DNA of 64,000 bases from Candidatus Poribacteria bacterium (GCA_022824265.1 JAJEAG010000043.1:1-64000); one strand, 5' to 3'. Positions 1 to 64,000 are shown, counted from the first letter of the stretch. Notes: generated from the letters alone by a model not told the origin. Numbers and translations are program-made.

Positions 1-123
1 GCCTGTCTTAAAATCTGCTAACGCTCGGTTATATGCAAATCGCGCATAACCGCATTGCTGGGCAAACCAACGCCTTTGCTTAGAAGTCGGAGTTAATGTT
101 ATTTTATGGGTTTTGTATGCCAT
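1..123 (-). CDS. tnpB: TnpB (IS200/IS605-type OrfB) N-terminus, cut by window edge
   Basis: Translating the minus strand from the ATG at 123-121 gives 41 residues with no stop up to the window edge. They begin MAYKTHKITLTPTSKQ and continue with CGYARFAYNRAL. This matches the helix-turn-helix start of TnpB/OrfB proteins, where a short basic strand is followed by an aromatic/Tyr-Asn-rich helix (RFAYN). TnpB is the RNA-guided nuclease carried by IS200/IS605 and IS1341-type elements. The RuvC-like catalytic domain and any omega-RNA at the 3' end would lie left of the window and cannot be assessed. No TnpA (Y1 transposase) gene is seen on the visible side. Whether the gene is intact is unknown. 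Confidence 0.7.
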   Translation of the reverse strand, partial: MAYKTHKITLTPTSKQRRWFAQQCGYARFAYNRALADFKTG

Positions 124-179
124 ACCTGATCCCTGATAAGATACTGACCACTACTGAGTCAGTTTTATAATTATACGAC

Positions 180-206
180 AAATACCTCCAAATACCTCCA
201 AATACC
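180..206. repeat. 10-nt tandem repeat, 2.7 copies
   Basis: The unit AAATACCTCC occurs twice (180-199) and is followed by a partial third copy AAATACC (200-206). It lies upstream of the tnpB start and may be slippage-derived. It is too short and has no spacers, so it is not a CRISPR array. No function is visible. Confidence 0.8.
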
Positions 207-308
207 AACCGTTATTGGACCCACAACTAAAGCAGTGGGATTGTCAGTTAATTTCCTTCATAGGCAATTTCTCTGTAATACAAATTAACCTGATGTGTCT
301 TGTTTACA

Positions 309-410
309 CGGGCGAGGAAACCTCGCCCCTATGAATTGTAAGAGGCGCAATGAATTGCGCGACTACGAACGCGTTTTCTCCTTAAATTGACGTTTATGGC
401 ATTCTGCATT
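309..410. repeat. dispersed intergenic repeat, copy A (GC-rich palindrome head)
   Basis: The head is a perfect palindrome GGGCGAGG-AAA-CCTCGCCC followed by CCTATGA. It continues with GCGCGACTACGAACGCG and a TTTCTCCTTAAATTGACG-like tail. The same order of words (GGGCGAG, CCTCGCCCCTATGA, TGCGACTACAAACGC, CTTCCTCAATTGATG) recurs at 9584-9675. Neither copy has an open reading frame, which fits a small non-autonomous or REP-like repeat family. The RNA could fold as a stem-loop. Confidence 0.6.
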
Positions 411-485
411 GGTTAGAAACCGCACCTACTGTAGTGTGTAAATAATTATGGATTCTACTATAAATCCAATTACCACTGTAGATAG

Positions 486-554
486 GGTTGAGGGATGAAA
501 CCCAACAGGTGATGCTCTATAATGAGGGAAGATGTTGGGTTTTGTCCCTCAACC
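486..554. repeat. long imperfect inverted repeat (22-nt arms)
   Basis: The arms at 486-507 (GGTTGAGGGATGAAACCCAA...) and 533-554 are reverse complements with two mismatches, separated by 25 nt. The arms themselves contain CCC/GGG palindromic blocks. This resembles the GTTGAGG...AAACCCAAC family of intergenic palindromes found in several bacterial phyla. A distant relative (TTGGGAT...ATCCCAA, then GGGTTGGGACATCACC) lies at 33583-33630. It could be a transcribed hairpin or a small mobile palindrome. There is no U-tract, so an intrinsic terminator is unlikely. Confidence 0.6.
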
Positions 555-617
555 AACCTACGGAGATATTAGTGTTGATTTACCGAACTCACGTTATAAT
601 ATCCAAGGACATATAGA

Positions 618-1196
618 TTAGAATCCTTCTGGATATAGTATTTTGACATTCCCCTCTTTTATTGAATCTTTGAATAGTTCTATTATTTCATCCTGACTGC
701 TATCTGGATTGTCATAAGAGATACGTAGATAATCTATGATGATTTCATCATAAGCACCGATAAAGTCAAAGTAAGATTTTGCTAAAGTTTTATCAAGAAA
801 TTGTGTTTGGTGTGTATTATAGAAGTTTAGGTATCTATTTGCTACTTCTTCATCAAGTTCACCAGCCTGAAATTTCTCTATTTGTATTTCTTCCCAAATA
901 AAGACCAATTGCTGCCAGTATTCTTTTTCAAAACCGAGTTCATCTTGGAAAATTTCTTCAGCGGCTGCGAATAGGACAGAAAAATCACCATCTTCTTCAG
1001 CCTGTTGGTAAACTGCATCTCTTATATCATTTACTTTCTGCATTGCCTGCTGTGCTTTTTCTAAGGATGTCGGTTCCTTCTCTTCAGGTTCAACAACTAC
1101 GATTTCGTCATCTATTAATTTTTCAACTACATTATATTCGCTGCAACCGAAGATAAATAAAGATGTTATTATTGTTACTAACACTATAAATTTCAT
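618..1196 (-). CDS. hypothetical lipoprotein
   Basis: This encodes a 192-residue protein of unrecognised family. It begins with a short basic start, a hydrophobic stretch and a cysteine at about residue 18 (LFIFGC), which fits a lipoprotein signal peptide. The mature part is very acidic and mostly helical by composition (runs of Glu around residues 25-45). No catalytic motif is seen. Two adjacent ATG codons exist; the second (1196) sits 6 nt after AAGGAG and is preferred. It stands alone, with DUF58 upstream on the same strand but 129 nt away. The likely location is the inner face of the outer membrane or the periplasm. Confidence 0.7.
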   Translation of the reverse strand: MKFIVLVTIITSLFIFGCSEYNVVEKLIDDEIVVVEPEEKEPTSLEKAQQAMQKVNDIRDAVYQQAEEDGDFSVLFAAAEEIFQDELGFEKEYWQQLVFIWEEIQIEKFQAGELDEEVANRYLNFYNTHQTQFLDKTLAKSYFDFIGAYDEIIIDYLRISYDNPDSSQDEIIELFKDSIKEGNVKILYPEGF

Positions 1197-1324
1197 CATA
1201 TACTCCTTATTTCAAATGTCATATATATACATTTGAATTTAATCAATTTGTTTTTGTTTAACGTGTTGCTGTATTTATAGTTTACAAATTGGAATATAGA
1301 GTCTATTTAATTCAGTGATAGTTG

Positions 1325-2212
1325 TTATCTCCGTGAAAGATATTCTGATAAGGCATGGTCAAAGGGTGTGGTTGTATCCATCTGCACGTAGTCTATTTGG
1401 CTTGCCCCACATCCGCGACGGTAGTTTTGAATAAAGGAGTTGAGATTCTCAAGATATGCCTCTTTCAGCGAATTTGCTTGTGTTGAAAGCGTTTGTCCTG
1501 TTTCCATATCACGAAAAACGACTGAACCGTTATATGGAAAGGTAAGTTCTGCATGATCGAGTAGATGGAAGACAATCACCTCATGTTTTTGGTGACGGAG
1601 GTGTTTAAGTGCGGAGATGACATTTGTTGGTTCATCAAGTAAATCTGAAATAACTATAACTAACCCACGTCTTACTATTCTTTTTGCAAGTTCATGGAAT
1701 AGGCTGCTCAATTCGGTTTCTTCACCGGGTGTAGCATTTTCTAATGCTGACATGATTGCCCGTAGGTGTGTTGCAGCCCCTCTTGGTGGTATGTATTGGT
1801 TAATGTCGGTATCAAAAAGTGCCAAACCTACAGAGTCCCGTTGCTTAAGCATGAGATAGGTTAGCGATGCAGCAAGATAACACCCGTATTCAAACTTTGT
1901 CAATGTGTCATCTTTATGTTTATAGTTCATGGATGCGCTTGTATCAAGTAGAATATAGGCACGTAGGTTCGTTTCCTCTTCATATTTTTTGACATAAAAT
2001 CGGTCGGATTTACCATAAACTTTCCAGTCAATATAACGGATTTCATCACCTGGCATATATTGTCGGTGTTCAGCAAATTCAACGCTAAATCCTTGATATG
2101 GACTTTTGTGTAATCCAGTTACAAACCCTTCAACAACAAGTCTGGCAACGAGCTCCATACCACCGATTCGAGTAAGTGCTAACGGGTCAAGATATTTATG
2201 AGATGTTTGCAT
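1325..2212 (-). CDS. DUF58 domain protein (vWA-like)
   Basis: This is a 295-residue protein with the DUF58 signature. It has an N-terminal segment with an ARLVVEGF core, then HRQYMPGDEIRYIDWKVY and the von Willebrand A-like strand LLDTSASMNY, a DxSxS metal-site form. It continues through a Rossmann-like core with VIVISDLLDE. Family members usually partner a MoxR AAA+ ATPase and act in envelope or metal-centre maturation. No moxR or BatA/BatB-type gene is adjacent here, so the partner must be elsewhere. There is no signal peptide, so it is probably cytoplasmic. The start at 2212 follows a weak AAGGAA. Confidence 0.88.
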   Translation of the reverse strand: MQTSHKYLDPLALTRIGGMELVARLVVEGFVTGLHKSPYQGFSVEFAEHRQYMPGDEIRYIDWKVYGKSDRFYVKKYEEETNLRAYILLDTSASMNYKHKDDTLTKFEYGCYLAASLTYLMLKQRDSVGLALFDTDINQYIPPRGAATHLRAIMSALENATPGEETELSSLFHELAKRIVRRGLVIVISDLLDEPTNVISALKHLRHQKHEVIVFHLLDHAELTFPYNGSVVFRDMETGQTLSTQANSLKEAYLENLNSFIQNYRRGCGASQIDYVQMDTTTPFDHALSEYLSRR

Positions 2213-2522
2213 GATATTCCTTCATTAATTTTTACATAACAGCAACTGACAAGGGTTGTTTCGGTAATGAATATGCATGTGAACAAAGTAGTCACAATGG
2301 GATGTGTATAATTGAATTGTTTCCAATTATAACAAAAGACCTTCTGTATATCAAGTAAATTGAACACAAAAGCGTGCAACTATTAGCTGATTTTATCGTA
2401 TTATATTTATTGGAAAACAGATAAAACCTTACGGATTTTTTCTACATATACTAATGTCTTAGCCTATTTCCATAGGCATACAATCATTCACAATATTACT
2501 GATTAATATGGAGCATGTATCA
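2213..2522. other. intergenic region between divergent genes, nothing specific
   Basis: This 310-bp AT-rich gap separates the DUF58 gene (minus strand) from the first VOC gene (plus strand). It must hold divergent promoters, but I see no near-consensus -35/-10 pair, no long hairpin and no plausible small gene. Confidence 0.5.
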
Positions 2523-2906
2523 ATGGGTAATCCTGTGACATACTTCGAAATTGCAGCTAAAAACGGTAAAGAGTTATGCAATTTCTACAGTACCGTCTTT
2601 GGTTGGAAAATTGAACAATTACCTGGTGGCGATCAAGGTATTTACTCATACGGTATTGAACCACAGTCAGAAGACGGAATAGGTGGACACATTTTTGTGT
2701 TGCCTGAGTTTTTTGACTTCCCAAATCAAGTCACTTTTTACATTAAGGTAGACAATTTACAAACATATCTACAAAAGGTGGAAAGTCTTGGTGGTCATAC
2801 CCTTATACCGCCTCAGCAAATCCCCGGTAACAGAGGGTCATTCGCATGGTTCGTAGACCCAAGCGGTAACTGCCTTGGCTTATACCGTCAACCAGATTCG
2901 CAATAA
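2523..2906 (+). CDS. VOC/glyoxalase-fold protein, paralogue 1
   Basis: This is a single-module VOC (vicinal oxygen chelate) protein of about 127 residues, of the lactoylglutathione-lyase-related type (COG3324-like). It opens NPVTYFEIAAKN and has FYSTVFGWKIE, a central VTFYIKVDNL strand and the closing FVDPSGNCLGLY. An upstream ATG at 2508 is in frame. I chose 2523 because GGAG lies 9 nt before it and because MGNPV matches the MANPV/MSNPV starts of the three neighbouring paralogues. The position normally holding the first metal ligand is Tyr rather than His/Gln, so metal-dependent catalysis is doubtful. The substrate is unknown. A terminator follows at 2960-2996. Confidence 0.85.
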   Translation: MGNPVTYFEIAAKNGKELCNFYSTVFGWKIEQLPGGDQGIYSYGIEPQSEDGIGGHIFVLPEFFDFPNQVTFYIKVDNLQTYLQKVESLGGHTLIPPQQIPGNRGSFAWFVDPSGNCLGLYRQPDSQ

Positions 2907-2959
2907 TATAGTTCTATATTCCTCTTGTGATAATAATAGGAAACTCAGAGGTTAGATGA

Positions 2960-2996
2960 ACAGGGTGATGAACCGTATATCATCACTCTGTTTTTA
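2960..2996 (+). terminator. intrinsic terminator after VOC paralogue 1
   Basis: The stem AACAGGGTGATGA (2960-2972) pairs with TCATCACTCTGTT (2981-2993) with one non-Watson-Crick position and an 8-nt loop, followed by a T-run. It separates the first VOC gene from the second. Confidence 0.8.
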
Positions 2997-3029
2997 TATG
3001 TTTAAAAAAACTATAAGGAGAAAATACAA

Positions 3030-3386
3030 ATGGCAAATCCAGTCACGATATTTGAAATAGCAGGTAAAAAAGAAGATTCATTGTGTGATTTCTACGGTTC
3101 ATTGTTCGGTTGGGATATAGTTCAGGACGAGGATCGCGGTAATTCTGTAAATACTGGGTCAGATCAAGGGATTCAAGGACACATTGTTCAAACAACGGAA
3201 GAAATGCCAATTACAAATCATGTAACTTTCTATATACAGGTAGATGATATTAACGCATCTGCAAAGAAAGTAGAAAATAACGGTGGCAAGATAATAATGG
3301 GACCCATGCCTGTACCAGAAGGTGAAGGCACATTTGCTATGTTCCTCGATCCAAGCGGGAACTGTCTTGGTTTATTTCAGTCTTAA
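3030..3386 (+). CDS. VOC/glyoxalase-fold protein, paralogue 2
   Basis: This 118-residue VOC protein is paralogous to its neighbours. It starts MANPVTIFEIAGKK, has FYGSLFGWDI, the middle strand VTFYIQVDDI and the closing FLDPSGNCLGLF. The start follows AAGGAG with good spacing. The first-strand metal-ligand position is Ile, so the usual VOC His/Gln ligand is absent. It could be a ligand-binding protein rather than a metalloenzyme, as in some bleomycin-resistance-type members. Only 43 nt separate it from paralogue 3, so the two are probably cotranscribed. Confidence 0.85.
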   Translation: MANPVTIFEIAGKKEDSLCDFYGSLFGWDIVQDEDRGNSVNTGSDQGIQGHIVQTTEEMPITNHVTFYIQVDDINASAKKVENNGGKIIMGPMPVPEGEGTFAMFLDPSGNCLGLFQS

Positions 3387-3429
3387 CGGAATTTCTATAG
3401 TAGTTTGATACATTATGGAAGGTAAATGG

Positions 3430-3795
3430 ATGAGCAATCCAGTAGTGCATTTTGAAATTGGTGGAAAGGACATTGAAAAACTGATTGAATTTTACCGTTC
3501 AGTTTTTGAGTGGGGTATTTCTCCGTTAACTGATGATTTATATATTGCAGACCCAAGATCTACGGAAGGTATAGAAGGTCATTTATTTGAGATTAACTCT
3601 GATGACGACTTTTCTAATCTGGTGCTCATTTATGTTCAGGTTGAGGACATTTGGGAATGCCTGAATCAAGCGGAGAATCTTGGTGGAAAAATAATCATAC
3701 AACCCCAGGAAATACCGGGAAATGCAAGCCATTATGCTTTGTTCAATGATCCATGTGGTAATTCCATCGGTTTATTGCAGAGAAGGTTGTCTTAG
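3430..3795 (+). CDS. VOC/glyoxalase-fold protein, paralogue 3
   Basis: This is a VOC-fold protein of about 121 residues. The start MSNPVVHFEIGGKD is chosen at 3430, with GGAAGG 7 nt upstream; an in-frame ATG at 3415 would add EGKW and break the match to the paralogues. Of the four copies, this one keeps His at the first ligand position (VVHFEI). The rest is more divergent: FEWGIS replaces FGWxx, and FNDPCGNSIGLL closes the fold. It sits 43 nt after paralogue 2. The substrate is not predictable. Confidence 0.85.
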   Translation: MSNPVVHFEIGGKDIEKLIEFYRSVFEWGISPLTDDLYIADPRSTEGIEGHLFEINSDDDFSNLVLIYVQVEDIWECLNQAENLGGKIIIQPQEIPGNASHYALFNDPCGNSIGLLQRRLS

Positions 3796-3867
3796 AAGGA
3801 AATCTATTCAAGATAGGTCAAAGGAGTAATTTATAGTGAACTTTAGAATTAACAGGACATTTGAGTT

Positions 3868-3895
3868 GTAGTCGGGAATCGGAGTTCCCTCCTAC
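3868..3895. repeat. REP-like hairpin
   Basis: GTAG-TC-GGGAA-TCGGAG-TTCCC-TC-CTAC forms a 9-bp stem with a symmetrical TC/TC internal loop. It lies in the gap between VOC paralogues 3 and 4. There is no U-tract, so it looks more like a dispersed palindrome than a terminator. Confidence 0.55.
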
Positions 3896-4082
3896 CTTTA
3901 AGATCGTCATGTATCAAAAAATTGCGGTATTCAAACTCAAACGAAGTGAACAGGTGAAATATAAATATATCGATTGTTAACTAACACAACACGTTACTGT
4001 ACTATGCTTAATATATCAATCTACTTGAAAGTTAACCAAATCAATCCAATATTAAATATCAATACATACGGAGTAATTTACT

Positions 4083-4439
4083 ATGTCAAATCCTGTCATG
4101 TGGTTTGAAATTGCTGGTAAGAACGCCGGAGAATTATGTGAATTCTATAGTTCAATTTTTGGTTGGGAAGTATCACCTGAATCTAACGGTGTACATTTGT
4201 GTGAACCATCACCTAATGAGGGAATTAAGGGACATATATTCCCTACATCTGATGATATGCCAACAACAAATCATGTCACTCTATATATTTCTGTTGATGA
4301 CCTTGAAGCATCTGTAGCGAAGGTTGAGAATAAAGGTGGAAAGATCGTCATACCACCACAGGAAATTCCGGGAGGTATGGGTTCGTTTGCGTGGATTCTT
4401 GATCCAAGCGGTAATTTGATTGGATTACACAAATCATAG
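4083..4439 (+). CDS. VOC/glyoxalase-fold protein, paralogue 4
   Basis: This 118-residue protein is the fourth member of the tandem array. It opens MSNPVMWFEIAGKN and has FYSSIFGWEV, HVTLYISVDDL and ILDPSGNLIGLH. CGGAG precedes the ATG at a suitable distance. It is most like paralogue 2 (DDMPTTNHVT versus EEMPITNHVT), suggesting recent duplication. The first metal-ligand position is Trp. It is transcribed convergently with metH and separated from it by a bidirectional hairpin at 4484-4515. Confidence 0.85.
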   Translation: MSNPVMWFEIAGKNAGELCEFYSSIFGWEVSPESNGVHLCEPSPNEGIKGHIFPTSDDMPTTNHVTLYISVDDLEASVAKVENKGGKIVIPPQEIPGGMGSFAWILDPSGNLIGLHKS

Positions 4440-4483
4440 ATCTAACACAACTGTTGATAAATTACTATATCAGAGAACAACTG

Positions 4484-4515
4484 AACAGGATAGTGGATCA
4501 ATCCACTATCCTGTT
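4484..4515. terminator. bidirectional terminator between VOC4 and metH
   Basis: AACAGGATAGTGGAT (4484-4498) is followed after 2 nt by its exact reverse complement (4501-4515). It lies between two convergent genes, with short T-rich sequence on the plus side, which fits a shared terminator. Confidence 0.75.
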
Positions 4516-4546
4516 TCTGTTAAAATACATAGATTCGTACCAAATA

Positions 4547-7500
4547 TTATTTTAGTAAGGGTTTTAACCACCGTTTTGCAGTTTTCAGTTCCATTCCTGT
4601 CCTATCAGCATAATCCTTTAATTGATCCTCTCCAATTCTGGCAATACTGAAATACTTAGAATCGGGATGTGAATAGTACCACCCACTCACAGATGCAGCG
4701 GGAAACATAGCGAGATTCTCGGTCAATTCAATACCAGTATTTTCTGTTGCATTTAACAGATTAAACAAGATACATTTCTGAGTATGATCTGGACAGGCTG
4801 GATATCCTGGAGCAGGACGAATACCTTGATATTTCTCAGAGATCAATGCATCATTATCAAGATTTTCGTTTGATGCATAACCCCATAGTGTTGTACGGAT
4901 ATATTGATGCATGTGTTCTGCAAATGCTTCTGCCAATCGGTCTGCTAATGCTTTCGTCATGATGCTGTTGTAATCATTGTGTTGTTTTTCATACTCTGTG
5001 CAGAGTTCAGATACACCAAATCCTGTAGAGACTGCAAAAGCCCCGATATAATCATGGAGAGATGTTGCTTTCGGTGCGATGAAATCTCCAAGACTTAGAT
5101 TCGGTCTGGAGAATGGTTGTTCAGTTTGTTGTCGTAGATGGTACAACGTCGCCACCTTTTCTGTCCTATTCTCGTCTTTATATATATGTGTATCTTCACC
5201 GACACCATTTGCAGGGAATATACCCACAACAGCACGTGCTTTGATTTTTTTATTTAGGATAATGTCATTCAGAAGAGTCTTACCATCATCAAGAAGTTCG
5301 TGGACTTTTTCTCCTATTTCTGGATTATCCAATATATTTGGATATTTCCCAGATAAACCCCATGTAATAAAGAATGGTGTCCAATCAATATAGTCAATAA
5401 GTTCAGTCAAAGGATAATCGTCAAAGACTTGGATGCCAGTGATATTAGGTTTAGGTGGTAGATAATTTTTCCAGTCTGTTGTGAATTTTCTTTGTTGAGC
5501 GACATCTATAGATAACAGTCTTGCGTGTTTCTTGTTTTTTGACCGACGAACACGGATCTCTTCATATTCCTCGCGTGTTTGTTCTACTAACTGATGTTGG
5601 CTTTCACTACTCATCAGATTGCTAACAACTCCGACACTACGGGAAGCGTCTTTGACGTGTATCGTAGGTCCATTATATGCTGGTTCAATCTGAATAGCGG
5701 TATGTACCTTAGATGTTGTTGCGCCGCCGATAAGAAGTGGAATTTTGAAACCTTCACGTTCCATCTCTTCAGCGACGTACACCATCTCATCAAGGGATGG
5801 TGTAATAAGACCGCTTAACCCTATCATATCAGCATTTTCATTCCGTGCTGTTGTTAAAATATCTTCTGCAGGAACCATCACGCCAAGGTCTACTACATCA
5901 TAATTATTACATCCTAATACTACTCCGACTATATTTTTTCCAATATCATGAACGTCGCCTTTTACTGTCGCCATAACAATCTTACCTCTTGATTGAATAG
6001 CACCATCAACTTGTTCTTGTTCTATAAACGGAATCAGATGTGCAACAGCCTTTTTCATCACTTGCGCGCTTTTAATTACTTGTGGAAGGAACATCTTTCC
6101 ATCCCCAAATAGATCTCCGACCCGATCCATCCCATCCATTAATGGACCTTCAATAACTTCTATTGGACGTTCGTAGTTGAGACGCGCTTCTTCTGTGTCT
6201 TCTTCAATATATTGGATTATTCCTTCAACAAGCGCATGGCTGATTCGCTGTTCAACAGGTAATTTTCTCCATTCCTTGTCTACAACCTTCTTTTTTCTTT
6301 TTCCATGTATAGTGTTAGCAAGTTCAAGAAGTTGATCTGTAGCATCATTACGTCGATTGAATAGGACATCTTCAACTGCTTCTAATAGTGTCTTGGGTAT
6401 ATCATCATAGACAGCGAGTTGTCCGGCGTTGACAATTCCCATACCCATTCCCGCGTTAATTGCGTGATATAGAAATGCAGCATGCATTGCCTCTCGAACG
6501 GTATCGTTGCCACGGAATGCAAAAGAAATATTACTTACACCGCCACTGACTAACGTATATTCACATGTTGACTTTATCTCTTTACAAGAATTAATAAAAG
6601 CTAACGCATATTCGTTGTGTTCTTCTATTCCCGTCGCGACAGCAAAGATATTCGGATCGAAGATAATATCTTCTGGTGGAAATCCAATCTTTTCCGTTAG
6701 GAGTTTGTATGCTCTTTGACAGATCTCAATTTTTCGTTCATAGGTATCGGCTTGTCCTTTTTCGTCAAATGCCATGACGATTACAGCTGCACCGTATTTT
6801 CTGATAAGACGTGCCTTTTCTAAAAAATCCTCTTCTCCCTCTTTTAGACTTATTGAGTTGACAACACCTTTACCTTGTATGCATTCTAATCCAGCTTCAA
6901 TTACTTCCCACTTGCTGGAATCTACCATGATAGGTACGCGACTAATATCTGGTTCAGCAGCGATTAGATTTATGAACTGGACCATTGCGGTTTTTGCATC
7001 TAATAGACCTTCATCCATGTTAATATCTATAATTTGCGCACCATTTTCCACCTGATCGCGTGCTACCTCCAATGCGGTCTCATAATCCTCATTTTTGATA
7101 AGTGTAGCAAATCGACGAGAACCCGAAACATTAGTTCGTTCACCTACGTTAACAAACAGAGAGTCTGGTGTAATATTGAAAGACTCTAAACCGCTTAGAC
7201 GGCAGGCACGTTCTTGTGGTTCAGGTTGTCGTGGCGGATATTCTGCTGCGACCTTCGCAACTGTTTCTATATGTTCAGGTTGGCTACCACAACAACCACC
7301 AACGATATTAACAAAGCCGTTCTGTGCAAATTCGTGTATCCAATTTCCCATTTCTTCAGGTGTCTGCGTATAATGTCCAAGTTCATCAGGAAGACCGGCA
7401 TTCGGATAACAGATTATTGGTATATCTGCAAGTTTTGCCATCTCTGCTAAATAGGGTCGTATCTGTTGTGAACCGAATCCGCAATTTAATCCTACAGCGA

Positions 7501-8221
7501 GAAGGTTTGCATGACGAACGGAGTTCCAAAATGCCTCAACTGTCTGTCCAGAAAGATTGCGACCACCTCCTCCGCTTCTATCAGAAGATACGATGATGGG
7601 AATTTCTATTTCTCGTGTTTCAGAAAGGGTTTGAATTGCAAAGAGAGCTGCTTTACAATTAAGTGTATCCATGACAGTTTCTACAAGGAGAAAATCAACA
7701 CCTCCATCAATCAGACCTTCCGCTTGTGTTGTGTATGCTGATACAAGTTGTGAAAATGTGATATTTCTGTATCCAGGATCGTTCACATTTGGTGAGATAG
7801 AGCAACTGCGATTGGTGGGTCCCATACTACCTGCGACGAAACGTGGTTTATCTTCTGAAGTCCATTTGTCAGCAACTTCACGCGCTAATAATGCAGCTGC
7901 ATGGTTTACTTGATATGCATGTTCCTGCATTTGATAATCTGCCATTGAAACGGATGTGCTATTAAAAGTATTTGTCTCTATGATGTCTGCACCAGCCTGA
8001 CAGTAATTGGAATGTATTTCGCGTATTATATCAGGTTGGGTGATTGATAGTAGGTCATTAAAACCTTTGACTTCAGATGCGTGATTGGCAAACTGATCAC
8101 CACGAAAATCATCTTCATTAAGTCTATAGGTCTGTATAAGAGAACCCATCGCACCGTCAAGGATCAAAATACGTTCATTTAGTTTTACTTTTAAGAGATT
8201 TATACGCTCAGAATTAACCAT
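4547..8221 (-). CDS. metH: cobalamin-dependent methionine synthase
   Basis: This 1224-residue MetH transfers the methyl group of 5-methyltetrahydrofolate to homocysteine through methylcobalamin, in the cytoplasm. All four modules are present. The homocysteine-binding barrel (about 1-330) has zinc cysteines in GLNCGFG and GGCCGS. The pterin-binding barrel spans about 350-620, with [13 protein letters not shown]. The B12 cap and binding domain has GDVHDIGKN, whose His758 corresponds to the cobalt-ligating His759 of E. coli. The C-terminal AdoMet activation domain has [13 protein letters not shown]. Length matches the E. coli enzyme. I see no cobalamin or SAM riboswitch in the upstream region 8222-8660. 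Confidence 0.97.
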
Positions 8222-8305
8222 ATTTTCTCCATATTCGTCATATATTATGCCCTATATATTATACTACTTGAGAGTCTATATGTCCATTTGATTTCAAACG
8301 TTGTC

Positions 8306-8424
8306 AGATGCATTCAATTGTCGAAGAATTGCGCATTCTAATATAAGATTTCCTTGTAGGAGCGACATGTTTATCGGATTAAACCTCATAATTATAGGGA
8401 TTTAATCGACAATTGAATGCCTCT
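8306..8424. repeat. 119-bp element with 19-bp terminal inverted repeats
   Basis: AGATGCATTCAATTGTCGA at 8306-8324 is the reverse complement of 8406-8424 with a single mismatch. The 81-nt interior holds no open reading frame. This is MITE-like, or a long hairpin. The interior word GTAGGAGCGA resembles other REP-like hairpins in the window. It lies between divergent metH and the SUMF1-domain gene. Confidence 0.7.
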
Positions 8425-8469
8425 GGGTTTCTGCTTTTTAGAATTGACTCAGTGCTAAGACAATACAAT

Positions 8470-8491
8470 GTAAGCAAATTATTTTGCTTAC
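8470..8491. other. perfect 9-bp hairpin
   Basis: GTAAGCAAA-TTAT-TTTGCTTAC lies 170 nt upstream of the SUMF1-domain lipoprotein gene. It may be an operator or an RNA hairpin. There is not enough context to assign a role. Confidence 0.4.
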
Positions 8492-8660
8492 TCATTTCTA
8501 ATGTCAATATCAGGTGTCTTGTTTAGCAGCTTACTTTTAGGAGATGAACTGACGAGAAATATATTGATAGGTATTGGTTTGGTATCAGCAGAAATTTATC
8601 TTGTGAATAAGCAGAATTAATCTGTCCACGAATATGTGGACACGAAAGGAATTGTATATA

Positions 8661-9512
8661 ATGAATCAGAAAGGGATCGTGTTCATCCTAATCCTTACCA
8701 TTTTGTTAGGTTGTGGCACACGACAAATTCCCCCTGGAAGTAATATCCCTGACGGTATGGTGCTAATACCTGCAGGTGAATTTGAAATGGGCAGTAACCA
8801 AGGGGCTGCCAATGAACGTCCTGTGCATAAGGTCTACGTAGATGCGTTCTATATGGATATCTATGAGGTGACGAACGCTCAATACAAGGTTTTCGTTGAT
8901 ACAAATCCCGAATGGCAAAAAGATAACATTGCTGCGGAATATCACGACGGTTATTACCTTCGACTCTGGAATGGGAATACCTATCCCGAAGGCGAGGCTA
9001 ACCATCCTGTTATTTATGTGAGTTGGTACGCAGCAATGGCTTATGCTAAATGGGCAGGCAAGCGGCTTCCGACAGAAGCAGAATGGGAAAAAGCGGCGCG
9101 TGGTGGACTCATTGGGAAAGCATATCCATGGGGCGACACAATTGATGCCACTCGCGCAAACTATTTACGGCACATCAACGTTCCGATCGCTGTTGGACAA
9201 TATCCGCCTAACGGATACGGTCTATACGATATGTCTGGGAATGTTTCCGAATGGTGCCTTGATGAATATGATCCTAACTTTTACGCACAATCTCCAAGTA
9301 AAAACCCACTTTCAGGTGGTACGCGCGAAGAGGTCATCAATAGTTTTAAAGTAACTAATAAGATTAATCGCGTTTTAAGGGGCGGTTGCTGGAGCGATAA
9401 TGGGATGTTCCTTCGGGTCGCCTACCGGAACTGGGGTCCACAGGACTACGCCAGTGTCTTCCGTGGGTTCCGGTGTGTGAAGGATGTTCCGTCTAATACC
9501 ATTTCTAAATGA
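8661..9512 (+). CDS. SUMF1/FGE-sulfatase-domain lipoprotein
   Basis: This 283-residue protein has a lipoprotein signal peptide (ILLGC near residue 18) and a SUMF1/FGE-like C-type-lectin fold. It shows GMVLIPAGEFEMGSN, a GKRLPTEAEWEKAARGG block, MSGNVSEWCLDEYD and RVLRGGCWSDN. The paired catalytic cysteines of true formylglycine-generating enzymes are not present at the usual place; the C-terminal part reads RGGCWSDNGMFLRVAYR. It is therefore probably not a sulfatase activator but a surface or periplasmic member of the broad family. The start at 8661 follows AAAGGA; an in-frame upstream ATG at 8634 lacks an SD and would spoil the signal peptide. Confidence 0.88.
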   Translation: MNQKGIVFILILTILLGCGTRQIPPGSNIPDGMVLIPAGEFEMGSNQGAANERPVHKVYVDAFYMDIYEVTNAQYKVFVDTNPEWQKDNIAAEYHDGYYLRLWNGNTYPEGEANHPVIYVSWYAAMAYAKWAGKRLPTEAEWEKAARGGLIGKAYPWGDTIDATRANYLRHINVPIAVGQYPPNGYGLYDMSGNVSEWCLDEYDPNFYAQSPSKNPLSGGTREEVINSFKVTNKINRVLRGGCWSDNGMFLRVAYRNWGPQDYASVFRGFRCVKDVPSNTISK

Positions 9513-9583
9513 TTATGTATCATTATTTCGCATGTCGGAGGTCGCGTTGCTTGCTCTGACCTACTGGGTTGTATGTTAGCATG

Positions 9584-9675
9584 CGGGCGAGAGGACCTCG
9601 CCCCTATGATAATATTATGCGACTACAAACGCATCTCTTCCTCAATTGATGCCTATGGGTGTTACACTCGCTCCG
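9584..9675. repeat. dispersed intergenic repeat, copy B
   Basis: This shares the palindromic head GGGCGAG...CCTCGCCCCTATGA and the downstream words TGCGACTACAAACGC and TTCCTCAATTGATG with copy A at 309-410. It sits in the 300-bp gap 9513-9811, which otherwise holds no gene. The flanking text GACCTACTG appears on both sides (9558-9566 and 9676-9684, the latter as GACCTACTGA), a possible remnant direct repeat. Confidence 0.6.
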
Positions 9676-9811
9676 ACCTACTGATATTTTCCAAATTCAG
9701 CAACCATATTTGAAACATTCACGTTTATGAAATAAGGACAAGAATACTGACAACTAAAAAATGTTGTCGATATAACTCTATTAGATGAAATATGTTAAGG
9801 AGACGGATCTT

Positions 9812-10258
9812 GTGTTACAACAAAGGAATAATATCCTAAAGAATAAGAGTCATGATTTGTCGCTTTTTACACACAGATACGCGATACATTTCGATATTCA
9901 TCCTAATATTACATATCTTAATCAGGACATAGTTGTTATTATTGCAGACTTATTACAACTATTTCATCAATTTCCAGACGATGTATGGATTTCACAACAA
10001 TCAGTTGAGGAAGGATTAGATTTTTGTAGGGTTAACTTCTGGGTATTTTCAGATTCGTCAGATGCGTTAAAACAATTTAGTATATGGTTTCAAGCCCTAT
10101 TTCGTGAAAAACAGGTGAGTGAAGTATTAGAACGATTGGTCCTAATGGCATTAGATGAGTCAGACAATATAGAGGTAGATCTAACTGATTGGACGAGGTT
10201 AAATGTATTAGAAACGGATATAAAGAAAGCAATACAGAATGAAAATGATAAAAAATAA
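9812..10258 (+). CDS. hypothetical protein
   Basis: This protein is of unrecognised family, about 148 residues from the GTG at 9812, which has AAGGAG 9 nt upstream. An in-frame ATG at 9785 would place the SD inside the gene. The sequence is rich in Asp, Gln, Phe and Leu. Stretches such as DIVVIIADLLQLFHQF and WFQALFREKQVSEVLERL look like amphipathic helices. No signal peptide or transmembrane segment is seen. It precedes lolA, but a promoter-like sequence immediately after it (10261) suggests separate expression. Confidence 0.6.
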   Translation: MLQQRNNILKNKSHDLSLFTHRYAIHFDIHPNITYLNQDIVVIIADLLQLFHQFPDDVWISQQSVEEGLDFCRVNFWVFSDSSDALKQFSIWFQALFREKQVSEVLERLVLMALDESDNIEVDLTDWTRLNVLETDIKKAIQNENDKK

Positions 10259-10260
10259 CA

Positions 10261-10289
10261 TTGACATGTAATTCTGTGTATGATACACT
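10261..10289 (+). promoter_or_regulatory. sigma70-type promoter for lolA operon
   Basis: TTGACA (10261-10266), a 17-nt spacer and TACACT (10284-10289) precede the lolA start by 53 nt. The -35 is a perfect consensus match; the -10 matches at 4 of 6 positions. Confidence 0.5.
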
Positions 10290-10342
10290 ATATTCACATC
10301 AGAAGAAACCCTCACTGACCTAATCAATTAGGGAGATATACC

Positions 10343-11086
10343 TTGAAACGTTTATATTTCATGATTGTATTTCTATGTCTATGTTTTGTGAATATTGGCT
10401 ACACTTATACGGTAGATGAAGTATTCATGAATTTCAAAACTGCGTACAGTAAGTGTAATAACTTCAGCGCAGATTTTGAAGAGACGACACTATATAAAAC
10501 CAGAAAAAGTGTAAGCCGGGGTAGATTTACATTCGGAAAACCCAATTTGCTGAATATGAAATATGTCTCCCCAAGAGACGCGAGCAAGATTGTAAAAACG
10601 ATCGTTTTGGATGGTGAATACGCTTGGTCTTATACACCAATCCTCAATGAAGTCAACAAACAAAAGTTGCATAATTCCCATCGACGTGAAATCCTTCCGG
10701 GTACGGGTGAATCTCTTGAGGATTTATCCAACAACTGGAATATGAAGTTAGTACCTGACGAAGCTGCAAACACTAAAGGTATATATCAAATACAACTTAC
10801 ACCAAAACCGAAACTATTAAACAGAAATATTGAGGATAATCAGGTAGGTAAAGATATAAAAAAAAAGAAGGATAATGGAGGTGTTAAGGAGTTACTTGAA
10901 ATTTGGGTGAATAAAAGTGAATGGTTTCCTGTTCAATTCGGTTATGTGACTGTATACGAGGATGGAAGTCGTCGTAATGTTGTGATGAGGTTATCTAATA
11001 TAGAACGAGATAAGAAGTTATCACCGGATAAGTTCAAGTTTGTTATTCCTAAAGATGCGGAGATAATTGATCTTTCAGAAAATTAA
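10343..11086 (+). CDS. lolA: outer-membrane lipoprotein carrier LolA
   Basis: This 247-residue secreted protein carries lipoproteins across the periplasm from the inner-membrane LolCDE releasing complex to the outer membrane. A signal peptide occupies about residues 1-22. The mature part shows the LolA pattern: FSADFEETT, then a GRFTFGKPNLLNMKY strand pair and TIVLDGEYAWSYTP. It is longer than E. coli LolA (about 200 residues) because of a Lys-rich insert near residues 165-180. The start is TTG (10343) after GGGAGA. It heads a run with pgsA, thpR and recA (gaps 4, 39 and 13 nt). It implies a diderm envelope. Confidence 0.85.
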   Translation: MKRLYFMIVFLCLCFVNIGYTYTVDEVFMNFKTAYSKCNNFSADFEETTLYKTRKSVSRGRFTFGKPNLLNMKYVSPRDASKIVKTIVLDGEYAWSYTPILNEVNKQKLHNSHRREILPGTGESLEDLSNNWNMKLVPDEAANTKGIYQIQLTPKPKLLNRNIEDNQVGKDIKKKKDNGGVKELLEIWVNKSEWFPVQFGYVTVYEDGSRRNVVMRLSNIERDKKLSPDKFKFVIPKDAEIIDLSEN

Positions 11087-11090
11087 TTAT

Positions 11091-11678
11091 ATGAAATTTC
11101 CTGACTTATTACGACTGGCGAATCTTCTTACATTTTCCCGGTTATTGTTAACATTACCTTTTTTCTTGTGTTTTCGTGCAAAATTGATGTTACCAGCAGC
11201 AGTATTTTTTAGTATAGCTGGTATAACAGATTATTTTGATGGTAAGATTGCACGAAAGCGAGGAACAACCAGTTTTGGCAGTTTCATGGATTCATTAATT
11301 GATAAGATATTAGTGGCTGCTGCTTTAATTGGTTTTTATCTATTTCGACATGATAATTTAGAAGATGGTGTCGGTTTAATCCCTATTTGGATGGTGTTAG
11401 TTATCCTTGGACGTGAAGTATTTATCACAGGATTCCGTGTTTTCTTTGCAGCTGTGCATGGGGAGGTAATATCTGCAAATAGATGGGGAAAATATAAAAC
11501 TGCATCTCAACTAATTGTGATTATCATTGGTTTGGTACTACTTAGTTTTAATGGTATCTCCGATTTTGTTATACATCACAATGGACCGATTTATTTCATG
11601 ATGTACTTACCTTTAGTCCTGACTATTGTCTCAGGTATAGAGATATTGTATGGAAACCTTAAGACAATTTCTACATAA
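11091..11678 (+). CDS. pgsA: CDP-alcohol phosphatidyltransferase, PgsA-like
   Basis: This is an integral inner-membrane enzyme of about 195 residues that probably makes phosphatidylglycerol phosphate from CDP-diacylglycerol and glycerol-3-phosphate. It opens with an NLLTFSRL signature and carries the CDP-alcohol transferase motif as DGKIAR then GSFMDSLID. Between AR and the following G there are seven residues instead of the usual eight, while the three Asp-bearing blocks remain. Several hydrophobic helices follow. The ATG at 11091 is preferred over an in-frame TTG at 11067 that lies inside lolA. Its place before thpR and recA matches the common pgsA...recA neighbourhood. Confidence 0.85.
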   Translation: MKFPDLLRLANLLTFSRLLLTLPFFLCFRAKLMLPAAVFFSIAGITDYFDGKIARKRGTTSFGSFMDSLIDKILVAAALIGFYLFRHDNLEDGVGLIPIWMVLVILGREVFITGFRVFFAAVHGEVISANRWGKYKTASQLIVIIIGLVLLSFNGISDFVIHHNGPIYFMMYLPLVLTIVSGIEILYGNLKTIST

Positions 11679-11717
11679 AACGCGAGTTATATAAAACCTG
11701 TTTCAGGTGCTATTCTA

Positions 11718-12287
11718 ATGAAACCAAATACTATAAGGTGTTTCGTTGCTATTGAGATACCAAATAGAATTCAGGATATATTAGGTGAAGTGCAAACACA
11801 AATACGATCAAAGATTGGTAGGGCATCGTGGACAAAAATCGGTAATTTTCATATTACACTGAAGTTTCTTGGAGATGTAGAAAATCGCAGCGTTGATAAA
11901 ATTAGTTACGTATTAGATACAATAGCAAAAAAGAAAAAACCGTATTCTATAGAAATTGGTGGCATAGGTGCATTTCCAAATTTAGTTCGTCCACGAGTAT
12001 TGTGGATTGGATTAAAAAAGGGCTCTGAACCAACAATATCACTTTCTAATGCGATAAACAGTGAACTATTAAAGATAGATTATTCTGAGGATACTCGTTT
12101 TCACCCACATTTTACACTTGCACGATTGAAAAGACAGATAAATTTGAAGTCATTTACTGAATTATTTAAAAATTACGAAACCGTGGACGGAACAAGGCAT
12201 ACAGTTGATAAAATTACACTCGTAAAAAGTGAATTGCATTCAGATGGTGCTGTCTATACTCCGTTAAATATATATTCTTTTGGATAG
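11718..12287 (+). CDS. thpR: RNA 2',3'-cyclic phosphodiesterase
   Basis: This 189-residue 2H phosphoesterase (LigT/ThpR family) opens 2',3'-cyclic phosphate ends of RNA. The two catalytic HxTx motifs are HITLKFLG (His45) and HFTLARL (His131), in the usual spacing for a duplicated beta-alpha lobe. It opens RCFVAIEIP, typical of the family. It is cytoplasmic. It lies 13 nt before recA, and the thpR-recA pair is common in bacteria, though no functional link is established. An RNA ligase gene (rtcB) also occurs in this window at 25.4 kb. Confidence 0.92.
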   Translation: MKPNTIRCFVAIEIPNRIQDILGEVQTQIRSKIGRASWTKIGNFHITLKFLGDVENRSVDKISYVLDTIAKKKKPYSIEIGGIGAFPNLVRPRVLWIGLKKGSEPTISLSNAINSELLKIDYSEDTRFHPHFTLARLKRQINLKSFTELFKNYETVDGTRHTVDKITLVKSELHSDGAVYTPLNIYSFG

Positions 12288-12300
12288 GAGATAGTTAATA

Positions 12301-13458
12301 ATGGCAAAAGACGAGCAGAAAAAGTTGGAAAAAGATTTGAACACTGAAGATACAAAAATATCCGAAGATAAAAAGAAGGCAGTAGATCAAGCCATCTCTC
12401 AAGTAGAACGTGCTTATGGCAAAGGTGCGATTATGCGGCTTACTGACAACGAAGTTGTTCCTGTAGAAGCAATCCCTACTGGTGCTCTTTCTCTTGATAT
12501 GGCGTTAGGTGTTGGAGGTGTGCCACGAGGAAGAATAATTGAAATCTTTGGTCATGAAGGAACTGGTAAAACCACGTTAGCCTTACACATCGTTGCTGAA
12601 GCACAGAAAATGGGTGGTATTGCAGCATTTATTGATGTTGAGCACGCCTTGGATACAACTTATGCACGAAATATCGGGGTAAATCTTGAAAACTTGCTAA
12701 TTTCTCAGCCAGATGCAGGTGAACAAGCCTTAGAAATTGTGGAAACGCTTATCCGCAGCGGTGCGATTGATGTTGTAATTATCGACTCAGTTGCAGCATT
12801 AACACCCCAAGCTGAAGTTGAAGGTGAAATGGGCGATGCCCATGTCGGCTTATTACCGCGTCTGATGTCTAAAGCATTAAGAAAACTATCAGGGGTAACA
12901 AATAAATCGCAGACATGTGTCATTTTCACGAATCAAATTCGTCAGAAAATCGGTGTGATGTTCGGTAATCCGGACACGACTCCGGGCGGTCTTGCATTGA
13001 AGTTTCACGCATCTGTCCGGTTAGAAATTCGTCGAGCTACACAAATCAAAGAAGGTACAGATATACTTGGTAACAGAGTGCGTATAAAGGTTGTAAAAAA
13101 TAAGGTTGCGCCACCTTTCAGAGAAGCGGAATTTGATGTTACTTTTGGTAAAGGAATCTCTAAAGAAGGCACATTATTGGATATCGCTGTTGAGGCAGGT
13201 TTTATAGAAAAAAGAGGATCATGGTTCTCATATAACAATGAGAGAATTGGTCAGGGTAGAAATAATGTGAAAGCGTATTTGCAGGAGAATCCAGAAGTCA
13301 CTGCAGAACTCGACAGAAAAATCAGAGAAAACATGGGTTCACTCTCAGACTCTGTTGCAGGAGCAATTCCAGGTGTTGAAGAAGACGAAGAAGGTGTTGA
13401 TACTGGATTTGAGGACACCACTGAAACACCTACGAGTTATGACGATGATGACAATTAG
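12301..13458 (+). CDS. recA: recombinase RecA
   Basis: This 385-residue RecA, the ATP-dependent DNA strand-exchange protein and SOS co-protease, has Walker A GHEGTGKT at residues 84-91 (E. coli 66-73, GPESSGKT). Its Walker B is [10 protein letters not shown], the L2 loop region reads [16 protein letters not shown], and the [14 protein letters not shown] block is intact. It has an N-terminal Lys/Glu-rich extension of about 18 residues and an acidic C-terminal tail ([14 protein letters not shown]). No intein is present. I saw no LexA-type operator just upstream; it is probably expressed with the lolA-pgsA-thpR run. Confidence 0.98.
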
Positions 13459-13563
13459 AGAGAAAGTTATATAATCTTTTATAGTTCAACATCTTTATCC
13501 AATACAAAGTAATATAGTAATCCTATTATTGAATTGATTCGTTCAAGGTTACCATGTTTTTTC

Positions 13564-13592
13564 TTGATGTATATATTTCAACATGTTATACT
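13564..13592 (+). promoter_or_regulatory. candidate promoter for the proteasome operon
   Basis: TTGATG (13564-13569), a 17-nt spacer and TATACT (13587-13592) lie 84 nt before the mpa start in the 218-bp gap after recA. This is the most consensus-like pair in the gap. Confidence 0.45.
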
Positions 13593-13676
13593 TTTAGGCA
13601 CTAAGTTTGTTATATTTAACTGACAGACATTCTACCATACCATCAATCTTTTCAATGGAAAGTGAGAATAATTTGT

Positions 13677-15473
13677 ATGGCAAGCAAAAGAGACACTTCA
13701 ACAGAGTTATTGAAAAGTTCTGATATTGAGGAAACTGCATCAGATGCGGCAAATTATCCTCAACGGATTCGTGAGTTGAACTGGCAGATAGAAATGCTTG
13801 AGAACGAAGTCAGCGATTTGCGCAGACAACTCAGCACTGCCCCTAACGATGATGTTGATGCACGTCTATACGAAATGACGCGAGAACTTATGCAGTCGCA
13901 CCGTCAAAACCGAAAACTTAGAAATACCCTTCAAGAAGCGAAGGAAAAACTTGAACTACTAAAAGAAAAGGTTAAGCAGCTCAGTGCCCCTCCCAATAAC
14001 TACGGCATTTTCCTCGGCGTAAATGATGACAACACAATTGATGTTGACATCGGTGGAAAAAAATGGCGTGTCAATCACGATCCATCCTTAAATCCCAATC
14101 AAATACAAGTTGGACAAGAAGTCATAGTAAATAGTGGCTTAAATGTCGTTGCGATCAAACCACCAGAAAAACACGGGGATGTTGTTAAGATTAAAGAAGT
14201 ATTGGAATCTGATCGTGCGGTTGTTAGTTTACGGACAGATGAGGAACAAGTTGTACGTATCTCAGAGGCATTAAGAGATGAAGAGTTGAAAATAGGTGAT
14301 CCTGTTCTACTAAATCACACCAGCGGCATGCTCCTTGAAAAACTTCCAAAACGTGAACTTGATGACTTGCTACTTGAAGAAGTACCAGATATAAGTTATG
14401 CTGACATTGGCGGATTGGACTCACAGATTGAAGCAATACGTGATGCTATTGAGATGCCATATCTTTATCCAGATGAATATCGCGAATTTGATCTTACACC
14501 ACCAAAAGGAGTATTGCTCTATGGTCCACCAGGTTGTGGTAAGACTTTAATCGCAAGAGCAGTGGCAAATTGCCTTGCAGAACGGATTCGACAACAAAAC
14601 GATAGAGATGATGTTAAAGGTTATTTCATAAATATTAAGGGACCTGAACTTCTTAACAAATATGTCGGTGAGACTGAGCGAAAAATACGAGAAGTTTTTC
14701 AAAAAGCACGTGATAAATCCAAAGAAGGATTCCCAGTAGTCATTTTCTTTGATGAAATGGATTCACTGTTTAGGTCGCGTGGCATGGGAATATCATCAGA
14801 TATGGAGTCTACCCTTGTGCCACAGTTCCTCTCAATGCTTGATGGTGTTGAAGACTTAAGAGATGTCATCGTTATTGGTGCAAGCAATAGACAAGATCTT
14901 TTGGACCCTGCTGTTTTGAGACCTGGACGACTTGATGTGAAGATTAAAATAGATCGTCCGAGTATGGATGGAGCCAAGGATATATTTTCTATCTATCTAA
15001 CCCCGGATCTTCCATTTGCCAAGGCGGAAGTAGAGAAATTTGATAGTAATACAGATGACATAACTGAACACCTTATCTCTGAAGCGGTTCAAGCAATGTA
15101 TGCTACAACTGAAGAAAATCGTTTCATAGAAGTGACTTACACGCGTGGTGAACGTGAGACTCTCTTCTTCAAAGATTTCGTAAGTGGTGCAATGATTAGG
15201 AACATAGTTTCACGAGCAAAAAAGATGGCGATTAAGCGTCTTATCAGTTCAGAAGGAAAAGAAAAAGGTATATCACTTGATGACCTTAAAACCGCTATCC
15301 GTGAAGAATATCGTGAAAATGAGGACCTCCCAAATACAACAAATCCAGATGATTGGGCAAAAATCTCTGGCAGGAAAGGTGAGAAAATCGTTAATATCCG
15401 AGCCTTGATAAATGAACCTGAGACACGAAGGAATCCTGAAATGCGGATCAGCAAGGGTGGGACATATCTCTAA
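13677..15473 (+). CDS. mpa: proteasome-activating AAA+ ATPase (Mpa/ARC)
   Basis: This is the hexameric unfoldase that recruits pupylated proteins and feeds them into the 20S proteasome. It has about 598 residues from the ATG at 13677; an in-frame GTG at 13662 exists but its upstream SD is too close. An N-terminal coiled coil (about 25-105) binds Pup, and two OB-fold domains follow (about 110-235). The AAA+ module has DIGGLDSQI, Walker A GPPGCGKT (from residue 283) and Walker B VVIFFDEMDS (Asp359). The C-terminus is GGTYL, close to the GQYL tail that opens the mycobacterial proteasome gate. It is first in the cluster, 36 nt before dop. Confidence 0.96.
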   Translation: MASKRDTSTELLKSSDIEETASDAANYPQRIRELNWQIEMLENEVSDLRRQLSTAPNDDVDARLYEMTRELMQSHRQNRKLRNTLQEAKEKLELLKEKVKQLSAPPNNYGIFLGVNDDNTIDVDIGGKKWRVNHDPSLNPNQIQVGQEVIVNSGLNVVAIKPPEKHGDVVKIKEVLESDRAVVSLRTDEEQVVRISEALRDEELKIGDPVLLNHTSGMLLEKLPKRELDDLLLEEVPDISYADIGGLDSQIEAIRDAIEMPYLYPDEYREFDLTPPKGVLLYGPPGCGKTLIARAVANCLAERIRQQNDRDDVKGYFINIKGPELLNKYVGETERKIREVFQKARDKSKEGFPVVIFFDEMDSLFRSRGMGISSDMESTLVPQFLSMLDGVEDLRDVIVIGASNRQDLLDPAVLRPGRLDVKIKIDRPSMDGAKDIFSIYLTPDLPFAKAEVEKFDSNTDDITEHLISEAVQAMYATTEENRFIEVTYTRGERETLFFKDFVSGAMIRNIVSRAKKMAIKRLISSEGKEKGISLDDLKTAIREEYRENEDLPNTTNPDDWAKISGRKGEKIVNIRALINEPETRRNPEMRISKGGTYL

Positions 15474-15509
15474 GAATGTAATTCCACTTGCTACATTTTA
15501 AAATAAATA

Positions 15510-16994
15510 ATGGCAGTACCAACAATAATCGGCACTGAAACTGAGTTCGGAATCTCAGTCAAAAATGCACGAGAGCAAGATCTCGTAGCAGCATCAACAT
15601 TGGTTGTAAACGCTTATAATAGTCGTAATTTACCAACGATTTTGTGGGACTATGCACAAGAAAGTCCATTGATGGATGCGCGTGGTTTTACAGTTGATGG
15701 TGAAAATCCGCCTTCAGATGATGCAAATAACAGTGTCATAAACGATATTTTGATAAATGGTGGAAGATACTATGTTGATCACGCACATCCCGAATATTGT
15801 ACACCTGAATGTACAAATGCGCGAGACTTGGTAAAATATGAAAAAGCTGGTGAACTTATCTTGGAACTAAGCCGTCTCGCTGCTGAACAACTACTATTGG
15901 ATAATCAAGAAATAATTATATACAAAAACAATACTGATTATAAGGGACATAGTTACGGATCGCATGAAAATTATTTGATGTCTCGTAAAATTCCTTTTAC
16001 TGATATTGTTAATGGATTAACACCGTTTCTCGTAACTCGTCAAATTTTTACGGGAAGTGGGAAGGTAGGTGCAGAAAACGGAGCCGAGGATACCGATTTC
16101 CAGATATCGCAGCGAGCAGATTTTTTTGAAAAAGAGGTTGGTCTTAGCACGATGGTTGAACGTCCGATAATCAACACTCGTGATGAACCGCACGCTGATT
16201 CAAAATTATACCGTCGTCTACATGTTATCGTTGGTGATTCTAATATGTCGGAATTCACGATTTACTTGAAAGTCGGAATCACATCCATCATCCTACAATT
16301 AATTGAGAAAGGTGTTGTTGGTAGCCAATTTGCTTTACAAGATCCGGTTGCAGTGATAAAATCAGTATCACGAGATTTAGATTGTAGAAACAAGTATTCC
16401 CTGAAAGATGATCGCAATTGGACGGCTATTGAGATACAACAGGCATATCTGGAACTTGCACATAAACACCTGTCACCTGAAGAAAGGACACCTGTAGTAG
16501 AGGATCTATTGGACAAATGGGAATATGTCTTAACCAACATGAAATCTGATCCTATGAGTATGGGACAGCATATAGATTGGGTTATTAAGAAAAGACTTAT
16601 TGATGCATATATTGATAGACACGCATTTAAATGGACGGACGCACGTGTTCGGATGCTTGATCTTCAGTATCATGACCTACGTCCTGAAAAAGGACTTTAT
16701 GCTCGATTGCTCAAGAATGGACATGTAGAACGTTTGTTATCTCAAGAGGAGGTGGTGCATGCAATTCAGCATCCTCCTTTAGATACACGGGCATATTTTA
16801 GAGGCACTTGTTTACGAAAATATCCGAATAGCATCCATAGTGTAAGTTGGAATTCAATAGTTTTCAATGGACCTACAGGTTTCGATAAAATCATGATGGA
16901 ACGTCCACATTTTGGCACACAAGAAATAATCGGTGAATTATTGAATTCATGTACCGTTGATGAACTCGTCAACCAAATTCGTACTGATGGTTAA
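15510..16994 (+). CDS. dop: Pup deamidase/depupylase Dop
   Basis: This 494-residue member of the carboxylate-amine-ligase-like Dop/PafA family hydrolyses the C-terminal Gln of Pup to Glu and can also remove Pup from substrates. It starts PTIIGTETEFGISV. It carries the Dop-specific segment STLVVNAY...WDYAQESPLMDARGF that PafA lacks, plus the shared blocks HPEYCTPEC, YKNNTDYKGHSYGSHENY and NTRDEPHAD with metal- and ATP-binding residues. It is longer than PafA (453 residues), as expected. A weak GGGG-TTA-CCCC hairpin lies at 17011-17021, between dop and pup. Confidence 0.96.
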   Translation: MAVPTIIGTETEFGISVKNAREQDLVAASTLVVNAYNSRNLPTILWDYAQESPLMDARGFTVDGENPPSDDANNSVINDILINGGRYYVDHAHPEYCTPECTNARDLVKYEKAGELILELSRLAAEQLLLDNQEIIIYKNNTDYKGHSYGSHENYLMSRKIPFTDIVNGLTPFLVTRQIFTGSGKVGAENGAEDTDFQISQRADFFEKEVGLSTMVERPIINTRDEPHADSKLYRRLHVIVGDSNMSEFTIYLKVGITSIILQLIEKGVVGSQFALQDPVAVIKSVSRDLDCRNKYSLKDDRNWTAIEIQQAYLELAHKHLSPEERTPVVEDLLDKWEYVLTNMKSDPMSMGQHIDWVIKKRLIDAYIDRHAFKWTDARVRMLDLQYHDLRPEKGLYARLLKNGHVERLLSQEEVVHAIQHPPLDTRAYFRGTCLRKYPNSIHSVSWNSIVFNGPTGFDKIMMERPHFGTQEIIGELLNSCTVDELVNQIRTDG

Positions 16995-17090
16995 TTGTCT
17001 TGTTGATAAAGGGGTTACCCCCGATGGAATTATGTTAGTCTATATAAGTTTGCGGATTAGACGTAAACTACATATTTAAAGGAGTACAAC

Positions 17091-17288
17091 ATGCCACGCG
17101 AAAAACAGCAAGAATACAGAGATCACCCCATCAATGAAAATGAGGAGATCCAACCCAATTCCGAGATAAATGACAACGTTGATGATTTGACAGAGGATTT
17201 AGACGCACTTCTCGATGAAATCGATGAGATTTTAGAAGAAGATTCCGAGGAATTCGTTGAAAACTTTATCCAACGTGGAGGTCAATAG
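17091..17288 (+). CDS. pup: prokaryotic ubiquitin-like protein Pup
   Basis: This 65-residue, highly acidic and probably disordered protein is covalently attached to lysines to mark proteins for the proteasome. It has the family layout: polar N-terminus (MPREKQQEYRD), a central region with DDLTEDLDALLDEIDEILEE that should form the helix bound by the Mpa coiled coil, and the C-terminus ENFIQRGGQ. Because it ends in GGQ rather than GGE, Dop must deamidate it before PafA can ligate it. The SD AAAGGAG precedes the ATG. The stop is 2 nt from the prcB start. Confidence 0.96.
   Translation: MPREKQQEYRDHPINENEEIQPNSEINDNVDDLTEDLDALLDEIDEILEEDSEEFVENFIQRGGQ
17277..17281 (+). promoter_or_regulatory. 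SD of prcB embedded in the GGQ codons of pup
   Basis: GGAGG is formed by the two Gly codons (gga ggt) of the Pup C-terminus, 9 nt before the TTG start of prcB. The bases encoding the essential GG thus also serve as the ribosome site of the next gene, suggesting translational coupling of pup and prcB. Confidence 0.7.
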
Positions 17289-17290
17289 GA

Positions 17291-18082
17291 TTGATCAAAC
17301 CCCATGACTATGGAACAACCGATTTTCTACAAATTCTGAAAAATCGTGCTCCAGAAAGTGTTGCTGACTGGGACCGATTCAACGGGATGCGGGAGAACTT
17401 TCCACACAATTTTTTGGAAGGGACTACTGTGCTAGCACTCGTCTATGATACGGGTGTAATTATTGCAGGTGACCGTCAAGCAACTGAAGGATATCAAGTT
17501 GGGGAAAGACGTATTCAGAAAGTGTTTAAAGTCGATAGACATTCTGCAATAGCAATCGCGGGTGTTGCAGGACCTTGTTTTGAAACTGCCAAGTTATTCC
17601 AAGTTCAAGTGGAGTTCTACGAAAAAATGGAAGGAACTTCTTTAAGTTTGGATGGACAAGCAAATTATCTTTCAAACCTTGTCAGAACAAACTTAGGTTT
17701 AGCTATGCAAGGTTTAGTTGTCCTTCCTCTATTTGCAGGTTATGACTTGAGACAGCGGAAAGGACGGATATTTAAATATGATGTGCTTGGTGGACGTTAC
17801 GAGGAAGATTCCTATTATGCCATCGGTTCTGGTGGAAAAGATGCAAGGACTACCCTCAAAAAGTTATTTCAACCAGATATGTCACAAGAATCCGCTTTAA
17901 AGGCAGTAATTGAGTCATTATGGGATGCTGCAGACGAGGATATCGCTACCGGTGGTCCCGATCTGATTAGGAAAATCTTTCCTACTTTGACAGTTATCAC
18001 TGAAGAAGGTGTATCTGATGTTTCAGAGGAAACTGTTGAAGATATGTTCCATGAATTAGTTTCACGTTTAGAACAAAAGTAA
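17291..18082 (+). CDS. prcB: proteasome beta subunit (catalytic)
   Basis: This 263-residue precursor is the catalytic subunit of the 20S core. A propeptide of 44 residues ends in LEG, and the mature enzyme begins TTVLALVYDTGV, making Thr45 the N-terminal nucleophile. The downstream blocks GVIIAGDRQATEG (with the catalytic Asp) and a later YYAIGSGG loop fit the beta family. The start codon is TTG at 17291, using an SD inside pup. It is followed after 36 nt by prcA. A self-processing Ntn-hydrolase is expected; seven beta subunits per ring. Confidence 0.96.
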   Translation: MIKPHDYGTTDFLQILKNRAPESVADWDRFNGMRENFPHNFLEGTTVLALVYDTGVIIAGDRQATEGYQVGERRIQKVFKVDRHSAIAIAGVAGPCFETAKLFQVQVEFYEKMEGTSLSLDGQANYLSNLVRTNLGLAMQGLVVLPLFAGYDLRQRKGRIFKYDVLGGRYEEDSYYAIGSGGKDARTTLKKLFQPDMSQESALKAVIESLWDAADEDIATGGPDLIRKIFPTLTVITEEGVSDVSEETVEDMFHELVSRLEQK

Positions 18083-18118
18083 GACTGTATTCATTTAGTT
18101 TTAATTATTGAGGGATAA

Positions 18119-18829
18119 ATGTCAACGCCATATTACGTTTCACCCGATCAAATTTGGGAAGATAAAAAAGTCTTTGTTGATCGTGGTATTGAACAAGCAA
18201 AGGAAGTGGTTGTTTTAGAGTATAACAATGGTCTTCTGATGGTAGCCGAGAACCCCAGAAGAACAATATTCAAGATTTCTGAAATATACGACAGAATTGC
18301 GCTTGCTTCTACTGGACGTGTTTCAGAATATGAGACACTTCGAGTTGCAGGTATTCGTGAAGCAGAGGTTAAAGGGTATACCTATTACCGTGAAGATGTT
18401 ACTGGGAAATGGTTGACAAACCTATACTCACAACACATGAGTGCAATTGCACAAGGATGGGATGTAAAACCGCTTGAGATTGAACTTCTTGTTTGTGAAG
18501 TGGATAGTAGTCCCGGCGTAAGCAGCCAGATTTATAAGATTACATTTGATGGCACCTATGAGGAAAGTGAAAAATTTGCTGTAATCGGTGGTAGGGCAGA
18601 TGCTATCACCCAGAAACTAAACGATGAATACACAGAAGGTTTGGAATTAGCAGATGCTTTGCAGCTTGCATCGCGTGCATTTGAATCTATAGAGGTAGAA
18701 GAATCGGAACCGTATCAGATAACTCCAGAGACAATAGAAGTTAGTTGTCTTGATGTAACTTCTGGACGACGTAAATTTCGTCGGTTTTCAGTTGAAGAGA
18801 TAGCAGAGATATTTAATCATGCATCGTAG
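18119..18829 (+). CDS. prcA: proteasome alpha subunit
   Basis: This 236-residue alpha subunit forms the outer, gating rings of the 20S core. The N-terminus MSTPYYVSPDQ resembles PrcA of Mycobacterium, whose first residues close the pore. Family blocks EVVVLEYNNGLLMVAENP and KISEIYDRIALASTGRVSE follow. No nucleophilic Thr is generated, as expected for alpha. GAGG precedes the ATG. The last 11 nt overlap the start of pafA. Confidence 0.95.
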   Translation: MSTPYYVSPDQIWEDKKVFVDRGIEQAKEVVVLEYNNGLLMVAENPRRTIFKISEIYDRIALASTGRVSEYETLRVAGIREAEVKGYTYYREDVTGKWLTNLYSQHMSAIAQGWDVKPLEIELLVCEVDSSPGVSSQIYKITFDGTYEESEKFAVIGGRADAITQKLNDEYTEGLELADALQLASRAFESIEVEESEPYQITPETIEVSCLDVTSGRRKFRRFSVEEIAEIFNHAS

Positions 18830-20180
18830 AATATACGGATTGGAAACCGAATACGGGATTATCTGTACCCCAGACAAAAACAAGGGTAAGAAACTCACTG
18901 TTCAGAATGTTGTAATGTATCTGTTTCGTGAAATTATATCTGGTCGGATGTACCCTGATGTATTTCTTGAAAACGGAGCAAGGTTTTATCAAGACATTGG
19001 CTGCCATCCTGAATACGCGACCCCAGAATGTGATGATGTCATTGAACTGGTAGCACACGATAAAGCTGGAGAACGTATTGTCACTCGGCTTGCAACAACA
19101 GCTGAACGGAGAATGCGTGTTGATGGTTTTCGTGGAAAAATCTCTATCTTTAAAAACAACTTAGATACCGTAGGGAATACCTACGGTTGCCATGAAAACT
19201 ATCTTATGGAGCGCGAAAAAGTTAGTTTTCGGCAGTTAGCATCACAACTCATTCCTTTTTTTGTTACCAGACAAATTTATACTGGCGCGGGAAAAATAAA
19301 ACGAAGCGACCAAGGTTTCTATGAGATTTCCCAACGCGCACAACACATCCGAGAAGAAATATCCATCGCTACTACTACCGCACGCGGGATTATCAATACT
19401 CGCGATGAGCCCCATGCTGACAGAGAAAAATATAGACGACTACACGTCATTGTAGGTGATTCCAATATGTCCGAATTTTCAACCTTCTTGAAAGTTGGAA
19501 CAACTGGTATCATTCTCCGTATGATTGAGGACCATTTTATAACTGAACGTTTTGCTCTACGTAACTCGGTACAAGCCATACACGAAATTTCTGAGGATAT
19601 TTCTTGTAAACGTCTTATTGAACTTGAAAACGGGAAACGATTATCTGCAATAGAACTTCAATGGCAATACTTCGAATGTGCAAAACGTTATCTTGAAACT
19701 GTAGAATCTGACCCAACGACTGACGAGGTAATGGCACGTTGGGAATACGTTATGACATGTCTTGAAGAAGATCCAATGCAATTGGAACGTGAACTTGACT
19801 GGGTCATTAAGCGAAAATGGATAGAAGCTTATGTAAAACACCGTTCCCTTGACTGGAATTCCGCAGAAGTAAGACGTTTGGATTTGGAATACCATAATAT
19901 CCGTCAGGATACCAGCGTATATTATAAAGCAGAAAAACGTGGATTAACTGAAAGAATTTTGGACGACACGCAGATTCGTCGTGCAATGCATTCACCACCA
20001 GAAAGGACAAGGGCAAAGTTTCGTGGAAGATTTATCAAACTTGTAAATAATGGGAAAATCCTTTGTGGTGTAAATTGGAGTTATATCCAACTATATGAAC
20101 CATATCAGAAACTCTATCTATCAACAGACCCGCTTGAACCTGAATTTGAAGAAGCGAGTCGTATGATTTATTCGATATAA
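18819..20180 (+). CDS. pafA: Pup-protein ligase PafA
   Basis: This 453-residue ligase uses ATP to phosphorylate the C-terminal Glu of Pup and then forms an isopeptide bond with substrate lysines. It starts MHRRIYGLETEYGIIC, essentially the PafA signature, and has the ligase-like order HPEYATPECDD, FKNNLDTVGNTYGCHENY and NTRDEPHADREKYRRLHV. It lacks the extra Dop loop, which distinguishes it from the 15.5-kb paralogue. It overlaps prcA by 11 nt, so the two are translationally coupled. It closes the cluster; a new promoter-like sequence follows at 20181. Confidence 0.96.
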   Translation: MHRRIYGLETEYGIICTPDKNKGKKLTVQNVVMYLFREIISGRMYPDVFLENGARFYQDIGCHPEYATPECDDVIELVAHDKAGERIVTRLATTAERRMRVDGFRGKISIFKNNLDTVGNTYGCHENYLMEREKVSFRQLASQLIPFFVTRQIYTGAGKIKRSDQGFYEISQRAQHIREEISIATTTARGIINTRDEPHADREKYRRLHVIVGDSNMSEFSTFLKVGTTGIILRMIEDHFITERFALRNSVQAIHEISEDISCKRLIELENGKRLSAIELQWQYFECAKRYLETVESDPTTDEVMARWEYVMTCLEEDPMQLERELDWVIKRKWIEAYVKHRSLDWNSAEVRRLDLEYHNIRQDTSVYYKAEKRGLTERILDDTQIRRAMHSPPERTRAKFRGRFIKLVNNGKILCGVNWSYIQLYEPYQKLYLSTDPLEPEFEEASRMIYSI

Positions 20181-20209
20181 TTGACAAACAGCAGTCAGTG
20201 GAATAGATT
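20181..20209 (+). promoter_or_regulatory. candidate sigma70 promoter for ppdK
   Basis: TTGACA (20181-20186), a 17-nt spacer and TAGATT (20204-20209) lie 78 nt before the ppdK ATG. The -35 is perfect and the -10 matches at 4 of 6 positions. Confidence 0.45.
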
Positions 20210-20287
20210 AAGGTAGATAGTTTATGATTATGGCTATATCAAGTAAAGTGACTACTTACAGACGACATAAATAATTGGAGGAAATTA

Positions 20288-22921
20288 ATGACACAACCGA
20301 AATATGTTTACTTCTTTGGAGCTGGTGAAGGGGAAGGTGATGCTTCCATGAAACTCTTACTCGGTGGTAAGGGAGCAAACCTATCTGAGATGACAAATCT
20401 CGGCATTCCAGTACCGCCAGGATTTACGATCTCCACTGAAGTATGCAAATTTTATTATGATAATGAGAAGAAATACCCTCACGGACTTGACCAACAGATT
20501 ACTGAAAATCTACAGAAATTAGAAGATTCCCTGGATGAAAAATTCGGAGATACGGAAAACCCTCTACTTGTTTCCGTACGTTCTGGTGCTGCTGTTTCAA
20601 TGCCTGGGATGATGGATACAATTCTGAACCTCGGTCTAAATGACGATGCAGTCAAAGGATTAATTACAAAATCTGGTAATGAGCGTTTTTCCTACGATGC
20701 ATACCGTCGGTTTGTTCAGATGTTCGGAAATGTAGTATTACGTGTTGACCATGACGAATTTGAACATCTGCTTGAAGAAAAGAAAAATAATAAAGGTGTT
20801 ACCTTAGATACGGAATTGGAAGCATCAGACCTATTAGAACTCGTCAAGGAATTCAAGCATGTTATCAAGCAGAAAACAGGGAGCGACTTTCCTGATGAAC
20901 CACGTCGTCAACTGGATATGGCTCGTGACGCTGTATTTGAATCTTCTGGAAATCCACGCGCAATCACCTACCGCCGTATAAATGATATTTCGGAAGAGCT
21001 GGGACGCACTGCTGTCAATATACAAGCAATGGTATTTGGTAATATGGGAGGGAGTTCTGGTACAGGTGTTGCTTTTTCCCGCAACCCGTCAACAGGTGCG
21101 AACCAATTCTATGGTGAATTTTTGATGAATGCACAAGGAGAAGATGTTGTTGCTGGTATTCGAACTCCGTTGCCAATATCTGAATTGAGAAATATCAATC
21201 CAGATGCGTATGATGAATTAGTTGCTATCGGATTGAAATTAGAGACACACTATAAGGACATGCAGGATGTGGAGTTTACAATTCAGGATGGAACTCTCTA
21301 CATGCTACAAACACGGAACGGAAAACGTACAGGACAAGCAGCAGTTCGCATCGCTGTTGAGATGGTTGAAGAAGGTTTGATTGATAAAGAAACTGCTTTG
21401 ACGCGTGTCCCTGCTAACGATCTTGACCAGTTATTGCATCCGAGTGTTGACCCTGGTGCTTCGGTCGAAGTAATTGCACAAGGATTACCTGCATCACCTG
21501 GCGCAGCGGTCGGTAAAGTTGTGTTCACGGCAATTCGTGCAGAAGAACTTGCAGCTGAAGGGGAAAAAGTTATTCTTGTCAGATCAGAAACTTCACCAGA
21601 AGATATTGGTGGAATGGATGCAGCTGAAGGTATTTTGACCGCACGTGGTGGTATGACAAGTCACGCGGCTGTTGTTGCACGCGGTATGGGAAAATGTTGT
21701 GTTGCAGGATGTTCTAATCTTTTTATAAATGAAGAAGCATTAGAATTTATCGTTGGTGGAAAACGTTATGGCGAAGGTGATTTTATTACGCTCAACGGTT
21801 CAACTGGAGATGTTCTAAACGGTCAGGTATCTCTAATACAGCCAGAACTCAGTGGACAATTCGGTATTCTAATGGAATGGGCTGATGAAGTCCGAACACT
21901 GGACATTAGAACTAATGCAGACACACCAGAAGATGCGAAAAATGCCCGGGGATTCGGTGCAGAAGGTATAGGACTCTGCAGGACTGAACATATGTTCTTT
22001 GGAACAGGAATTGATGCAGTCAGAGAGATGATACTTGCGGATGACACGTTTGAACGTAAGCAAGCTTTGACAAAACTACTTTCCCATCAACGTTCAGATT
22101 TCATCGGTATTTTTGAGGCTATGGCTGGATATCCAGTTACCATTCGCACACTTGATCCGCCATTACATGAGTTTTTGCCCAAAAACGAGTCTGAAATCTC
22201 TGATCTTGCAGAAAGAATTAATGTTGATGTACAAAAACTACGTGAGCGCGTAGAGGAGTTGCATGAATTCAATCCTATGCTTGGACATCGCGGATGTAGA
22301 CTCGGTATTGTATATCCGGAAATTACAGAGATGCAAGCACGCGCAATCTTTGAAGCTGCTGTAGATGTCGCAAAACGCGGTATCAAAGTGTTACCAGAGA
22401 TTATGATACCACTCGTCGGACATATCAACGAATTCTCATTGCAACGTAAGGTTGTTGATGATATTGCGAAAGAGGTCTTTAATGAAACTGGTACACGTGT
22501 TGAATATCTGATCGGAACGATGATTGAGCTACCCCGCGCAGCACTTACTGCTGACAAAATCGCAGCTGAAGCTGAATTCTTCTCCTACGGCACAAATGAC
22601 CTTACCCAAACGACATTCGGTATGAGTCGTGATGATGCAGTGAAATTCCTTGACGATTATGTCAAAAATGGTATTCTCGAATACGATCCGTTCCAAGTCT
22701 TAGACCAAGAAGGTGTTGGCAGCCTATTACAGATTGGTTGTGAAAAAGGTAGAGCGGCACGACCTGATTTGAAAGTTGGTATCTGTGGTGAACATGGAGG
22801 AGAACCACATTCTGTGAAGTTCTGCTACGGATTAGACTTCAATTATGTTTCTTGTTCACCATTCCGTGTGCCAATCGCTCGTTTGGCAGCAGCACAGGCT
22901 GTTATTGAAGCAAAGTCTTAG
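20288..22921 (+). CDS. ppdK: pyruvate, phosphate dikinase
   Basis: This 877-residue enzyme interconverts pyruvate, ATP and phosphate with PEP, AMP and pyrophosphate. The N-terminal nucleotide-binding domain has LLGGKGANLSEM. The central swivelling phosphohistidine domain has GGMTSHAAVVARG, with His459 matching the phosphorylated His455 of the Clostridium symbiosum enzyme. The C-terminal PEP-utilising barrel has GIGLCRTEHMFF and the closing GICGEHGG. Length equals the family standard. GGAGG-like sequence precedes the ATG. A strong hairpin follows the stop. Confidence 0.97.
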   Translation: MTQPKYVYFFGAGEGEGDASMKLLLGGKGANLSEMTNLGIPVPPGFTISTEVCKFYYDNEKKYPHGLDQQITENLQKLEDSLDEKFGDTENPLLVSVRSGAAVSMPGMMDTILNLGLNDDAVKGLITKSGNERFSYDAYRRFVQMFGNVVLRVDHDEFEHLLEEKKNNKGVTLDTELEASDLLELVKEFKHVIKQKTGSDFPDEPRRQLDMARDAVFESSGNPRAITYRRINDISEELGRTAVNIQAMVFGNMGGSSGTGVAFSRNPSTGANQFYGEFLMNAQGEDVVAGIRTPLPISELRNINPDAYDELVAIGLKLETHYKDMQDVEFTIQDGTLYMLQTRNGKRTGQAAVRIAVEMVEEGLIDKETALTRVPANDLDQLLHPSVDPGASVEVIAQGLPASPGAAVGKVVFTAIRAEELAAEGEKVILVRSETSPEDIGGMDAAEGILTARGGMTSHAAVVARGMGKCCVAGCSNLFINEEALEFIVGGKRYGEGDFITLNGSTGDVLNGQVSLIQPELSGQFGILMEWADEVRTLDIRTNADTPEDAKNARGFGAEGIGLCRTEHMFFGTGIDAVREMILADDTFERKQALTKLLSHQRSDFIGIFEAMAGYPVTIRTLDPPLHEFLPKNESEISDLAERINVDVQKLRERVEELHEFNPMLGHRGCRLGIVYPEITEMQARAIFEAAVDVAKRGIKVLPEIMIPLVGHINEFSLQRKVVDDIAKEVFNETGTRVEYLIGTMIELPRAALTADKIAAEAEFFSYGTNDLTQTTFGMSRDDAVKFLDDYVKNGILEYDPFQVLDQEGVGSLLQIGCEKGRAARPDLKVGICGEHGGEPHSVKFCYGLDFNYVSCSPFRVPIARLAAAQAVIEAKS

Positions 22922-22942
22922 ATAAAAAGAAAGTCTACAAAC

Positions 22943-22979
22943 TATAGGCGTGTGAACTGATTATGTCCACACGCCTATA
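22943..22979 (+). terminator. hairpin terminator after ppdK
   Basis: TATAGGCGTGTG (22943-22954) pairs perfectly with CACACGCCTATA (22968-22979) across a 13-nt loop. The following sequence is only mildly T-rich, so termination may be incomplete or protein-assisted. Confidence 0.65.
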
Positions 22980-23079
22980 CTATTTGCTCAACATTCATGA
23001 TGTAAAAAGCAGTTGAATTGCTTATGTGTTTTATGGTAAATTGTCAATAGAAAACACACAATTACGTAGGAGGAGAATA

Positions 23080-23649
23080 ATGGAAACTCATGAGGCACGC
23101 CAAATTTCTAATGACAGTATTCCCTCTGATTTACCCAAGATGACATTAGAGGAATTCCTTGAAAGTGACTTAGAGGGATATGAATACATTAAAGGAGAGT
23201 TAATTCCGATGCCACCAACTTCATTGGAACATGGTGACATAAGCATGAACCTTATTACACTGTTAAACACATACGTTCGTGATAAACAGTTAGGTCGTGT
23301 CTATATGCCGGACACAGGTTTCCGGGTAGGTGAACGAGTGTTAATACCAGATATTGCGTTTCTTGTAAAGTCACGGTTACCAGATGACCTAAGCAAAGCA
23401 TCCCCTGTTCCTCCAGATCTTGCTGTTGAAGTTGTTTCTCCTTCAGATACATTGCTACGGGTTGAAGAAAAGGTATTTGCATATCTTGAAGCAGGAACAC
23501 AATTGGTATGGGTGATCAAACCGAGATCTAAAACTGTAAATGTATATCGATCAGAAACAGATATAACACTCCTCACAAGAAATCACACACTCAGCGGGGA
23601 AGAGATAGTGGAAGGCTTCTCATGTCAGGTAGCAGAGCTTTTTGAATAG
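23080..23649 (+). CDS. Uma2-family putative endonuclease
   Basis: This 189-residue protein of the Uma2 (DUF820) family has a PD-(D/E)XK nuclease fold of unknown cellular role. It shows the family order MTLEEFLESDLEGYEYIKG, LIPDIAFLVKS, DLAVEVVSPSDT and EYLAGT-like AYLEAGTQLVWVI. The acidic pair and the E-x-V step are the expected active-site strands. The start at 23080 follows AGGAGGAG; an in-frame codon at 23026 lacks an SD. Uma2 genes are typically amplified in cyanobacteria and other multicellular or uncultured lineages; only one copy is visible here. Confidence 0.9.
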   Translation: METHEARQISNDSIPSDLPKMTLEEFLESDLEGYEYIKGELIPMPPTSLEHGDISMNLITLLNTYVRDKQLGRVYMPDTGFRVGERVLIPDIAFLVKSRLPDDLSKASPVPPDLAVEVVSPSDTLLRVEEKVFAYLEAGTQLVWVIKPRSKTVNVYRSETDITLLTRNHTLSGEEIVEGFSCQVAELFE

Positions 23650-23689
23650 TATAAAATCACGTTTTCTCACAGAAAGGACAAATATATAA

Positions 23690-24139
23690 ATGCTAATTGC
23701 AGACGTAAATAAAATCGAAGGCAGAACATATCCTGCCCGACGATTAACCAGAAATCTTGTTGGAGGTGCATCCCCAATTCAGATAAATGAATTCTGTATG
23801 GGATTTGTGGTCTTAGAGCCAAACGGAGGACAAGTGCCGTGGCATAACCACGAACAGGAAGAAATCTACTTTATCGTTGAAGGTGAAGGTGAAATGTGTC
23901 TTGGTGAAGAACGTCAAACAATATCTGCTGGACAAACGGTATTCATTCCTTCATGGGTTTTTCACCAATTGACGAATACCAGCGACACTCCAATGCACAT
24001 GGTCTACTGTTATGGTCCAGCAGGAGATGTTGACCATTGGAAACAGGAACTCGCAGGAACACTTCCAAAAGCAGGAATTGATGTACCCCCACTCCCAGAA
24101 GGTGCAGCACCTCAATGCACAGATAAACCAAAAGAGTAG
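23690..24139 (+). CDS. cupin-domain protein
   Basis: This 149-residue single-domain cupin has both conserved motifs. The first is VPWHNHEQEEIYFIVEGEGE, whose two His and Glu form the metal site. The second is VFIPSWVFHQLTNTSD, with the distal His. There is no signal peptide. It may be a metal-binding isomerase or dioxygenase-like protein; substrate unknown. It lies between Uma2 and a Gfo/Idh/MocA gene, 69 nt before the latter, so it may act on sugar-related compounds. Confidence 0.88.
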   Translation: MLIADVNKIEGRTYPARRLTRNLVGGASPIQINEFCMGFVVLEPNGGQVPWHNHEQEEIYFIVEGEGEMCLGEERQTISAGQTVFIPSWVFHQLTNTSDTPMHMVYCYGPAGDVDHWKQELAGTLPKAGIDVPPLPEGAAPQCTDKPKE

Positions 24140-24208
24140 AATGCAACATAATTCCCTCTATTCGTAAATTGAACGTAAAGTTTTCCGAGAAATAAATAAG
24201 GATTGTAA

Positions 24209-25381
24209 ATGACCAACCAAACCCCTAAAACACATCGTGTTGGTATCATCATGAATGGTGTTACTGGCAGGATGGGAACAAATCAACACCTCATTCGCTC
24301 TATATTAGCAATAGCAGAAGACGGTGGAATTCCAATAGGTGAGGGCGAAGTGATAATGCCTGATCCATATCTCGTTGGAAGAAATCCAGCGAAATTAGAA
24401 AAGTTGTCTGAAACTACAGGCATTGAGAATTGGAGCACAGACCTTGACGCTGCCCTTGCAGACGACACATATTCAGTATATTTCGACGCTCAAGTAACAT
24501 CTCGTCGTGTTGACGCTGTACAAACTGCAATATCAGCGGGAAAACACATCTATTGTGAAAAACCTTCTGCAACAACGAGTACAGACGCATATAGTCTATA
24601 TGAACAGGCAGCAAAAGCAGGATTGAAAAACGGTGTCGTTCAGGATAAACTCTGGTTGCCCGGAATACAGAAACTAAAAAGACTAATAGACGCTGACTTT
24701 TTTGGACAAATTATCGCTGTGCGCGGTGAGTTTGGATATTGGGTTTTTCAAGGGGATGCTATTCCTACACAACGTCCTTCATGGAATTACCGGTCCGAAG
24801 ATGGCGGTGGTATTATTCTTGACATGTTTAGTCACTGGCGATATGTGTTAGACAATCTTTTTGGATCGGTCAAAGCAGTGTCCTGTATAGCAACGACACA
24901 TTTTCCACAACGTTGGGACGAGAACAACGAACCGTATCAATGTACAGCAGAGGATGCAGCTTACGCAACCTTTGAAATAGAAGATGGGATTATTGCACAC
25001 TTTAACTCATCTTGGGCAGTACGTGTTCGTAGAGATGATCTGTTGACGATACAGGTGGATGGATTAAATGGCTCTGCTGTTGTCGGCTTAAGAGATTGTT
25101 GGATTCAACCCTTATCTGGTACACCGCGTCCTGTTTGGAATCCTGATATTGAACAACCAATAAAGTTCTTTGATGGATGGCTTAAGGTACCCGAACAGGA
25201 GACCTACGAGAACGCATTCAGAGCACAGTGGGAGTTGTTCCTACGGCATGTCGTCACAGATGAACCTTTTCCGTGGAGTCTTCTTGAAGGAGCAAAAGGT
25301 GTGCAATTGGCTGAAAAAGGAATGGAATCTTGGAAAACGCGAAAATGGGTTGATTTACCTGAATTATCACAAATTGTATGA
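24209..25381 (+). CDS. Gfo/Idh/MocA-family oxidoreductase
   Basis: This 390-residue NAD(P)-dependent oxidoreductase has an N-terminal Rossmann fold with GVTGRMGTNQHL and the family EKP motif in HIYCEKPSATT. The C-terminal domain carries DMFSHWRYVLDNLFG, a D-x3-H-type catalytic segment. It is typical of the sugar and inositol dehydrogenase superfamily; substrate unknown. GGATTG precedes the ATG. The gene is followed after 28 nt by rtcB, so the two may be cotranscribed although their functions look unrelated. Confidence 0.9.
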   Translation: MTNQTPKTHRVGIIMNGVTGRMGTNQHLIRSILAIAEDGGIPIGEGEVIMPDPYLVGRNPAKLEKLSETTGIENWSTDLDAALADDTYSVYFDAQVTSRRVDAVQTAISAGKHIYCEKPSATTSTDAYSLYEQAAKAGLKNGVVQDKLWLPGIQKLKRLIDADFFGQIIAVRGEFGYWVFQGDAIPTQRPSWNYRSEDGGGIILDMFSHWRYVLDNLFGSVKAVSCIATTHFPQRWDENNEPYQCTAEDAAYATFEIEDGIIAHFNSSWAVRVRRDDLLTIQVDGLNGSAVVGLRDCWIQPLSGTPRPVWNPDIEQPIKFFDGWLKVPEQETYENAFRAQWELFLRHVVTDEPFPWSLLEGAKGVQLAEKGMESWKTRKWVDLPELSQIV

Positions 25382-25409
25382 TATTGTTTCATAAAAGTGA
25401 GAGTATAAA

Positions 25410-26864
25410 ATGGCATCAAACGTAATCCTTGAAAAATTGGATGAGTATCGTTGGCGTATACCGAAAAGCTACATGAAGGGTATGCGTGTTGATGGTATCA
25501 TCTATGCAAATGAAAAACTGCTTAATCAGGCGAAGAGTGATGAAGCACTGCAACAAGTTGCAAACGTCGCGCATCTTCCCGGTATTGTAAAACACTCACT
25601 CGCAATGCCAGATCTTCATTGGGGTTATGGATTCGTCATCGGAGGGGTTGCAGCCACTGACCCGCAAGCAGATGGTGTCGTTTCTCCAGGTGGTATCGGA
25701 TACGATATCAATTGCGGGGTACGGTTGATAAGAACTAACCTTAATTCTAAACAGTTAGAAGGTAAGACCAAAGGACTCATCGGAGAACTCTTTGACAATG
25801 TGCCTTGCGGTGTTGGCTCCAAGGGACAGATACAACTCTCTATCAATGAAGAACGTTATATGTTGGAAAAAGGTGCAAAGTGGGCTATTGAGCGTGAATA
25901 TGGACATCCGAAAGACCTTCAATTTACCGAAGCATCGGGAATCCTTCAACATGCTAATGCTGATGCGGCAAGCCAACGTGCTTTAGAACGCGGAAAAAAC
26001 CAACTCGGCACACTCGGTTCAGGTAACCATTTTCTTGAGGTGCAAGTCGTTGATCGTATCTTTTACCGGGAAGCAGCTGACGCTATGGGTTTGAGCGAAG
26101 GTAATATCTGTGTCATGATCCATACAGGTTCACGCGGTTTTGGTTATCAAATCTGCGACGAACACGTTAAAAGTTGGGTTCAAGTCACAGAAAGGTACGG
26201 AATAAACCTACCCGATAGACAACTTGCTTCTGCCCCAATTAACTCTCCCGAAGGACAGGATTACATCACAGCAATGGCATGTAGTGCCAATTACGCTTGG
26301 AACAATCGTCAATGCATTATGCATCTTGTTCGACAGACCTTTATGAAGTATTTTGACACAACTGAAGACGAACTCGGGTTGGAGCTTGTATACGATGTAT
26401 CCCATAACATCGGGAAGTTTGAAAAGCATGAAGTTGATGGGAAAGAACGAGAGTTGTTTATCCATCGAAAAGGAGCAACACGTGCTTTTCCTGCTGGACA
26501 TCCTGAAATCCCCGAAAAATACCAAAAAGTCGGACAACCGGTACTTATTCCTGGGGATATGGGTACTGCCTCTTATGTGTTGGTTGGCAATCCCGGTGCA
26601 ATGGCGGAGACTTGGGGAACAACTTGTCATGGTGCGGGAAGAGTCCTTTCACGCCGCAAAGCAATAGCATTAACAGAAGGACGTTCTATTCAAAAAGACC
26701 TTGAGGAACGCGGTATATACGTTCGAGCTGAAGGGAAGCGAACATTACGTGAAGAGGTATCTGAGGCATACAAAGATGTTGATGAGGTGGTACGCGTTGT
26801 GGATGAAGCAGGACTATCCCGCCGTGTCGCACGCCTTCGACCTATTGGTGTTGTGAAGGGGTAG
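25410..26864 (+). CDS. rtcB: RNA-splicing ligase RtcB
   Basis: This 484-residue GTP- and manganese-dependent ligase joins 3'-phosphate or 2',3'-cyclic phosphate RNA ends to 5'-OH ends. Signature blocks are MPDLHWGYGFVIGGVAA, GGIGYDINCGVRL (metal Cys), LGSGNHFLEVQ, HTGSRGFG and CHGAGRVLSR, which holds the guanylylated His. No RtcA or RtcR neighbour is present. The ThpR phosphodiesterase at 11.7 kb acts on the same type of RNA end. It is convergent with a lipoprotein gene. Confidence 0.97.
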   Translation: MASNVILEKLDEYRWRIPKSYMKGMRVDGIIYANEKLLNQAKSDEALQQVANVAHLPGIVKHSLAMPDLHWGYGFVIGGVAATDPQADGVVSPGGIGYDINCGVRLIRTNLNSKQLEGKTKGLIGELFDNVPCGVGSKGQIQLSINEERYMLEKGAKWAIEREYGHPKDLQFTEASGILQHANADAASQRALERGKNQLGTLGSGNHFLEVQVVDRIFYREAADAMGLSEGNICVMIHTGSRGFGYQICDEHVKSWVQVTERYGINLPDRQLASAPINSPEGQDYITAMACSANYAWNNRQCIMHLVRQTFMKYFDTTEDELGLELVYDVSHNIGKFEKHEVDGKERELFIHRKGATRAFPAGHPEIPEKYQKVGQPVLIPGDMGTASYVLVGNPGAMAETWGTTCHGAGRVLSRRKAIALTEGRSIQKDLEERGIYVRAEGKRTLREEVSEAYKDVDEVVRVVDEAGLSRRVARLRPIGVVKG

Positions 26865-26979
26865 TTGACATATCACATCCATACTACGATTTTTCAACAC
26901 TTCATTTCTCTTTTGTGTTGTCGTGCAATCTATGTGTTGTCTCACAATCTAACATTGATTGTCTACCTATAGCAAAATC

Positions 26980-27459
26980 CTACTCCATATAAAACAGATG
27001 CCCGCGTTCAAAGAGATCATCAAGATAAATCTCAACAATCCAATAACCCGATGCAAATCTCTCTCCACCTAACCCACCGGTTGGTGCATCAATATAAAAC
27101 CACGTAATTTTTTCACCAGTTGTAGAGGATATTGTAATCTTTTCACTGTGATATGGAGGATCATCCAAATCATCATCAGGAGAGATCCAATTTACCTCAA
27201 CTTTGTGTCCAGTATCAATATTATCCCATAAAATCCATAAGAACACCTTATCATCTAATTCGGAATCAAATGTATCCGTGATGTCAGAAGGTCTATCATC
27301 AACTACATCTACAGAAAGCACTGAATCTATTATTTTAGGTTCTGCACGTCCAAGATCTATTGCTCCACTTCCACCAGAAGTCGTTTCTTCACAACCGTTC
27401 AAGATTAATGCAACAATAAGAAAAGGTATTGCTATTATTGATGTATATATATACTTCAT
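26980..27459 (-). CDS. hypothetical lipoprotein
   Basis: This 159-residue protein has a signal peptide and lipobox (ALILNGC, Cys near residue 23), then a Gly/Ser linker. The rest is a beta-rich domain with VFLWILWDNIDTGHKVEVNW and a C-terminal ASGYWIVEIYLDD. No family was recognised. The composition suggests an immunoglobulin-like or jelly-roll domain exposed in the periplasm or on the surface. AAGGAG lies 8 nt before the ATG. It is divergent from the ThuA-like gene. Confidence 0.7.
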   Translation of the reverse strand: MKYIYTSIIAIPFLIVALILNGCEETTSGGSGAIDLGRAEPKIIDSVLSVDVVDDRPSDITDTFDSELDDKVFLWILWDNIDTGHKVEVNWISPDDDLDDPPYHSEKITISSTTGEKITWFYIDAPTGGLGGERFASGYWIVEIYLDDLFERGHLFYME

Positions 27460-27646
27460 CAGATATACTCCTTGTTCAAGTTTTTCATGTTTTCTTGAGA
27501 ATTTTCTAAATTAAACGTATTTCTGTTATTGTTTGTTTACATCAAAAGAATAACACTTATAGTTCACAATCAAATAGAGTATATCCATAGAATACCAGAT
27601 ATAAAACCAGTTTTCAATACCTTCATTACACTCCTTCAAATTATGA

Positions 27647-27675
27647 TTGACAATGGTTATCATAACAGGTAAAAT
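27647..27675 (+). promoter_or_regulatory. strong sigma70-type promoter upstream of the ThuA-like gene
   Basis: TTGACA (27647-27652), a 17-nt spacer and TAAAAT (27670-27675; 5 of 6) lie 98 nt upstream of the ThuA-like start. They are in the 313-bp divergent gap 27460-27772, where I see no other feature. Confidence 0.6.
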
Positions 27676-27772
27676 TGTATAGAAATTCGTTATAGATTGA
27701 TGTGTTTTCAGGAATGTAGGATTTTAACTTTTGGTGTAGTATCCCGATAATAAAAACCGATAAGGAGTGTAT

Positions 27773-28576
27773 ATGTCAACAAAAACAAGAATTGTGTTTG
27801 TGGCTGGAGGAGCAAGTCATGGAAGCGGGTCACATGAACATCCTGCTGGGTGTTCGTTCTTGGCTGACCAATTGAATGATGCAGTAGAAAACATGGAGGC
27901 AGTTGTAAGTAAAGGATGGCCCTCAGATCCATCTATTTTTGACAATACAGATGCCATTATAGTTTATTCGGATGGTGGTGGAGGTCATCTTGCTATACCA
28001 CATCTTGAACAGATTTCAGAATTTGCTGCACAAGGTATTGGAATTGCTATGCTTCACTATGCAGTTGAAGTGCCTAAAGGGGAACCGGGGGATCATTTCT
28101 TGGAATGGATCGGTGGTTATTTCGAGACTCATCTTTCTGTAAATCCACATTGGACTGCAGAATTCACTGCTTTTCCAGATCATCCAGTAACTAACGGTAT
28201 GGTCCCATTCTCATTAGATGACGAATGGTATTATCACATGCGATTTCCAAAAAATATGCAAGATGTAGTACCAGTGTTGAGTGCAGTCGCGCCTGAGTCA
28301 ACGCTCAAGAGACCTGATGGACCACACAGCGGCAACCCACATGTTCGTGCGTCAGTTGCAAAAGGTGAACCACAGCATCTCGGTTGGTGCAAAGAACGAC
28401 AGGATGGCGGACGTGGATTCGGTTTTACAGGTGGGCATTACCATAAGAATTGGGGTGATGACAATCTTAGAAAGTTTATCCTCAACGCTATTGCTTGGAC
28501 AGCAAAGGTAGAGATTCCTGAAGACGGTATTTCAACACCAACTCCTTCAGAAGCAGATTTAAATGCTTATCTGTAA
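27773..28576 (+). CDS. ThuA-like domain protein
   Basis: This protein of about 267 residues has a ThuA (trehalose-utilisation-like, class I glutamine-amidotransferase-like) fold. It shows an N-terminal RIVFVAGGASHGSGSHEH, then DAIIVYSDGGGGHL and IGIAMLHYAVEVPKGE, and later TAEFTAFPDHPVTNGM and GFGFTGGHYHKNW. The enzymatic role of ThuA-like domains is unsettled; they are frequent beside Gfo/Idh/MocA and sugar genes. There is no signal peptide. The ATG at 27773 follows AAGGAG; an in-frame GTG at 27767 overlaps that SD. Confidence 0.85.
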   Translation: MSTKTRIVFVAGGASHGSGSHEHPAGCSFLADQLNDAVENMEAVVSKGWPSDPSIFDNTDAIIVYSDGGGGHLAIPHLEQISEFAAQGIGIAMLHYAVEVPKGEPGDHFLEWIGGYFETHLSVNPHWTAEFTAFPDHPVTNGMVPFSLDDEWYYHMRFPKNMQDVVPVLSAVAPESTLKRPDGPHSGNPHVRASVAKGEPQHLGWCKERQDGGRGFGFTGGHYHKNWGDDNLRKFILNAIAWTAKVEIPEDGISTPTPSEADLNAYL

Positions 28577-28666
28577 TGAAAAATTTGGTTATTCTATATG
28601 TGATGGTAACACAGATAATATAAGGACAGTCCTTGCATCAACTATGGAACAAACCCGGAGAGAAAC

Positions 28667-29521
28667 ATGGAGCAAGAACAACTTGATTACCTATTTGACC
28701 TACAAGGGTATCTGATATTAGAGGATGCTATTTCGGATGAAGACCTGAATCAGATAAATGAATGGATTGATACGAATTGGGCTTATGTTGAACAACCTTG
28801 GGAACCAAATTCCGATGATAGACGGATACCGCGATGGATCGGTAATATTGAGACACATACCTATAATATAGAAAATGGTGTCAATTTTCAGAATATCATT
28901 GAGGGTGGTAAGGTATTCGAAAAGTTAATTGATCACCCTGCATGGATAAATATGATTCAGAAATACGTCCATGAGGTGAATGGACTTTCAATCCATGAGA
29001 ATTTTTTGAATGTTCGTGGTCCGGGTGGTTTCATCCACATCCATTGCGGTGGACATGTTCCATTGAGTTATTTAACCTTCCGTCAAATAAATACTGGAGA
29101 ATGGCTTGTGGGACAGATAAATGTCCTGATGGCAATAAACGACATCGGTCCGGGAGATGGTGCTCCGGTGTTAATACCGGGAAGTCATAAATGCTCTGAG
29201 ATTCATCCGCGTTTGAAACATGATGGAAAGGGTATCGTCTACGATGGATATACCGGTAAACCTGCTGGATCAGCATTTGCTACGCAGGAAGTGCATCTGA
29301 AAGCTGGTGATGTGGTAATGTTTACGGATGCAATCACACACGGGTCAGCAGAACGGACAAATCCTGGCTATCGTAGATCCATTGTTTATCGATACTCACC
29401 AAGATACGTACGTGAACGTTTTGACTATCCACATTCAGACGAGTTGTTAGCGCGTTTGACCCCAGAACAACGCAAGATCATCCAACCGAATGCCCCGCGA
29501 AGACCGCCACAAGTAGCGTAG
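28667..29521 (+). CDS. PhyH-like Fe(II)/2-oxoglutarate dioxygenase with altered iron motif
   Basis: This 284-residue protein of the phytanoyl-CoA dioxygenase-like superfamily has GYLILEDAISDEDLNQI, then the jelly-roll core with GDGAPVLIPGSHK. The distal HGSAERTNPGYRRS supplies the second His (about 225) and the 2-oxoglutarate-binding Arg. The first iron motif, normally HxD, reads IHIHCGGH (His126-Cys-Gly128), with no acidic residue at the expected place. That could mean an HxG site like that of iron halogenases, or a ligand from elsewhere. It is separated from argH by 12 nt, so they are probably cotranscribed; function unknown. Confidence 0.85.
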   Translation: MEQEQLDYLFDLQGYLILEDAISDEDLNQINEWIDTNWAYVEQPWEPNSDDRRIPRWIGNIETHTYNIENGVNFQNIIEGGKVFEKLIDHPAWINMIQKYVHEVNGLSIHENFLNVRGPGGFIHIHCGGHVPLSYLTFRQINTGEWLVGQINVLMAINDIGPGDGAPVLIPGSHKCSEIHPRLKHDGKGIVYDGYTGKPAGSAFATQEVHLKAGDVVMFTDAITHGSAERTNPGYRRSIVYRYSPRYVRERFDYPHSDELLARLTPEQRKIIQPNAPRRPPQVA

Positions 29522-29533
29522 TATTTAAAAAAT

Positions 29534-31021
29534 ATGCAGACTCCAAACAAATCCCTTTGGGGTGGACGTTTTAGCACAAACCTCACCTCAGAAACAGTCG
29601 CCTTCACACACTCCATTGAAGCAGATACACGTCTCATCGTATACGATATCTGGGGAAGTAAAGCACATGCGGTTATGCTTGAACGGCAAGAGATAATCTC
29701 TGATACTGATCTACGAGAGATTCTAAATTGGTTATGTAAAGCAGAGGAAGATTTCCAAAATGGAAACTTCTCTCTTGATCCGAATAAAGAAGACGTTCAC
29801 ATGAATGTTGAGTCCTATCTGATTGAGAACGCAGGACCCGAATTAGGCGGTAAACTACATACTGCTCGGTCTCGCAATGATCAGGTACTTGTAGATGCAC
29901 ATCTATACATACGTGATGAGATTCTGAATATCCAACGTGGTATTTCAAAGTTATGCGATGCTTTCCTAAACATTGCCAAAGACCATGTTGATACCGTCAT
30001 GCCAGGATATACACATACACAGCATGCGCAACCGATTAGTCTCGGTTTCTGGGCAACTGCCTATGTCAGTATGTTTTTGCGTGACCAAAAACGTCTTCAA
30101 TCTGCTTACGAACTTGCTAATACGAACCCACTTGGTGCATGTGCATTGGCAGGTACAACTTTTCCAATTGACCGTCAACTCACAACCAAGCTACTCGGTT
30201 TTGACACACCACACGAACATGCCCTTGATGTAATCAGTAGTCGTGATTTTATTGCAGAGATACTATTTGCCTTATCACTTGTAATGGCTAATCTATCAAG
30301 ACTGAGCGAAGAGATAATTTATTGGACAACCTTTGAATATGACTTTGCAGTGCTTGATGATGCATATAGTTCAGGAAGTTCTATTATGCCACAAAAAAAG
30401 AATCCGGACATTGCAGAACTTACGCGCGGCAGAACAGGACGCCTCTACGGGGCATTGATAGACCTGTTAACTAATCTCAAAGGTTTGCCTATGGGGTATA
30501 ACCGCGATTTTCAGGAGGATAAACCGCCATTGTGGGAAGCATTTGATATTGTAAAGTCCTGTCTCGGTATTTTACCTAATCTTCTCAACACGACTACTTT
30601 TAATACAGATCGGATGGCTGAGTTAGTAAATTCTAACTTCGCTACCGCAACAGAACTCGCGAACTATCTGGTCAAGGAACATCAACTCAGTTTTCGTGAA
30701 AGCCACGAGATTGTGGGTTGGTTAGTTGGAGAACTGGTTGAACAAGAAAAGACATTCACTGAGTTGAAGTTAACTCATAGTCTCTTAAAACAGAAAGATA
30801 TTGATATACCGATTCCAGAACTAAAGCAGATTTTAGATGCGAAATTAGCACTTGAGAACAATCAGAGTCTTGGTGGCACATCACCTGCAGAAGTAAATCG
30901 GATGATAGGTGCATTTGAAGAACAACTAAATGAGATTGCAATGCATGTTTATTCCTGTCAGACACAAATTGAAGATGCACACAAAGAAACACAGAGAATA
31001 GTTGATAAAGTATTAGGATAA
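29534..31021 (+). CDS. argH: argininosuccinate lyase
   Basis: This 495-residue enzyme cleaves argininosuccinate to arginine and fumarate in the last step of arginine biosynthesis. It opens LWGGRFST and has HTARSRNDQV, the catalytic-His region MPGYTHTQHAQP, and the signature loop GSSIMPQKKNPD with the catalytic Ser. Length is slightly above the usual 460. It follows the PhyH-like gene by 12 nt without an arginine-pathway neighbour and is followed by pyrF after about 29 nt. Confidence 0.97.
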   Translation: MQTPNKSLWGGRFSTNLTSETVAFTHSIEADTRLIVYDIWGSKAHAVMLERQEIISDTDLREILNWLCKAEEDFQNGNFSLDPNKEDVHMNVESYLIENAGPELGGKLHTARSRNDQVLVDAHLYIRDEILNIQRGISKLCDAFLNIAKDHVDTVMPGYTHTQHAQPISLGFWATAYVSMFLRDQKRLQSAYELANTNPLGACALAGTTFPIDRQLTTKLLGFDTPHEHALDVISSRDFIAEILFALSLVMANLSRLSEEIIYWTTFEYDFAVLDDAYSSGSSIMPQKKNPDIAELTRGRTGRLYGALIDLLTNLKGLPMGYNRDFQEDKPPLWEAFDIVKSCLGILPNLLNTTTFNTDRMAELVNSNFATATELANYLVKEHQLSFRESHEIVGWLVGELVEQEKTFTELKLTHSLLKQKDIDIPIPELKQILDAKLALENNQSLGGTSPAEVNRMIGAFEEQLNEIAMHVYSCQTQIEDAHKETQRIVDKVLG

Positions 31022-31050
31022 TAGTCCAAACTTCAATAAGGGGAATGACG

Positions 31051-31764
31051 TTGAGAAATAGATTAATAGTAGCATTAGATACAGACGATGGTGAAGAAAT
31101 TAATTGGCTATCCGGGACTCTTATGGGTATGGTGTCATGGTTTAAGATAGGTTTTCAAGCATTCAGTGCGCTTGGTATGGAAGCATTTCCATGGTTTGAG
31201 CAAAACGGGTATAATGTTTTTGTTGACCTAAAATTCCACGACATCCCTAACACAGTAGCGCGCGATGTGGGTACGATGACAAAACACGGAGCAAATATGA
31301 TTAACATGCATGCATCTGGTGGTTTTGAAATGATGCAGACAGCGAGATTCAGCGCAGATGATGCTGCATACAAAGCAAGAATACCTAATCCTATCCTACT
31401 CGGGGTAACAATTCTAACAAGTATGGATGAGACAGGATTTAAGTCAAACTTCGCATCGGAACGACAACTTACAGAACAGGTTGTATATCTCGCGAAACAA
31501 GCAAAAGATGCTGGTTTGAATGGTGTTGTTGCATCCCCGTTGGAAATAGAACCGATACGTAAAGCATGTGGTGATAACTTTCTGATAGTCACACCAGGAA
31601 TACGACCGAAATGGGCTGACCCAGGAGATCAACGTCGCATTACAACACCAGCAGAAGCGATTGACCGAGGGGCAGATTTCATCGTTGTAGGTAGACCAAT
31701 CATTGAAGCCGAGGATCCATTAGAGGCTGCAGAAAAAATATTAGACGAAATGAGAGGAATGTAA
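31051..31764 (+). CDS. pyrF: orotidine 5'-phosphate decarboxylase
   Basis: This TIM-barrel enzyme of about 237 residues converts OMP to UMP in pyrimidine synthesis. It opens RLIVALDTDDG and has FVDLKFHDIPNT, the catalytic DxKxxD motif. It ends with VTPGIRPKWADPGDQRR and ADFIVVGRPI for phosphate binding. An ATG at 31045 directly abuts AAGGGG, so the TTG at 31051, 7 nt after it, is the more likely start. The next gene begins 4 nt after the stop. Confidence 0.95.
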   Translation: MRNRLIVALDTDDGEEINWLSGTLMGMVSWFKIGFQAFSALGMEAFPWFEQNGYNVFVDLKFHDIPNTVARDVGTMTKHGANMINMHASGGFEMMQTARFSADDAAYKARIPNPILLGVTILTSMDETGFKSNFASERQLTEQVVYLAKQAKDAGLNGVVASPLEIEPIRKACGDNFLIVTPGIRPKWADPGDQRRITTPAEAIDRGADFIVVGRPIIEAEDPLEAAEKILDEMRGM

Positions 31765-31768
31765 CATT

Positions 31769-33205
31769 ATGAATATTGTTTGTATCTGTTTAGACACATT
31801 TAGAGCGGACATCATTGGGGAAGGTAAGAAGTTCAGCCATGTGCAAACACCTAATCTGGATGCTTTTGCATCGGAAAGCGTGCGTTTTACCAATGCTTTT
31901 GGTGAGGGACAACCGACACTTCAGATTCGTCGTGGTAACTTTACGGGTATGCGTAGTTTTCCGTGGAAATATAACTTTGATCGTCGTGGACATTGGCATC
32001 ATGCACCCGGATGGCATAAGATTCCACCAGAGCAAGATACTATTGCTGAAGTGCTACTGGAACGTGGTTATCTAACCGCTCTTATAGCGGATACATATCA
32101 CATGTTCAAACCGACAATGAATTTCTCACGTGGATTCGCGCATTTTGATTTTATCCGTGGACAAGAATCGGATAACTGGCATAGTGGTGATCCGAGATTG
32201 ATTGAAGATTTACTTCGTAAACATGTCCGTGAACCGATCAATTGGCAACGGCATGCAGGGCTTGTGAACTATTTGTTATCTCAACGTCACCGAAAATCCG
32301 ACGATGATTATAGTTGTGCTCGCGTCTTCCGTGCAGCATCTGATTGGCTTGAGGATAATCATACTGTTGGTCCATTCTTCTTATGGGTGGATAGTTTCGA
32401 TCCACATGAACCTTGGGATCCGCCTAAATCTTACGCTGATATTTATATGCCAGACTATTCAGGAAAAGACTTCATTACACCAGGTAGTGCTAACGAAGGT
32501 GGAGGACCCTCTGAGGAGGAACGCGACAGAATTGAAGCACTCTATCTTGGAGAAGTCACCTTCGTTGATAAATGGGTCGGTGCAGTATTGGATAAAATTG
32601 ATGCTCTAAATATTCGCGATGAAACAATTGTTGTTGTAATGTCAGACCATGGTACGCAGCTTCGCGATCACGGTAGTTTTGGAAAAGGCGCGAACAAACT
32701 ACATCCTTTCAATACGCAACTGAACCTGATGATACGTCATCCTAATGGACCCCACGACAAAGACATTTCAGCATTTGTACAGAACCATGATCTGATGCCA
32801 ACACTGCTAAACCTTGTTGATATTCCATGTAGTTGGACTGATGGTGAGGATATGTGGCAACTTGTTTCTCAGAAAAAAGCATATCTCCGCGAACGGATTA
32901 TCAATGGATGGGCAAGTTTTACAACCGGTAATGCAGTTGGACGTGTGAGTGTGCGAGATTATCATTGGAATTTCTGCACATCTGTTGGGTATAAGGATGA
33001 AAAAGGTGATCAACTCTTTGATGTAAGGAACGATCCAGAGGAAAAGACAAACGTCGCGAGTGATCATCCAGAAATTGTCGCAGAACGACGACGAGATATT
33101 GAGGCGTTAATAGGACAACCGTTGCCGGGACATTTCATAGAGGTATGCGATCCGGGGAATGCCCCTATGCGGGTTTGGTTGCAGAAAAAGTTGGCTGAAA
33201 TGTAA
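31769..33205 (+). CDS. sulfatase/alkaline-phosphatase-fold hydrolase lacking the formylglycine Cys
   Basis: This 478-residue cytoplasmic member of the sulfatase superfamily (no signal peptide) has the metal-site start CICLDTFRAD, then TPNLDAFASESVRFTNAF and the C-terminal metal site VVVMSDHGTQLRDHG. Where sulfatases have C/S-x-P/A-x-R, it has Thr50 in QPTLQIRRGNFTG. It cannot form formylglycine and is more likely a phosphodiester- or phosphonate-type hydrolase with a Thr nucleophile, a variant known in the superfamily. It lies 4 nt after pyrF. Substrate unknown. Confidence 0.85.
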   Translation: MNIVCICLDTFRADIIGEGKKFSHVQTPNLDAFASESVRFTNAFGEGQPTLQIRRGNFTGMRSFPWKYNFDRRGHWHHAPGWHKIPPEQDTIAEVLLERGYLTALIADTYHMFKPTMNFSRGFAHFDFIRGQESDNWHSGDPRLIEDLLRKHVREPINWQRHAGLVNYLLSQRHRKSDDDYSCARVFRAASDWLEDNHTVGPFFLWVDSFDPHEPWDPPKSYADIYMPDYSGKDFITPGSANEGGGPSEEERDRIEALYLGEVTFVDKWVGAVLDKIDALNIRDETIVVVMSDHGTQLRDHGSFGKGANKLHPFNTQLNLMIRHPNGPHDKDISAFVQNHDLMPTLLNLVDIPCSWTDGEDMWQLVSQKKAYLRERIINGWASFTTGNAVGRVSVRDYHWNFCTSVGYKDEKGDQLFDVRNDPEEKTNVASDHPEIVAERRRDIEALIGQPLPGHFIEVCDPGNAPMRVWLQKKLAEM

Positions 33206-33209
33206 ATAT

Positions 33210-33500
33210 AACGTGAGTTCGATTAATGATAGTATTGTATGCCAGTAGGAAACCCTTTGAAATGATGATATTTACATTACTTACGTTCTAAAGATTCAGA
33301 GTTTTCAGAGTCAGAGGAAATTTTTCACAATTTTATCATGTGCTACAAACCTATATTCAGTAAGGTTTTTCAGGGCTATTACGACCTATTTAGTCAAGAA
33401 TGACTCTGAAAATTCGGATGGTTCTACATAAAACAGTATCAACGGAATTTAGGATGTGGATTCAACCGATTCCGTAAGTTACTTATTCCAAACTCACGTT
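33210..33500. repeat. MITE-like 291-bp element
   Basis: AACGTGAGTTCG (33210-33221) and CCAAACTCACGTT (33488-33500) form terminal inverted repeats with one mismatch over 12 nt and AT-rich flanks. Inside, GTTTTCAGAGTCA (33301-33313) and TGACTCTGAAAAT (33401-33413) form a second inverted pair. No gene is present. A lone end, CGAACTCACGTT, recurs at 584-595. The rest of the 540-bp gap holds a palindrome TTGGGAT-TGATTTC-ATCCCAA (33583-33603) and the fpr promoter. Confidence 0.5.
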
Positions 33501-33671
33501 AAATATATGGTTTGTCTATATAATGCATCCTATATGTTATGTTTGTATGAATTTTAAACAGAATAGGTATTTACTTTAGTTGTTGGGATTGATTTCATCC
33601 CAATCCGAGAGAAGGGTTGGGACATCACCAAACAATATATGGAGATATTGACTTTACGCCAGAAAAAACAT

Positions 33672-33700
33672 TTGATATAGATTCTGAATTTAAGTATAAT
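33672..33700 (+). promoter_or_regulatory. sigma70-type promoter for ferredoxin-NADP reductase
   Basis: TTGATA (33672-33677), a 17-nt spacer and a perfect TATAAT (33695-33700) lie 47 nt before the fpr ATG. Confidence 0.6.
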
Positions 33701-33747
33701 ATATGGAAGGTTAGCGAACCTACAATTTCTATTTTAAGGAAGAGATT

Positions 33748-34518
33748 ATGCAAAGAAAAAGCTCCAGATCGCGATATTGTATTGGTGAACTCATAGAACG
33801 TGAAGATTTTTCTGAAGATTTAGCTGCATTTAAATTCAGTGTGGATCGAGAACTCCCTTTTATTCCTGGTCAATATGCCACTATAGGTTTTGAGGTGAAC
33901 GAAAAGATTGTACAACGTCCCTATTCTATTGTTTCATCTCCACACGAATCATTCATGGAAGTATTCGTTGAATTAGTTCCTGAAGGTGCTACGACACCAC
34001 TGTTTTGGGAACTGAAACTTGGGGATACTGTTTTTATCAGAGATAGACTTGTTGGCAAATTTGTTATGGACACAGAGAGTGGAATGACACGACATATCAT
34101 GGCAGGTACTGTCACTGGAGCCGCGCCTTATATTAGCATTGCTCGTACGCTGAAAATTGAACAGGAACAGGGCAAGCCAAGTCCACACAAGATTATCGCA
34201 ATTGTTGGAGCAAGCCGTTCATGGGAACTTGGGTATTACATGGATGAACTCAACGAATTGGCTGCACAGGAGGAGTGGTTTACCTTTGTTCCGACCGTGA
34301 GTCGTCCGTGGGAAGATACGGAATGGCAAGGTGAAAGTGGTCGTGCCGAAGATGTCATTCGGAAATATGGTGATCAGTTGGGGTTTGACCATACGAACTC
34401 TGTGGTGTATGCATGTGGTCATCCACAGATGATTGAGAATTCCAAAGCGATTTGGGCTCGTGCTCGTTTCCCTGAAGAACGTATCAAGGAGGAGAAATTC
34501 TTTGTGATTAAGGAGTAG
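33748..34518 (+). CDS. fpr: ferredoxin-NADP+ reductase
   Basis: This 256-residue flavoprotein transfers electrons between NADPH and ferredoxin or flavodoxin. The N-terminal FAD barrel has PFIPGQYATIGF and the FAD motif RPYSIVSSP. The NADP domain has GTVTGAAPYISIART and the C-terminal VYACGHPQMIE. There is no iron-sulfur domain, so it is a stand-alone reductase of the bacterial Fpr type. It has its own promoter and is convergent with the WD40/protease gene. Confidence 0.92.
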   Translation: MQRKSSRSRYCIGELIEREDFSEDLAAFKFSVDRELPFIPGQYATIGFEVNEKIVQRPYSIVSSPHESFMEVFVELVPEGATTPLFWELKLGDTVFIRDRLVGKFVMDTESGMTRHIMAGTVTGAAPYISIARTLKIEQEQGKPSPHKIIAIVGASRSWELGYYMDELNELAAQEEWFTFVPTVSRPWEDTEWQGESGRAEDVIRKYGDQLGFDHTNSVVYACGHPQMIENSKAIWARARFPEERIKEEKFFVIKE

Positions 34519-34607
34519 AGTTGTATAAACTGAGTATAAAGATATTATAATGGTGGTACAACAAGAAGTAAGGTTTTCTGTTACGCTAATTGTTTTTGGT
34601 ATTACGG

Positions 34608-37091
34608 TTATTTGATTGTTTTGAGTAATTCTTTGAGGTAATTTGAAGGAACAGCAAAATTGATGTTTTGAGAACGATTCACCTTTGACTTCGGGTCTAT
34701 TGAGAAGTATGCTAATGTGGCAATTCCAATAACTTCTCCAGATCTGTTTAGAATAGCTCCTCCACTACTTCCTGGAGAAATAGGAGCAGTTATTTGGATC
34801 CATTTGTTGGAGTTTTTTCCTCTGATATTACTAATAATTCCTTCAGAAAATGTTCCTTCCCAACCTTGTGGGTTACCCATAGCATAAACGCTTTCACCAA
34901 TTTCAACACTATCACTATTAGCAAGGGTAAGAACAGGAACATCAATTCCCGATACTTTTAATAAAACAAGATCATGTGATTTATCCGTAGCAACAATGGA
35001 TTCTACATAATACCATTTTTCCTGTTCAACCACTCGAACGAATATTGAAGATGAACCATCAATAACATGGAAATTGGTTGCAATTATGCTAGGAGCAACA
35101 AAAAAACCACTTCCAGATCCGACTGCATCTCCTTTGGCATTAAGTGTTCTTAGATATACTGTTGAATTACGAGCTCTACGTGCAATTTCTTGTGCAGTTA
35201 ATTCGTCTTTTTGATATTCAAATTCCTGATTGTTCTTTAAAATTTCTTTATTCATTGGTGGGACATTAACCACTTCTTCTGGACTTTGTATAACTTTTTT
35301 CATATCCCATAGAATAATGGTGCCGTTTTCACTTCCACTAACTAAGGTATTGCCATCTTTTGAGAAGATAAGTTCTGTCACCTTTCCACGATGTGGAGTT
35401 TGAAATTTTAGCGTATTCTTCTTTTTAAAATTAGGATTGAAAAACTGAAGTCTACCAATATTATCTGCAACTGCAAGATACTTGTTTATGGGTGAATAAG
35501 ATAATGCAGTAATTGAACCTAATGATGCCTGAAAACCGTTACCAATCTCTTCACCTGTTAAACCGTTCCACTGACGAATAGTACCGTTTTTTTCTCCACT
35601 AATAAGGTGAGTACTATCCTTCACAAAAGTTAATGATGTAATTTGACTGCTAGGTCCTTTTAGCACTTTCATTGTTTGTTTAGATTTAAGATCAAACAGA
35701 TGAATTCTACCATCCATTCCCCCAGATGCAAGTGTAGCATCTTCCGATGAGAATGTCAGTGCGGTAATCCCATGTGCATTTCCATTAAGTATTGTTAGTA
35801 AACTATCCTCTTTAAATTCTTCCCTTGATTCAAGTGCCTTGATAACATCAGATAGAAAAACTGTTCCATCTATTTCTCCTCCACTTGCAATTTTTCTGTC
35901 ATCATTAGAGAATGTTACAGTTTGAGTTAATCCCATGTGTTCGCGAAGGAGTGACATTGAGCTACTTGTGCCAGCATCCCATATACGTAGTTTATTGTCC
36001 AAACCAGTGCCACATGCAAGTATTCGATTATCTTTAGTATATGTTAGTGCTTTAATACCACCGGTATGACCAGTTATCTCATACCTACTTCTGGCTCCCA
36101 CTATGTCCCATAACAATATTCTACCATCAAGACTACCACTTACAATAGCATTGCCATCTGGTGAGAAATCAATAGTAGAGACAAGGTCTTTATGCCCCTC
36201 AAATCTACGGTTACCCTCATTGGTAGTGTTCCGATCCCAGAGTCTAATTATTTTGTCTGCAGCTCCCGTTGCGAAAGTATTTCCATCAGGTGAAAATTTC
36301 ACTGTATATACTTCTGATATGTGTGGTATAGTTGAAAGAAGTCTTGCTTCTTTTCCAATTAAATGCCAATCTTTTGTTTTATCGTCCAACCCTGTACTTG
36401 ATAATTTGCTGCGATCTAGTGAGAAATCCACTCCAATTACAGAATCATCATGTGCTTTAAATCGACAAACATTATCACCAGTACCAGTATCCCAAACTTG
36501 TATAATACCATCATCGCTTCCTCCTACTAGTAGCTGACCGTCCACTGAAAAATCAATAGCTCGGACTCTTGATTTATATGGTAGAATTGCTACATGTTTT
36601 TCTCTGTCATTTTCTCCTTTAGGATTCCAAAGAAGAATACTGTTGTCTTCACCGGCACTTGCCAAAATTCGTCCATCAGGTGAATACTTGACTGTATAAA
36701 TCCTACGAGTATGTCCTCTGAACACAGGAACCTTTTTTACATGATTAACATCTTTAGTATTCCATATTCTGATAGTATGATCATCATGTGCAGCCGCAAG
36801 GAAATTACCATCATTTGAATAGGAAATTGCTCTGGCACCACCCATAAATCCTTCAATACGTTTTGTCAGATTCCCTGTATCATGATTATATATCCAGATA
36901 CCGATAGTTGTTGCAACAGCAAATTGTTCACCATCTGGAGAAAATTCAATGTCTCGAATCCAACCTTTTCCTAAGCGTTTTTTAGCACCATCTGGTAAAA
37001 ACTTTTGTTCGAAATCTTGACCATATAAATAATTTAATGATATTGGTAAATTAATTAGAATTACCAAAGAACATATAATGTATTTTTTCAT
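34608..37091 (-). CDS. secreted WD40-repeat protein with C-terminal trypsin-like protease
   Basis: This 827-residue protein has a signal peptide (about 1-24), then about twelve WD40-type blades (repeated FSPDGN, IRLWD, SGSENGTIILWD) over residues 30-610. A trypsin/HtrA-like serine protease domain follows. The triad is ATNFHVIDG (His675), SHDLVLLKV (Asp707) and SPGSSGGAIL (Ser776). No PDZ domain follows. The ATG at 37091 follows GGAGAACAG; an upstream in-frame start at 37142 would precede the signal peptide by 17 residues. It is third in a minus-strand run behind two TPR proteins. It is probably an envelope protease with a propeller substrate or sensor domain. Its N-terminal module is paralogous to the 44.7-kb gene. 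Confidence 0.9.
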   Translation of the reverse strand: MKKYIICSLVILINLPISLNYLYGQDFEQKFLPDGAKKRLGKGWIRDIEFSPDGEQFAVATTIGIWIYNHDTGNLTKRIEGFMGGARAISYSNDGNFLAAAHDDHTIRIWNTKDVNHVKKVPVFRGHTRRIYTVKYSPDGRILASAGEDNSILLWNPKGENDREKHVAILPYKSRVRAIDFSVDGQLLVGGSDDGIIQVWDTGTGDNVCRFKAHDDSVIGVDFSLDRSKLSSTGLDDKTKDWHLIGKEARLLSTIPHISEVYTVKFSPDGNTFATGAADKIIRLWDRNTTNEGNRRFEGHKDLVSTIDFSPDGNAIVSGSLDGRILLWDIVGARSRYEITGHTGGIKALTYTKDNRILACGTGLDNKLRIWDAGTSSSMSLLREHMGLTQTVTFSNDDRKIASGGEIDGTVFLSDVIKALESREEFKEDSLLTILNGNAHGITALTFSSEDATLASGGMDGRIHLFDLKSKQTMKVLKGPSSQITSLTFVKDSTHLISGEKNGTIRQWNGLTGEEIGNGFQASLGSITALSYSPINKYLAVADNIGRLQFFNPNFKKKNTLKFQTPHRGKVTELIFSKDGNTLVSGSENGTIILWDMKKVIQSPEEVVNVPPMNKEILKNNQEFEYQKDELTAQEIARRARNSTVYLRTLNAKGDAVGSGSGFFVAPSIIATNFHVIDGSSSIFVRVVEQEKWYYVESIVATDKSHDLVLLKVSGIDVPVLTLANSDSVEIGESVYAMGNPQGWEGTFSEGIISNIRGKNSNKWIQITAPISPGSSGGAILNRSGEVIGIATLAYFSIDPKSKVNRSQNINFAVPSNYLKELLKTIK

Positions 37092-37242
37092 GTTCTGTTC
37101 TCCTCGTAATATTTTGGATTTGAAATAAATTGAATTATTCAATTACAAACTTTTTATTTTAACATAATTGATGTTGCAATATTTGAATAAGTGCTAATGA
37201 ACTGTTATACACAACCTTCAAATATTTATACAACCAGTTGGT

Positions 37243-39171
37243 TTAATCCTCAATTATGTTTCTAAGCACTTTTGCTGCTTCATAATTTGGATCAATTGCT
37301 AATGCAGTGATAGCAGAACTTTTTGCCTTGTCATATTCACCAAGTCTCAAATAAGCGAGTCCAATATTGAAGTGTGCTTCCTTGAAATTACTGTTTATGT
37401 CAATTGCTTGCATTAGTATATTTATTGCACTTAAATAATTTTCCCTTATTATATATATTACACCTAAATTGCAATATGCTTTTTCAAAATTAGGATCTAA
37501 GTCTATACATTTTTCGAACTCAACAATTGCATAATCATAAAGGTTCTCATCTAATAGAGTCCATCCTTGTTCATAATATTTGTCTCTTATAACCAATAAC
37601 AGTTGTTTTGCTGGCTGGTATTCTGACGTGATATTTAATGCTTCTTTTGCAATTTCCGTTGCTTTTGTGAGATCACCATTAATAATTAGTTTTCTACAGC
37701 GTTCAACTAACTTCTTTTCAGGTCTATCAAGTTTTGGATTTGGAGTCGAAACTGGATATGGGTTTATTTTCTTTTCTGCCTTCCATTTTAATTCTTGTAA
37801 TTGACTATACCACATCTGATCATCTGTATATGTTTTTTTATCTCTCCTTTTTTCAAATTCATTTACTGTATCAATTACTGAGGTATATTTAGAGTTGTCA
37901 TTAATTACTTTATTTCCCCACTCCCAATAAGCTAAGGCAAGGTAGTAATAGGATTTTATATATCCTGAGGAATCACTAAATTCGTCTATGAGAAGATTGA
38001 ATAATTCAGTAGATTTTTCATAGAAGGACACATTATCTTTTTCATTTGCAGCTTTATAATAGCAATAACCACCCCAATATAAGGCATTGTTAATATCATC
38101 TCTAGATATATCAACAATGGAAGAATCCTGAATTTTAGATAGAGTTTCATATAATTTTGCTGCTTCATAATAATTCCCATTTTCACGATATATTGTTGGT
38201 TTAATAAAATACTTGCTAATTAATTGATTTTTTCTTGTTTTCTCAGAGGTATCTGGAATAAGTAATGTCTGATAATATTTATCGTTTAAACTATCCCTCC
38301 TTTTCATATCAGCAGTACTTTTCATTGCATATTCATAATATTGACGTGCATTCACATAATTTTCAGCGTTATAATATATATCGCCTATCTTCTCATATGC
38401 ATTTGAAATAAGTAAGCTTTCAGGATGTTTTTGAATAACTGCTAATAATAGTTGGTAACCCTCATACACATCGTTTTTCTCTAATCTATCGACTGCAGTT
38501 TCATACATTTTCTGATCCTCTGGTTTTTCATTGTAATTATCTGGATCTATATTTTTTTCCACTAAGAGTTGTGCGATGTAATATTCTGCGTCTGCACGGT
38601 ATTTAGATGCAGGAAATTTATCAAGTATTCTTTGAAATGAAACCTGAGAATCATTATATCTTGAAAGTTTTCTGTTAATTAAACCATCATAATATAGTGC
38701 TTCCTGAACCATTGTGCTGTTTGGAAAGTGATTTATAAAAAATGAAAATTTCAGTTCTGCTTGTACATTACTCTCCATCTTAAATAGAATCCGTGCCCAC
38801 AGGTAGTATAGGTTTTCTCTATGTTTGTATTCATTTGTTTCGTCCAAAGTTTTCTCTATTTGTGAGATCGCCTTTGAATAGGACTTTATATCAAGATTTG
38901 TCTCGCCAATTTTGTCATAACATAGTGCTATTTTATAGTTTGCTAAAGCGGGGAAGTCTTTATCAATTACCTCAGATCTTGCCCCAGGTTTTTTTGATTC
39001 CTTGATAGCTGTATTATATCTATCAATTGCATCCAAATACTTTCTCTGTGTAAATAAAGCATTACCTTCATCATATAGTTGTTGAACTTTTTTAGAACTA
39101 CCCATAAAAAACGGAGATAAAAGTGCTATAACCAAAACGACTCCACCAATAATGCCCCAACGTTTATCCAT
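37243..39171 (-). CDS. membrane-anchored TPR protein
   Basis: This 642-residue protein has one N-terminal transmembrane anchor (residues 6-26), followed by many tetratricopeptide-like helical pairs. Examples are GNALFTQRKYLDAIDRYNTA, YDGLINRKLSRYNDSQVSF and a C-terminal block NLGVIYIIRENYLSAINIL with AHFNIGLAYLRLGEYDKA. The middle part resembles YbgF/BamD-type repeats. It probably projects into the periplasm and scaffolds partners. It starts 12 nt after the end of the next TPR gene, with GAGGAG in the junction, so they are cotranscribed. No catalytic domain is visible. Confidence 0.88.
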   Translation of the reverse strand: MDKRWGIIGGVVLVIALLSPFFMGSSKKVQQLYDEGNALFTQRKYLDAIDRYNTAIKESKKPGARSEVIDKDFPALANYKIALCYDKIGETNLDIKSYSKAISQIEKTLDETNEYKHRENLYYLWARILFKMESNVQAELKFSFFINHFPNSTMVQEALYYDGLINRKLSRYNDSQVSFQRILDKFPASKYRADAEYYIAQLLVEKNIDPDNYNEKPEDQKMYETAVDRLEKNDVYEGYQLLLAVIQKHPESLLISNAYEKIGDIYYNAENYVNARQYYEYAMKSTADMKRRDSLNDKYYQTLLIPDTSEKTRKNQLISKYFIKPTIYRENGNYYEAAKLYETLSKIQDSSIVDISRDDINNALYWGGYCYYKAANEKDNVSFYEKSTELFNLLIDEFSDSSGYIKSYYYLALAYWEWGNKVINDNSKYTSVIDTVNEFEKRRDKKTYTDDQMWYSQLQELKWKAEKKINPYPVSTPNPKLDRPEKKLVERCRKLIINGDLTKATEIAKEALNITSEYQPAKQLLLVIRDKYYEQGWTLLDENLYDYAIVEFEKCIDLDPNFEKAYCNLGVIYIIRENYLSAINILMQAIDINSNFKEAHFNIGLAYLRLGEYDKAKSSAITALAIDPNYEAAKVLRNIIED

Positions 39172-39183
39172 AATGTTAACTCC

Positions 39184-41211
39184 TCATCTTACGATCTGTG
39201 GTTTCAATTTATCTGAAGCCGGTTGAGTTTTTATCTCAAAGTCACTTTTTATCAATTCATTATTACCATCTATCAACTGAATCGCCAGCATTTTTCGCAT
39301 GGCTTTTACATTTTGGTCAGCATGAATTTGTATTTCAAGAGGTTTTAGATTATTTTTCTTGACTTCAAACCTATTTCTTGGAATATCAAGACGCAATCCC
39401 TGAATTGAAGATGGTGTTATTCGGATCGTTACATTTTTTACATCTCCACCACTGTTGCTAATAATTAACTTTAGCTGAGCTGTCTCACCAGCATCAATGA
39501 AACCATTACCTGAAGGATCCTCTAAAGAGGGTTTGATTGAGAGTTTTGGTGGTGTTGATTTTGGCAGCTGGGTACCAGTCTTGTTCTCATTCGAATTTAC
39601 ATTTGAATTTTCTCCATTGTCATTATTGTGTGGTGAATTATTATCAAAAAACGGAATTAAATTAAATTGAATAGCAGCAAATATACTTAAAGCAATGATT
39701 ATAATAATAGATGCATAAGATATATAAATAAAGACCTTCTTGCGTATTTTCTTATTTCTTTCATAATTTCTAACATGCTTAATCACTTGAAGTAATTCAC
39801 GTGATGGATGATGTTTTGGGTTGATTTTCAATGCATCATTTGCGGCGGTTTCAGCATCGTCATAAGCAGCAATTTCAAGGTAAACTTGTCCTAAACCGTA
39901 GAATGCCTCAACTGAATTCGGATCTGCTTTAATCACATGTTTGAAAGCAGCGGATGCTTGATTATACTGCTTATTTTTTAGAAATACCGATCCCCGTATT
40001 AAATCCTTTTCTACATCAGTTGAATTATCAGTATTCTTATCAACTTCTGTCTGTATAGAAGTGTCAACGGTGGTTTCCGCTTTATTCTCTTTTTCAACTT
40101 GTTGATTGTTAGTATCATTGTTTTCTGTTGTTTGAGAAATTTCGTCTATATCAGTGGTTGTTTGTATCTGTGTGTTTGTGAAACTTGGGTCAATTGCTTC
40201 TAATAGAGATAGTGCAGGTTGAAATGTCGGATCAATTTTTAATGCTTCTTTTGCTGCATTCCTCGCATTTTCCAATTCATGATGTCCAAAAAATGCAAGG
40301 GCAAGTGCATGAAATGCAGATTTGTGAGTTGGATCAAGTTTCACAGTCTTTTGAAGCGAATCTATTGCACGAGGGTAATTTTCTATTTTCAGATATGCTA
40401 ATCCGAGATTGAAATGGGCAGCAGTGAAATCTGAATCAAGTGCTATTACGTTATGAAATGCTGCAACAGCATCACTATAATGTTGATCGTTTAATAAGAC
40501 GATACCCTTATTGTAATGTGTCTGTTTTATCGTTTCAACTAAATCATGAATCGGTTGAAAATTAGGATCTAATCTTAATGTTTCACTGGCAGCATTTGTG
40601 GCTGCCTCTAAATTACCTATTTCTCTATAAGCACGCGCCAGATTGTAATGTGCATCAATGTTATTTGGGTCCGATATGATTGCTTCTTCAAGATGCTGAA
40701 CTGCGTTATCAAATTGTCTTTGTTCAACATAAGCGTATCCAAGATGGAAATAAATATCATCTAATTCAGTTTCATTGGAAAGAGAATTTTGAAGTGAACT
40801 TATTGCCTTGTCATATTCCTTCAATCCGATGTAAGCACGACCAAGATTGTAACCTATATTTCTAAAATCTGGATCCAATGTTTCAACCTTTTCAAAAGAT
40901 TTTATTGCATCGTTGTAATGTGTATCATTCAGAGATGAAATACCGTTGTCGTAATAGGCTTTTTTTATTGAATCAATTTGGGAAAGTGCATCAGGATTGT
41001 TAGAATCCAAACTTATTGCTGCTAAAGCCGATTTTTCAGCTTGAGAAAGTTCGTTCAATTCCAGATAGGCACGACTGAGTCCGCAGTGGGCATCTATAAA
41101 ATTTGCATCCAGTTCTATAACTGCCTTTAATTCGGAAATTGCTTCTCGATATTGTTCATCATTTAGATACGCCATACCGAGTTTATATCTTGCTTCTGTA
41201 ATAGCATTCAT
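39184..41211 (-). CDS. TPR protein with one internal TM segment and C-terminal CARDB-like domain
   Basis: This 675-residue protein opens directly with TPRs (ARYKLGMAYLNDEQYREAI), about nine units to residue 340. A Thr/Asn-rich linker of about 60 residues and two more TPRs follow. A basic patch and transmembrane segment (VFIYISYASIIIIIAL, about 493-516) come next, then a beta-rich domain (about 545-660) with LEDPSGNGFIDAGETAQL and ISNSGGDVKN. The latter resembles CARDB/NPCBM-like adhesion modules. Topology suggests cytoplasmic TPRs and an outside domain. It heads the operon; no SD is seen before the ATG. Confidence 0.85.
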   Translation of the reverse strand: MNAITEARYKLGMAYLNDEQYREAISELKAVIELDANFIDAHCGLSRAYLELNELSQAEKSALAAISLDSNNPDALSQIDSIKKAYYDNGISSLNDTHYNDAIKSFEKVETLDPDFRNIGYNLGRAYIGLKEYDKAISSLQNSLSNETELDDIYFHLGYAYVEQRQFDNAVQHLEEAIISDPNNIDAHYNLARAYREIGNLEAATNAASETLRLDPNFQPIHDLVETIKQTHYNKGIVLLNDQHYSDAVAAFHNVIALDSDFTAAHFNLGLAYLKIENYPRAIDSLQKTVKLDPTHKSAFHALALAFFGHHELENARNAAKEALKIDPTFQPALSLLEAIDPSFTNTQIQTTTDIDEISQTTENNDTNNQQVEKENKAETTVDTSIQTEVDKNTDNSTDVEKDLIRGSVFLKNKQYNQASAAFKHVIKADPNSVEAFYGLGQVYLEIAAYDDAETAANDALKINPKHHPSRELLQVIKHVRNYERNKKIRKKVFIYISYASIIIIIALSIFAAIQFNLIPFFDNNSPHNNDNGENSNVNSNENKTGTQLPKSTPPKLSIKPSLEDPSGNGFIDAGETAQLKLIISNSGGDVKNVTIRITPSSIQGLRLDIPRNRFEVKKNNLKPLEIQIHADQNVKAMRKMLAIQLIDGNNELIKSDFEIKTQPASDKLKPQIVR

Positions 41212-41309
41212 TTCATTTGAACTTAACTCATAATGATAGTTAGACTTAATATAACTGCATTATATTCTAAAGTTGTAAATTATACAAGAAAAATTGGATT
41301 GTAAACCAT

Positions 41310-41341
41310 TTTCTTCAACTAACTGTTTCTTCAACTAACTG
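41310..41341. repeat. 16-nt direct repeat, two copies
   Basis: TTTCTTCAACTAACTG occurs twice in tandem, upstream of the TPR operon and downstream of the insertion sequence. It may be replication slippage or an operator pair. Confidence 0.75.
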
Positions 41342-41463
41342 TATATAGATCTCAATTCTTTTGAATATCCAGTATTACCAATGATTCACATTGTAGTTTA
41401 CTGAATTCAATAGTAATATCATCTTCTAACTCTGGTCAAAACCCTATCATATCTAACATACCC

Positions 41464-42780
41464 AGGGTTATTTAGTTTTAAGGATTCTCAATTTATGAGG
41501 TTAACTGCGAGTTTAGGTTTTGAAGCATAGTATTTCATTGTATCAGCTATCCGCTTAACCCCTGCAAAGCGGAATACTGCTAATGCGGTATTTCGTAATG
41601 CAGCCATAACCTGCGGCATAGCACCACATCGGACAGAGGATGCGTCTTCTCCAAGTTGAGTATCGCGCATCCAATGCGATTTGTTTTCTATTGCCCAATG
41701 CCCCCGGCGTAATTTAAGTAAACGTTCGGCAGAGGCTTCTTTGGGTGTCAGACTTGTTATACCATAGCTGACTTTGGTTTTTTCTTCTGCTGTGTTTGGA
41801 TTTTTGTGAATATAACGATATTGGATCACCTGTGCTATCCCTGGCCAGTCCAGATATGCATTGAGACTTGTGGTTGCTTTGATACATCTTGTCTCAACTC
41901 TCCCATGTGATTTTTCATAAGTCTCGTGCGTGTAAATAGGGTCTCCCAATAGTGGATGTGTCGTGTTCTCAGAAAGTGTGTCAGGAACGCCTTGAAAGAG
42001 TTTTTGTATATCATCATAAAGGTCAGGATGGTTGTTTTTGACAGGGAGCACATAGTCGCCATCACGTTCTATGATTGCTTGGCAGAAAGTTTTCTGTGTC
42101 AAAAGTGCGTCTGTTGTGATGACTTTATCACTCACATCAAAGGCTTTGAGGATCTCTATTGAGATAGGTATTTCGTTGGTTTTGTCGCTGATACCTTGCT
42201 GTGTCAGTGTAATCCCTAACTGATGAGAAACAACCGAGAGTAGACAACTTGTTGCTGCGCCACATTTTTTGGAGGCACGCATCGTTTTCCCATCTATAGC
42301 GACTGCGTCAAGGCAGCCTGCCAAGTCGGGACGGCTTTGAACAACACGATTTACCCATTCTGTCAATGTTTTTTCTACAGCAGTGGTGTCTAACTTTTTC
42401 AAAAGATTGTGAAGCGTTGCAGCACAAGGTGTTTTCCTGCGTGTCCAACCGAGTGCTTTTGCGAGTGCGGGTTGGGATCGTGCCCAAGTTGCGATGGATG
42501 TGTATCCTTTATGTCCACACATAAAACCGATAACGATCAGTGCAAGGATTGAGTTCAACGGATGTTGTTTTCCTTTATTGTTGCGGGGGTCTGGCACTTC
42601 TGCTAACATATCTATCAAGTGGCAAGATGATTTTCTTGTCATTTTTCACCTCAAAATGGTGTAAGTTTTTAAGGTGAAATATAGCAGATATAGCGCGAAA
42701 AATCACGCTATATCTGCATATTCACAAATATTAACGATTGTAATAAAAAACGACTAAAATACCTAAAACTAAATAACCTT
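41464..42780 (-). mobile_element. ISAs1-family insertion sequence
   Basis: An element of about 1.3 kb carries a single DDE transposase gene. Its ends are inverted repeats: GGTTATTTAGTTTTA (41466-41480) and its exact complement (42764-42778), extended by imperfect AGG matches. I could not find a clear 8-10-bp target duplication, so the exact outer ends may be off by a few bases or the copy may be old. It inserted between the TPR operon and the DUF547 gene. Only one copy is in the window. Confidence 0.8.
41488..42642 (-). CDS. ISAs1-family transposase
   Basis: This 384-residue transposase has the H-repeat/ISAs1 layout. The N-terminal helper domain has LAEVPDPRNNKGKQHPL. The DDE catalytic domain has VAIDGKTMRAS (first Asp), VITTDALLTQKTF (second Asp) and LPVKNNHPDLYDDI. 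A C-terminal RRGHWAIENKSHWMRDTQLGED carries the Glu. It is full length for the family with no frameshift, so it is potentially active. It is oriented towards the TPR operon. Confidence 0.93.
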   Translation of the reverse strand: MTRKSSCHLIDMLAEVPDPRNNKGKQHPLNSILALIVIGFMCGHKGYTSIATWARSQPALAKALGWTRRKTPCAATLHNLLKKLDTTAVEKTLTEWVNRVVQSRPDLAGCLDAVAIDGKTMRASKKCGAATSCLLSVVSHQLGITLTQQGISDKTNEIPISIEILKAFDVSDKVITTDALLTQKTFCQAIIERDGDYVLPVKNNHPDLYDDIQKLFQGVPDTLSENTTHPLLGDPIYTHETYEKSHGRVETRCIKATTSLNAYLDWPGIAQVIQYRYIHKNPNTAEEKTKVSYGITSLTPKEASAERLLKLRRGHWAIENKSHWMRDTQLGEDASSVRCGAMPQVMAALRNTALAVFRFAGVKRIADTMKYYASKPKLAVNLIN

Positions 42781-42851
42781 ACTACACCTCTTTTTGTCTG
42801 CAAAAAATGTAGTTATATGCTAAAATAGATACAAAGCGAGGACATACCACA

Positions 42852-43646
42852 ATGAAAAACCGCATTCTTATTGGCAGTCTATTACTGCTATCCATTCTCA
42901 GTATACTTTTCCAATATCACTACCGTGTTGAAGCAGATTTACGGTCTGATATACAGACATCAGACACACCGTTCTCCCACGATCTGTTCAATCAAGTTTT
43001 GCAAGAACATGTAGTAAATGGGATGGTCGACTATGCGAAATTGAAAGCAAACCCTGATAAATTTGAGAAGTATTTAGACCAAGTAGCAGCCGCAAAACTC
43101 ACTGAAATGCCCTACGACGAACAAATGACATTTTGGATAAACGCATATAATGCTCTTGTAATTAAAGGTGTGATAGACCATTATCCTACAAAGAGTGTGC
43201 GTAAGGTAAAATGGTTCGGTGGTTTTTTCTCCAGGCTCAAGTTTCAGGCAGCAGGAGAAACCTACACACTCAATCAAATTGAACACGACATTATCCGTGT
43301 TGAATTTGTTGATCCGCGTATTCATTTTGCACTCGTATGTGCATCAGCAAGCTGCCCACCATTAGAAAACAGCGTATATTTACCTGAAACCATAGAGGAA
43401 CAATTGGATGCTGTCACGCTCAAATTTGTCACCAATCCAGAAAAGGTCAGATTAGACCGTGCGAAACGGAGAGTGTATCTCTCAAAGATATTCAAGTGGT
43501 ATAAGAAAGATTTTACGGAAGGTTATGATGGTGTTGCAGATTTTCTCGCAGATTATCTACCTACTGAGGATGCGGATTTTGTGTTATCAAAGGATGTAAA
43601 GTTCCACTATTTAGACTATGATTGGACACTAAACGACATAAAATGA
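42852..43646 (+). CDS. DUF547 domain protein, secreted
   Basis: This 264-residue protein has a signal peptide (ILIGSLLLLSILSILF) and a DUF547 domain. It shows FWINAYNALVIKGVIDHYP, RIHFALVCASASCPPL and RRVYLSKIFKWYKKDF. Family members are predicted cysteine-protease-fold proteins of unknown function; the conserved Cys-Ala-Ser-Cys patch is intact. It is likely periplasmic. It lies 42 nt before a Gfo/Idh/MocA gene on the same strand. The ISAs1 element ends about 70 nt upstream. Confidence 0.9.
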   Translation: MKNRILIGSLLLLSILSILFQYHYRVEADLRSDIQTSDTPFSHDLFNQVLQEHVVNGMVDYAKLKANPDKFEKYLDQVAAAKLTEMPYDEQMTFWINAYNALVIKGVIDHYPTKSVRKVKWFGGFFSRLKFQAAGETYTLNQIEHDIIRVEFVDPRIHFALVCASASCPPLENSVYLPETIEEQLDAVTLKFVTNPEKVRLDRAKRRVYLSKIFKWYKKDFTEGYDGVADFLADYLPTEDADFVLSKDVKFHYLDYDWTLNDIK

Positions 43647-43688
43647 AAGGGAATTATTGGCAATTTTAGATGCCGATATTGAAATAAT

Positions 43689-44723
43689 ATGATTAATACC
43701 GCAGTTATTGGTTACGGTTATGCTGGACGTGCGTTTCACTCCTACCTTGTTGGATTAGCGGATGGGTTGAATCTCTATGCGATTGCGACGCGGAATGATG
43801 AACGTCGCGAAGCCGCACGCGAAGCATATCCTGATGCACAGATATACAAAACAATTGATGAAGTGATTGCTGATGACAATGTTGATCTCGTTGTTTTGGC
43901 AACGCCGCATGATACACATGCTGAACTTGCTATTAAAGCAATGGATGCTGGCAAACATCTCGTCTCAGATAAAATCATGGCGATGAATACCGCTGAAGCG
44001 GATGCAATGATTGAAGCGAGTGAACGCAACGATGTTCTACTCAGTGTGTTCCATAACCGCCGCTGGGATTGGGACTACCTAACAGTCAAAAAAGTTATTG
44101 CTGATGGTCTGTTAGGAACCCCGTATCTCTTTCAAGTTGCGATTATGCGATATGGTGCTCCGGGAGGATGGCGCGGCGTAAAAAGTCATAGTGGAGGTAT
44201 CCTATACGATTGGCCCGCACACTTCGTTGATCAGGCTCTGCAATTCGGACAAGCACCCGTGGAATCAGTCTTTTGCTATATTCACTATAACACAAAATGG
44301 GATACTGATATTGGCAACTATGGTCACCTAATCATTAAATTTGAGGATGATGTGCGGTATCAAATTGAGATAAGCAATCTTTCTAAGGCAGATAAACCGC
44401 GTTGGTATGTTGTCGGTGATGAAGGTGGGTTAATCAAATACGGTTTAGATCCACAGGAAGGACCGATGCGTGATGGAGACATTGATTCTGCTGAAGAAGA
44501 TCCCGCAAACTATGCTAAAGTATGGACCGCTGCAGGTGGTGAAAATCGTGAGCTCGTGATTGAGAGCGTGCGTGGGACATGGAAGTCTTACTACCAGAAT
44601 ATAGCGGATGTCCTGAACGATGGTGCGGAGTTGGTTGTGAAACCTGAGGAAATGCGGAAAGTGATGCAGGTGTATGATGCAGCGATGCAATCTGCAGAAA
44701 CTGGGGAAACCGTACGGCTATAG
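43689..44723 (+). CDS. Gfo/Idh/MocA-family oxidoreductase
   Basis: This 344-residue NAD(P)-dependent dehydrogenase has a Rossmann start AVIGYGYAGRAFHS, a VLATPHDTHAELAIKAM strand-helix and HLVSDKIMAMN in place of the usual EKP, since Glu is replaced by Ser-Asp. The C-terminal domain has LYDWPAHFVDQALQFG, with Asp and His of the catalytic D-x3-H. Substrate unknown; the family covers sugar and inositol oxidation. The next gene begins 18 nt later, so it may share a transcript with the WD40 protein. Confidence 0.88.
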   Translation: MINTAVIGYGYAGRAFHSYLVGLADGLNLYAIATRNDERREAAREAYPDAQIYKTIDEVIADDNVDLVVLATPHDTHAELAIKAMDAGKHLVSDKIMAMNTAEADAMIEASERNDVLLSVFHNRRWDWDYLTVKKVIADGLLGTPYLFQVAIMRYGAPGGWRGVKSHSGGILYDWPAHFVDQALQFGQAPVESVFCYIHYNTKWDTDIGNYGHLIIKFEDDVRYQIEISNLSKADKPRWYVVGDEGGLIKYGLDPQEGPMRDGDIDSAEEDPANYAKVWTAAGGENRELVIESVRGTWKSYYQNIADVLNDGAELVVKPEEMRKVMQVYDAAMQSAETGETVRL

Positions 44724-44741
44724 TCAATCTGCAGCGAAACT

Positions 44742-47474
44742 ATGAAATACCGTTTTATCCAGATATCTGTCCAAATCTTCGTTATTTCGTTATGTCTATC
44801 AAGTGTCTATGCAGAAGATTCTGTGCAATGGCACTTACCTGAAGGGGCAACAGCACGGTTAGGTAAAGGTAATATCACAGAAGTTGCTTTTTCTTCTGAT
44901 GGGAATACCCTTGCTGTAGCAACGGACATCGGTATTTGGCTTTATGATGCACATACACATCAAGAACGTGCCTTGATAGGTGCACATACAGAAAGAATTC
45001 AGGACATTGCATTTAGTCCGAATAGAAATATTCTCGCATCGGGGATTGGAAATGAAGTGATTCTGTGGGATGTTATTTCTGGGGCTAAGTTAGAGGTGCT
45101 GTCTAACGATCAATCTGAGCGTGTGTCAAGTGTGGCATTCAGTCCGGATGGAAACACGATTGCAAGTGGTGTACAATGGAGTGAAATAATTTTATGGGAT
45201 GTTACCATTGGAATGCCAAAAACCAAAATCGTTGATTTGCTTAACAATATATCAGATTTAATCTTCACCCCGGATGGAAAAAAACTTATAGGTAGAGGTT
45301 ATGGGAATGCTGTGCAGTTGTTGGATGTTGATTCTGGTAAGTCAACCAAAACACTCAAAGGACATGTTGAGATTGTCTCTGATATTGCCCTCAGTCCGGA
45401 TGGAAAAACACTTGTAACAGGAAGTCATACTGACGAAAAACGACTCATCTTTTGGGATATTAAAAGCGGTACCCCGCGCAAATTCAATAAACCACCTCGC
45501 TTCAGACATGTTTGGAGTGTCGCATTCAGTCCAGTAGAAGGAATGATTGCAACAGGCGGATTAGGTAGGGTATCTTTGATTGATACTGCCACTGGTAAAG
45601 AAGCAGCAACTATAACAGAACATTCAGGACAGGTCATCAGTGTTGCGTATAGTCCTGACGGTGGTACACTTGCAAGTGCAACTGATCACGAAGTGTTTAT
45701 ATGGGATGTAGCGGGAGGACAACCGATAACCACTATTAACATAGGTGAAGATAAGATTGTTTATAGTGTTGCTATAAGTCCAACCCGAGGATCTATTGCA
45801 AGTGGTGGGTATAATAGCAATGTTAATCTATGGGATGCAGTTGTTGGTACTCCTCTATTTACGTTCGTACCGGATACAGGGAGTGTCAATTCTCTTGCAT
45901 TCTCACCAGATGGAAACATACTTGCTGCCGGAACAAGAAATGCTATCCACTTATGGAATGTTGAAATTGATAAAAAAAATGTCTTAGACACCAATAATTT
46001 AGGTATTACCCAGAGTGTTGCATTCAGTCCAGACGGTAAACTGCTTGCATGTGGAGGATCTTTTGGAACAATTATATTGTGGGATGTTTCTACACGTTCA
46101 CGTAAGACTTATCTTAGGGGGATAAACAAGGTAAATAGTATTGTGTTTAGTCCTGATGGGACAATGCTCGCGAGTGGTGGGGGAGGCAAACAAGTAAATA
46201 TATGGGATGTTGCTACTGGTACACAAAAGTCAATATATTCCGCACATGATGACGAGATAAAAAGTGTAGCATTTAGTCCTGATGGGATAACTCTTGTAAG
46301 CGGAGATAGGTTTGGTGAGATCGTATTCAAGAATCTCTCTTCGGATGAAAAAATAAGCATAAGGTCAGGCATCACCTCATTTGAAGATCTATCATACAGT
46401 ACTGATGGGAAAACCATTGCATTAGCCAGTGATGATGGATTACATTTATTGGATGTTAATACTGGAAAAATAATCGCAGGTTTTATTGGACATTTAAACA
46501 GGGTGGCGTGTGTAGAATATAGTCCGCATGGTGGAACATTAGTAAGTGGTGGTTGGGATGGTACTGTGCGTGTTTGGAACAGTGGTGGTGGACAGGTAAG
46601 ACAGTTAACTTCTGGTTTTATTGATTCTGTTTCCAGTGTTGTCTTCAGTCCAGACGGAAAAACACTTGCTACTGTTGGCGGAAGAAAGGCTGTACGTCTA
46701 TGGGATGCAACTACCGGGAAACACAAAGCTGCATTCGGGGATGTGCTAAGTGCACAAAGTGTTGCATTCAGTCCGGATGGGAAAATAATTGCAACGGGAA
46801 ATTTAACACGCAGCATTGAATTGTGGGATGCATCAACAGGAAAACAAATTGCAGAATACAAAGGGCACACGGATAGTCTTGAATGTGTGACGTTTAGTCC
46901 AGATGGAAAAACACTCGCAAGTGCAAGTAGAGATAAAAGTATCATCTTATGGGATATCGCATCTGGACAGCAAGTTGATATATTCTCAGGACATGAGCAA
47001 TGGGTTGAATATGTAGCATTTAGTCCTGATGGTATGAAACTCGCTACCTGTGGGAATGATAATGTGTTTCTGTGGGATATTGCAACTAAACTGAAAACTG
47101 AACTCACAGGACATAATGACGGTGCACAGAGTCTTGCCTTTAGTCCTGATGGGAGCATCCTTGCAGCAGGTGGTTCAGAAGAAATTCTCTTGTGGAATGT
47201 TGAAACTGGTAAAGAAAAAGCAAAGTTAATAGGACACACAGGAAGGGTATTAGACGTGGCATTCAGTCCAGATGGTAAAACATTGGCAAGTAGTGGAAGT
47301 GGAACTGACAAAATGATCTATCTGTGGGATGTGGCAACTGGTAAACAAAAAACGAACTTTAAAGGACATACAGAAGGAGTCAGGAGTGTTGCATTTAGTC
47401 CAGATGGCAAAACTCTGGCAAGTGGTAGTTGGGATGGTATAGCACTTTTATGGGATCTTTCACCTTACCAGTAA
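44742..47474 (+). CDS. large secreted WD40-repeat protein
   Basis: This 910-residue protein has a signal peptide (about 1-24), then about twenty WD40-type repeats (FSPDGKTLASGS, LWDVATGKQ) and ends shortly after the last repeat. No catalytic domain is seen. Twenty blades would make two or three beta-propellers. The N-terminus (PEGATARLGKGN, IGIWLYD) matches that of the 34.6-kb protease, so the two diverged from a common ancestor. The C-terminal repeats are more alike than the N-terminal ones. A binding or scaffold role in the envelope is likely; ligand unknown. Confidence 0.9.
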   Translation: MKYRFIQISVQIFVISLCLSSVYAEDSVQWHLPEGATARLGKGNITEVAFSSDGNTLAVATDIGIWLYDAHTHQERALIGAHTERIQDIAFSPNRNILASGIGNEVILWDVISGAKLEVLSNDQSERVSSVAFSPDGNTIASGVQWSEIILWDVTIGMPKTKIVDLLNNISDLIFTPDGKKLIGRGYGNAVQLLDVDSGKSTKTLKGHVEIVSDIALSPDGKTLVTGSHTDEKRLIFWDIKSGTPRKFNKPPRFRHVWSVAFSPVEGMIATGGLGRVSLIDTATGKEAATITEHSGQVISVAYSPDGGTLASATDHEVFIWDVAGGQPITTINIGEDKIVYSVAISPTRGSIASGGYNSNVNLWDAVVGTPLFTFVPDTGSVNSLAFSPDGNILAAGTRNAIHLWNVEIDKKNVLDTNNLGITQSVAFSPDGKLLACGGSFGTIILWDVSTRSRKTYLRGINKVNSIVFSPDGTMLASGGGGKQVNIWDVATGTQKSIYSAHDDEIKSVAFSPDGITLVSGDRFGEIVFKNLSSDEKISIRSGITSFEDLSYSTDGKTIALASDDGLHLLDVNTGKIIAGFIGHLNRVACVEYSPHGGTLVSGGWDGTVRVWNSGGGQVRQLTSGFIDSVSSVVFSPDGKTLATVGGRKAVRLWDATTGKHKAAFGDVLSAQSVAFSPDGKIIATGNLTRSIELWDASTGKQIAEYKGHTDSLECVTFSPDGKTLASASRDKSIILWDIASGQQVDIFSGHEQWVEYVAFSPDGMKLATCGNDNVFLWDIATKLKTELTGHNDGAQSLAFSPDGSILAAGGSEEILLWNVETGKEKAKLIGHTGRVLDVAFSPDGKTLASSGSGTDKMIYLWDVATGKQKTNFKGHTEGVRSVAFSPDGKTLASGSWDGIALLWDLSPYQ

Positions 47475-47676
47475 TTCAATTAAACGCTGAAACCTTATTG
47501 TAAGTCAGCATCTATAAATTTAATAAATTGTTCAAATTATGGACACTGCTGTTCAAAATGTGACATAATATTCATCTCTTGACTATGAAATACCTATTGT
47601 ACCGCAACTTAGAAAACAGATTAATATTGGCATAGTACTTGCTATCACATTAGTATTATATTGAGAGGAGAGAAAA

Positions 47677-48807
47677 ATGAAACTGAAAAACATAGTCGGG
47701 GTAATTCTCATCTTAATGATGGTCAGTATTACCCTACACATCAGTGCAGACTCACATAAAGTGAAAAATGTGTCAAAATACCATGAATTAAACAAACGCG
47801 TCATCACAAGTATAGACAAAGGATTAGAATGGCTAAAGACACAGCAAGGAGATGACGGTTTGTTTGAAATTGCACCAGGTGAGGGACATCCTGGCATAAC
47901 TGCACTTGCAATAACCGCATTTTTACGGCATCCGCAGAAAAAGTACTCAGACGAAAAGAATCCTTTTATACAAAAGGCAATTGACAGATTAATAGCAATG
48001 CAGCAGGAAAACGGTGCTATTTATGATGAAAGTAAACAACCTGCACTACCTAACTATACCACTGCTATTTCGGTAATGGCACTCTCTTCAACTGAAAATC
48101 CGAAGAAATATGAAAAAGTTATCAAAAAAGCACAAGGATTTTTGAAGAGTCTTCAAATTCAAGATGAAGAAAGCGTCTATTACGGTGGAATCGGTTACGG
48201 TAGTCGCGAATCTGTACATGATCTTTCTAACCTAAACCTTGCTATACAAGCGTTAAAAGATAGCGGTTCTGATGATGATGAAGTCTGGAACAAAGCGATA
48301 AAATTCCTTGAACGCACACAAAACCGCAGTGAAAGCAATGACCAACCTTGGTCTGGCAACGATGGTGGTTTTATATATTCTCCTGATGGTGAAAGCAAGG
48401 CTGGTACAGACGAAGCGGGAAGTCCACGTTCTTATGCCAGTATGACCTATGCTGGATTGTTGAGTTTCATTTACGCAAATGTGGATAAGAATGACGACCG
48501 TGTGAAAGCTGCTGTCCAGTGGATTGGAAAACACTTTACCGTAGAAGAAAACTACGGCATGGGTGCGCAAGGTCTATACTACAATTATCACACTATGGCG
48601 AAAGCCTTGCGTCTATATGGACAGGATACCATTACAGACGCAAAGGGTGTTTCACACGACTGGTACGAAGAACTTGCTGAAAAATTGATTGATGTTCAGC
48701 AGCAAAACGGATCGTGGATGAATGAAAACAGTCGCTGGATGGAAGCACTCCCCGTATTAGCAACCAGTTACGCAATTCTCTCTCTTGATACAGCCTATCC
48801 TAAATAA
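47677..48807 (+). CDS. prenyltransferase/squalene-cyclase-repeat protein
   Basis: This 376-residue secreted protein has a signal peptide to about residue 25. An alpha-alpha barrel of prenyltransferase/squalene-oxidase repeats follows (GLEWLKTQQGDDGLFE, NYTTAISVMAL, GIGYGSRESVHDLSNLNLA, WSGNDGGFIYSPDGES). The acidic DxDD motif of class II cyclases is not evident, so enzyme activity is doubtful. Such periplasmic repeat proteins are common in planctomycete-like bacteria. GAGAGGAG precedes the ATG. An intrinsic terminator follows. Confidence 0.88.
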   Translation: MKLKNIVGVILILMMVSITLHISADSHKVKNVSKYHELNKRVITSIDKGLEWLKTQQGDDGLFEIAPGEGHPGITALAITAFLRHPQKKYSDEKNPFIQKAIDRLIAMQQENGAIYDESKQPALPNYTTAISVMALSSTENPKKYEKVIKKAQGFLKSLQIQDEESVYYGGIGYGSRESVHDLSNLNLAIQALKDSGSDDDEVWNKAIKFLERTQNRSESNDQPWSGNDGGFIYSPDGESKAGTDEAGSPRSYASMTYAGLLSFIYANVDKNDDRVKAAVQWIGKHFTVEENYGMGAQGLYYNYHTMAKALRLYGQDTITDAKGVSHDWYEELAEKLIDVQQQNGSWMNENSRWMEALPVLATSYAILSLDTAYPK

Positions 48808-48829
48808 TACTAAACCTAACTCACCTCAT

Positions 48830-48856
48830 AAGGCGGATTCCTATATCCGCCTTTTT
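48830..48856 (+). terminator. intrinsic terminator
   Basis: AAGGCGGAT (48830-48838) pairs with ATCCGCCTT (48845-48853) across a 6-nt loop and is followed by a T5 run. It closes the prenyltransferase-repeat gene. Confidence 0.9.
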
Positions 48857-48966
48857 CATTTCTATTATTCCATCCATAGTACCTTCATTTGACTAAACTA
48901 ATTCTTCTTAATAACGTTTAATTCATATTTTTTTGCGTAATGATGTACGAAAGTTGAGAAGGTGAT

Positions 48967-50268
48967 ATGAGTTTAATTGATGGTATTTCAATAGGGTTTG
49001 CTGCAATGCGTGCAAACAAAATGCGTTCCCTATTGACAATGCTTGGAATAATCATCGGAATTGCATCTGTGCTTGCAATGATAGCAATCGGCGATGGTGC
49101 TAAAGAGGTTGTTCTGCAAGATGCACAGAAACTTGGTGGCGCGAACCAGTTTACAATATATCGTAGGTCGTCAGAAAAACTTGGAAAACATCGAATCCCA
49201 ATTCGAACTAAGGAATACCTAAATTATGGAGATGTATTGGCTATTGAAGCAGATTGTCCCGCAGTGTCTGAAGTGACTCCACGTATTAGGGATTGGAAAG
49301 GTGTACTAATGCAGGCAGAGGGAGGTGGTGAAACACGCGCGGGCTATAACGGTGTAGATCCATCCTTTATGACTGCTATGGATTGGAAACTTTATGAGGG
49401 AAGGTTTATTACCGATGAAGATGTGAAAAATGCCACCAGAATATGTGTGCTTGGACAGGAAGTAGCAACTGATCTATTCGGAAGTAGATCTCCACTTGGT
49501 AAGGAAATAAAAATCGCAAGGAAAGTAAAATATTACGATCATAGCGGAAAGAGGCGAAGTCGACGAATAACTGATCGGTTTACTGTTGTAGGTACAATGA
49601 TGCCAAGAGGAAGAAGTTTGCGTTTCGGATGGAGTTTTGATGCAATGGCGTTTTTCCCAATATCAACTATACAAGAACGGTTCACAGGTAATGATCGAAT
49701 TCAAGAGATTGTCGTCTATGCAAATAACGTTAATGTTGTCCCACAAGCCGTACGGGAAGTAAAAGAAGTAATTAGAAGTCGGCACAACGGTGAAGATAAA
49801 TTTGTCAAATTCTATGAGATGCGGAAAGGTATACGTCAACTTGAAAAAATAAGTAAAATGATAAAAATTGCACTTGGTAGCATTGCCGGTTTTTCGCTCC
49901 TTGTTGGTGGAATCGGTATAATGAATATGATGTTAGTAGCTGTTACTGAACGCACACGTGAGATTGGGTTACGGAAAGCACTCGGTGCCAAACCATTTGA
50001 CATAATGATACAATTTCTGATAGAGTCTGTTGCAATGTGTGCTGTAGGTGGCATAATAGGAATTTGTTTAGGAATATTTATTGGTGAAGGCATGTCAGTT
50101 CTTGCGGTGAAAATTGCAAAAATTGTTCCTGAATGGCCATCAGTTATCTCCACTCAGTGGGTTTTGTTTTCGGTTTTATTTTCTGCTGCAATTGGTATAT
50201 CTTTCGGATTATATCCAGCAATAAAAGCCTCAATGTTGTCGCCTATAGAGGCATTGCGAAAAGAGTGA
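48967..50268 (+). CDS. MacB-type ABC permease, paralogue 1
   Basis: This 433-residue FtsX-superfamily permease has a first TM segment after LRSLLTMLGIIIGIASVLAM, a large extracytoplasmic domain (about 60-280) and three C-terminal TM segments with GSIAGFSLLVGGIGIMNMML and REIGLRKALGAK. It ends LYPAIKASMLSPIEALR. It lacks an ATPase domain and depends on a separate ATPase, perhaps that at 61.3 kb. It is very similar to the permeases at 50.4 and 53.6 kb and less so to that at 55.0 kb. It likely exports amphiphilic molecules or lipoproteins from the inner membrane. Confidence 0.93.
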   Translation: MSLIDGISIGFAAMRANKMRSLLTMLGIIIGIASVLAMIAIGDGAKEVVLQDAQKLGGANQFTIYRRSSEKLGKHRIPIRTKEYLNYGDVLAIEADCPAVSEVTPRIRDWKGVLMQAEGGGETRAGYNGVDPSFMTAMDWKLYEGRFITDEDVKNATRICVLGQEVATDLFGSRSPLGKEIKIARKVKYYDHSGKRRSRRITDRFTVVGTMMPRGRSLRFGWSFDAMAFFPISTIQERFTGNDRIQEIVVYANNVNVVPQAVREVKEVIRSRHNGEDKFVKFYEMRKGIRQLEKISKMIKIALGSIAGFSLLVGGIGIMNMMLVAVTERTREIGLRKALGAKPFDIMIQFLIESVAMCAVGGIIGICLGIFIGEGMSVLAVKIAKIVPEWPSVISTQWVLFSVLFSAAIGISFGLYPAIKASMLSPIEALRKE

Positions 50269-50359
50269 TAGCGATCATTAGCAAACATTTGAAAGCAAAT
50301 CATATACAAATTGGATCAATTAAACACAGAAATATTCTCAAGCTAAATGGAGAGATGAT

Positions 50360-51661
50360 ATGCGTCTGTTAGAAGGTATATCTGTTGGTATTACCGCAAT
50401 TCGCTCAAACAAAATGCGCTCGTTACTTACGATGCTTGGTATTATCATTGGTGTTGCTTCAGTTCTGGCAATGATTTCTATCGGAGATGGAGCTAAAGAA
50501 ATAGTACTGCGGGATGCTCAAAAACTGGGTGGGGCAAATCAATTCACCATTTACCGCACTTGGTATAAAAGGGTTGGTACAAGTTGGAGAAGAATTCGTA
50601 GTAATGAGTATATGAAATTTGGTGATGCAATTGCAATTGCAGCGGAGTGTCCGTCTGTTATTGCTGTTACACCGAGAATTCCTGAATGGAGGGGTGCGTT
50701 AATTCAAGCATCTAAAGGAAGAGAAACCCGTGCTGGATATAATGGTGTAGACGCAACATATCATACTGCTATGGATTGGAAACTTAAAGAAGGACGATTT
50801 ATTTCTGACGAAGATGTTGAAAATGCAGCATCAATCTGTGTGTTAGGAGATGAATTGGCAATGGAATTATTCGGAGAAAAATCTCCTATTGGACAAGAAA
50901 TAAAAATCGCCAGAGGAAGTGGACGGTATGACCGTTACGGACGCAGAGACAGTAAACGTTACACAGAACGGTTCACAATTGTAGGCACTATGATGCCGAG
51001 AGGTAGAAGTCTCCGATTCGGTTGGAGTTATGATAGGCTTATCTTTATGCCGTTAACAACAACTCAAGAAAGGTTTACTGGTAATGATAGGGTTCAAGAT
51101 ATTGTCGTATATGCAAAAACCGTTGAAGATGTTCCGAAAGCAATAGAAGAGGTAAAAGCGGTGATACGTAAACGGCACAGAAACCAAGATGACTTCATCA
51201 ATATTTTTGATATGCGTGAAGGTATGGCACAGTTGGAGAAAATTAGTAAAGTCATCAAGATAGCGTTGGGCAGCATCGCTGGTTTCTCACTGCTTGTTGG
51301 TGGTATCGGGATCATGAATATGATGCTTGTTGCTGTCAGTGAGCGGACTCGTGAGATTGGTCTACGAAAGGCACTCGGAGCGAAAAGGCTTGACATCCTA
51401 ACACAGTTTTTAATGGAAGCGGTTGTGCTGTGTAGTGTAGGAGGACTGTTGGGTATTGGTTTGGGTATTTTCGCTGGACAAGGTATGGCACTTCTCGCTG
51501 TCAAAATCGCAAAAGTTGTACCTGAATGGCCATCGGTGGTTTCAACACAATGGGTCTTAATTTCAATATCGTTCTCAGCATTAATTGGTATTTCATTTGG
51601 GTTGTATCCTGCAATCAAAGCATCTGCACTCTCTCCTATTGAAGCACTTCGCACAGAATAA
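50360..51661 (+). CDS. MacB-type ABC permease, paralogue 2
   Basis: This 433-residue paralogue has the same layout: MRSLLTMLGIIIGVASVLA, periplasmic domain with GRFISDEDVENAA and RGRSLRFGW, then three C-terminal TM segments and LYPAIKASALSPIEALRTE. GGAG lies 7 nt before the ATG. Spacing of 91 nt from paralogue 1 suggests cotranscription. Its stop lies 2 nt from the end of the convergent Gp37/Gp68 gene, leaving no room for a terminator. Confidence 0.93.
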   Translation: MRLLEGISVGITAIRSNKMRSLLTMLGIIIGVASVLAMISIGDGAKEIVLRDAQKLGGANQFTIYRTWYKRVGTSWRRIRSNEYMKFGDAIAIAAECPSVIAVTPRIPEWRGALIQASKGRETRAGYNGVDATYHTAMDWKLKEGRFISDEDVENAASICVLGDELAMELFGEKSPIGQEIKIARGSGRYDRYGRRDSKRYTERFTIVGTMMPRGRSLRFGWSYDRLIFMPLTTTQERFTGNDRVQDIVVYAKTVEDVPKAIEEVKAVIRKRHRNQDDFINIFDMREGMAQLEKISKVIKIALGSIAGFSLLVGGIGIMNMMLVAVSERTREIGLRKALGAKRLDILTQFLMEAVVLCSVGGLLGIGLGIFAGQGMALLAVKIAKVVPEWPSVVSTQWVLISISFSALIGISFGLYPAIKASALSPIEALRTE

Positions 51662-51663
51662 TT

Positions 51664-52404
51664 TTATCTTGGCATTTCATCATAAGTTCGTCCATCCAAC
51701 TCTCTACCAGTTTTTGATTTACGTGTTCCACCCCATTGCTTAAAGAAAAAGAGTACATCCTCTTCTACACACTGATTCTTAATGTCTACAACCCATTCTT
51801 TCTTCATCTCGCGGGCACCAGGACCAGATTCACCACCCACAATAACCCAATCTATACCGTTTAAATCTATACCCTTAAGTGGACCGAGCAACGGTTCAAG
51901 AGATAGAAATTTTATATGTGCTCCAGTCTTACGGAGATTATTGATACGATCAAGAACACGACTGTCTTCAACACTAACACCCATCCATACATTTGAAGGC
52001 CACGGTAATTCTGGACTGAATTCCAATAATCGAGATGCCCGCTTCGTCAATACTTGGAATTTGTGCCAATGTGCCTTTTCCATTACAGTAAAGACATCTT
52101 TTATATAATCAAAGTCAATCTTCTCGTGAAACAGATCACTCATAGAATTGACAAAAATTCGACGAGGTTTTTTCCATTTTAGTGGTTCATTTAACAGTGA
52201 TGGCACGGGGACGACAACCCGTGTCCACTGTGGTCCTGTCTTCGTGTTTCTTGCTAAACCTTCATAAGCCAATCCCTTACCAGAAAAACGTGCTGCAATC
52301 CGTTCTGCATAACAGAAACGACAGCCTTCTGAAACGCGTGTACATCCTCGTACAGGATTCCATGTAGATTCTGTCCACTCAATACTTGAGGAAATAGTTG
52401 CCAT
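51664..52404 (-). CDS. phage Gp37/Gp68 family (DUF5131) three-Cys protein
   Basis: This 246-residue protein has the family N-terminus EWTESTWNPVRGCTRVSEGC, whose three cysteines (C-x6-C-x2-C) could ligate a metal or cluster, and the following CYAERIAARF. Later family blocks are RRIFVNSMSDLFHE, NVWMGVSVEDSRVLDRI, LEPLLGP and IVGGESGPGAR. The family is related in motif to radical-SAM proteins but with a different Cys spacing. No activity is established. It lies 20 nt downstream of tcmP on the same strand and is the typical partner of TcmP. Confidence 0.92.
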   Translation of the reverse strand: MATISSSIEWTESTWNPVRGCTRVSEGCRFCYAERIAARFSGKGLAYEGLARNTKTGPQWTRVVVPVPSLLNEPLKWKKPRRIFVNSMSDLFHEKIDFDYIKDVFTVMEKAHWHKFQVLTKRASRLLEFSPELPWPSNVWMGVSVEDSRVLDRINNLRKTGAHIKFLSLEPLLGPLKGIDLNGIDWVIVGGESGPGAREMKKEWVVDIKNQCVEEDVLFFFKQWGGTRKSKTGRELDGRTYDEMPR

Positions 52405-52424
52405 TTGTTACTCCATCTGGAATA

Positions 52425-53333
52425 TTAGTCCCTTTGTACTGGTAAGTATCCACGTTGTAACTCTTTAAAAAGAATGTCCTCTGCAATTTTAACTGCAATA
52501 GGGGCACCTTTTGGATGTCCAGCAGCAAAACACAAAAGATATAAGGGGACATTTTTTGAATTCCTTAAAGCAAGAGGATTTGTTGCTACTTTAGTAAATA
52601 TTGTTTGTAATCTCCCCATAAAATAGCGTTCAATTTCCGTAAAAATGCTACCTATTTTTTCCCAATTTTCATTTTCACCAAATAGTGAATGTTCATATAT
52701 AAGATTGTAGAATACATCATACCAACTATCCTCACCAAAAAAACGGTTTAGTTTGTTACGAATCGACTGGCGTATATCACCATTTCTTTTTAGTAACCGA
52801 TTAACAGTGCCAATTGGGAAGAGTAACCATATATCAATCGCTTTTGTGTGAGCAATTAATTCAATTGTACTCCATTCTACCTGCATACCAAAAGGATCGA
52901 GAAAAACTAAAGCCCGATGCTTATTCCAATTCTTGTGACAGACATCTGTAAAATAAACATTGGCATCTATATGTTTACATTCAATATTGTATTCAGTGAA
53001 TTCTTGTGTAAGTTTTTGCAATTCAAAGTAATTATCCTGATCTTCTTCAATAAAAATATATTTCTTGAACGGAGGTTGGACTTCCAAAGCATTACGAACT
53101 GAACCTTGTCGAAAGTTGACTACTTCCTGAGAGTCAAGTTCTGGAAACATTATCTCGTTAGTATTTTCATCAAGCATAACCTTACGATAACCTGTTCCAG
53201 CAAAGGCATCTATATATGCAAAATTAAATGGTTGATTATTCATAATTTTTGTGTAGGCACTTAGATACTTGCTAACACAGTCCAACTTTTGTTCTGTCCA
53301 GTCTCCCCCAAATTGTTGACCTAAAGTATTCAT
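52425..53333 (-). CDS. tcmP: three-Cys-motif partner protein TcmP
   Basis: This 302-residue protein of the TcmP family has the hallmark start QFGGDWTEQKLDCVSKYLSA. A Rossmann/methyltransferase-like strand YIDAFAGTGYR follows, then FIEEDQDNYFELQKL, ALVFLDPFGMQVEWSTIE and a helical C-terminus. The GxG-type loop suggests nucleotide or SAM binding. It is so named because it neighbours three-Cys proteins such as Gp37/Gp68, as here (next gene, 20 nt). Function is unknown; mobile-island occurrence hints at defence or DNA/RNA modification. Its AT-rich upstream region separates it from permease 3. Confidence 0.92.
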   Translation of the reverse strand: MNTLGQQFGGDWTEQKLDCVSKYLSAYTKIMNNQPFNFAYIDAFAGTGYRKVMLDENTNEIMFPELDSQEVVNFRQGSVRNALEVQPPFKKYIFIEEDQDNYFELQKLTQEFTEYNIECKHIDANVYFTDVCHKNWNKHRALVFLDPFGMQVEWSTIELIAHTKAIDIWLLFPIGTVNRLLKRNGDIRQSIRNKLNRFFGEDSWYDVFYNLIYEHSLFGENENWEKIGSIFTEIERYFMGRLQTIFTKVATNPLALRNSKNVPLYLLCFAAGHPKGAPIAVKIAEDILFKELQRGYLPVQRD

Positions 53334-53643
53334 TCCACCCTCAATTAAGTTAAAGAAATTATCACTATTTTATATTATACCAATTTTCTATCAGTATTGT
53401 CAAATAAGTTTATGTAGATAATCAATCGCAAGTAATTTCCAATAAACCAGTTTCCATAAAACACGTCATAATAGTCATAATAATATATATTGTCTTCAGC
53501 ACTACTTCTGTAACCTACTCACTATATGATATGTTATAGACGCTACAGAGTTTATTAGTCAATTATACGAACTTTTCCGATATTTTCCTGTCTAAATTAC
53601 TAAGCATAAAAGTATCAACAATTTATAGTCTTGGAGACAAGAA
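53334..53643. other. AT-rich intergenic region
   Basis: This 310-bp gap between divergent tcmP (minus) and permease 3 (plus) is markedly AT-rich. I see no open reading frame worth calling, no clear promoter pair and no inverted repeats. It presumably holds the promoters of both genes. Confidence 0.5.
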
Positions 53644-54945
53644 ATGCGTATTTTTGAGGGGATTTCCGTTGGAGTTTCAGCAATTCGTAGCAATAAGTTA
53701 CGATCTTTATTGACGATGCTGGGTATCATTATAGGTGTTGCCTCAGTCTTGGCAATGATTTCAATCGGTGATGGGGCAAAGGAAATAGTGCTACAGGATG
53801 CCCAGAAACTCGGTGGTGTCAACCAATTTACGATGTATCGGAGCAGTTATAGACGTGTAGGCAGCCGTTGGATGCCAAATCGGAGTAATGAGTATTTCAA
53901 ATACGACGATGTTTTGGCTATAGAAGCAGAATGTCCATCCGTGAAGGTTGTTGTGCCCCGTATTCCAGAATGGAGGGGTGTTCATATACAAACAAATGAT
54001 GGTTCTGAAGCACGTAGCGGATATAACGGTGTAAACGCTTCGTTTGCTGAAGCAATGGATTGGGGAATAAAAGATGGTCGTTTTATTTCTGATGAGGACA
54101 TAGAAAATAAAGAAAAAGTCTGTGTATTGGGAACAGAAGTAGCATTCAATCTCTTCGGAACAAAATCACCAATAGATCAAGAAATCAAGATCGGTAGAGG
54201 CGGTGACCGTTATGATAGGTATGGGAGAAGGGGTCAGACGCGTATGTCGGAACGGTTTACTGTAATTGGAACAATGGAAGAACGTGGAAGAAGTCTCCGA
54301 TTTGGGTGGAACCTTGACGATATGGTGTTTATTCCTCTCACAACCGCACAAGAACGTTTTACCGGTAATGATAATGTTGTTATGCTATCTGTTCATGCTA
54401 ACACAGTTGATGACGTGCCAAAAGCAATTGAAGAGGTAAAAGAGGTTATGAGGAAACGTCATAAGAATCAGGATGACTTCTTTGACCTAAGAGACATGCG
54501 AGAAGGAATGGCACAGTTAGATAAAATCAGCAAAGTCATCAAAATTGCGTTGGGTAGTATTGCTGGATTTTCACTACTCGTAGGTGGTATCGGTATAATG
54601 AATATGATGTTAGTAGCCGTTACGGAACGAACTCGTGAAATTGGGTTACGAAAAGCACTCGGTGCTAAACGTTTAGATATTATGCTTCAGTTCTTGATCG
54701 AATCCATCGTCATGTGTATTATCGGTGGGGCATTAGGTGTAGGAGCAGGTTATCTTGCAGGAGAAGGAATGGCACTAATCGCTGTAAAAATCGTTCAAAT
54801 CGTCCCTGACTGGCCATCAGTCATCTCAATGAATTGGGTGATGATTTCTGTTTTATTTTCTGCGTTAATCGGAGTTTCGTTTGGACTATATCCAGCACTG
54901 AAGGCATCTGCTCTCTCTCCAATAGAGGCACTACGTACTGAATAA
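53644..54945 (+). CDS. MacB-type ABC permease, paralogue 3
   Basis: This 433-residue permease is nearly collinear with paralogues 1 and 2: LRSLLTMLGIIIGVASVLA, QERFTGNDN, the same three C-terminal TM segments and LYPALKASALSPIEALRTE. It differs mainly in the periplasmic domain (EERGRSLRFGWNLDD), where substrate choice would be set. GGAG precedes the ATG. Paralogue 4 starts 12 nt after its stop, so the two are cotranscribed. Confidence 0.93.
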   Translation: MRIFEGISVGVSAIRSNKLRSLLTMLGIIIGVASVLAMISIGDGAKEIVLQDAQKLGGVNQFTMYRSSYRRVGSRWMPNRSNEYFKYDDVLAIEAECPSVKVVVPRIPEWRGVHIQTNDGSEARSGYNGVNASFAEAMDWGIKDGRFISDEDIENKEKVCVLGTEVAFNLFGTKSPIDQEIKIGRGGDRYDRYGRRGQTRMSERFTVIGTMEERGRSLRFGWNLDDMVFIPLTTAQERFTGNDNVVMLSVHANTVDDVPKAIEEVKEVMRKRHKNQDDFFDLRDMREGMAQLDKISKVIKIALGSIAGFSLLVGGIGIMNMMLVAVTERTREIGLRKALGAKRLDIMLQFLIESIVMCIIGGALGVGAGYLAGEGMALIAVKIVQIVPDWPSVISMNWVMISVLFSALIGVSFGLYPALKASALSPIEALRTE

Positions 54946-54957
54946 GTGAGGAATGTT

Positions 54958-56274
54958 ATGAATCTATTTGAATGCATCATCTTAGGTATCACAAGTTTGC
55001 GGCGTAATCCGCTCCGTTCCAGTTTGACGATTCTTGGTATTATTGTAGGTGTCGGTTCTGTGGTAAGTATGGTCTCTGTCGGAGACGGTTCCAGAGCAAT
55101 GGTGTTACGAGAAATTGAAAGAACAGGTGGCACAAAGATTATTGAAATATACAAGGATGATTGGGATAAGCAATCTGGTACTTTAAGTCGCGCAGCTGGA
55201 GAAGCAGTAAGAGGCAGAAGTCGATGGCGTAGAAATAGGGCAGAACATTTGGAAACTGAAGATGCTTTTGAATTATTAAAAAACACACGCGGCATCATTG
55301 ATGTCGTCGCAGAAGATGATATGCCGGGTTGGAGTGTTAGCTACAAAGGAAGGAAAAAGGAATCACGAATTGTTGCATCTACTGCAGGCTATGACCGTTC
55401 ACACAATTGGTATACCTCAAGCGGAAGATTTTTTACTCCAGATGAAGTTGATTCTTCCAGTAGTGTGGCTGTGATCGGATCGAAAATTGCTGAGGAAGTA
55501 TTCCTTCACGAAGACCCAGTGGGTAAAGAGATTAAAGCCTCGCGTCCATCTTACTGGCGCGGTAGAAGTGGTCTATACGAAGTGCGTCTTAAGGTTATTG
55601 GCGTGATGGAAGAGAAAGGCGACGCAATGGATACGACTGGTTGGGATGATCGATTCATTATACCAATTACAACACTTCAAGAACGTTTCAAAGGTCGTCA
55701 GGATGTTGAACGGATACGTGTTGAAGCCACGACAATAGAGAATATACCGCTTGTAATTTCAGACGCAAAGGTGGTGTTAGGTAGACAACACAACAACACT
55801 GGCGAAGAATATAACTATTGGACTGCCGAAGAGGAATTGAAAACTGCAGATAAAGTCGGTCTGGTCATGAAAGCTTTAATGGGTGGTATCGCGGGTATAG
55901 CACTGATGGTAGCAGGTATCGGTGTAATGAACATTATGCTGGTTTCTGTAACTGATCGAACAAAGGAAATCGGATTGCGAAAAGCACTCGGGGCAACTTT
56001 CAATGATATCATCACGCAATTTCTTATTGAAGCATCAGTCTTGACAATCACAGGTGGAATTCTGGGATCTATTTTAGGTGTTTTTATGGGACAAGGTACA
56101 GCAATGCTCATCTCAAAATTCGTCTGGGAAGGCAGCGATTGGCCGTCAGTGATTTCACTTGAAACGATGTTTATTGCATTGCTCATTTCCGTTGCGATCG
56201 GAGTATTTTTCGGACTTTATCCTGCACATAAAGCCGCCAAACTTACACCCGTTGAAGCACTCCGAACAGATTAG
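54958..56274 (+). CDS. MacB-type ABC permease, paralogue 4 (divergent)
   Basis: This permease of about 438 residues has the same topology but clearly different sequence: LRSSLTILGIIVGVGSVVSMV and a periplasmic domain with a basic segment GRSRWRRNRAEH. It also has KEIGLRKALGATFNDIITQF and the end LYPAHKAAKLTPVEALRTD. The ATG at 54958 follows GTGAGG at good spacing; an in-frame GTG at 54946 would overlap that SD. It is followed after 112 nt by the adaptor gene. Confidence 0.92.
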   Translation: MNLFECIILGITSLRRNPLRSSLTILGIIVGVGSVVSMVSVGDGSRAMVLREIERTGGTKIIEIYKDDWDKQSGTLSRAAGEAVRGRSRWRRNRAEHLETEDAFELLKNTRGIIDVVAEDDMPGWSVSYKGRKKESRIVASTAGYDRSHNWYTSSGRFFTPDEVDSSSSVAVIGSKIAEEVFLHEDPVGKEIKASRPSYWRGRSGLYEVRLKVIGVMEEKGDAMDTTGWDDRFIIPITTLQERFKGRQDVERIRVEATTIENIPLVISDAKVVLGRQHNNTGEEYNYWTAEEELKTADKVGLVMKALMGGIAGIALMVAGIGVMNIMLVSVTDRTKEIGLRKALGATFNDIITQFLIEASVLTITGGILGSILGVFMGQGTAMLISKFVWEGSDWPSVISLETMFIALLISVAIGVFFGLYPAHKAAKLTPVEALRTD

Positions 56275-56386
56275 GATGTTGTCTTTGAAATATATGCAAG
56301 CGTAAAACAAATATAGATATCATACTGACTATGTGAAAGATGATACTCCTAATACACATCACAAACCTTATTGGAGGAATTAAGTT

Positions 56387-58264
56387 TTGAAAAAATTAAT
56401 TATTACTGTAGCGATTATAGTCATTCTTGTTGGGGCTGCTGCGTGGGTCGTCTTTAGTCGTGGAAAAAATGGCATTGATCCAGCACTTGCCCCCAAAATT
56501 GAGGTGGTAAAACGCGGTGATTTCCGTATGACCATTCGCGCAACCGGAAATTTAGAGCCACTTCTTGATGTTGAAGTTAAATCAAATGTTGAAGGTGAAG
56601 TCATAGAACTTCTTGTTGATGATGGTTCTCCTGTTAAGGAAGGAGATATTTTAGTTAAACTTGATCCTAAGCTATATGTAGAGCAAGAGAAACAAGCAAA
56701 AGCTGATGTAGACGCTGCTGCAGCACAACTAATGCAGTCAGAATTGAACATCAAACTTAAAAAAGAACGGCTGAATAGCGACAAAATACAAAGAGAAGCA
56801 GCAGTCCGAATCGCACAGGCGAATCTTGAAACAACAAAAGCGGAATCTCTTACTCGTATCAGTTCCGCCGAAACTGATATCCAATCGACAAAAAACTTGT
56901 TAGAACAAGATAATATCGCTGTAGAACAGGCGAAAATTTCTCTTGAACAAGGAAAATTGTCACTTGCGGAGTATGAGACATCATTAAATTCATCAAAGGT
57001 TTCATTAGATACTGCAAAAGCAGATTGGGAACGGAATAAATCACTTTTTGAACAGGAATTAGTCTCAAAGCAGGTTTTAGAAGATTCCGAGTCTCGGCAT
57101 GCAAATTCAAACTCACAATACGAAAATGCTAAAAAACGTGTAGAATCTCAGAAACAGACGATTGTCTCACAGGAACGAACCATTGAAGCACGCAAAACCG
57201 GTATAAAAACACGTGAAGCACAACTACAGTACCAAGAATTAAACCTTGAACACCTCAAAAAGACACGCACTAAAGCAGAAGAGGAAAGTCAGATTCGGTT
57301 GGATAACTCTAAAACTCAGTTGCAAGAATTAATGCTTACACTTGAAAATGAGAAATTGCTTACAGAACAGTCAAAGGTTAGTGCTAATGCGAATCTCCTC
57401 AGGCGAGAAAGTAGTTTGAAAAATCAAGAAGAACGACTTGCCTGGACAGTTATTAAGGCACCGATGTCAGGAACAGTCACACAACTTGCAATTGAACAGG
57501 GGGAAATTGTAACCTCTGGACGTTCTGCGTTTTCACAGAGTCCACCAATCATGACCATTGCAGATCTAACTCAAATGGTTGTCAAAACCTTCATCAACGA
57601 AGTTGATATGGAACGTCTTGAACTCGGACAATCTGCCATAATAAAGATTGATGCTTTTCAAACAGAAAAATATGACGGTAGAGTCTATGAAATTTCTCCG
57701 AGTGGACAACAACAAGACAACATCATATCTTTTGAAGTTATGATTGAGGTGCTTGATACATCTGGTAAAATCCGACCCGGTATGAGTGCCGACGTTGACA
57801 TCATTACCTATGAAGAAAAGAATGTATTGTTGCTTCCACTTGACGCTGTTATTTCTAAGAATTCTGCAACCGCTGTTGCACAGGTCGGCAACACATCCCC
57901 CTTCAAAGTTGGAAAACCGGTTGCAATGCAGACTCTCACTGAGAAGGTTTTCAACGGAACGGTACAAAGTGTCGCAAATGGGAGTGTAACAATTGAGTTA
58001 GATAGTTCGCAACGCGGTATTATTCCCGGTCCTTCTACTGTTTCTCTCTTAATCAATGGGGATAAGAAGGCAGATGGGGTACAGGCACAAGTCAGTGTAT
58101 TAAAAGGCAAGTTCGTCATGTTAGACAATGGTGGTAAAGGCATTGAAACACCTATTGAAACCGGAATGCAGAATGAAACTAATGTAATCGTCAAAAGTGG
58201 TATCGCAGAAGGAGACCGTGTCATTCTACAAAGACGTCAGAGACAACAGTCATGGGGAAGATAG
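56387..58264 (+). CDS. MacA/HlyD-type periplasmic adaptor, long coiled coil
   Basis: This 625-residue membrane-fusion protein has an N-terminal TM anchor (IITVAIIVILVGAAAWVV), a lipoyl/barrel-sandwich half (VEVKSNVEGEVIELLVDDG) and a very long alpha-hairpin (about 95-340, rich in Gln, Glu and Lys). The second half-motif is APMSGTVTQLAIEQGEIV, with a beta-barrel domain and C-terminal membrane-proximal region to LQRRQRQ. It links an inner-membrane ABC permease to an outer-membrane channel. The start is TTG with GGAGG 9 nt before. It is about 200 residues longer than typical MacA. No TolC-like gene is in the window. Confidence 0.92.
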   Translation: MKKLIITVAIIVILVGAAAWVVFSRGKNGIDPALAPKIEVVKRGDFRMTIRATGNLEPLLDVEVKSNVEGEVIELLVDDGSPVKEGDILVKLDPKLYVEQEKQAKADVDAAAAQLMQSELNIKLKKERLNSDKIQREAAVRIAQANLETTKAESLTRISSAETDIQSTKNLLEQDNIAVEQAKISLEQGKLSLAEYETSLNSSKVSLDTAKADWERNKSLFEQELVSKQVLEDSESRHANSNSQYENAKKRVESQKQTIVSQERTIEARKTGIKTREAQLQYQELNLEHLKKTRTKAEEESQIRLDNSKTQLQELMLTLENEKLLTEQSKVSANANLLRRESSLKNQEERLAWTVIKAPMSGTVTQLAIEQGEIVTSGRSAFSQSPPIMTIADLTQMVVKTFINEVDMERLELGQSAIIKIDAFQTEKYDGRVYEISPSGQQQDNIISFEVMIEVLDTSGKIRPGMSADVDIITYEEKNVLLLPLDAVISKNSATAVAQVGNTSPFKVGKPVAMQTLTEKVFNGTVQSVANGSVTIELDSSQRGIIPGPSTVSLLINGDKKADGVQAQVSVLKGKFVMLDNGGKGIETPIETGMQNETNVIVKSGIAEGDRVILQRRQRQQSWGR

Positions 58265-58308
58265 TAATTTATAGTGTGAAGAATTAGAAGCAAAATCTCC
58301 TATACGAG

Positions 58309-58345
58309 AACAAGACCGAATGTCATTGGTATATTCGGTCTTGTT
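58309..58345. terminator. bidirectional hairpin terminator
   Basis: AACAAGACCGAAT (58309-58321) and ATTCGGTCTTGTT (58333-58345) pair perfectly over 13 bp with an 11-nt loop. It lies between the convergent adaptor and metallo-beta-lactamase genes. Confidence 0.75.
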
Positions 58346-58356
58346 GCATTTAATAA

Positions 58357-59151
58357 TCACAACATTATCACTTGTCCATCATACGCAAGGTAAGCATTTT
58401 CAGGAAGATCAATGTTCTGTTCCGCACACTGTTCTTTGAAATATCGGTGATCTAAACGATGCATTATATGCGTAAAATAGGTCTCTTTCGGTTGTAATGC
58501 TTCGCTAACCTCAAGTGCCTGTCCAACCGATTGATGCGTTGGGTGTCCTGGATTGAAACTTAATGCATCAATAACTAATACTTCTATGCCTTCAAGGAGT
58601 GCTATTGACTTATCTGGAAGATGTTTTACATCAGGTATATACCCAAAGTCATCAATACGGTATCCGTTTGTTTCTACGTTCCCGTGCTCCACTGGGATAG
58701 GTGTAATGTCAAATCCAAGCAATTCAAACCTTCCATTTACAACGTTTGGTAATAGATGACCAACGCCACCACCTTGAAATGTCTCCTTTGTAAACATATA
58801 ATCATAGTTGCGTTGCAAAATGTCTATTGTCTGTTCGGGTCCATATATTGGCATATCCACGCGCTGCTTTCGGCACGGCATTACAATATCGTTTGTCCCG
58901 CTGATGTGGTCTGCATGGCAGTGTGTAAAGATGACAGCATCAATCCATTCAATCTTGTTCTTATTGATTTGATCCATAAAATTTGGACCGAGGTCAAATT
59001 GAAGATTCTTACCATCTTTTTCTATATGAATAGATGAACGTGTTCGGTAGTTTTTTGAGTCAACCTTCATTGAATCTTGACAAGTTTCGCAGTCACATTT
59101 ATACTCAGGTACTCCTGTAGATGTGCCTGAACCTAAAATCGTTATCTTCAT
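58357..59151 (-). CDS. metallo-beta-lactamase-fold hydrolase (PhnP-like)
   Basis: This 264-residue binuclear metal hydrolase has the PhnP-type start ILGSGTSTGVPEYKCDCETC with the structural-zinc cysteines, and the catalytic FTHCHADHISGTND (HxHxDH). It also has a later VEHGNVETNGY His, VLVIDALSF and TYFTHIMHRLDH. It resembles cyclic phosphodiesterases such as PhnP and the tRNA-processing branch. There is no signal peptide. It is downstream of the DegT gene by 31 nt and likely in its transcript. Substrate unknown. Confidence 0.9.
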   Translation of the reverse strand: MKITILGSGTSTGVPEYKCDCETCQDSMKVDSKNYRTRSSIHIEKDGKNLQFDLGPNFMDQINKNKIEWIDAVIFTHCHADHISGTNDIVMPCRKQRVDMPIYGPEQTIDILQRNYDYMFTKETFQGGGVGHLLPNVVNGRFELLGFDITPIPVEHGNVETNGYRIDDFGYIPDVKHLPDKSIALLEGIEVLVIDALSFNPGHPTHQSVGQALEVSEALQPKETYFTHIMHRLDHRYFKEQCAEQNIDLPENAYLAYDGQVIML

Positions 59152-59182
59152 TCACCAAGAATCCTTTCATCGTACTAAGGGA

Positions 59183-60442
59183 TTATCCGAGGGCATCGTC
59201 AACTTTGTTTATAGCAGCTGCCATTAACCTTGCATGGTCTTCCTGCATATTAACGTTAAAACCAAACCTAAGCGCACGACCAAGAATGGAAAGCGTTTGC
59301 GGACACATATCACGTGAATACTCAACATTCCCTTTGTATCGCGCGTCAGTCCATGGATATCCAGCGGGGTTGGGTGAATTTTTAAACAAGATGGAATCCC
59401 AATAGGTATAAATATGTCTATCAGGAAACCCTTCGTTGTAGGCAGTACCAGCCCCTAATCCTTCTGCTTTAAGTGCTTCCGTATACTTCTTAGCAAGTTC
59501 TACATCACGCACAATAATAGCCGCACTAATTCCACATTCACCACTTGGATCGTCTATGTGTTGTCGGATATATCCTTTAGGTTCATCAGAAAGTTCAGCA
59601 ATAAACGCCTTTTTGAGTTGTCGTGTATGTCCGAGGATATCATCAAGTTTTGTAAGCTGCACGCGTGCAATTGCACCTAATATTTCACTTGGACGATAGG
59701 TTTGGCAAGAGAATGGATCATTTTTCCATTCTGAACCGCTCATCCACATAGGTAGTCCGGGTTCTGATGCAAAAGCAGCACGTTCATAAGTGTCATAGTC
59801 ATTGGAAAAAACTAACCCACCTTCACCACAAGTAATGATCTTGTAATAGTTTAGGCTCCATGCTCCAGCATCACCCCAAGTGCCAGCATATTTACCGTTA
59901 TATTGTCCACCCACACATTGACAACAATCTTCAACGACCTTGAGATTATGTCTTTTGGCAATATCCAGTATTTTTTCAAGTCGGCACGGTACTCCCTGCA
60001 TGTGAACTGGTAAAATCGCTTTGGTATGTGGTGTTATTTTCCGTTCCACATCCTCAGGATCTAAACCGAGAGATTCATCAATCTCAGCTATTACTGGAAT
60101 AGCACCCACTCCGACTATTGCAGCTGCGGTCGCGATAAAAGTGTATCCGGGTAATATTACTTCATCTCCAGGTCCAATACCTACACCTGTAAGTGCACAG
60201 ATAATAGCAGATGTCCCAGAATTTACCATCAACGCATGTTTGACACCAAGCCTTGCTGCAGCTTCTTGTTCAAAAGCTCCAACATTAGAATTTTCTACAA
60301 ATCGGAAGAGTTTTCCACTTCGTAATACTTCAGTTACTGCATCAATTTCACGTTCATCTATAACACTCGGACCATGCATTCCCCCTGGAATCGGTTCTGC
60401 TATGGTAGGGGTCCCACCATCTACTGCTAAACGATCTGACAT
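59183..60442 (-). CDS. DegT/DnrJ/EryC1/StrS-family aminotransferase
   Basis: This 419-residue PLP enzyme is usually a sugar aminotransferase (or related dehydratase) for cell-surface or secondary-metabolite sugars. It shows the family order ALMVNSGTSAIICALTGVGI, GDEVILPGYTFIATAAAI and PVHMQGVPCRLEKILDIA. The segment AWSLNYYKIITCGEGGLVFS carries the PLP-binding Lys. The ATG at 60442 follows GGAGG; the upstream in-frame start at 60508 adds residues without an SD. It is transcribed divergently from the short permease. No other sugar-nucleotide gene is adjacent. Confidence 0.9.
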   Translation of the reverse strand: MSDRLAVDGGTPTIAEPIPGGMHGPSVIDEREIDAVTEVLRSGKLFRFVENSNVGAFEQEAAARLGVKHALMVNSGTSAIICALTGVGIGPGDEVILPGYTFIATAAAIVGVGAIPVIAEIDESLGLDPEDVERKITPHTKAILPVHMQGVPCRLEKILDIAKRHNLKVVEDCCQCVGGQYNGKYAGTWGDAGAWSLNYYKIITCGEGGLVFSNDYDTYERAAFASEPGLPMWMSGSEWKNDPFSCQTYRPSEILGAIARVQLTKLDDILGHTRQLKKAFIAELSDEPKGYIRQHIDDPSGECGISAAIIVRDVELAKKYTEALKAEGLGAGTAYNEGFPDRHIYTYWDSILFKNSPNPAGYPWTDARYKGNVEYSRDMCPQTLSILGRALRFGFNVNMQEDHARLMAAAINKVDDALG

Positions 60443-60540
60443 CTTTTCCTCCACTATTGCCAACATTAGAATTTGTGATACTTTACCCGATACTGTATTT
60501 TTTGTCAAGAGTGGTTTTCAAGAATGTTATTCAACAGAAC

Positions 60541-60569
60541 TTGACCTAAAACTGCATATATGTTAAAAT
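60541..60569 (+). promoter_or_regulatory. sigma70-type promoter for the short permease/ATPase pair
   Basis: TTGACC (60541-60546), a 17-nt spacer and TAAAAT (60564-60569) lie 32 nt before the TTG start of the permease. Both hexamers match the consensus at 5 of 6 positions. Confidence 0.6.
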
Positions 60570-60601
60570 AGACTATCATATAAGATTAAGGAGCCAACAA
60601 T

Positions 60602-61279
60602 TTGAATCAACGAGCACCTATTGAGGAACAGATTGATCTTCCATTTGTAGAATCGCTTCGGATAAGTTTTCAAAGCCTAAAAATCCGATTCGGTCGTTCA
60701 ATTATTACAACCGCAGGAATTACACTCGGTATTGCTTTTCTCGTCTCCGTTTGGACGAATAATGAAATTGAACTTGCCCTTCAGGAGAGTGGAAGAAGTT
60801 CAGAGATTACCGGTCTTGATGAAGCAGCAGAACAAGGTATTTCAACGAAGGACATTTGGCTTATCATTATGTCCTTGATTGTTTGTGTTGTTGGGATTGC
60901 TAACTCTATGCTAATGGCAGTTACCGAACGATTCCGTGAAATTGGAACGATGAAATGCCTTGGTGCACTTGATGGGTTTGTCGTTAGGCTTTTTTTACTT
61001 GAGTCTGGCTTTCAAGGATTCGCTGGTGCGCTGATAGGCGCGCTCATTGGGTTACTTGGGGCAGTTGTTTTAGGGTTGAAGAATTATGGATTTGATCTTT
61101 TCTTCTATTTTCCATTGTTGCCAGCCCAACCGGAAAACGGACCTTTTCAACTCGGTGTATTATTATTGATATTATTGGGATGTATACTTGGAATGATTTT
61201 GGCTATCATCGGTTCATCGTTCCCTGCATGGCGTGCCGCAAAATTACCTCCTGCGGAAGCAATGCGAACAGAAGTTTAA
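60602..61279 (+). CDS. minimal FtsX/MacB-type permease lacking the periplasmic domain
   Basis: This 225-residue permease has one N-terminal TM segment (SIITTAGITLGIAFLVSVW) and then only about 35 residues (NNEIELALQESGRSSEIT) before the C-terminal FtsX core. The core has SLIVCVVGIANSMLMAVTERFREIG, MKCLGAL, two further hydrophobic segments and FPAWRAAKLPPAEAMRTE. The family's 200-residue extracytoplasmic domain is missing. The start is TTG after AAGGAG. The ATPase gene follows 34 nt later, so the two probably form one transporter. It may be a reduced permease or a shared membrane partner for the ATPase. Confidence 0.85.
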   Translation: MNQRAPIEEQIDLPFVESLRISFQSLKIRFGRSIITTAGITLGIAFLVSVWTNNEIELALQESGRSSEITGLDEAAEQGISTKDIWLIIMSLIVCVVGIANSMLMAVTERFREIGTMKCLGALDGFVVRLFLLESGFQGFAGALIGALIGLLGAVVLGLKNYGFDLFFYFPLLPAQPENGPFQLGVLLLILLGCILGMILAIIGSSFPAWRAAKLPPAEAMRTEV

Positions 61280-61313
61280 TATGAATGTGATAGGTTCACT
61301 ATAAAGGGCTATT

Positions 61314-62045
61314 ATGTCTGATATTGTTGTAAAAACTGAAGATGTCGTCAAAGAATATCGGATGGGTTCTAATGTTCTTCGTGCATTAGATGGAATCAAT
61401 ATAGAAATTCAACGCGGAGAATATATCTCGTTGATGGGACCCTCTGGTTCGGGAAAATCTACTCTCTTTAATATGATTGGCGCACTGGATCGACCTACTG
61501 AGGGACAGGTTTATATTGATGGACAAAATATGTCTAATCTATCTCAGAGGCAGATCGCAGCGTTTCGGTGTCACCGAGTCGGTTATATTTTTCAAAGCTA
61601 TAACTTGTTGAATGTGCGTACCGCACACGGAAATGTTACGTTGCCAATGATTTTTGCTGGTATTCCTGATAAACAACGGAATGAAAAAGCTGAAAAACTA
61701 TTGGATATGGTTGGTTTGGGTGATAGGATGTATCACTTACCTGATGAACTTTCTGGTGGTCAACGACAACGAGTTGCGATTGCCAGAGCACTTGCAAACG
61801 ACCCCAGCATTGTCCTCGCAGACGAACCTACAGCTAATCTTGATACGATTACAGGACGAGAAATTATTGATCTTATAAAAAAATTGAATACGCAACAAGG
61901 CGTAACGGTTATTTCTGCAACTCACGATTTAAAGATGCTTGATGTTTCCGATAGGATAGTGGATATTCGGGATGGACTTGTTGAACGTATTAGAAACCGT
62001 GAAGAGATTGAAATTCAAGTTGGGGAAGTTGGTGGACACGAGTAG
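61314..62045 (+). CDS. ABC transporter ATPase (MacB/LolD-type)
   Basis: This 243-residue ATPase has Walker A MGPSGSGKST (residues 42-50), the Q-loop FQSYNLLNVRTAHGNVTLP, signature LSGGQRQRVAIARALAND, Walker B IVLADEPTANLD and the His switch SATHD. It is the LolD/MacB/FtsE type that partners FtsX-like permeases. It is the only ABC ATPase in the window, so it may energise the short permease next door and possibly the four large permeases of the cluster. GGGCTATT precedes the ATG weakly. Confidence 0.95.
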   Translation: MSDIVVKTEDVVKEYRMGSNVLRALDGINIEIQRGEYISLMGPSGSGKSTLFNMIGALDRPTEGQVYIDGQNMSNLSQRQIAAFRCHRVGYIFQSYNLLNVRTAHGNVTLPMIFAGIPDKQRNEKAEKLLDMVGLGDRMYHLPDELSGGQRQRVAIARALANDPSIVLADEPTANLDTITGREIIDLIKKLNTQQGVTVISATHDLKMLDVSDRIVDIRDGLVERIRNREEIEIQVGEVGGHE

Positions 62046-62057
62046 TCCTTTGTATTA

Positions 62058-63080
62058 CTACGATATTTCAGACATTTTAACAGGACGATTTTCACGAAGC
62101 GATTTTAAGGCTGCATATCCCATCACAATTGGCACTCTACCATCTGCACCTGTAACCAGCGGTTGCGTCTCCTCTTGTATACACCGAACAAACGCTTGTA
62201 ACTCAGTTAGATATGCATCCTTATAACGTTCCACAAAAAAGTCTGGTAGTGGTGCTGAACGACTTCCTTCACTCCTACTGAAAGTTACAGTATCTGTCAT
62301 CGGATTATCAGCAGTAACCATCCCCTTTGAACCAAATACCTCTACACGTTGATCATATCCATAGACAGCCTCTCTGCTGTTATCAATAGTTGCAAGCACA
62401 CCGTTTTGAAAACGCAATGTTATTAGCGCAGTATCAATATCTCCTACTTCACCGATTTTTGGATCAACACATACCCCTCCGACTGCAAATATTTCAACTA
62501 CTTCATCTCCTATAAGATACCTTGCCATATCAAAATCGTGTATAGTCATATCAAGGAACATCCCACCCGATACTTTGACATATTCTATCGGTGGAGGTGC
62601 GGGGTCTCGACTTGTAATTCGCATGATGTGTGGTTCACCGATTTCACCAGAGGCTACTGCATCACGAACCCTCATGAAGTTCACATCAAACCTACGATTG
62701 AAACCGACTTGAAATTTAACACCTGCTTTTTCAACAATCGCTAAGATTTCATCAATCTGTTCTAAATCTAATGCTATTGGCTTCTCGCAAAAGATATGCT
62801 TACCTGCCTGGGCTGCAGCTTGACATATCTCAACGTGTGTATCTGTTGAAGAAGCAACAATCACACCGTTAATGTTCGAATCAGTCAATAGGGAGTTGTA
62901 ATCGGTCATTATTTTAGGAATATTGAACTGTACAGCAAGGGATTCTGCTGTTTCAGTGTCTAAACTACAAATAGTTATGAGATCTGCATCGGGTATATTT
63001 TGAGAAAGATGTTGAATGTGGAGTTTACCGATGCGTCCTGTGCCGATTACACCAATACCGAGTTTGGAAGGTTTTTTCAT
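62058..63080 (-). CDS. iolG: inositol 2-dehydrogenase-like oxidoreductase
   Basis: This 340-residue Gfo/Idh/MocA enzyme has GIGVIGTGRIGKLHIQHL (Rossmann), the family HIFCEKPIALDLEQ, and FQVGFNRRFDVNF. It also has the catalytic block SGGMFLDMTIHDFDMARYL with Asp and His (DMTIHDFD). It resembles myo-inositol dehydrogenase, which oxidises myo-inositol to scyllo-inosose, though a related polyol is possible. It overlaps the upstream isomerase gene by 4 nt (ATGA), indicating coupling. It is convergent with the ATPase gene. Confidence 0.88.
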   Translation of the reverse strand: MKKPSKLGIGVIGTGRIGKLHIQHLSQNIPDADLITICSLDTETAESLAVQFNIPKIMTDYNSLLTDSNINGVIVASSTDTHVEICQAAAQAGKHIFCEKPIALDLEQIDEILAIVEKAGVKFQVGFNRRFDVNFMRVRDAVASGEIGEPHIMRITSRDPAPPPIEYVKVSGGMFLDMTIHDFDMARYLIGDEVVEIFAVGGVCVDPKIGEVGDIDTALITLRFQNGVLATIDNSREAVYGYDQRVEVFGSKGMVTADNPMTDTVTFSRSEGSRSAPLPDFFVERYKDAYLTELQAFVRCIQEETQPLVTGADGRVPIVMGYAALKSLRENRPVKMSEIS

Positions 63081-63976
63081 TCTGATACAAGTGTGTTTAG
63101 ATATTGAAAATTGCGTTCTGCACTCTCATAAGGACTACCCATTCCCGGTAGAACATCTTGTTCAACGACGATCCAACCATCGTATTCCATAATTCCTAAC
63201 TCCGCTACAAACGCTGGAAAGTCAACATCTCCCTGACCCAATTCGCAAAAAACACCTTTGCCAACTGACTGAAAATAATCCCACTTGTCTTTACGAGAAC
63301 GGGCAGCAATTTCAGGATGACAATCTTTGAAGTGCACGTGCCAAATCCGTTCAGCGTGCTGTTCAAATATGTCAAGCGGTTCACCACCACCGAATCGGTA
63401 ATGTCCCGTATCAAAACATAAACCGACCAGATGCGGATCTGTGCGTTGCATCAACGTGCCCACTTCCGATGGTGTTTCTATATATCCTGCACAGTGATGA
63501 TGAAATACGGTGCGGAGTCCTGTGTTATCTCGTACTGATTTCGCGATACGATCAACTCCATCTACAAAAGTGTCCCACTGCTCTTGTGTTAAGGCGTGTT
63601 CTGGACGGATACGTCCTGCATTATTCGTGCGTTGTGGGATTGTGCCGTTGTCATCTGCAAGCACAATGAATGGCGTGTTACCAGCGACAGCTGCCAACAG
63701 ACGCGCATGTTGTAATGCAGACTTCTCTCCTGCTGCGTGTGACTCTGCATCTGCAAGTGCCACCGGAACGAATGCTCCTAACATCGTTAACTCGCGTGCT
63801 GCAAGTTCGTCGCGGAGTTTAGCGGGGTCAGTCGGCATGAATCCCCAATCTCCAAGTTCAGTGCCGCTATAACCGATTGCGTGCATTTCGTCTAATACTT
63901 GTGTGTAGTCGAGGGATTTGCCTTGTAGGTCGAATTCAAGGACTCCCCAGGAGCATGGGGCATTTGCTATTTTCAT
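63077..63976 (-). CDS. sugar phosphate isomerase/epimerase (IolE-like TIM barrel)
   Basis: This 299-residue AP-endonuclease-2-type TIM barrel opens IANAPCSWGVLEFD, typical of IolE (scyllo-inosose dehydratase) and related xylose-isomerase-like proteins. It has LRTVFHHHCAGYIETPSE, GLCFDTGHYRFGGGEP and IWHVHFKDC with metal-binding His, Asp and Glu. The final WIVVEQDVLPG supplies the last ligand. It overlaps iolG by 4 nt, so both act in one inositol-like pathway. Length matches IolE. Confidence 0.88.
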   Translation of the reverse strand: MKIANAPCSWGVLEFDLQGKSLDYTQVLDEMHAIGYSGTELGDWGFMPTDPAKLRDELAARELTMLGAFVPVALADAESHAAGEKSALQHARLLAAVAGNTPFIVLADDNGTIPQRTNNAGRIRPEHALTQEQWDTFVDGVDRIAKSVRDNTGLRTVFHHHCAGYIETPSEVGTLMQRTDPHLVGLCFDTGHYRFGGGEPLDIFEQHAERIWHVHFKDCHPEIAARSRKDKWDYFQSVGKGVFCELGQGDVDFPAFVAELGIMEYDGWIVVEQDVLPGMGSPYESAERNFQYLNTLVSE

Positions 63977-64000
63977 CTAATTACCAAATAAATGTTCTCA

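Follow-up and report, generated by a model that had tools for sequence, protein, structure and literature searches.

Candidatus Poribacteria very likely possess a functional Pup-proteasome of the mycobacterial kind together with a parallel UBact-proteasome, the two probably kept apart by chemistry and both ancestral to the main class of the phylum. This reading draws on gene content, catalytic residues, distribution, phylogenies, differences in charge and in tails, and the observed selection. Pup tagging is usually treated as a speciality of Actinobacteria and is known from tuberculosis bacteria. A whole uncultured, outer-membraned phylum keeps it too, nearly always beside a charge-inverted second tag.

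A complete Pup-proteasome locus in a diderm host

The window, the whole stretch of 64,000 nucleotides analysed here (GCA_022824265.1 JAJEAG010000043.1:1-64000), is a portion of a 77.6-kb contig from a poribacterial genome of 4.45 Mb that is 96.7% complete. Between positions 13677 and 20180 it carries six genes in the mycobacterial order (Table 1), all of them ORFs at the positions and on the strand that an earlier note on this sequence had assigned to them. By gene content, the locus is a complete Pup-proteasome of actinobacterial type. The best NCBIfam and Pfam family of each of the six proteins is the expected one, with scores far beyond chance; PafA falls slightly under its NCBIfam cut-off (551 bits) and this family is still its best. 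The nearest solved relatives of the six proteins are mycobacterial, rhodococcal, corynebacterial and Acidothermus components.

Table 1. Genes of the Pup locus, its neighbours in the window, and the UBact cluster on contig C49 (locus L032) of the same genome.
Feature	Product	Position	Strand	Length (aa)	Family matches
LolA-family gene	LolA family	window 10343-11086			below NCBIfam equivalog cut-off, above Pfam cut-off
recA	RecA	window 12301-13458	+		TIGR02012 537 bits
mpa/arc	proteasomal AAA+ ATPase	window 13677-15473	+	598	TIGR03689 704 bits (cut-off 505); PF17758/PF16450/PF00004
dop	Pup deamidase/depupylase	window 15510-16994	+	494	TIGR03688 563 bits (cut-off 492)
pup	prokaryotic ubiquitin-like protein	window 17091-17288	+	65	TIGR03687 52 bits (cut-off 41.45); PF05639 63.7 bits (cut-off 27)
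prcB	20S proteasome beta subunit	window 17291-18082	+	263	TIGR03690 288 bits (cut-off 192)
prcA	20S proteasome alpha subunit	window 18119-18829	+	236	TIGR03691 234 bits (cut-off 139)
pafA	Pup ligase	window 18819-20180	+	453	PF03136 505 bits; TIGR03686 519 bits
PPDK	pyruvate, phosphate dikinase	window 20288-22921	+		TIGR01828 1362 bits
pafA2		L032 593-2053	-		
prcA2		L032 2096-2884	-		
prcB2		L032 2863-3744	-		
UBact	UBact tag	L032 3744-3941	-	65	NF033388 75.6 bits (cut-off 35); PF20513 67.6 (cut-off 27.8)
dop2		L032 3999-5516	-		
mpa2		L032 5577-7403	-		

The catalytic residues of the pathway are in place. Mpa has an N-terminal coiled coil, OB domains, an AAA domain and a C-terminal docking tail with an aromatic-Leu end, -GGTYL (nearest solved structure M. 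tuberculosis Mpa 7px9, E 8e-174); an alternative in-frame GTG start is possible at 13662. Dop carries the Dop-loop motif and the catalytic Asp (YYVDHAHPEY; nearest solved Dop 5lrt/4b0r, E about 2e-140), and the catalytic Asp of PafA lies within RFYQDIGCHPEYATPEC (C. glutamicum PafA 4b0t, E 3e-98). In PrcB, a propeptide precedes the catalytic Thr (EG/TTVLAL), and Thr1 aligns with that of Rhodococcus PrcB 2h6j (E 2e-70). PrcA has the docking-pocket Lys (FKISEIYDR; M. tuberculosis PrcA 3h6f, E 2e-47). Pup ends in GGQ and aligns with M. tuberculosis Pup (7px9_G, E 2e-8); its C-terminal half is acidic and helical, and structure prediction gives one C-terminal helix (residues 24-61) with modest confidence. 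The start codon of prcB is a TTG, nine bases downstream of a GGAGG, and prcA and pafA share an overlap of 11 nt. The earlier note had picked out this start codon and overlap and the ends of Pup and Mpa, all of which are seen in the sequence. Its description of Pup as a short, very acidic variant has to be dropped: the length is close to the 69 positions of the Pfam Pup model, and the acidity is normal.

The host was likewise correctly taken to be a diderm outside the Actinobacteria. A diderm envelope is supported by the LolA-family gene, about 2.6 kb from the locus as first described, and by six Omp85 matches in other parts of the genome. The genes for RecA and PPDK flank the locus as context rather than as components. 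The order lolA-pgsA-thpR-recA-(mpa-dop-pup-prcB-prcA-pafA)-PPDK is repeated across poribacterial families, with the recA-mpa adjacency kept across families f1-f3 and the PPDK adjacency at 13 of the 21 loci examined. A comparison of conserved neighbourhoods returned no cluster members besides the six genes and these known neighbours. The linkage of recA to mpa (window 12301-13677) may indicate a tie to the DNA-damage response. The G+C content of the locus (0.38-0.41) is in line with that of the flanking DNA. Because the block recurs across families and on single-contig chromosomes, a contaminating contig or a chimeric join of unrelated genomes, the objection that the earlier note had raised against itself, is excluded.

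A second, UBact-type proteasome in the same genome

A search of the phylum for the Pup-ligase family gave four matches in nearly every genome, not two. A second complete proteasome cluster turned up on another contig of the genome to which the window belongs (minus strand, 593-7403; Table 1). Its tag ends in RTGE, in keeping with the R[TS]G[EQ] end of UBact, and its gene is adjoined by mpa2, dop2, prcB2, prcA2 and pafA2. In our trees, the proteins of this cluster group with UBact-type proteins of other phyla and not with the Pup-type. With UBact scoring above both family cut-offs and no partner gene missing, the cluster matches the UBact-proteasome system reportedly described by Lehmann et al. 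in 2017 (BBRC 483:946; cited in PMC12751074), and differs from that system as known in sharing its genome with a complete Pup system.

We found no solved UBact structure. A ubiquitin-like beta-grasp was considered and set aside, the predicted model (pTM 0.36, weak) having no strands, only a flexible N-terminal part and a pair of short helices towards the C-terminus. The model suggests that UBact, like Pup, would be a flexible tag with C-terminal helices.

Some UBact clusters depart from this layout. In four genomes of family f7 (G007, G008, G009 and G011; L094-L097), UBact-prcB2-prcA2-pafA2 occur without adjacent mpa2 and dop2, and two of these genomes (G008 and G011) have an extra Pup_ligase match on a separate contig. 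In G006, pafA2 (L093:10169-11436) is spread over several overlapping frames, by assembly error or gene decay, which may be why this genome gives nine Pup_ligase matches.

Distribution and selection

Pup was found in 78 of the 85 genomes of the phylum and UBact in 76, with both tags in 71. Six one-contig genomes (G023, G046, G080, G082, G083, G084) have both on the same contig, widely separated; one of them, G046, is from the same genus as the window's genome and measures 5,337,261 bases. A few genomes that are 90-96% complete keep one system alone (Pup in G025 and G004, UBact in G066), so neither is essential. Neither system is found in two genomes from other classes of the phylum, which are 88 and 91% complete. 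In most of the poribacterial group, two parallel ubiquitin-like routes of disposal thus seem to operate in each cell. That both systems go back to the ancestor of the main class, and have been retained since, is part of the best explanation.

The pairing extends to Nitrospirota (n = 148), where 66 genomes have Pup, 53 have UBact and 47 have both; all of the dual-tag genomes have at least three Pup_ligase genes, and nearly all have four. In the Nitrospira group (L243, L245, L247, L255 and others), pup is unlinked from dop1-prcBA-pafA1, the distance being about 50 kb in G269. An orphan Pup lacking its enzymes was ruled out there, dop1 and pafA1 being present away from pup. None of 35 genomes with UBact from Verrucomicrobiota, Armatimonadota, Latescibacterota and a few further phyla had Pup (four Nitrospirota were left out of this set). 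Scans of IMG/VR gave no virus-borne copies.

The functional residues are invariant in the proteins examined: the catalytic Asp is found in 154/154 Dop and PafA proteins, Thr1 in 91/91 PrcB (34/34 among the Pup-type) and the docking-pocket Lys in 86/86 PrcA. For the large subunits of the two systems, pairwise comparison gives NG86 omega values of about 0.02-0.12, close to those of recA and PPDK, with dS near saturation in some pairs and noisier estimates for the short tags. Both systems are under purifying selection, and are therefore both maintained.

Phylogeny and origin of the Pup cluster

The trees show a deep and strongly supported split between Pup-type and UBact-type proteins (Mpa 100/100, PrcB 100, PrcA 100, PafA/Dop 97). 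The separation is seen in all trees (Mpa, PafA with Dop, PrcB and PrcA) and rules out recent duplication as the source of the two poribacterial clusters. The check by phylogeny of PrcB, Mpa and PafA that had been called for places Poribacteria, Nitrospirota and Actinobacteria in separate Pup-type groups. In the Mpa tree these clades are supported at 99/98, 86/87 and 100/100, respectively, their branching order not being fixed by this tree. The nearest pair of phyla differs between the Dop and PafA trees, and the order varies between genes, with a thin actinobacterial sampling (PDB sequences plus Nonomuraea and Tsukamurella records).

These results weigh heavily against a recent transfer of the cluster from Actinobacteria, or its arrival on a contaminating contig, which we regard as very improbable. 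Such an event would account for the mycobacterial gene order and would suit the actinobacterial origin with later transfers proposed in PMC7947786. It is at odds with the presence of Pup in almost the whole phylum, with neighbours common to several families and on single-contig chromosomes, with a poribacterial Mpa clade apart from that of Actinobacteria, and with a G+C content like that of the surroundings. Inheritance of the Pup cluster within the poribacterial class is supported. The earlier note had left inheritance and transfer of an intact cluster side by side: the family-wide synteny and the distribution argue for inheritance inside Poribacteria, and the gene trees, differing in order, give no choice for the ancestor of the class. 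For that ancestor, acquisition of the Pup cluster by an ancient transfer from Actinobacteria or Nitrospirota, beside a native UBact system, is a tenable possibility, somewhat short of an even chance. It would fit the two genomes of other classes with neither system, and the Dop1 tree, in which poribacterial and nitrospirotal sequences come together (96, quick tree); the PafA and PrcB trees, drawn with few actinobacterial sequences, put Nitrospirota with Actinobacteria instead. Because the two groupings conflict, there is no consistent donor.

The Dop/PafA tree groups proteins by tag type and not by function, leaving tag-driven convergence or two ligase origins as possibilities. The free trees, in which PafA pairs with Dop by tag, would suggest an independent ligase origin for each system; since a constraint placing all PafA in one clade is not rejected (AU p = 0.218), we do not claim such origins.

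How two systems may coexist in one cell

The steps of the Pup pathway, as we infer them from the protein families, would begin with Dop deamidating Pup-GGQ to GGE, as needed before ligation, and PafA joining Pup-GGE to lysines of target proteins. The coiled coil of Mpa would bind the Pup helix, its -YL tail would dock on the PrcBA 20S chamber, and the target would be fed in; Dop could also take Pup off again. The UBact route would run in parallel, with a ligase, a depupylase-like enzyme, an ATPase and 20S subunits of its own. We also infer an absence of cross-talk and a division of labour between the two. Their separation would probably be chemical, a strongly acidic Pup tail with a near-neutral ligase being set against a basic UBact tail with a strongly acidic ligase, and the two ATPases, with different C-terminal tails, would each serve their own 20S particle.

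The differences in charge are large. The mean net charge of the last 30 residues in Poribacteria is -10.9 for Pup and +5.7 for UBact, and the two ranges do not overlap in any phylum tested. Taken over whole proteins and not over the binding groove, the mean ligase charges are +0.9 (PafA1) and -27.3 (PafA2), with PafA2 the more acidic in 17 of the 17 genomes with both; on the same measure Dop2 is more acidic than Dop1 in 16/16, by a moderate gap (-25 vs -15). The ATPases end in [YF][LF] in 33/33 Pup-type Mpa1 and in [VIA][VI] in 42 of 45 UBact-type Mpa2. The UBact-type has a conserved di-aliphatic -[VI][VI] end in place of the -YL docking tail, and three Nitrospirota sequences end in -IE. Because phyla with UBact alone show the same charge and tail traits, these predate coexistence and did not evolve because of it.

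Judged from the sequences, the differences in charge and tails make insulation of the two systems plausible. We lean, by a little, towards two orthogonal systems of ubiquitin-like tagging and proteasomal degradation in the same cytoplasm, in Poribacteria and many Nitrospirota. Tags and ligases of inverted charge, together with differing docking tails, would insulate the two systems, which would act on distinct substrate pools. Redundancy or cross-talk, with tags and substrates common to both ligases and ATPases and the pair kept as a back-up, seems unlikely. It would explain the near-complete genomes with one system, and Dop1 and Dop2 do share 42% identity and their catalytic residues. Against such cross-talk, the tags have oppositely charged tails and no sequence similarity to each other, PafA2 is the more acidic ligase in every genome, by about 28 charge units on average, and the ATPase tails differ. 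The poribacterial pairing offers a natural test case for how two homologous tag-ligase-protease pathways stay clear of cross-talk, and its tags and ligases would be an orthogonal pair testable in E. coli.

Relation to known systems

The poribacterial locus shares with the actinobacterial Pup-proteasome the six components and their order, the GGQ end, the -YL tail and the catalytic residues. It differs in its diderm host, in its recA and PPDK flanks and in the UBact system of the same genome; the Mpa of some relatives ends in -TFL, unlike the actinobacterial -YL. Transfer has been invoked to explain the Pup systems known outside Actinobacteria, most of them in Nitrospirae (PMC3511204, PMC7947786). 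The distribution in Poribacteria is relevant to the proposed origin of pupylation in Actinobacteria and its later spread. A 2012 report described two complete, sequence-divergent Pup clusters in Leptospirillum ferrooxidans, the second with a tag lacking GGE; in view of the present results, this second copy most likely represents a UBact system. That report concerned a single organism, whereas here the pairing is found throughout most of a phylum and in 47 of the 148 Nitrospirota genomes. Going by titles and abstracts, none of the eight open papers that mention both Poribacteria and a proteasome describes a proteasome in this phylum. Each system is of a known kind; their near-universal, ancestral pairing in Poribacteria appears to be new, though the 2017 UBact study may already mention co-occurrence with Pup.

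Farther along the window, a stretch of low G+C (37001-41211; 0.29-0.38) encodes two large TPR-repeat-like proteins. It is adjoined by a gene for a WD40-trypsin-like protein (34608-37142), and a transposase-like gene lies nearby (41488-42642).
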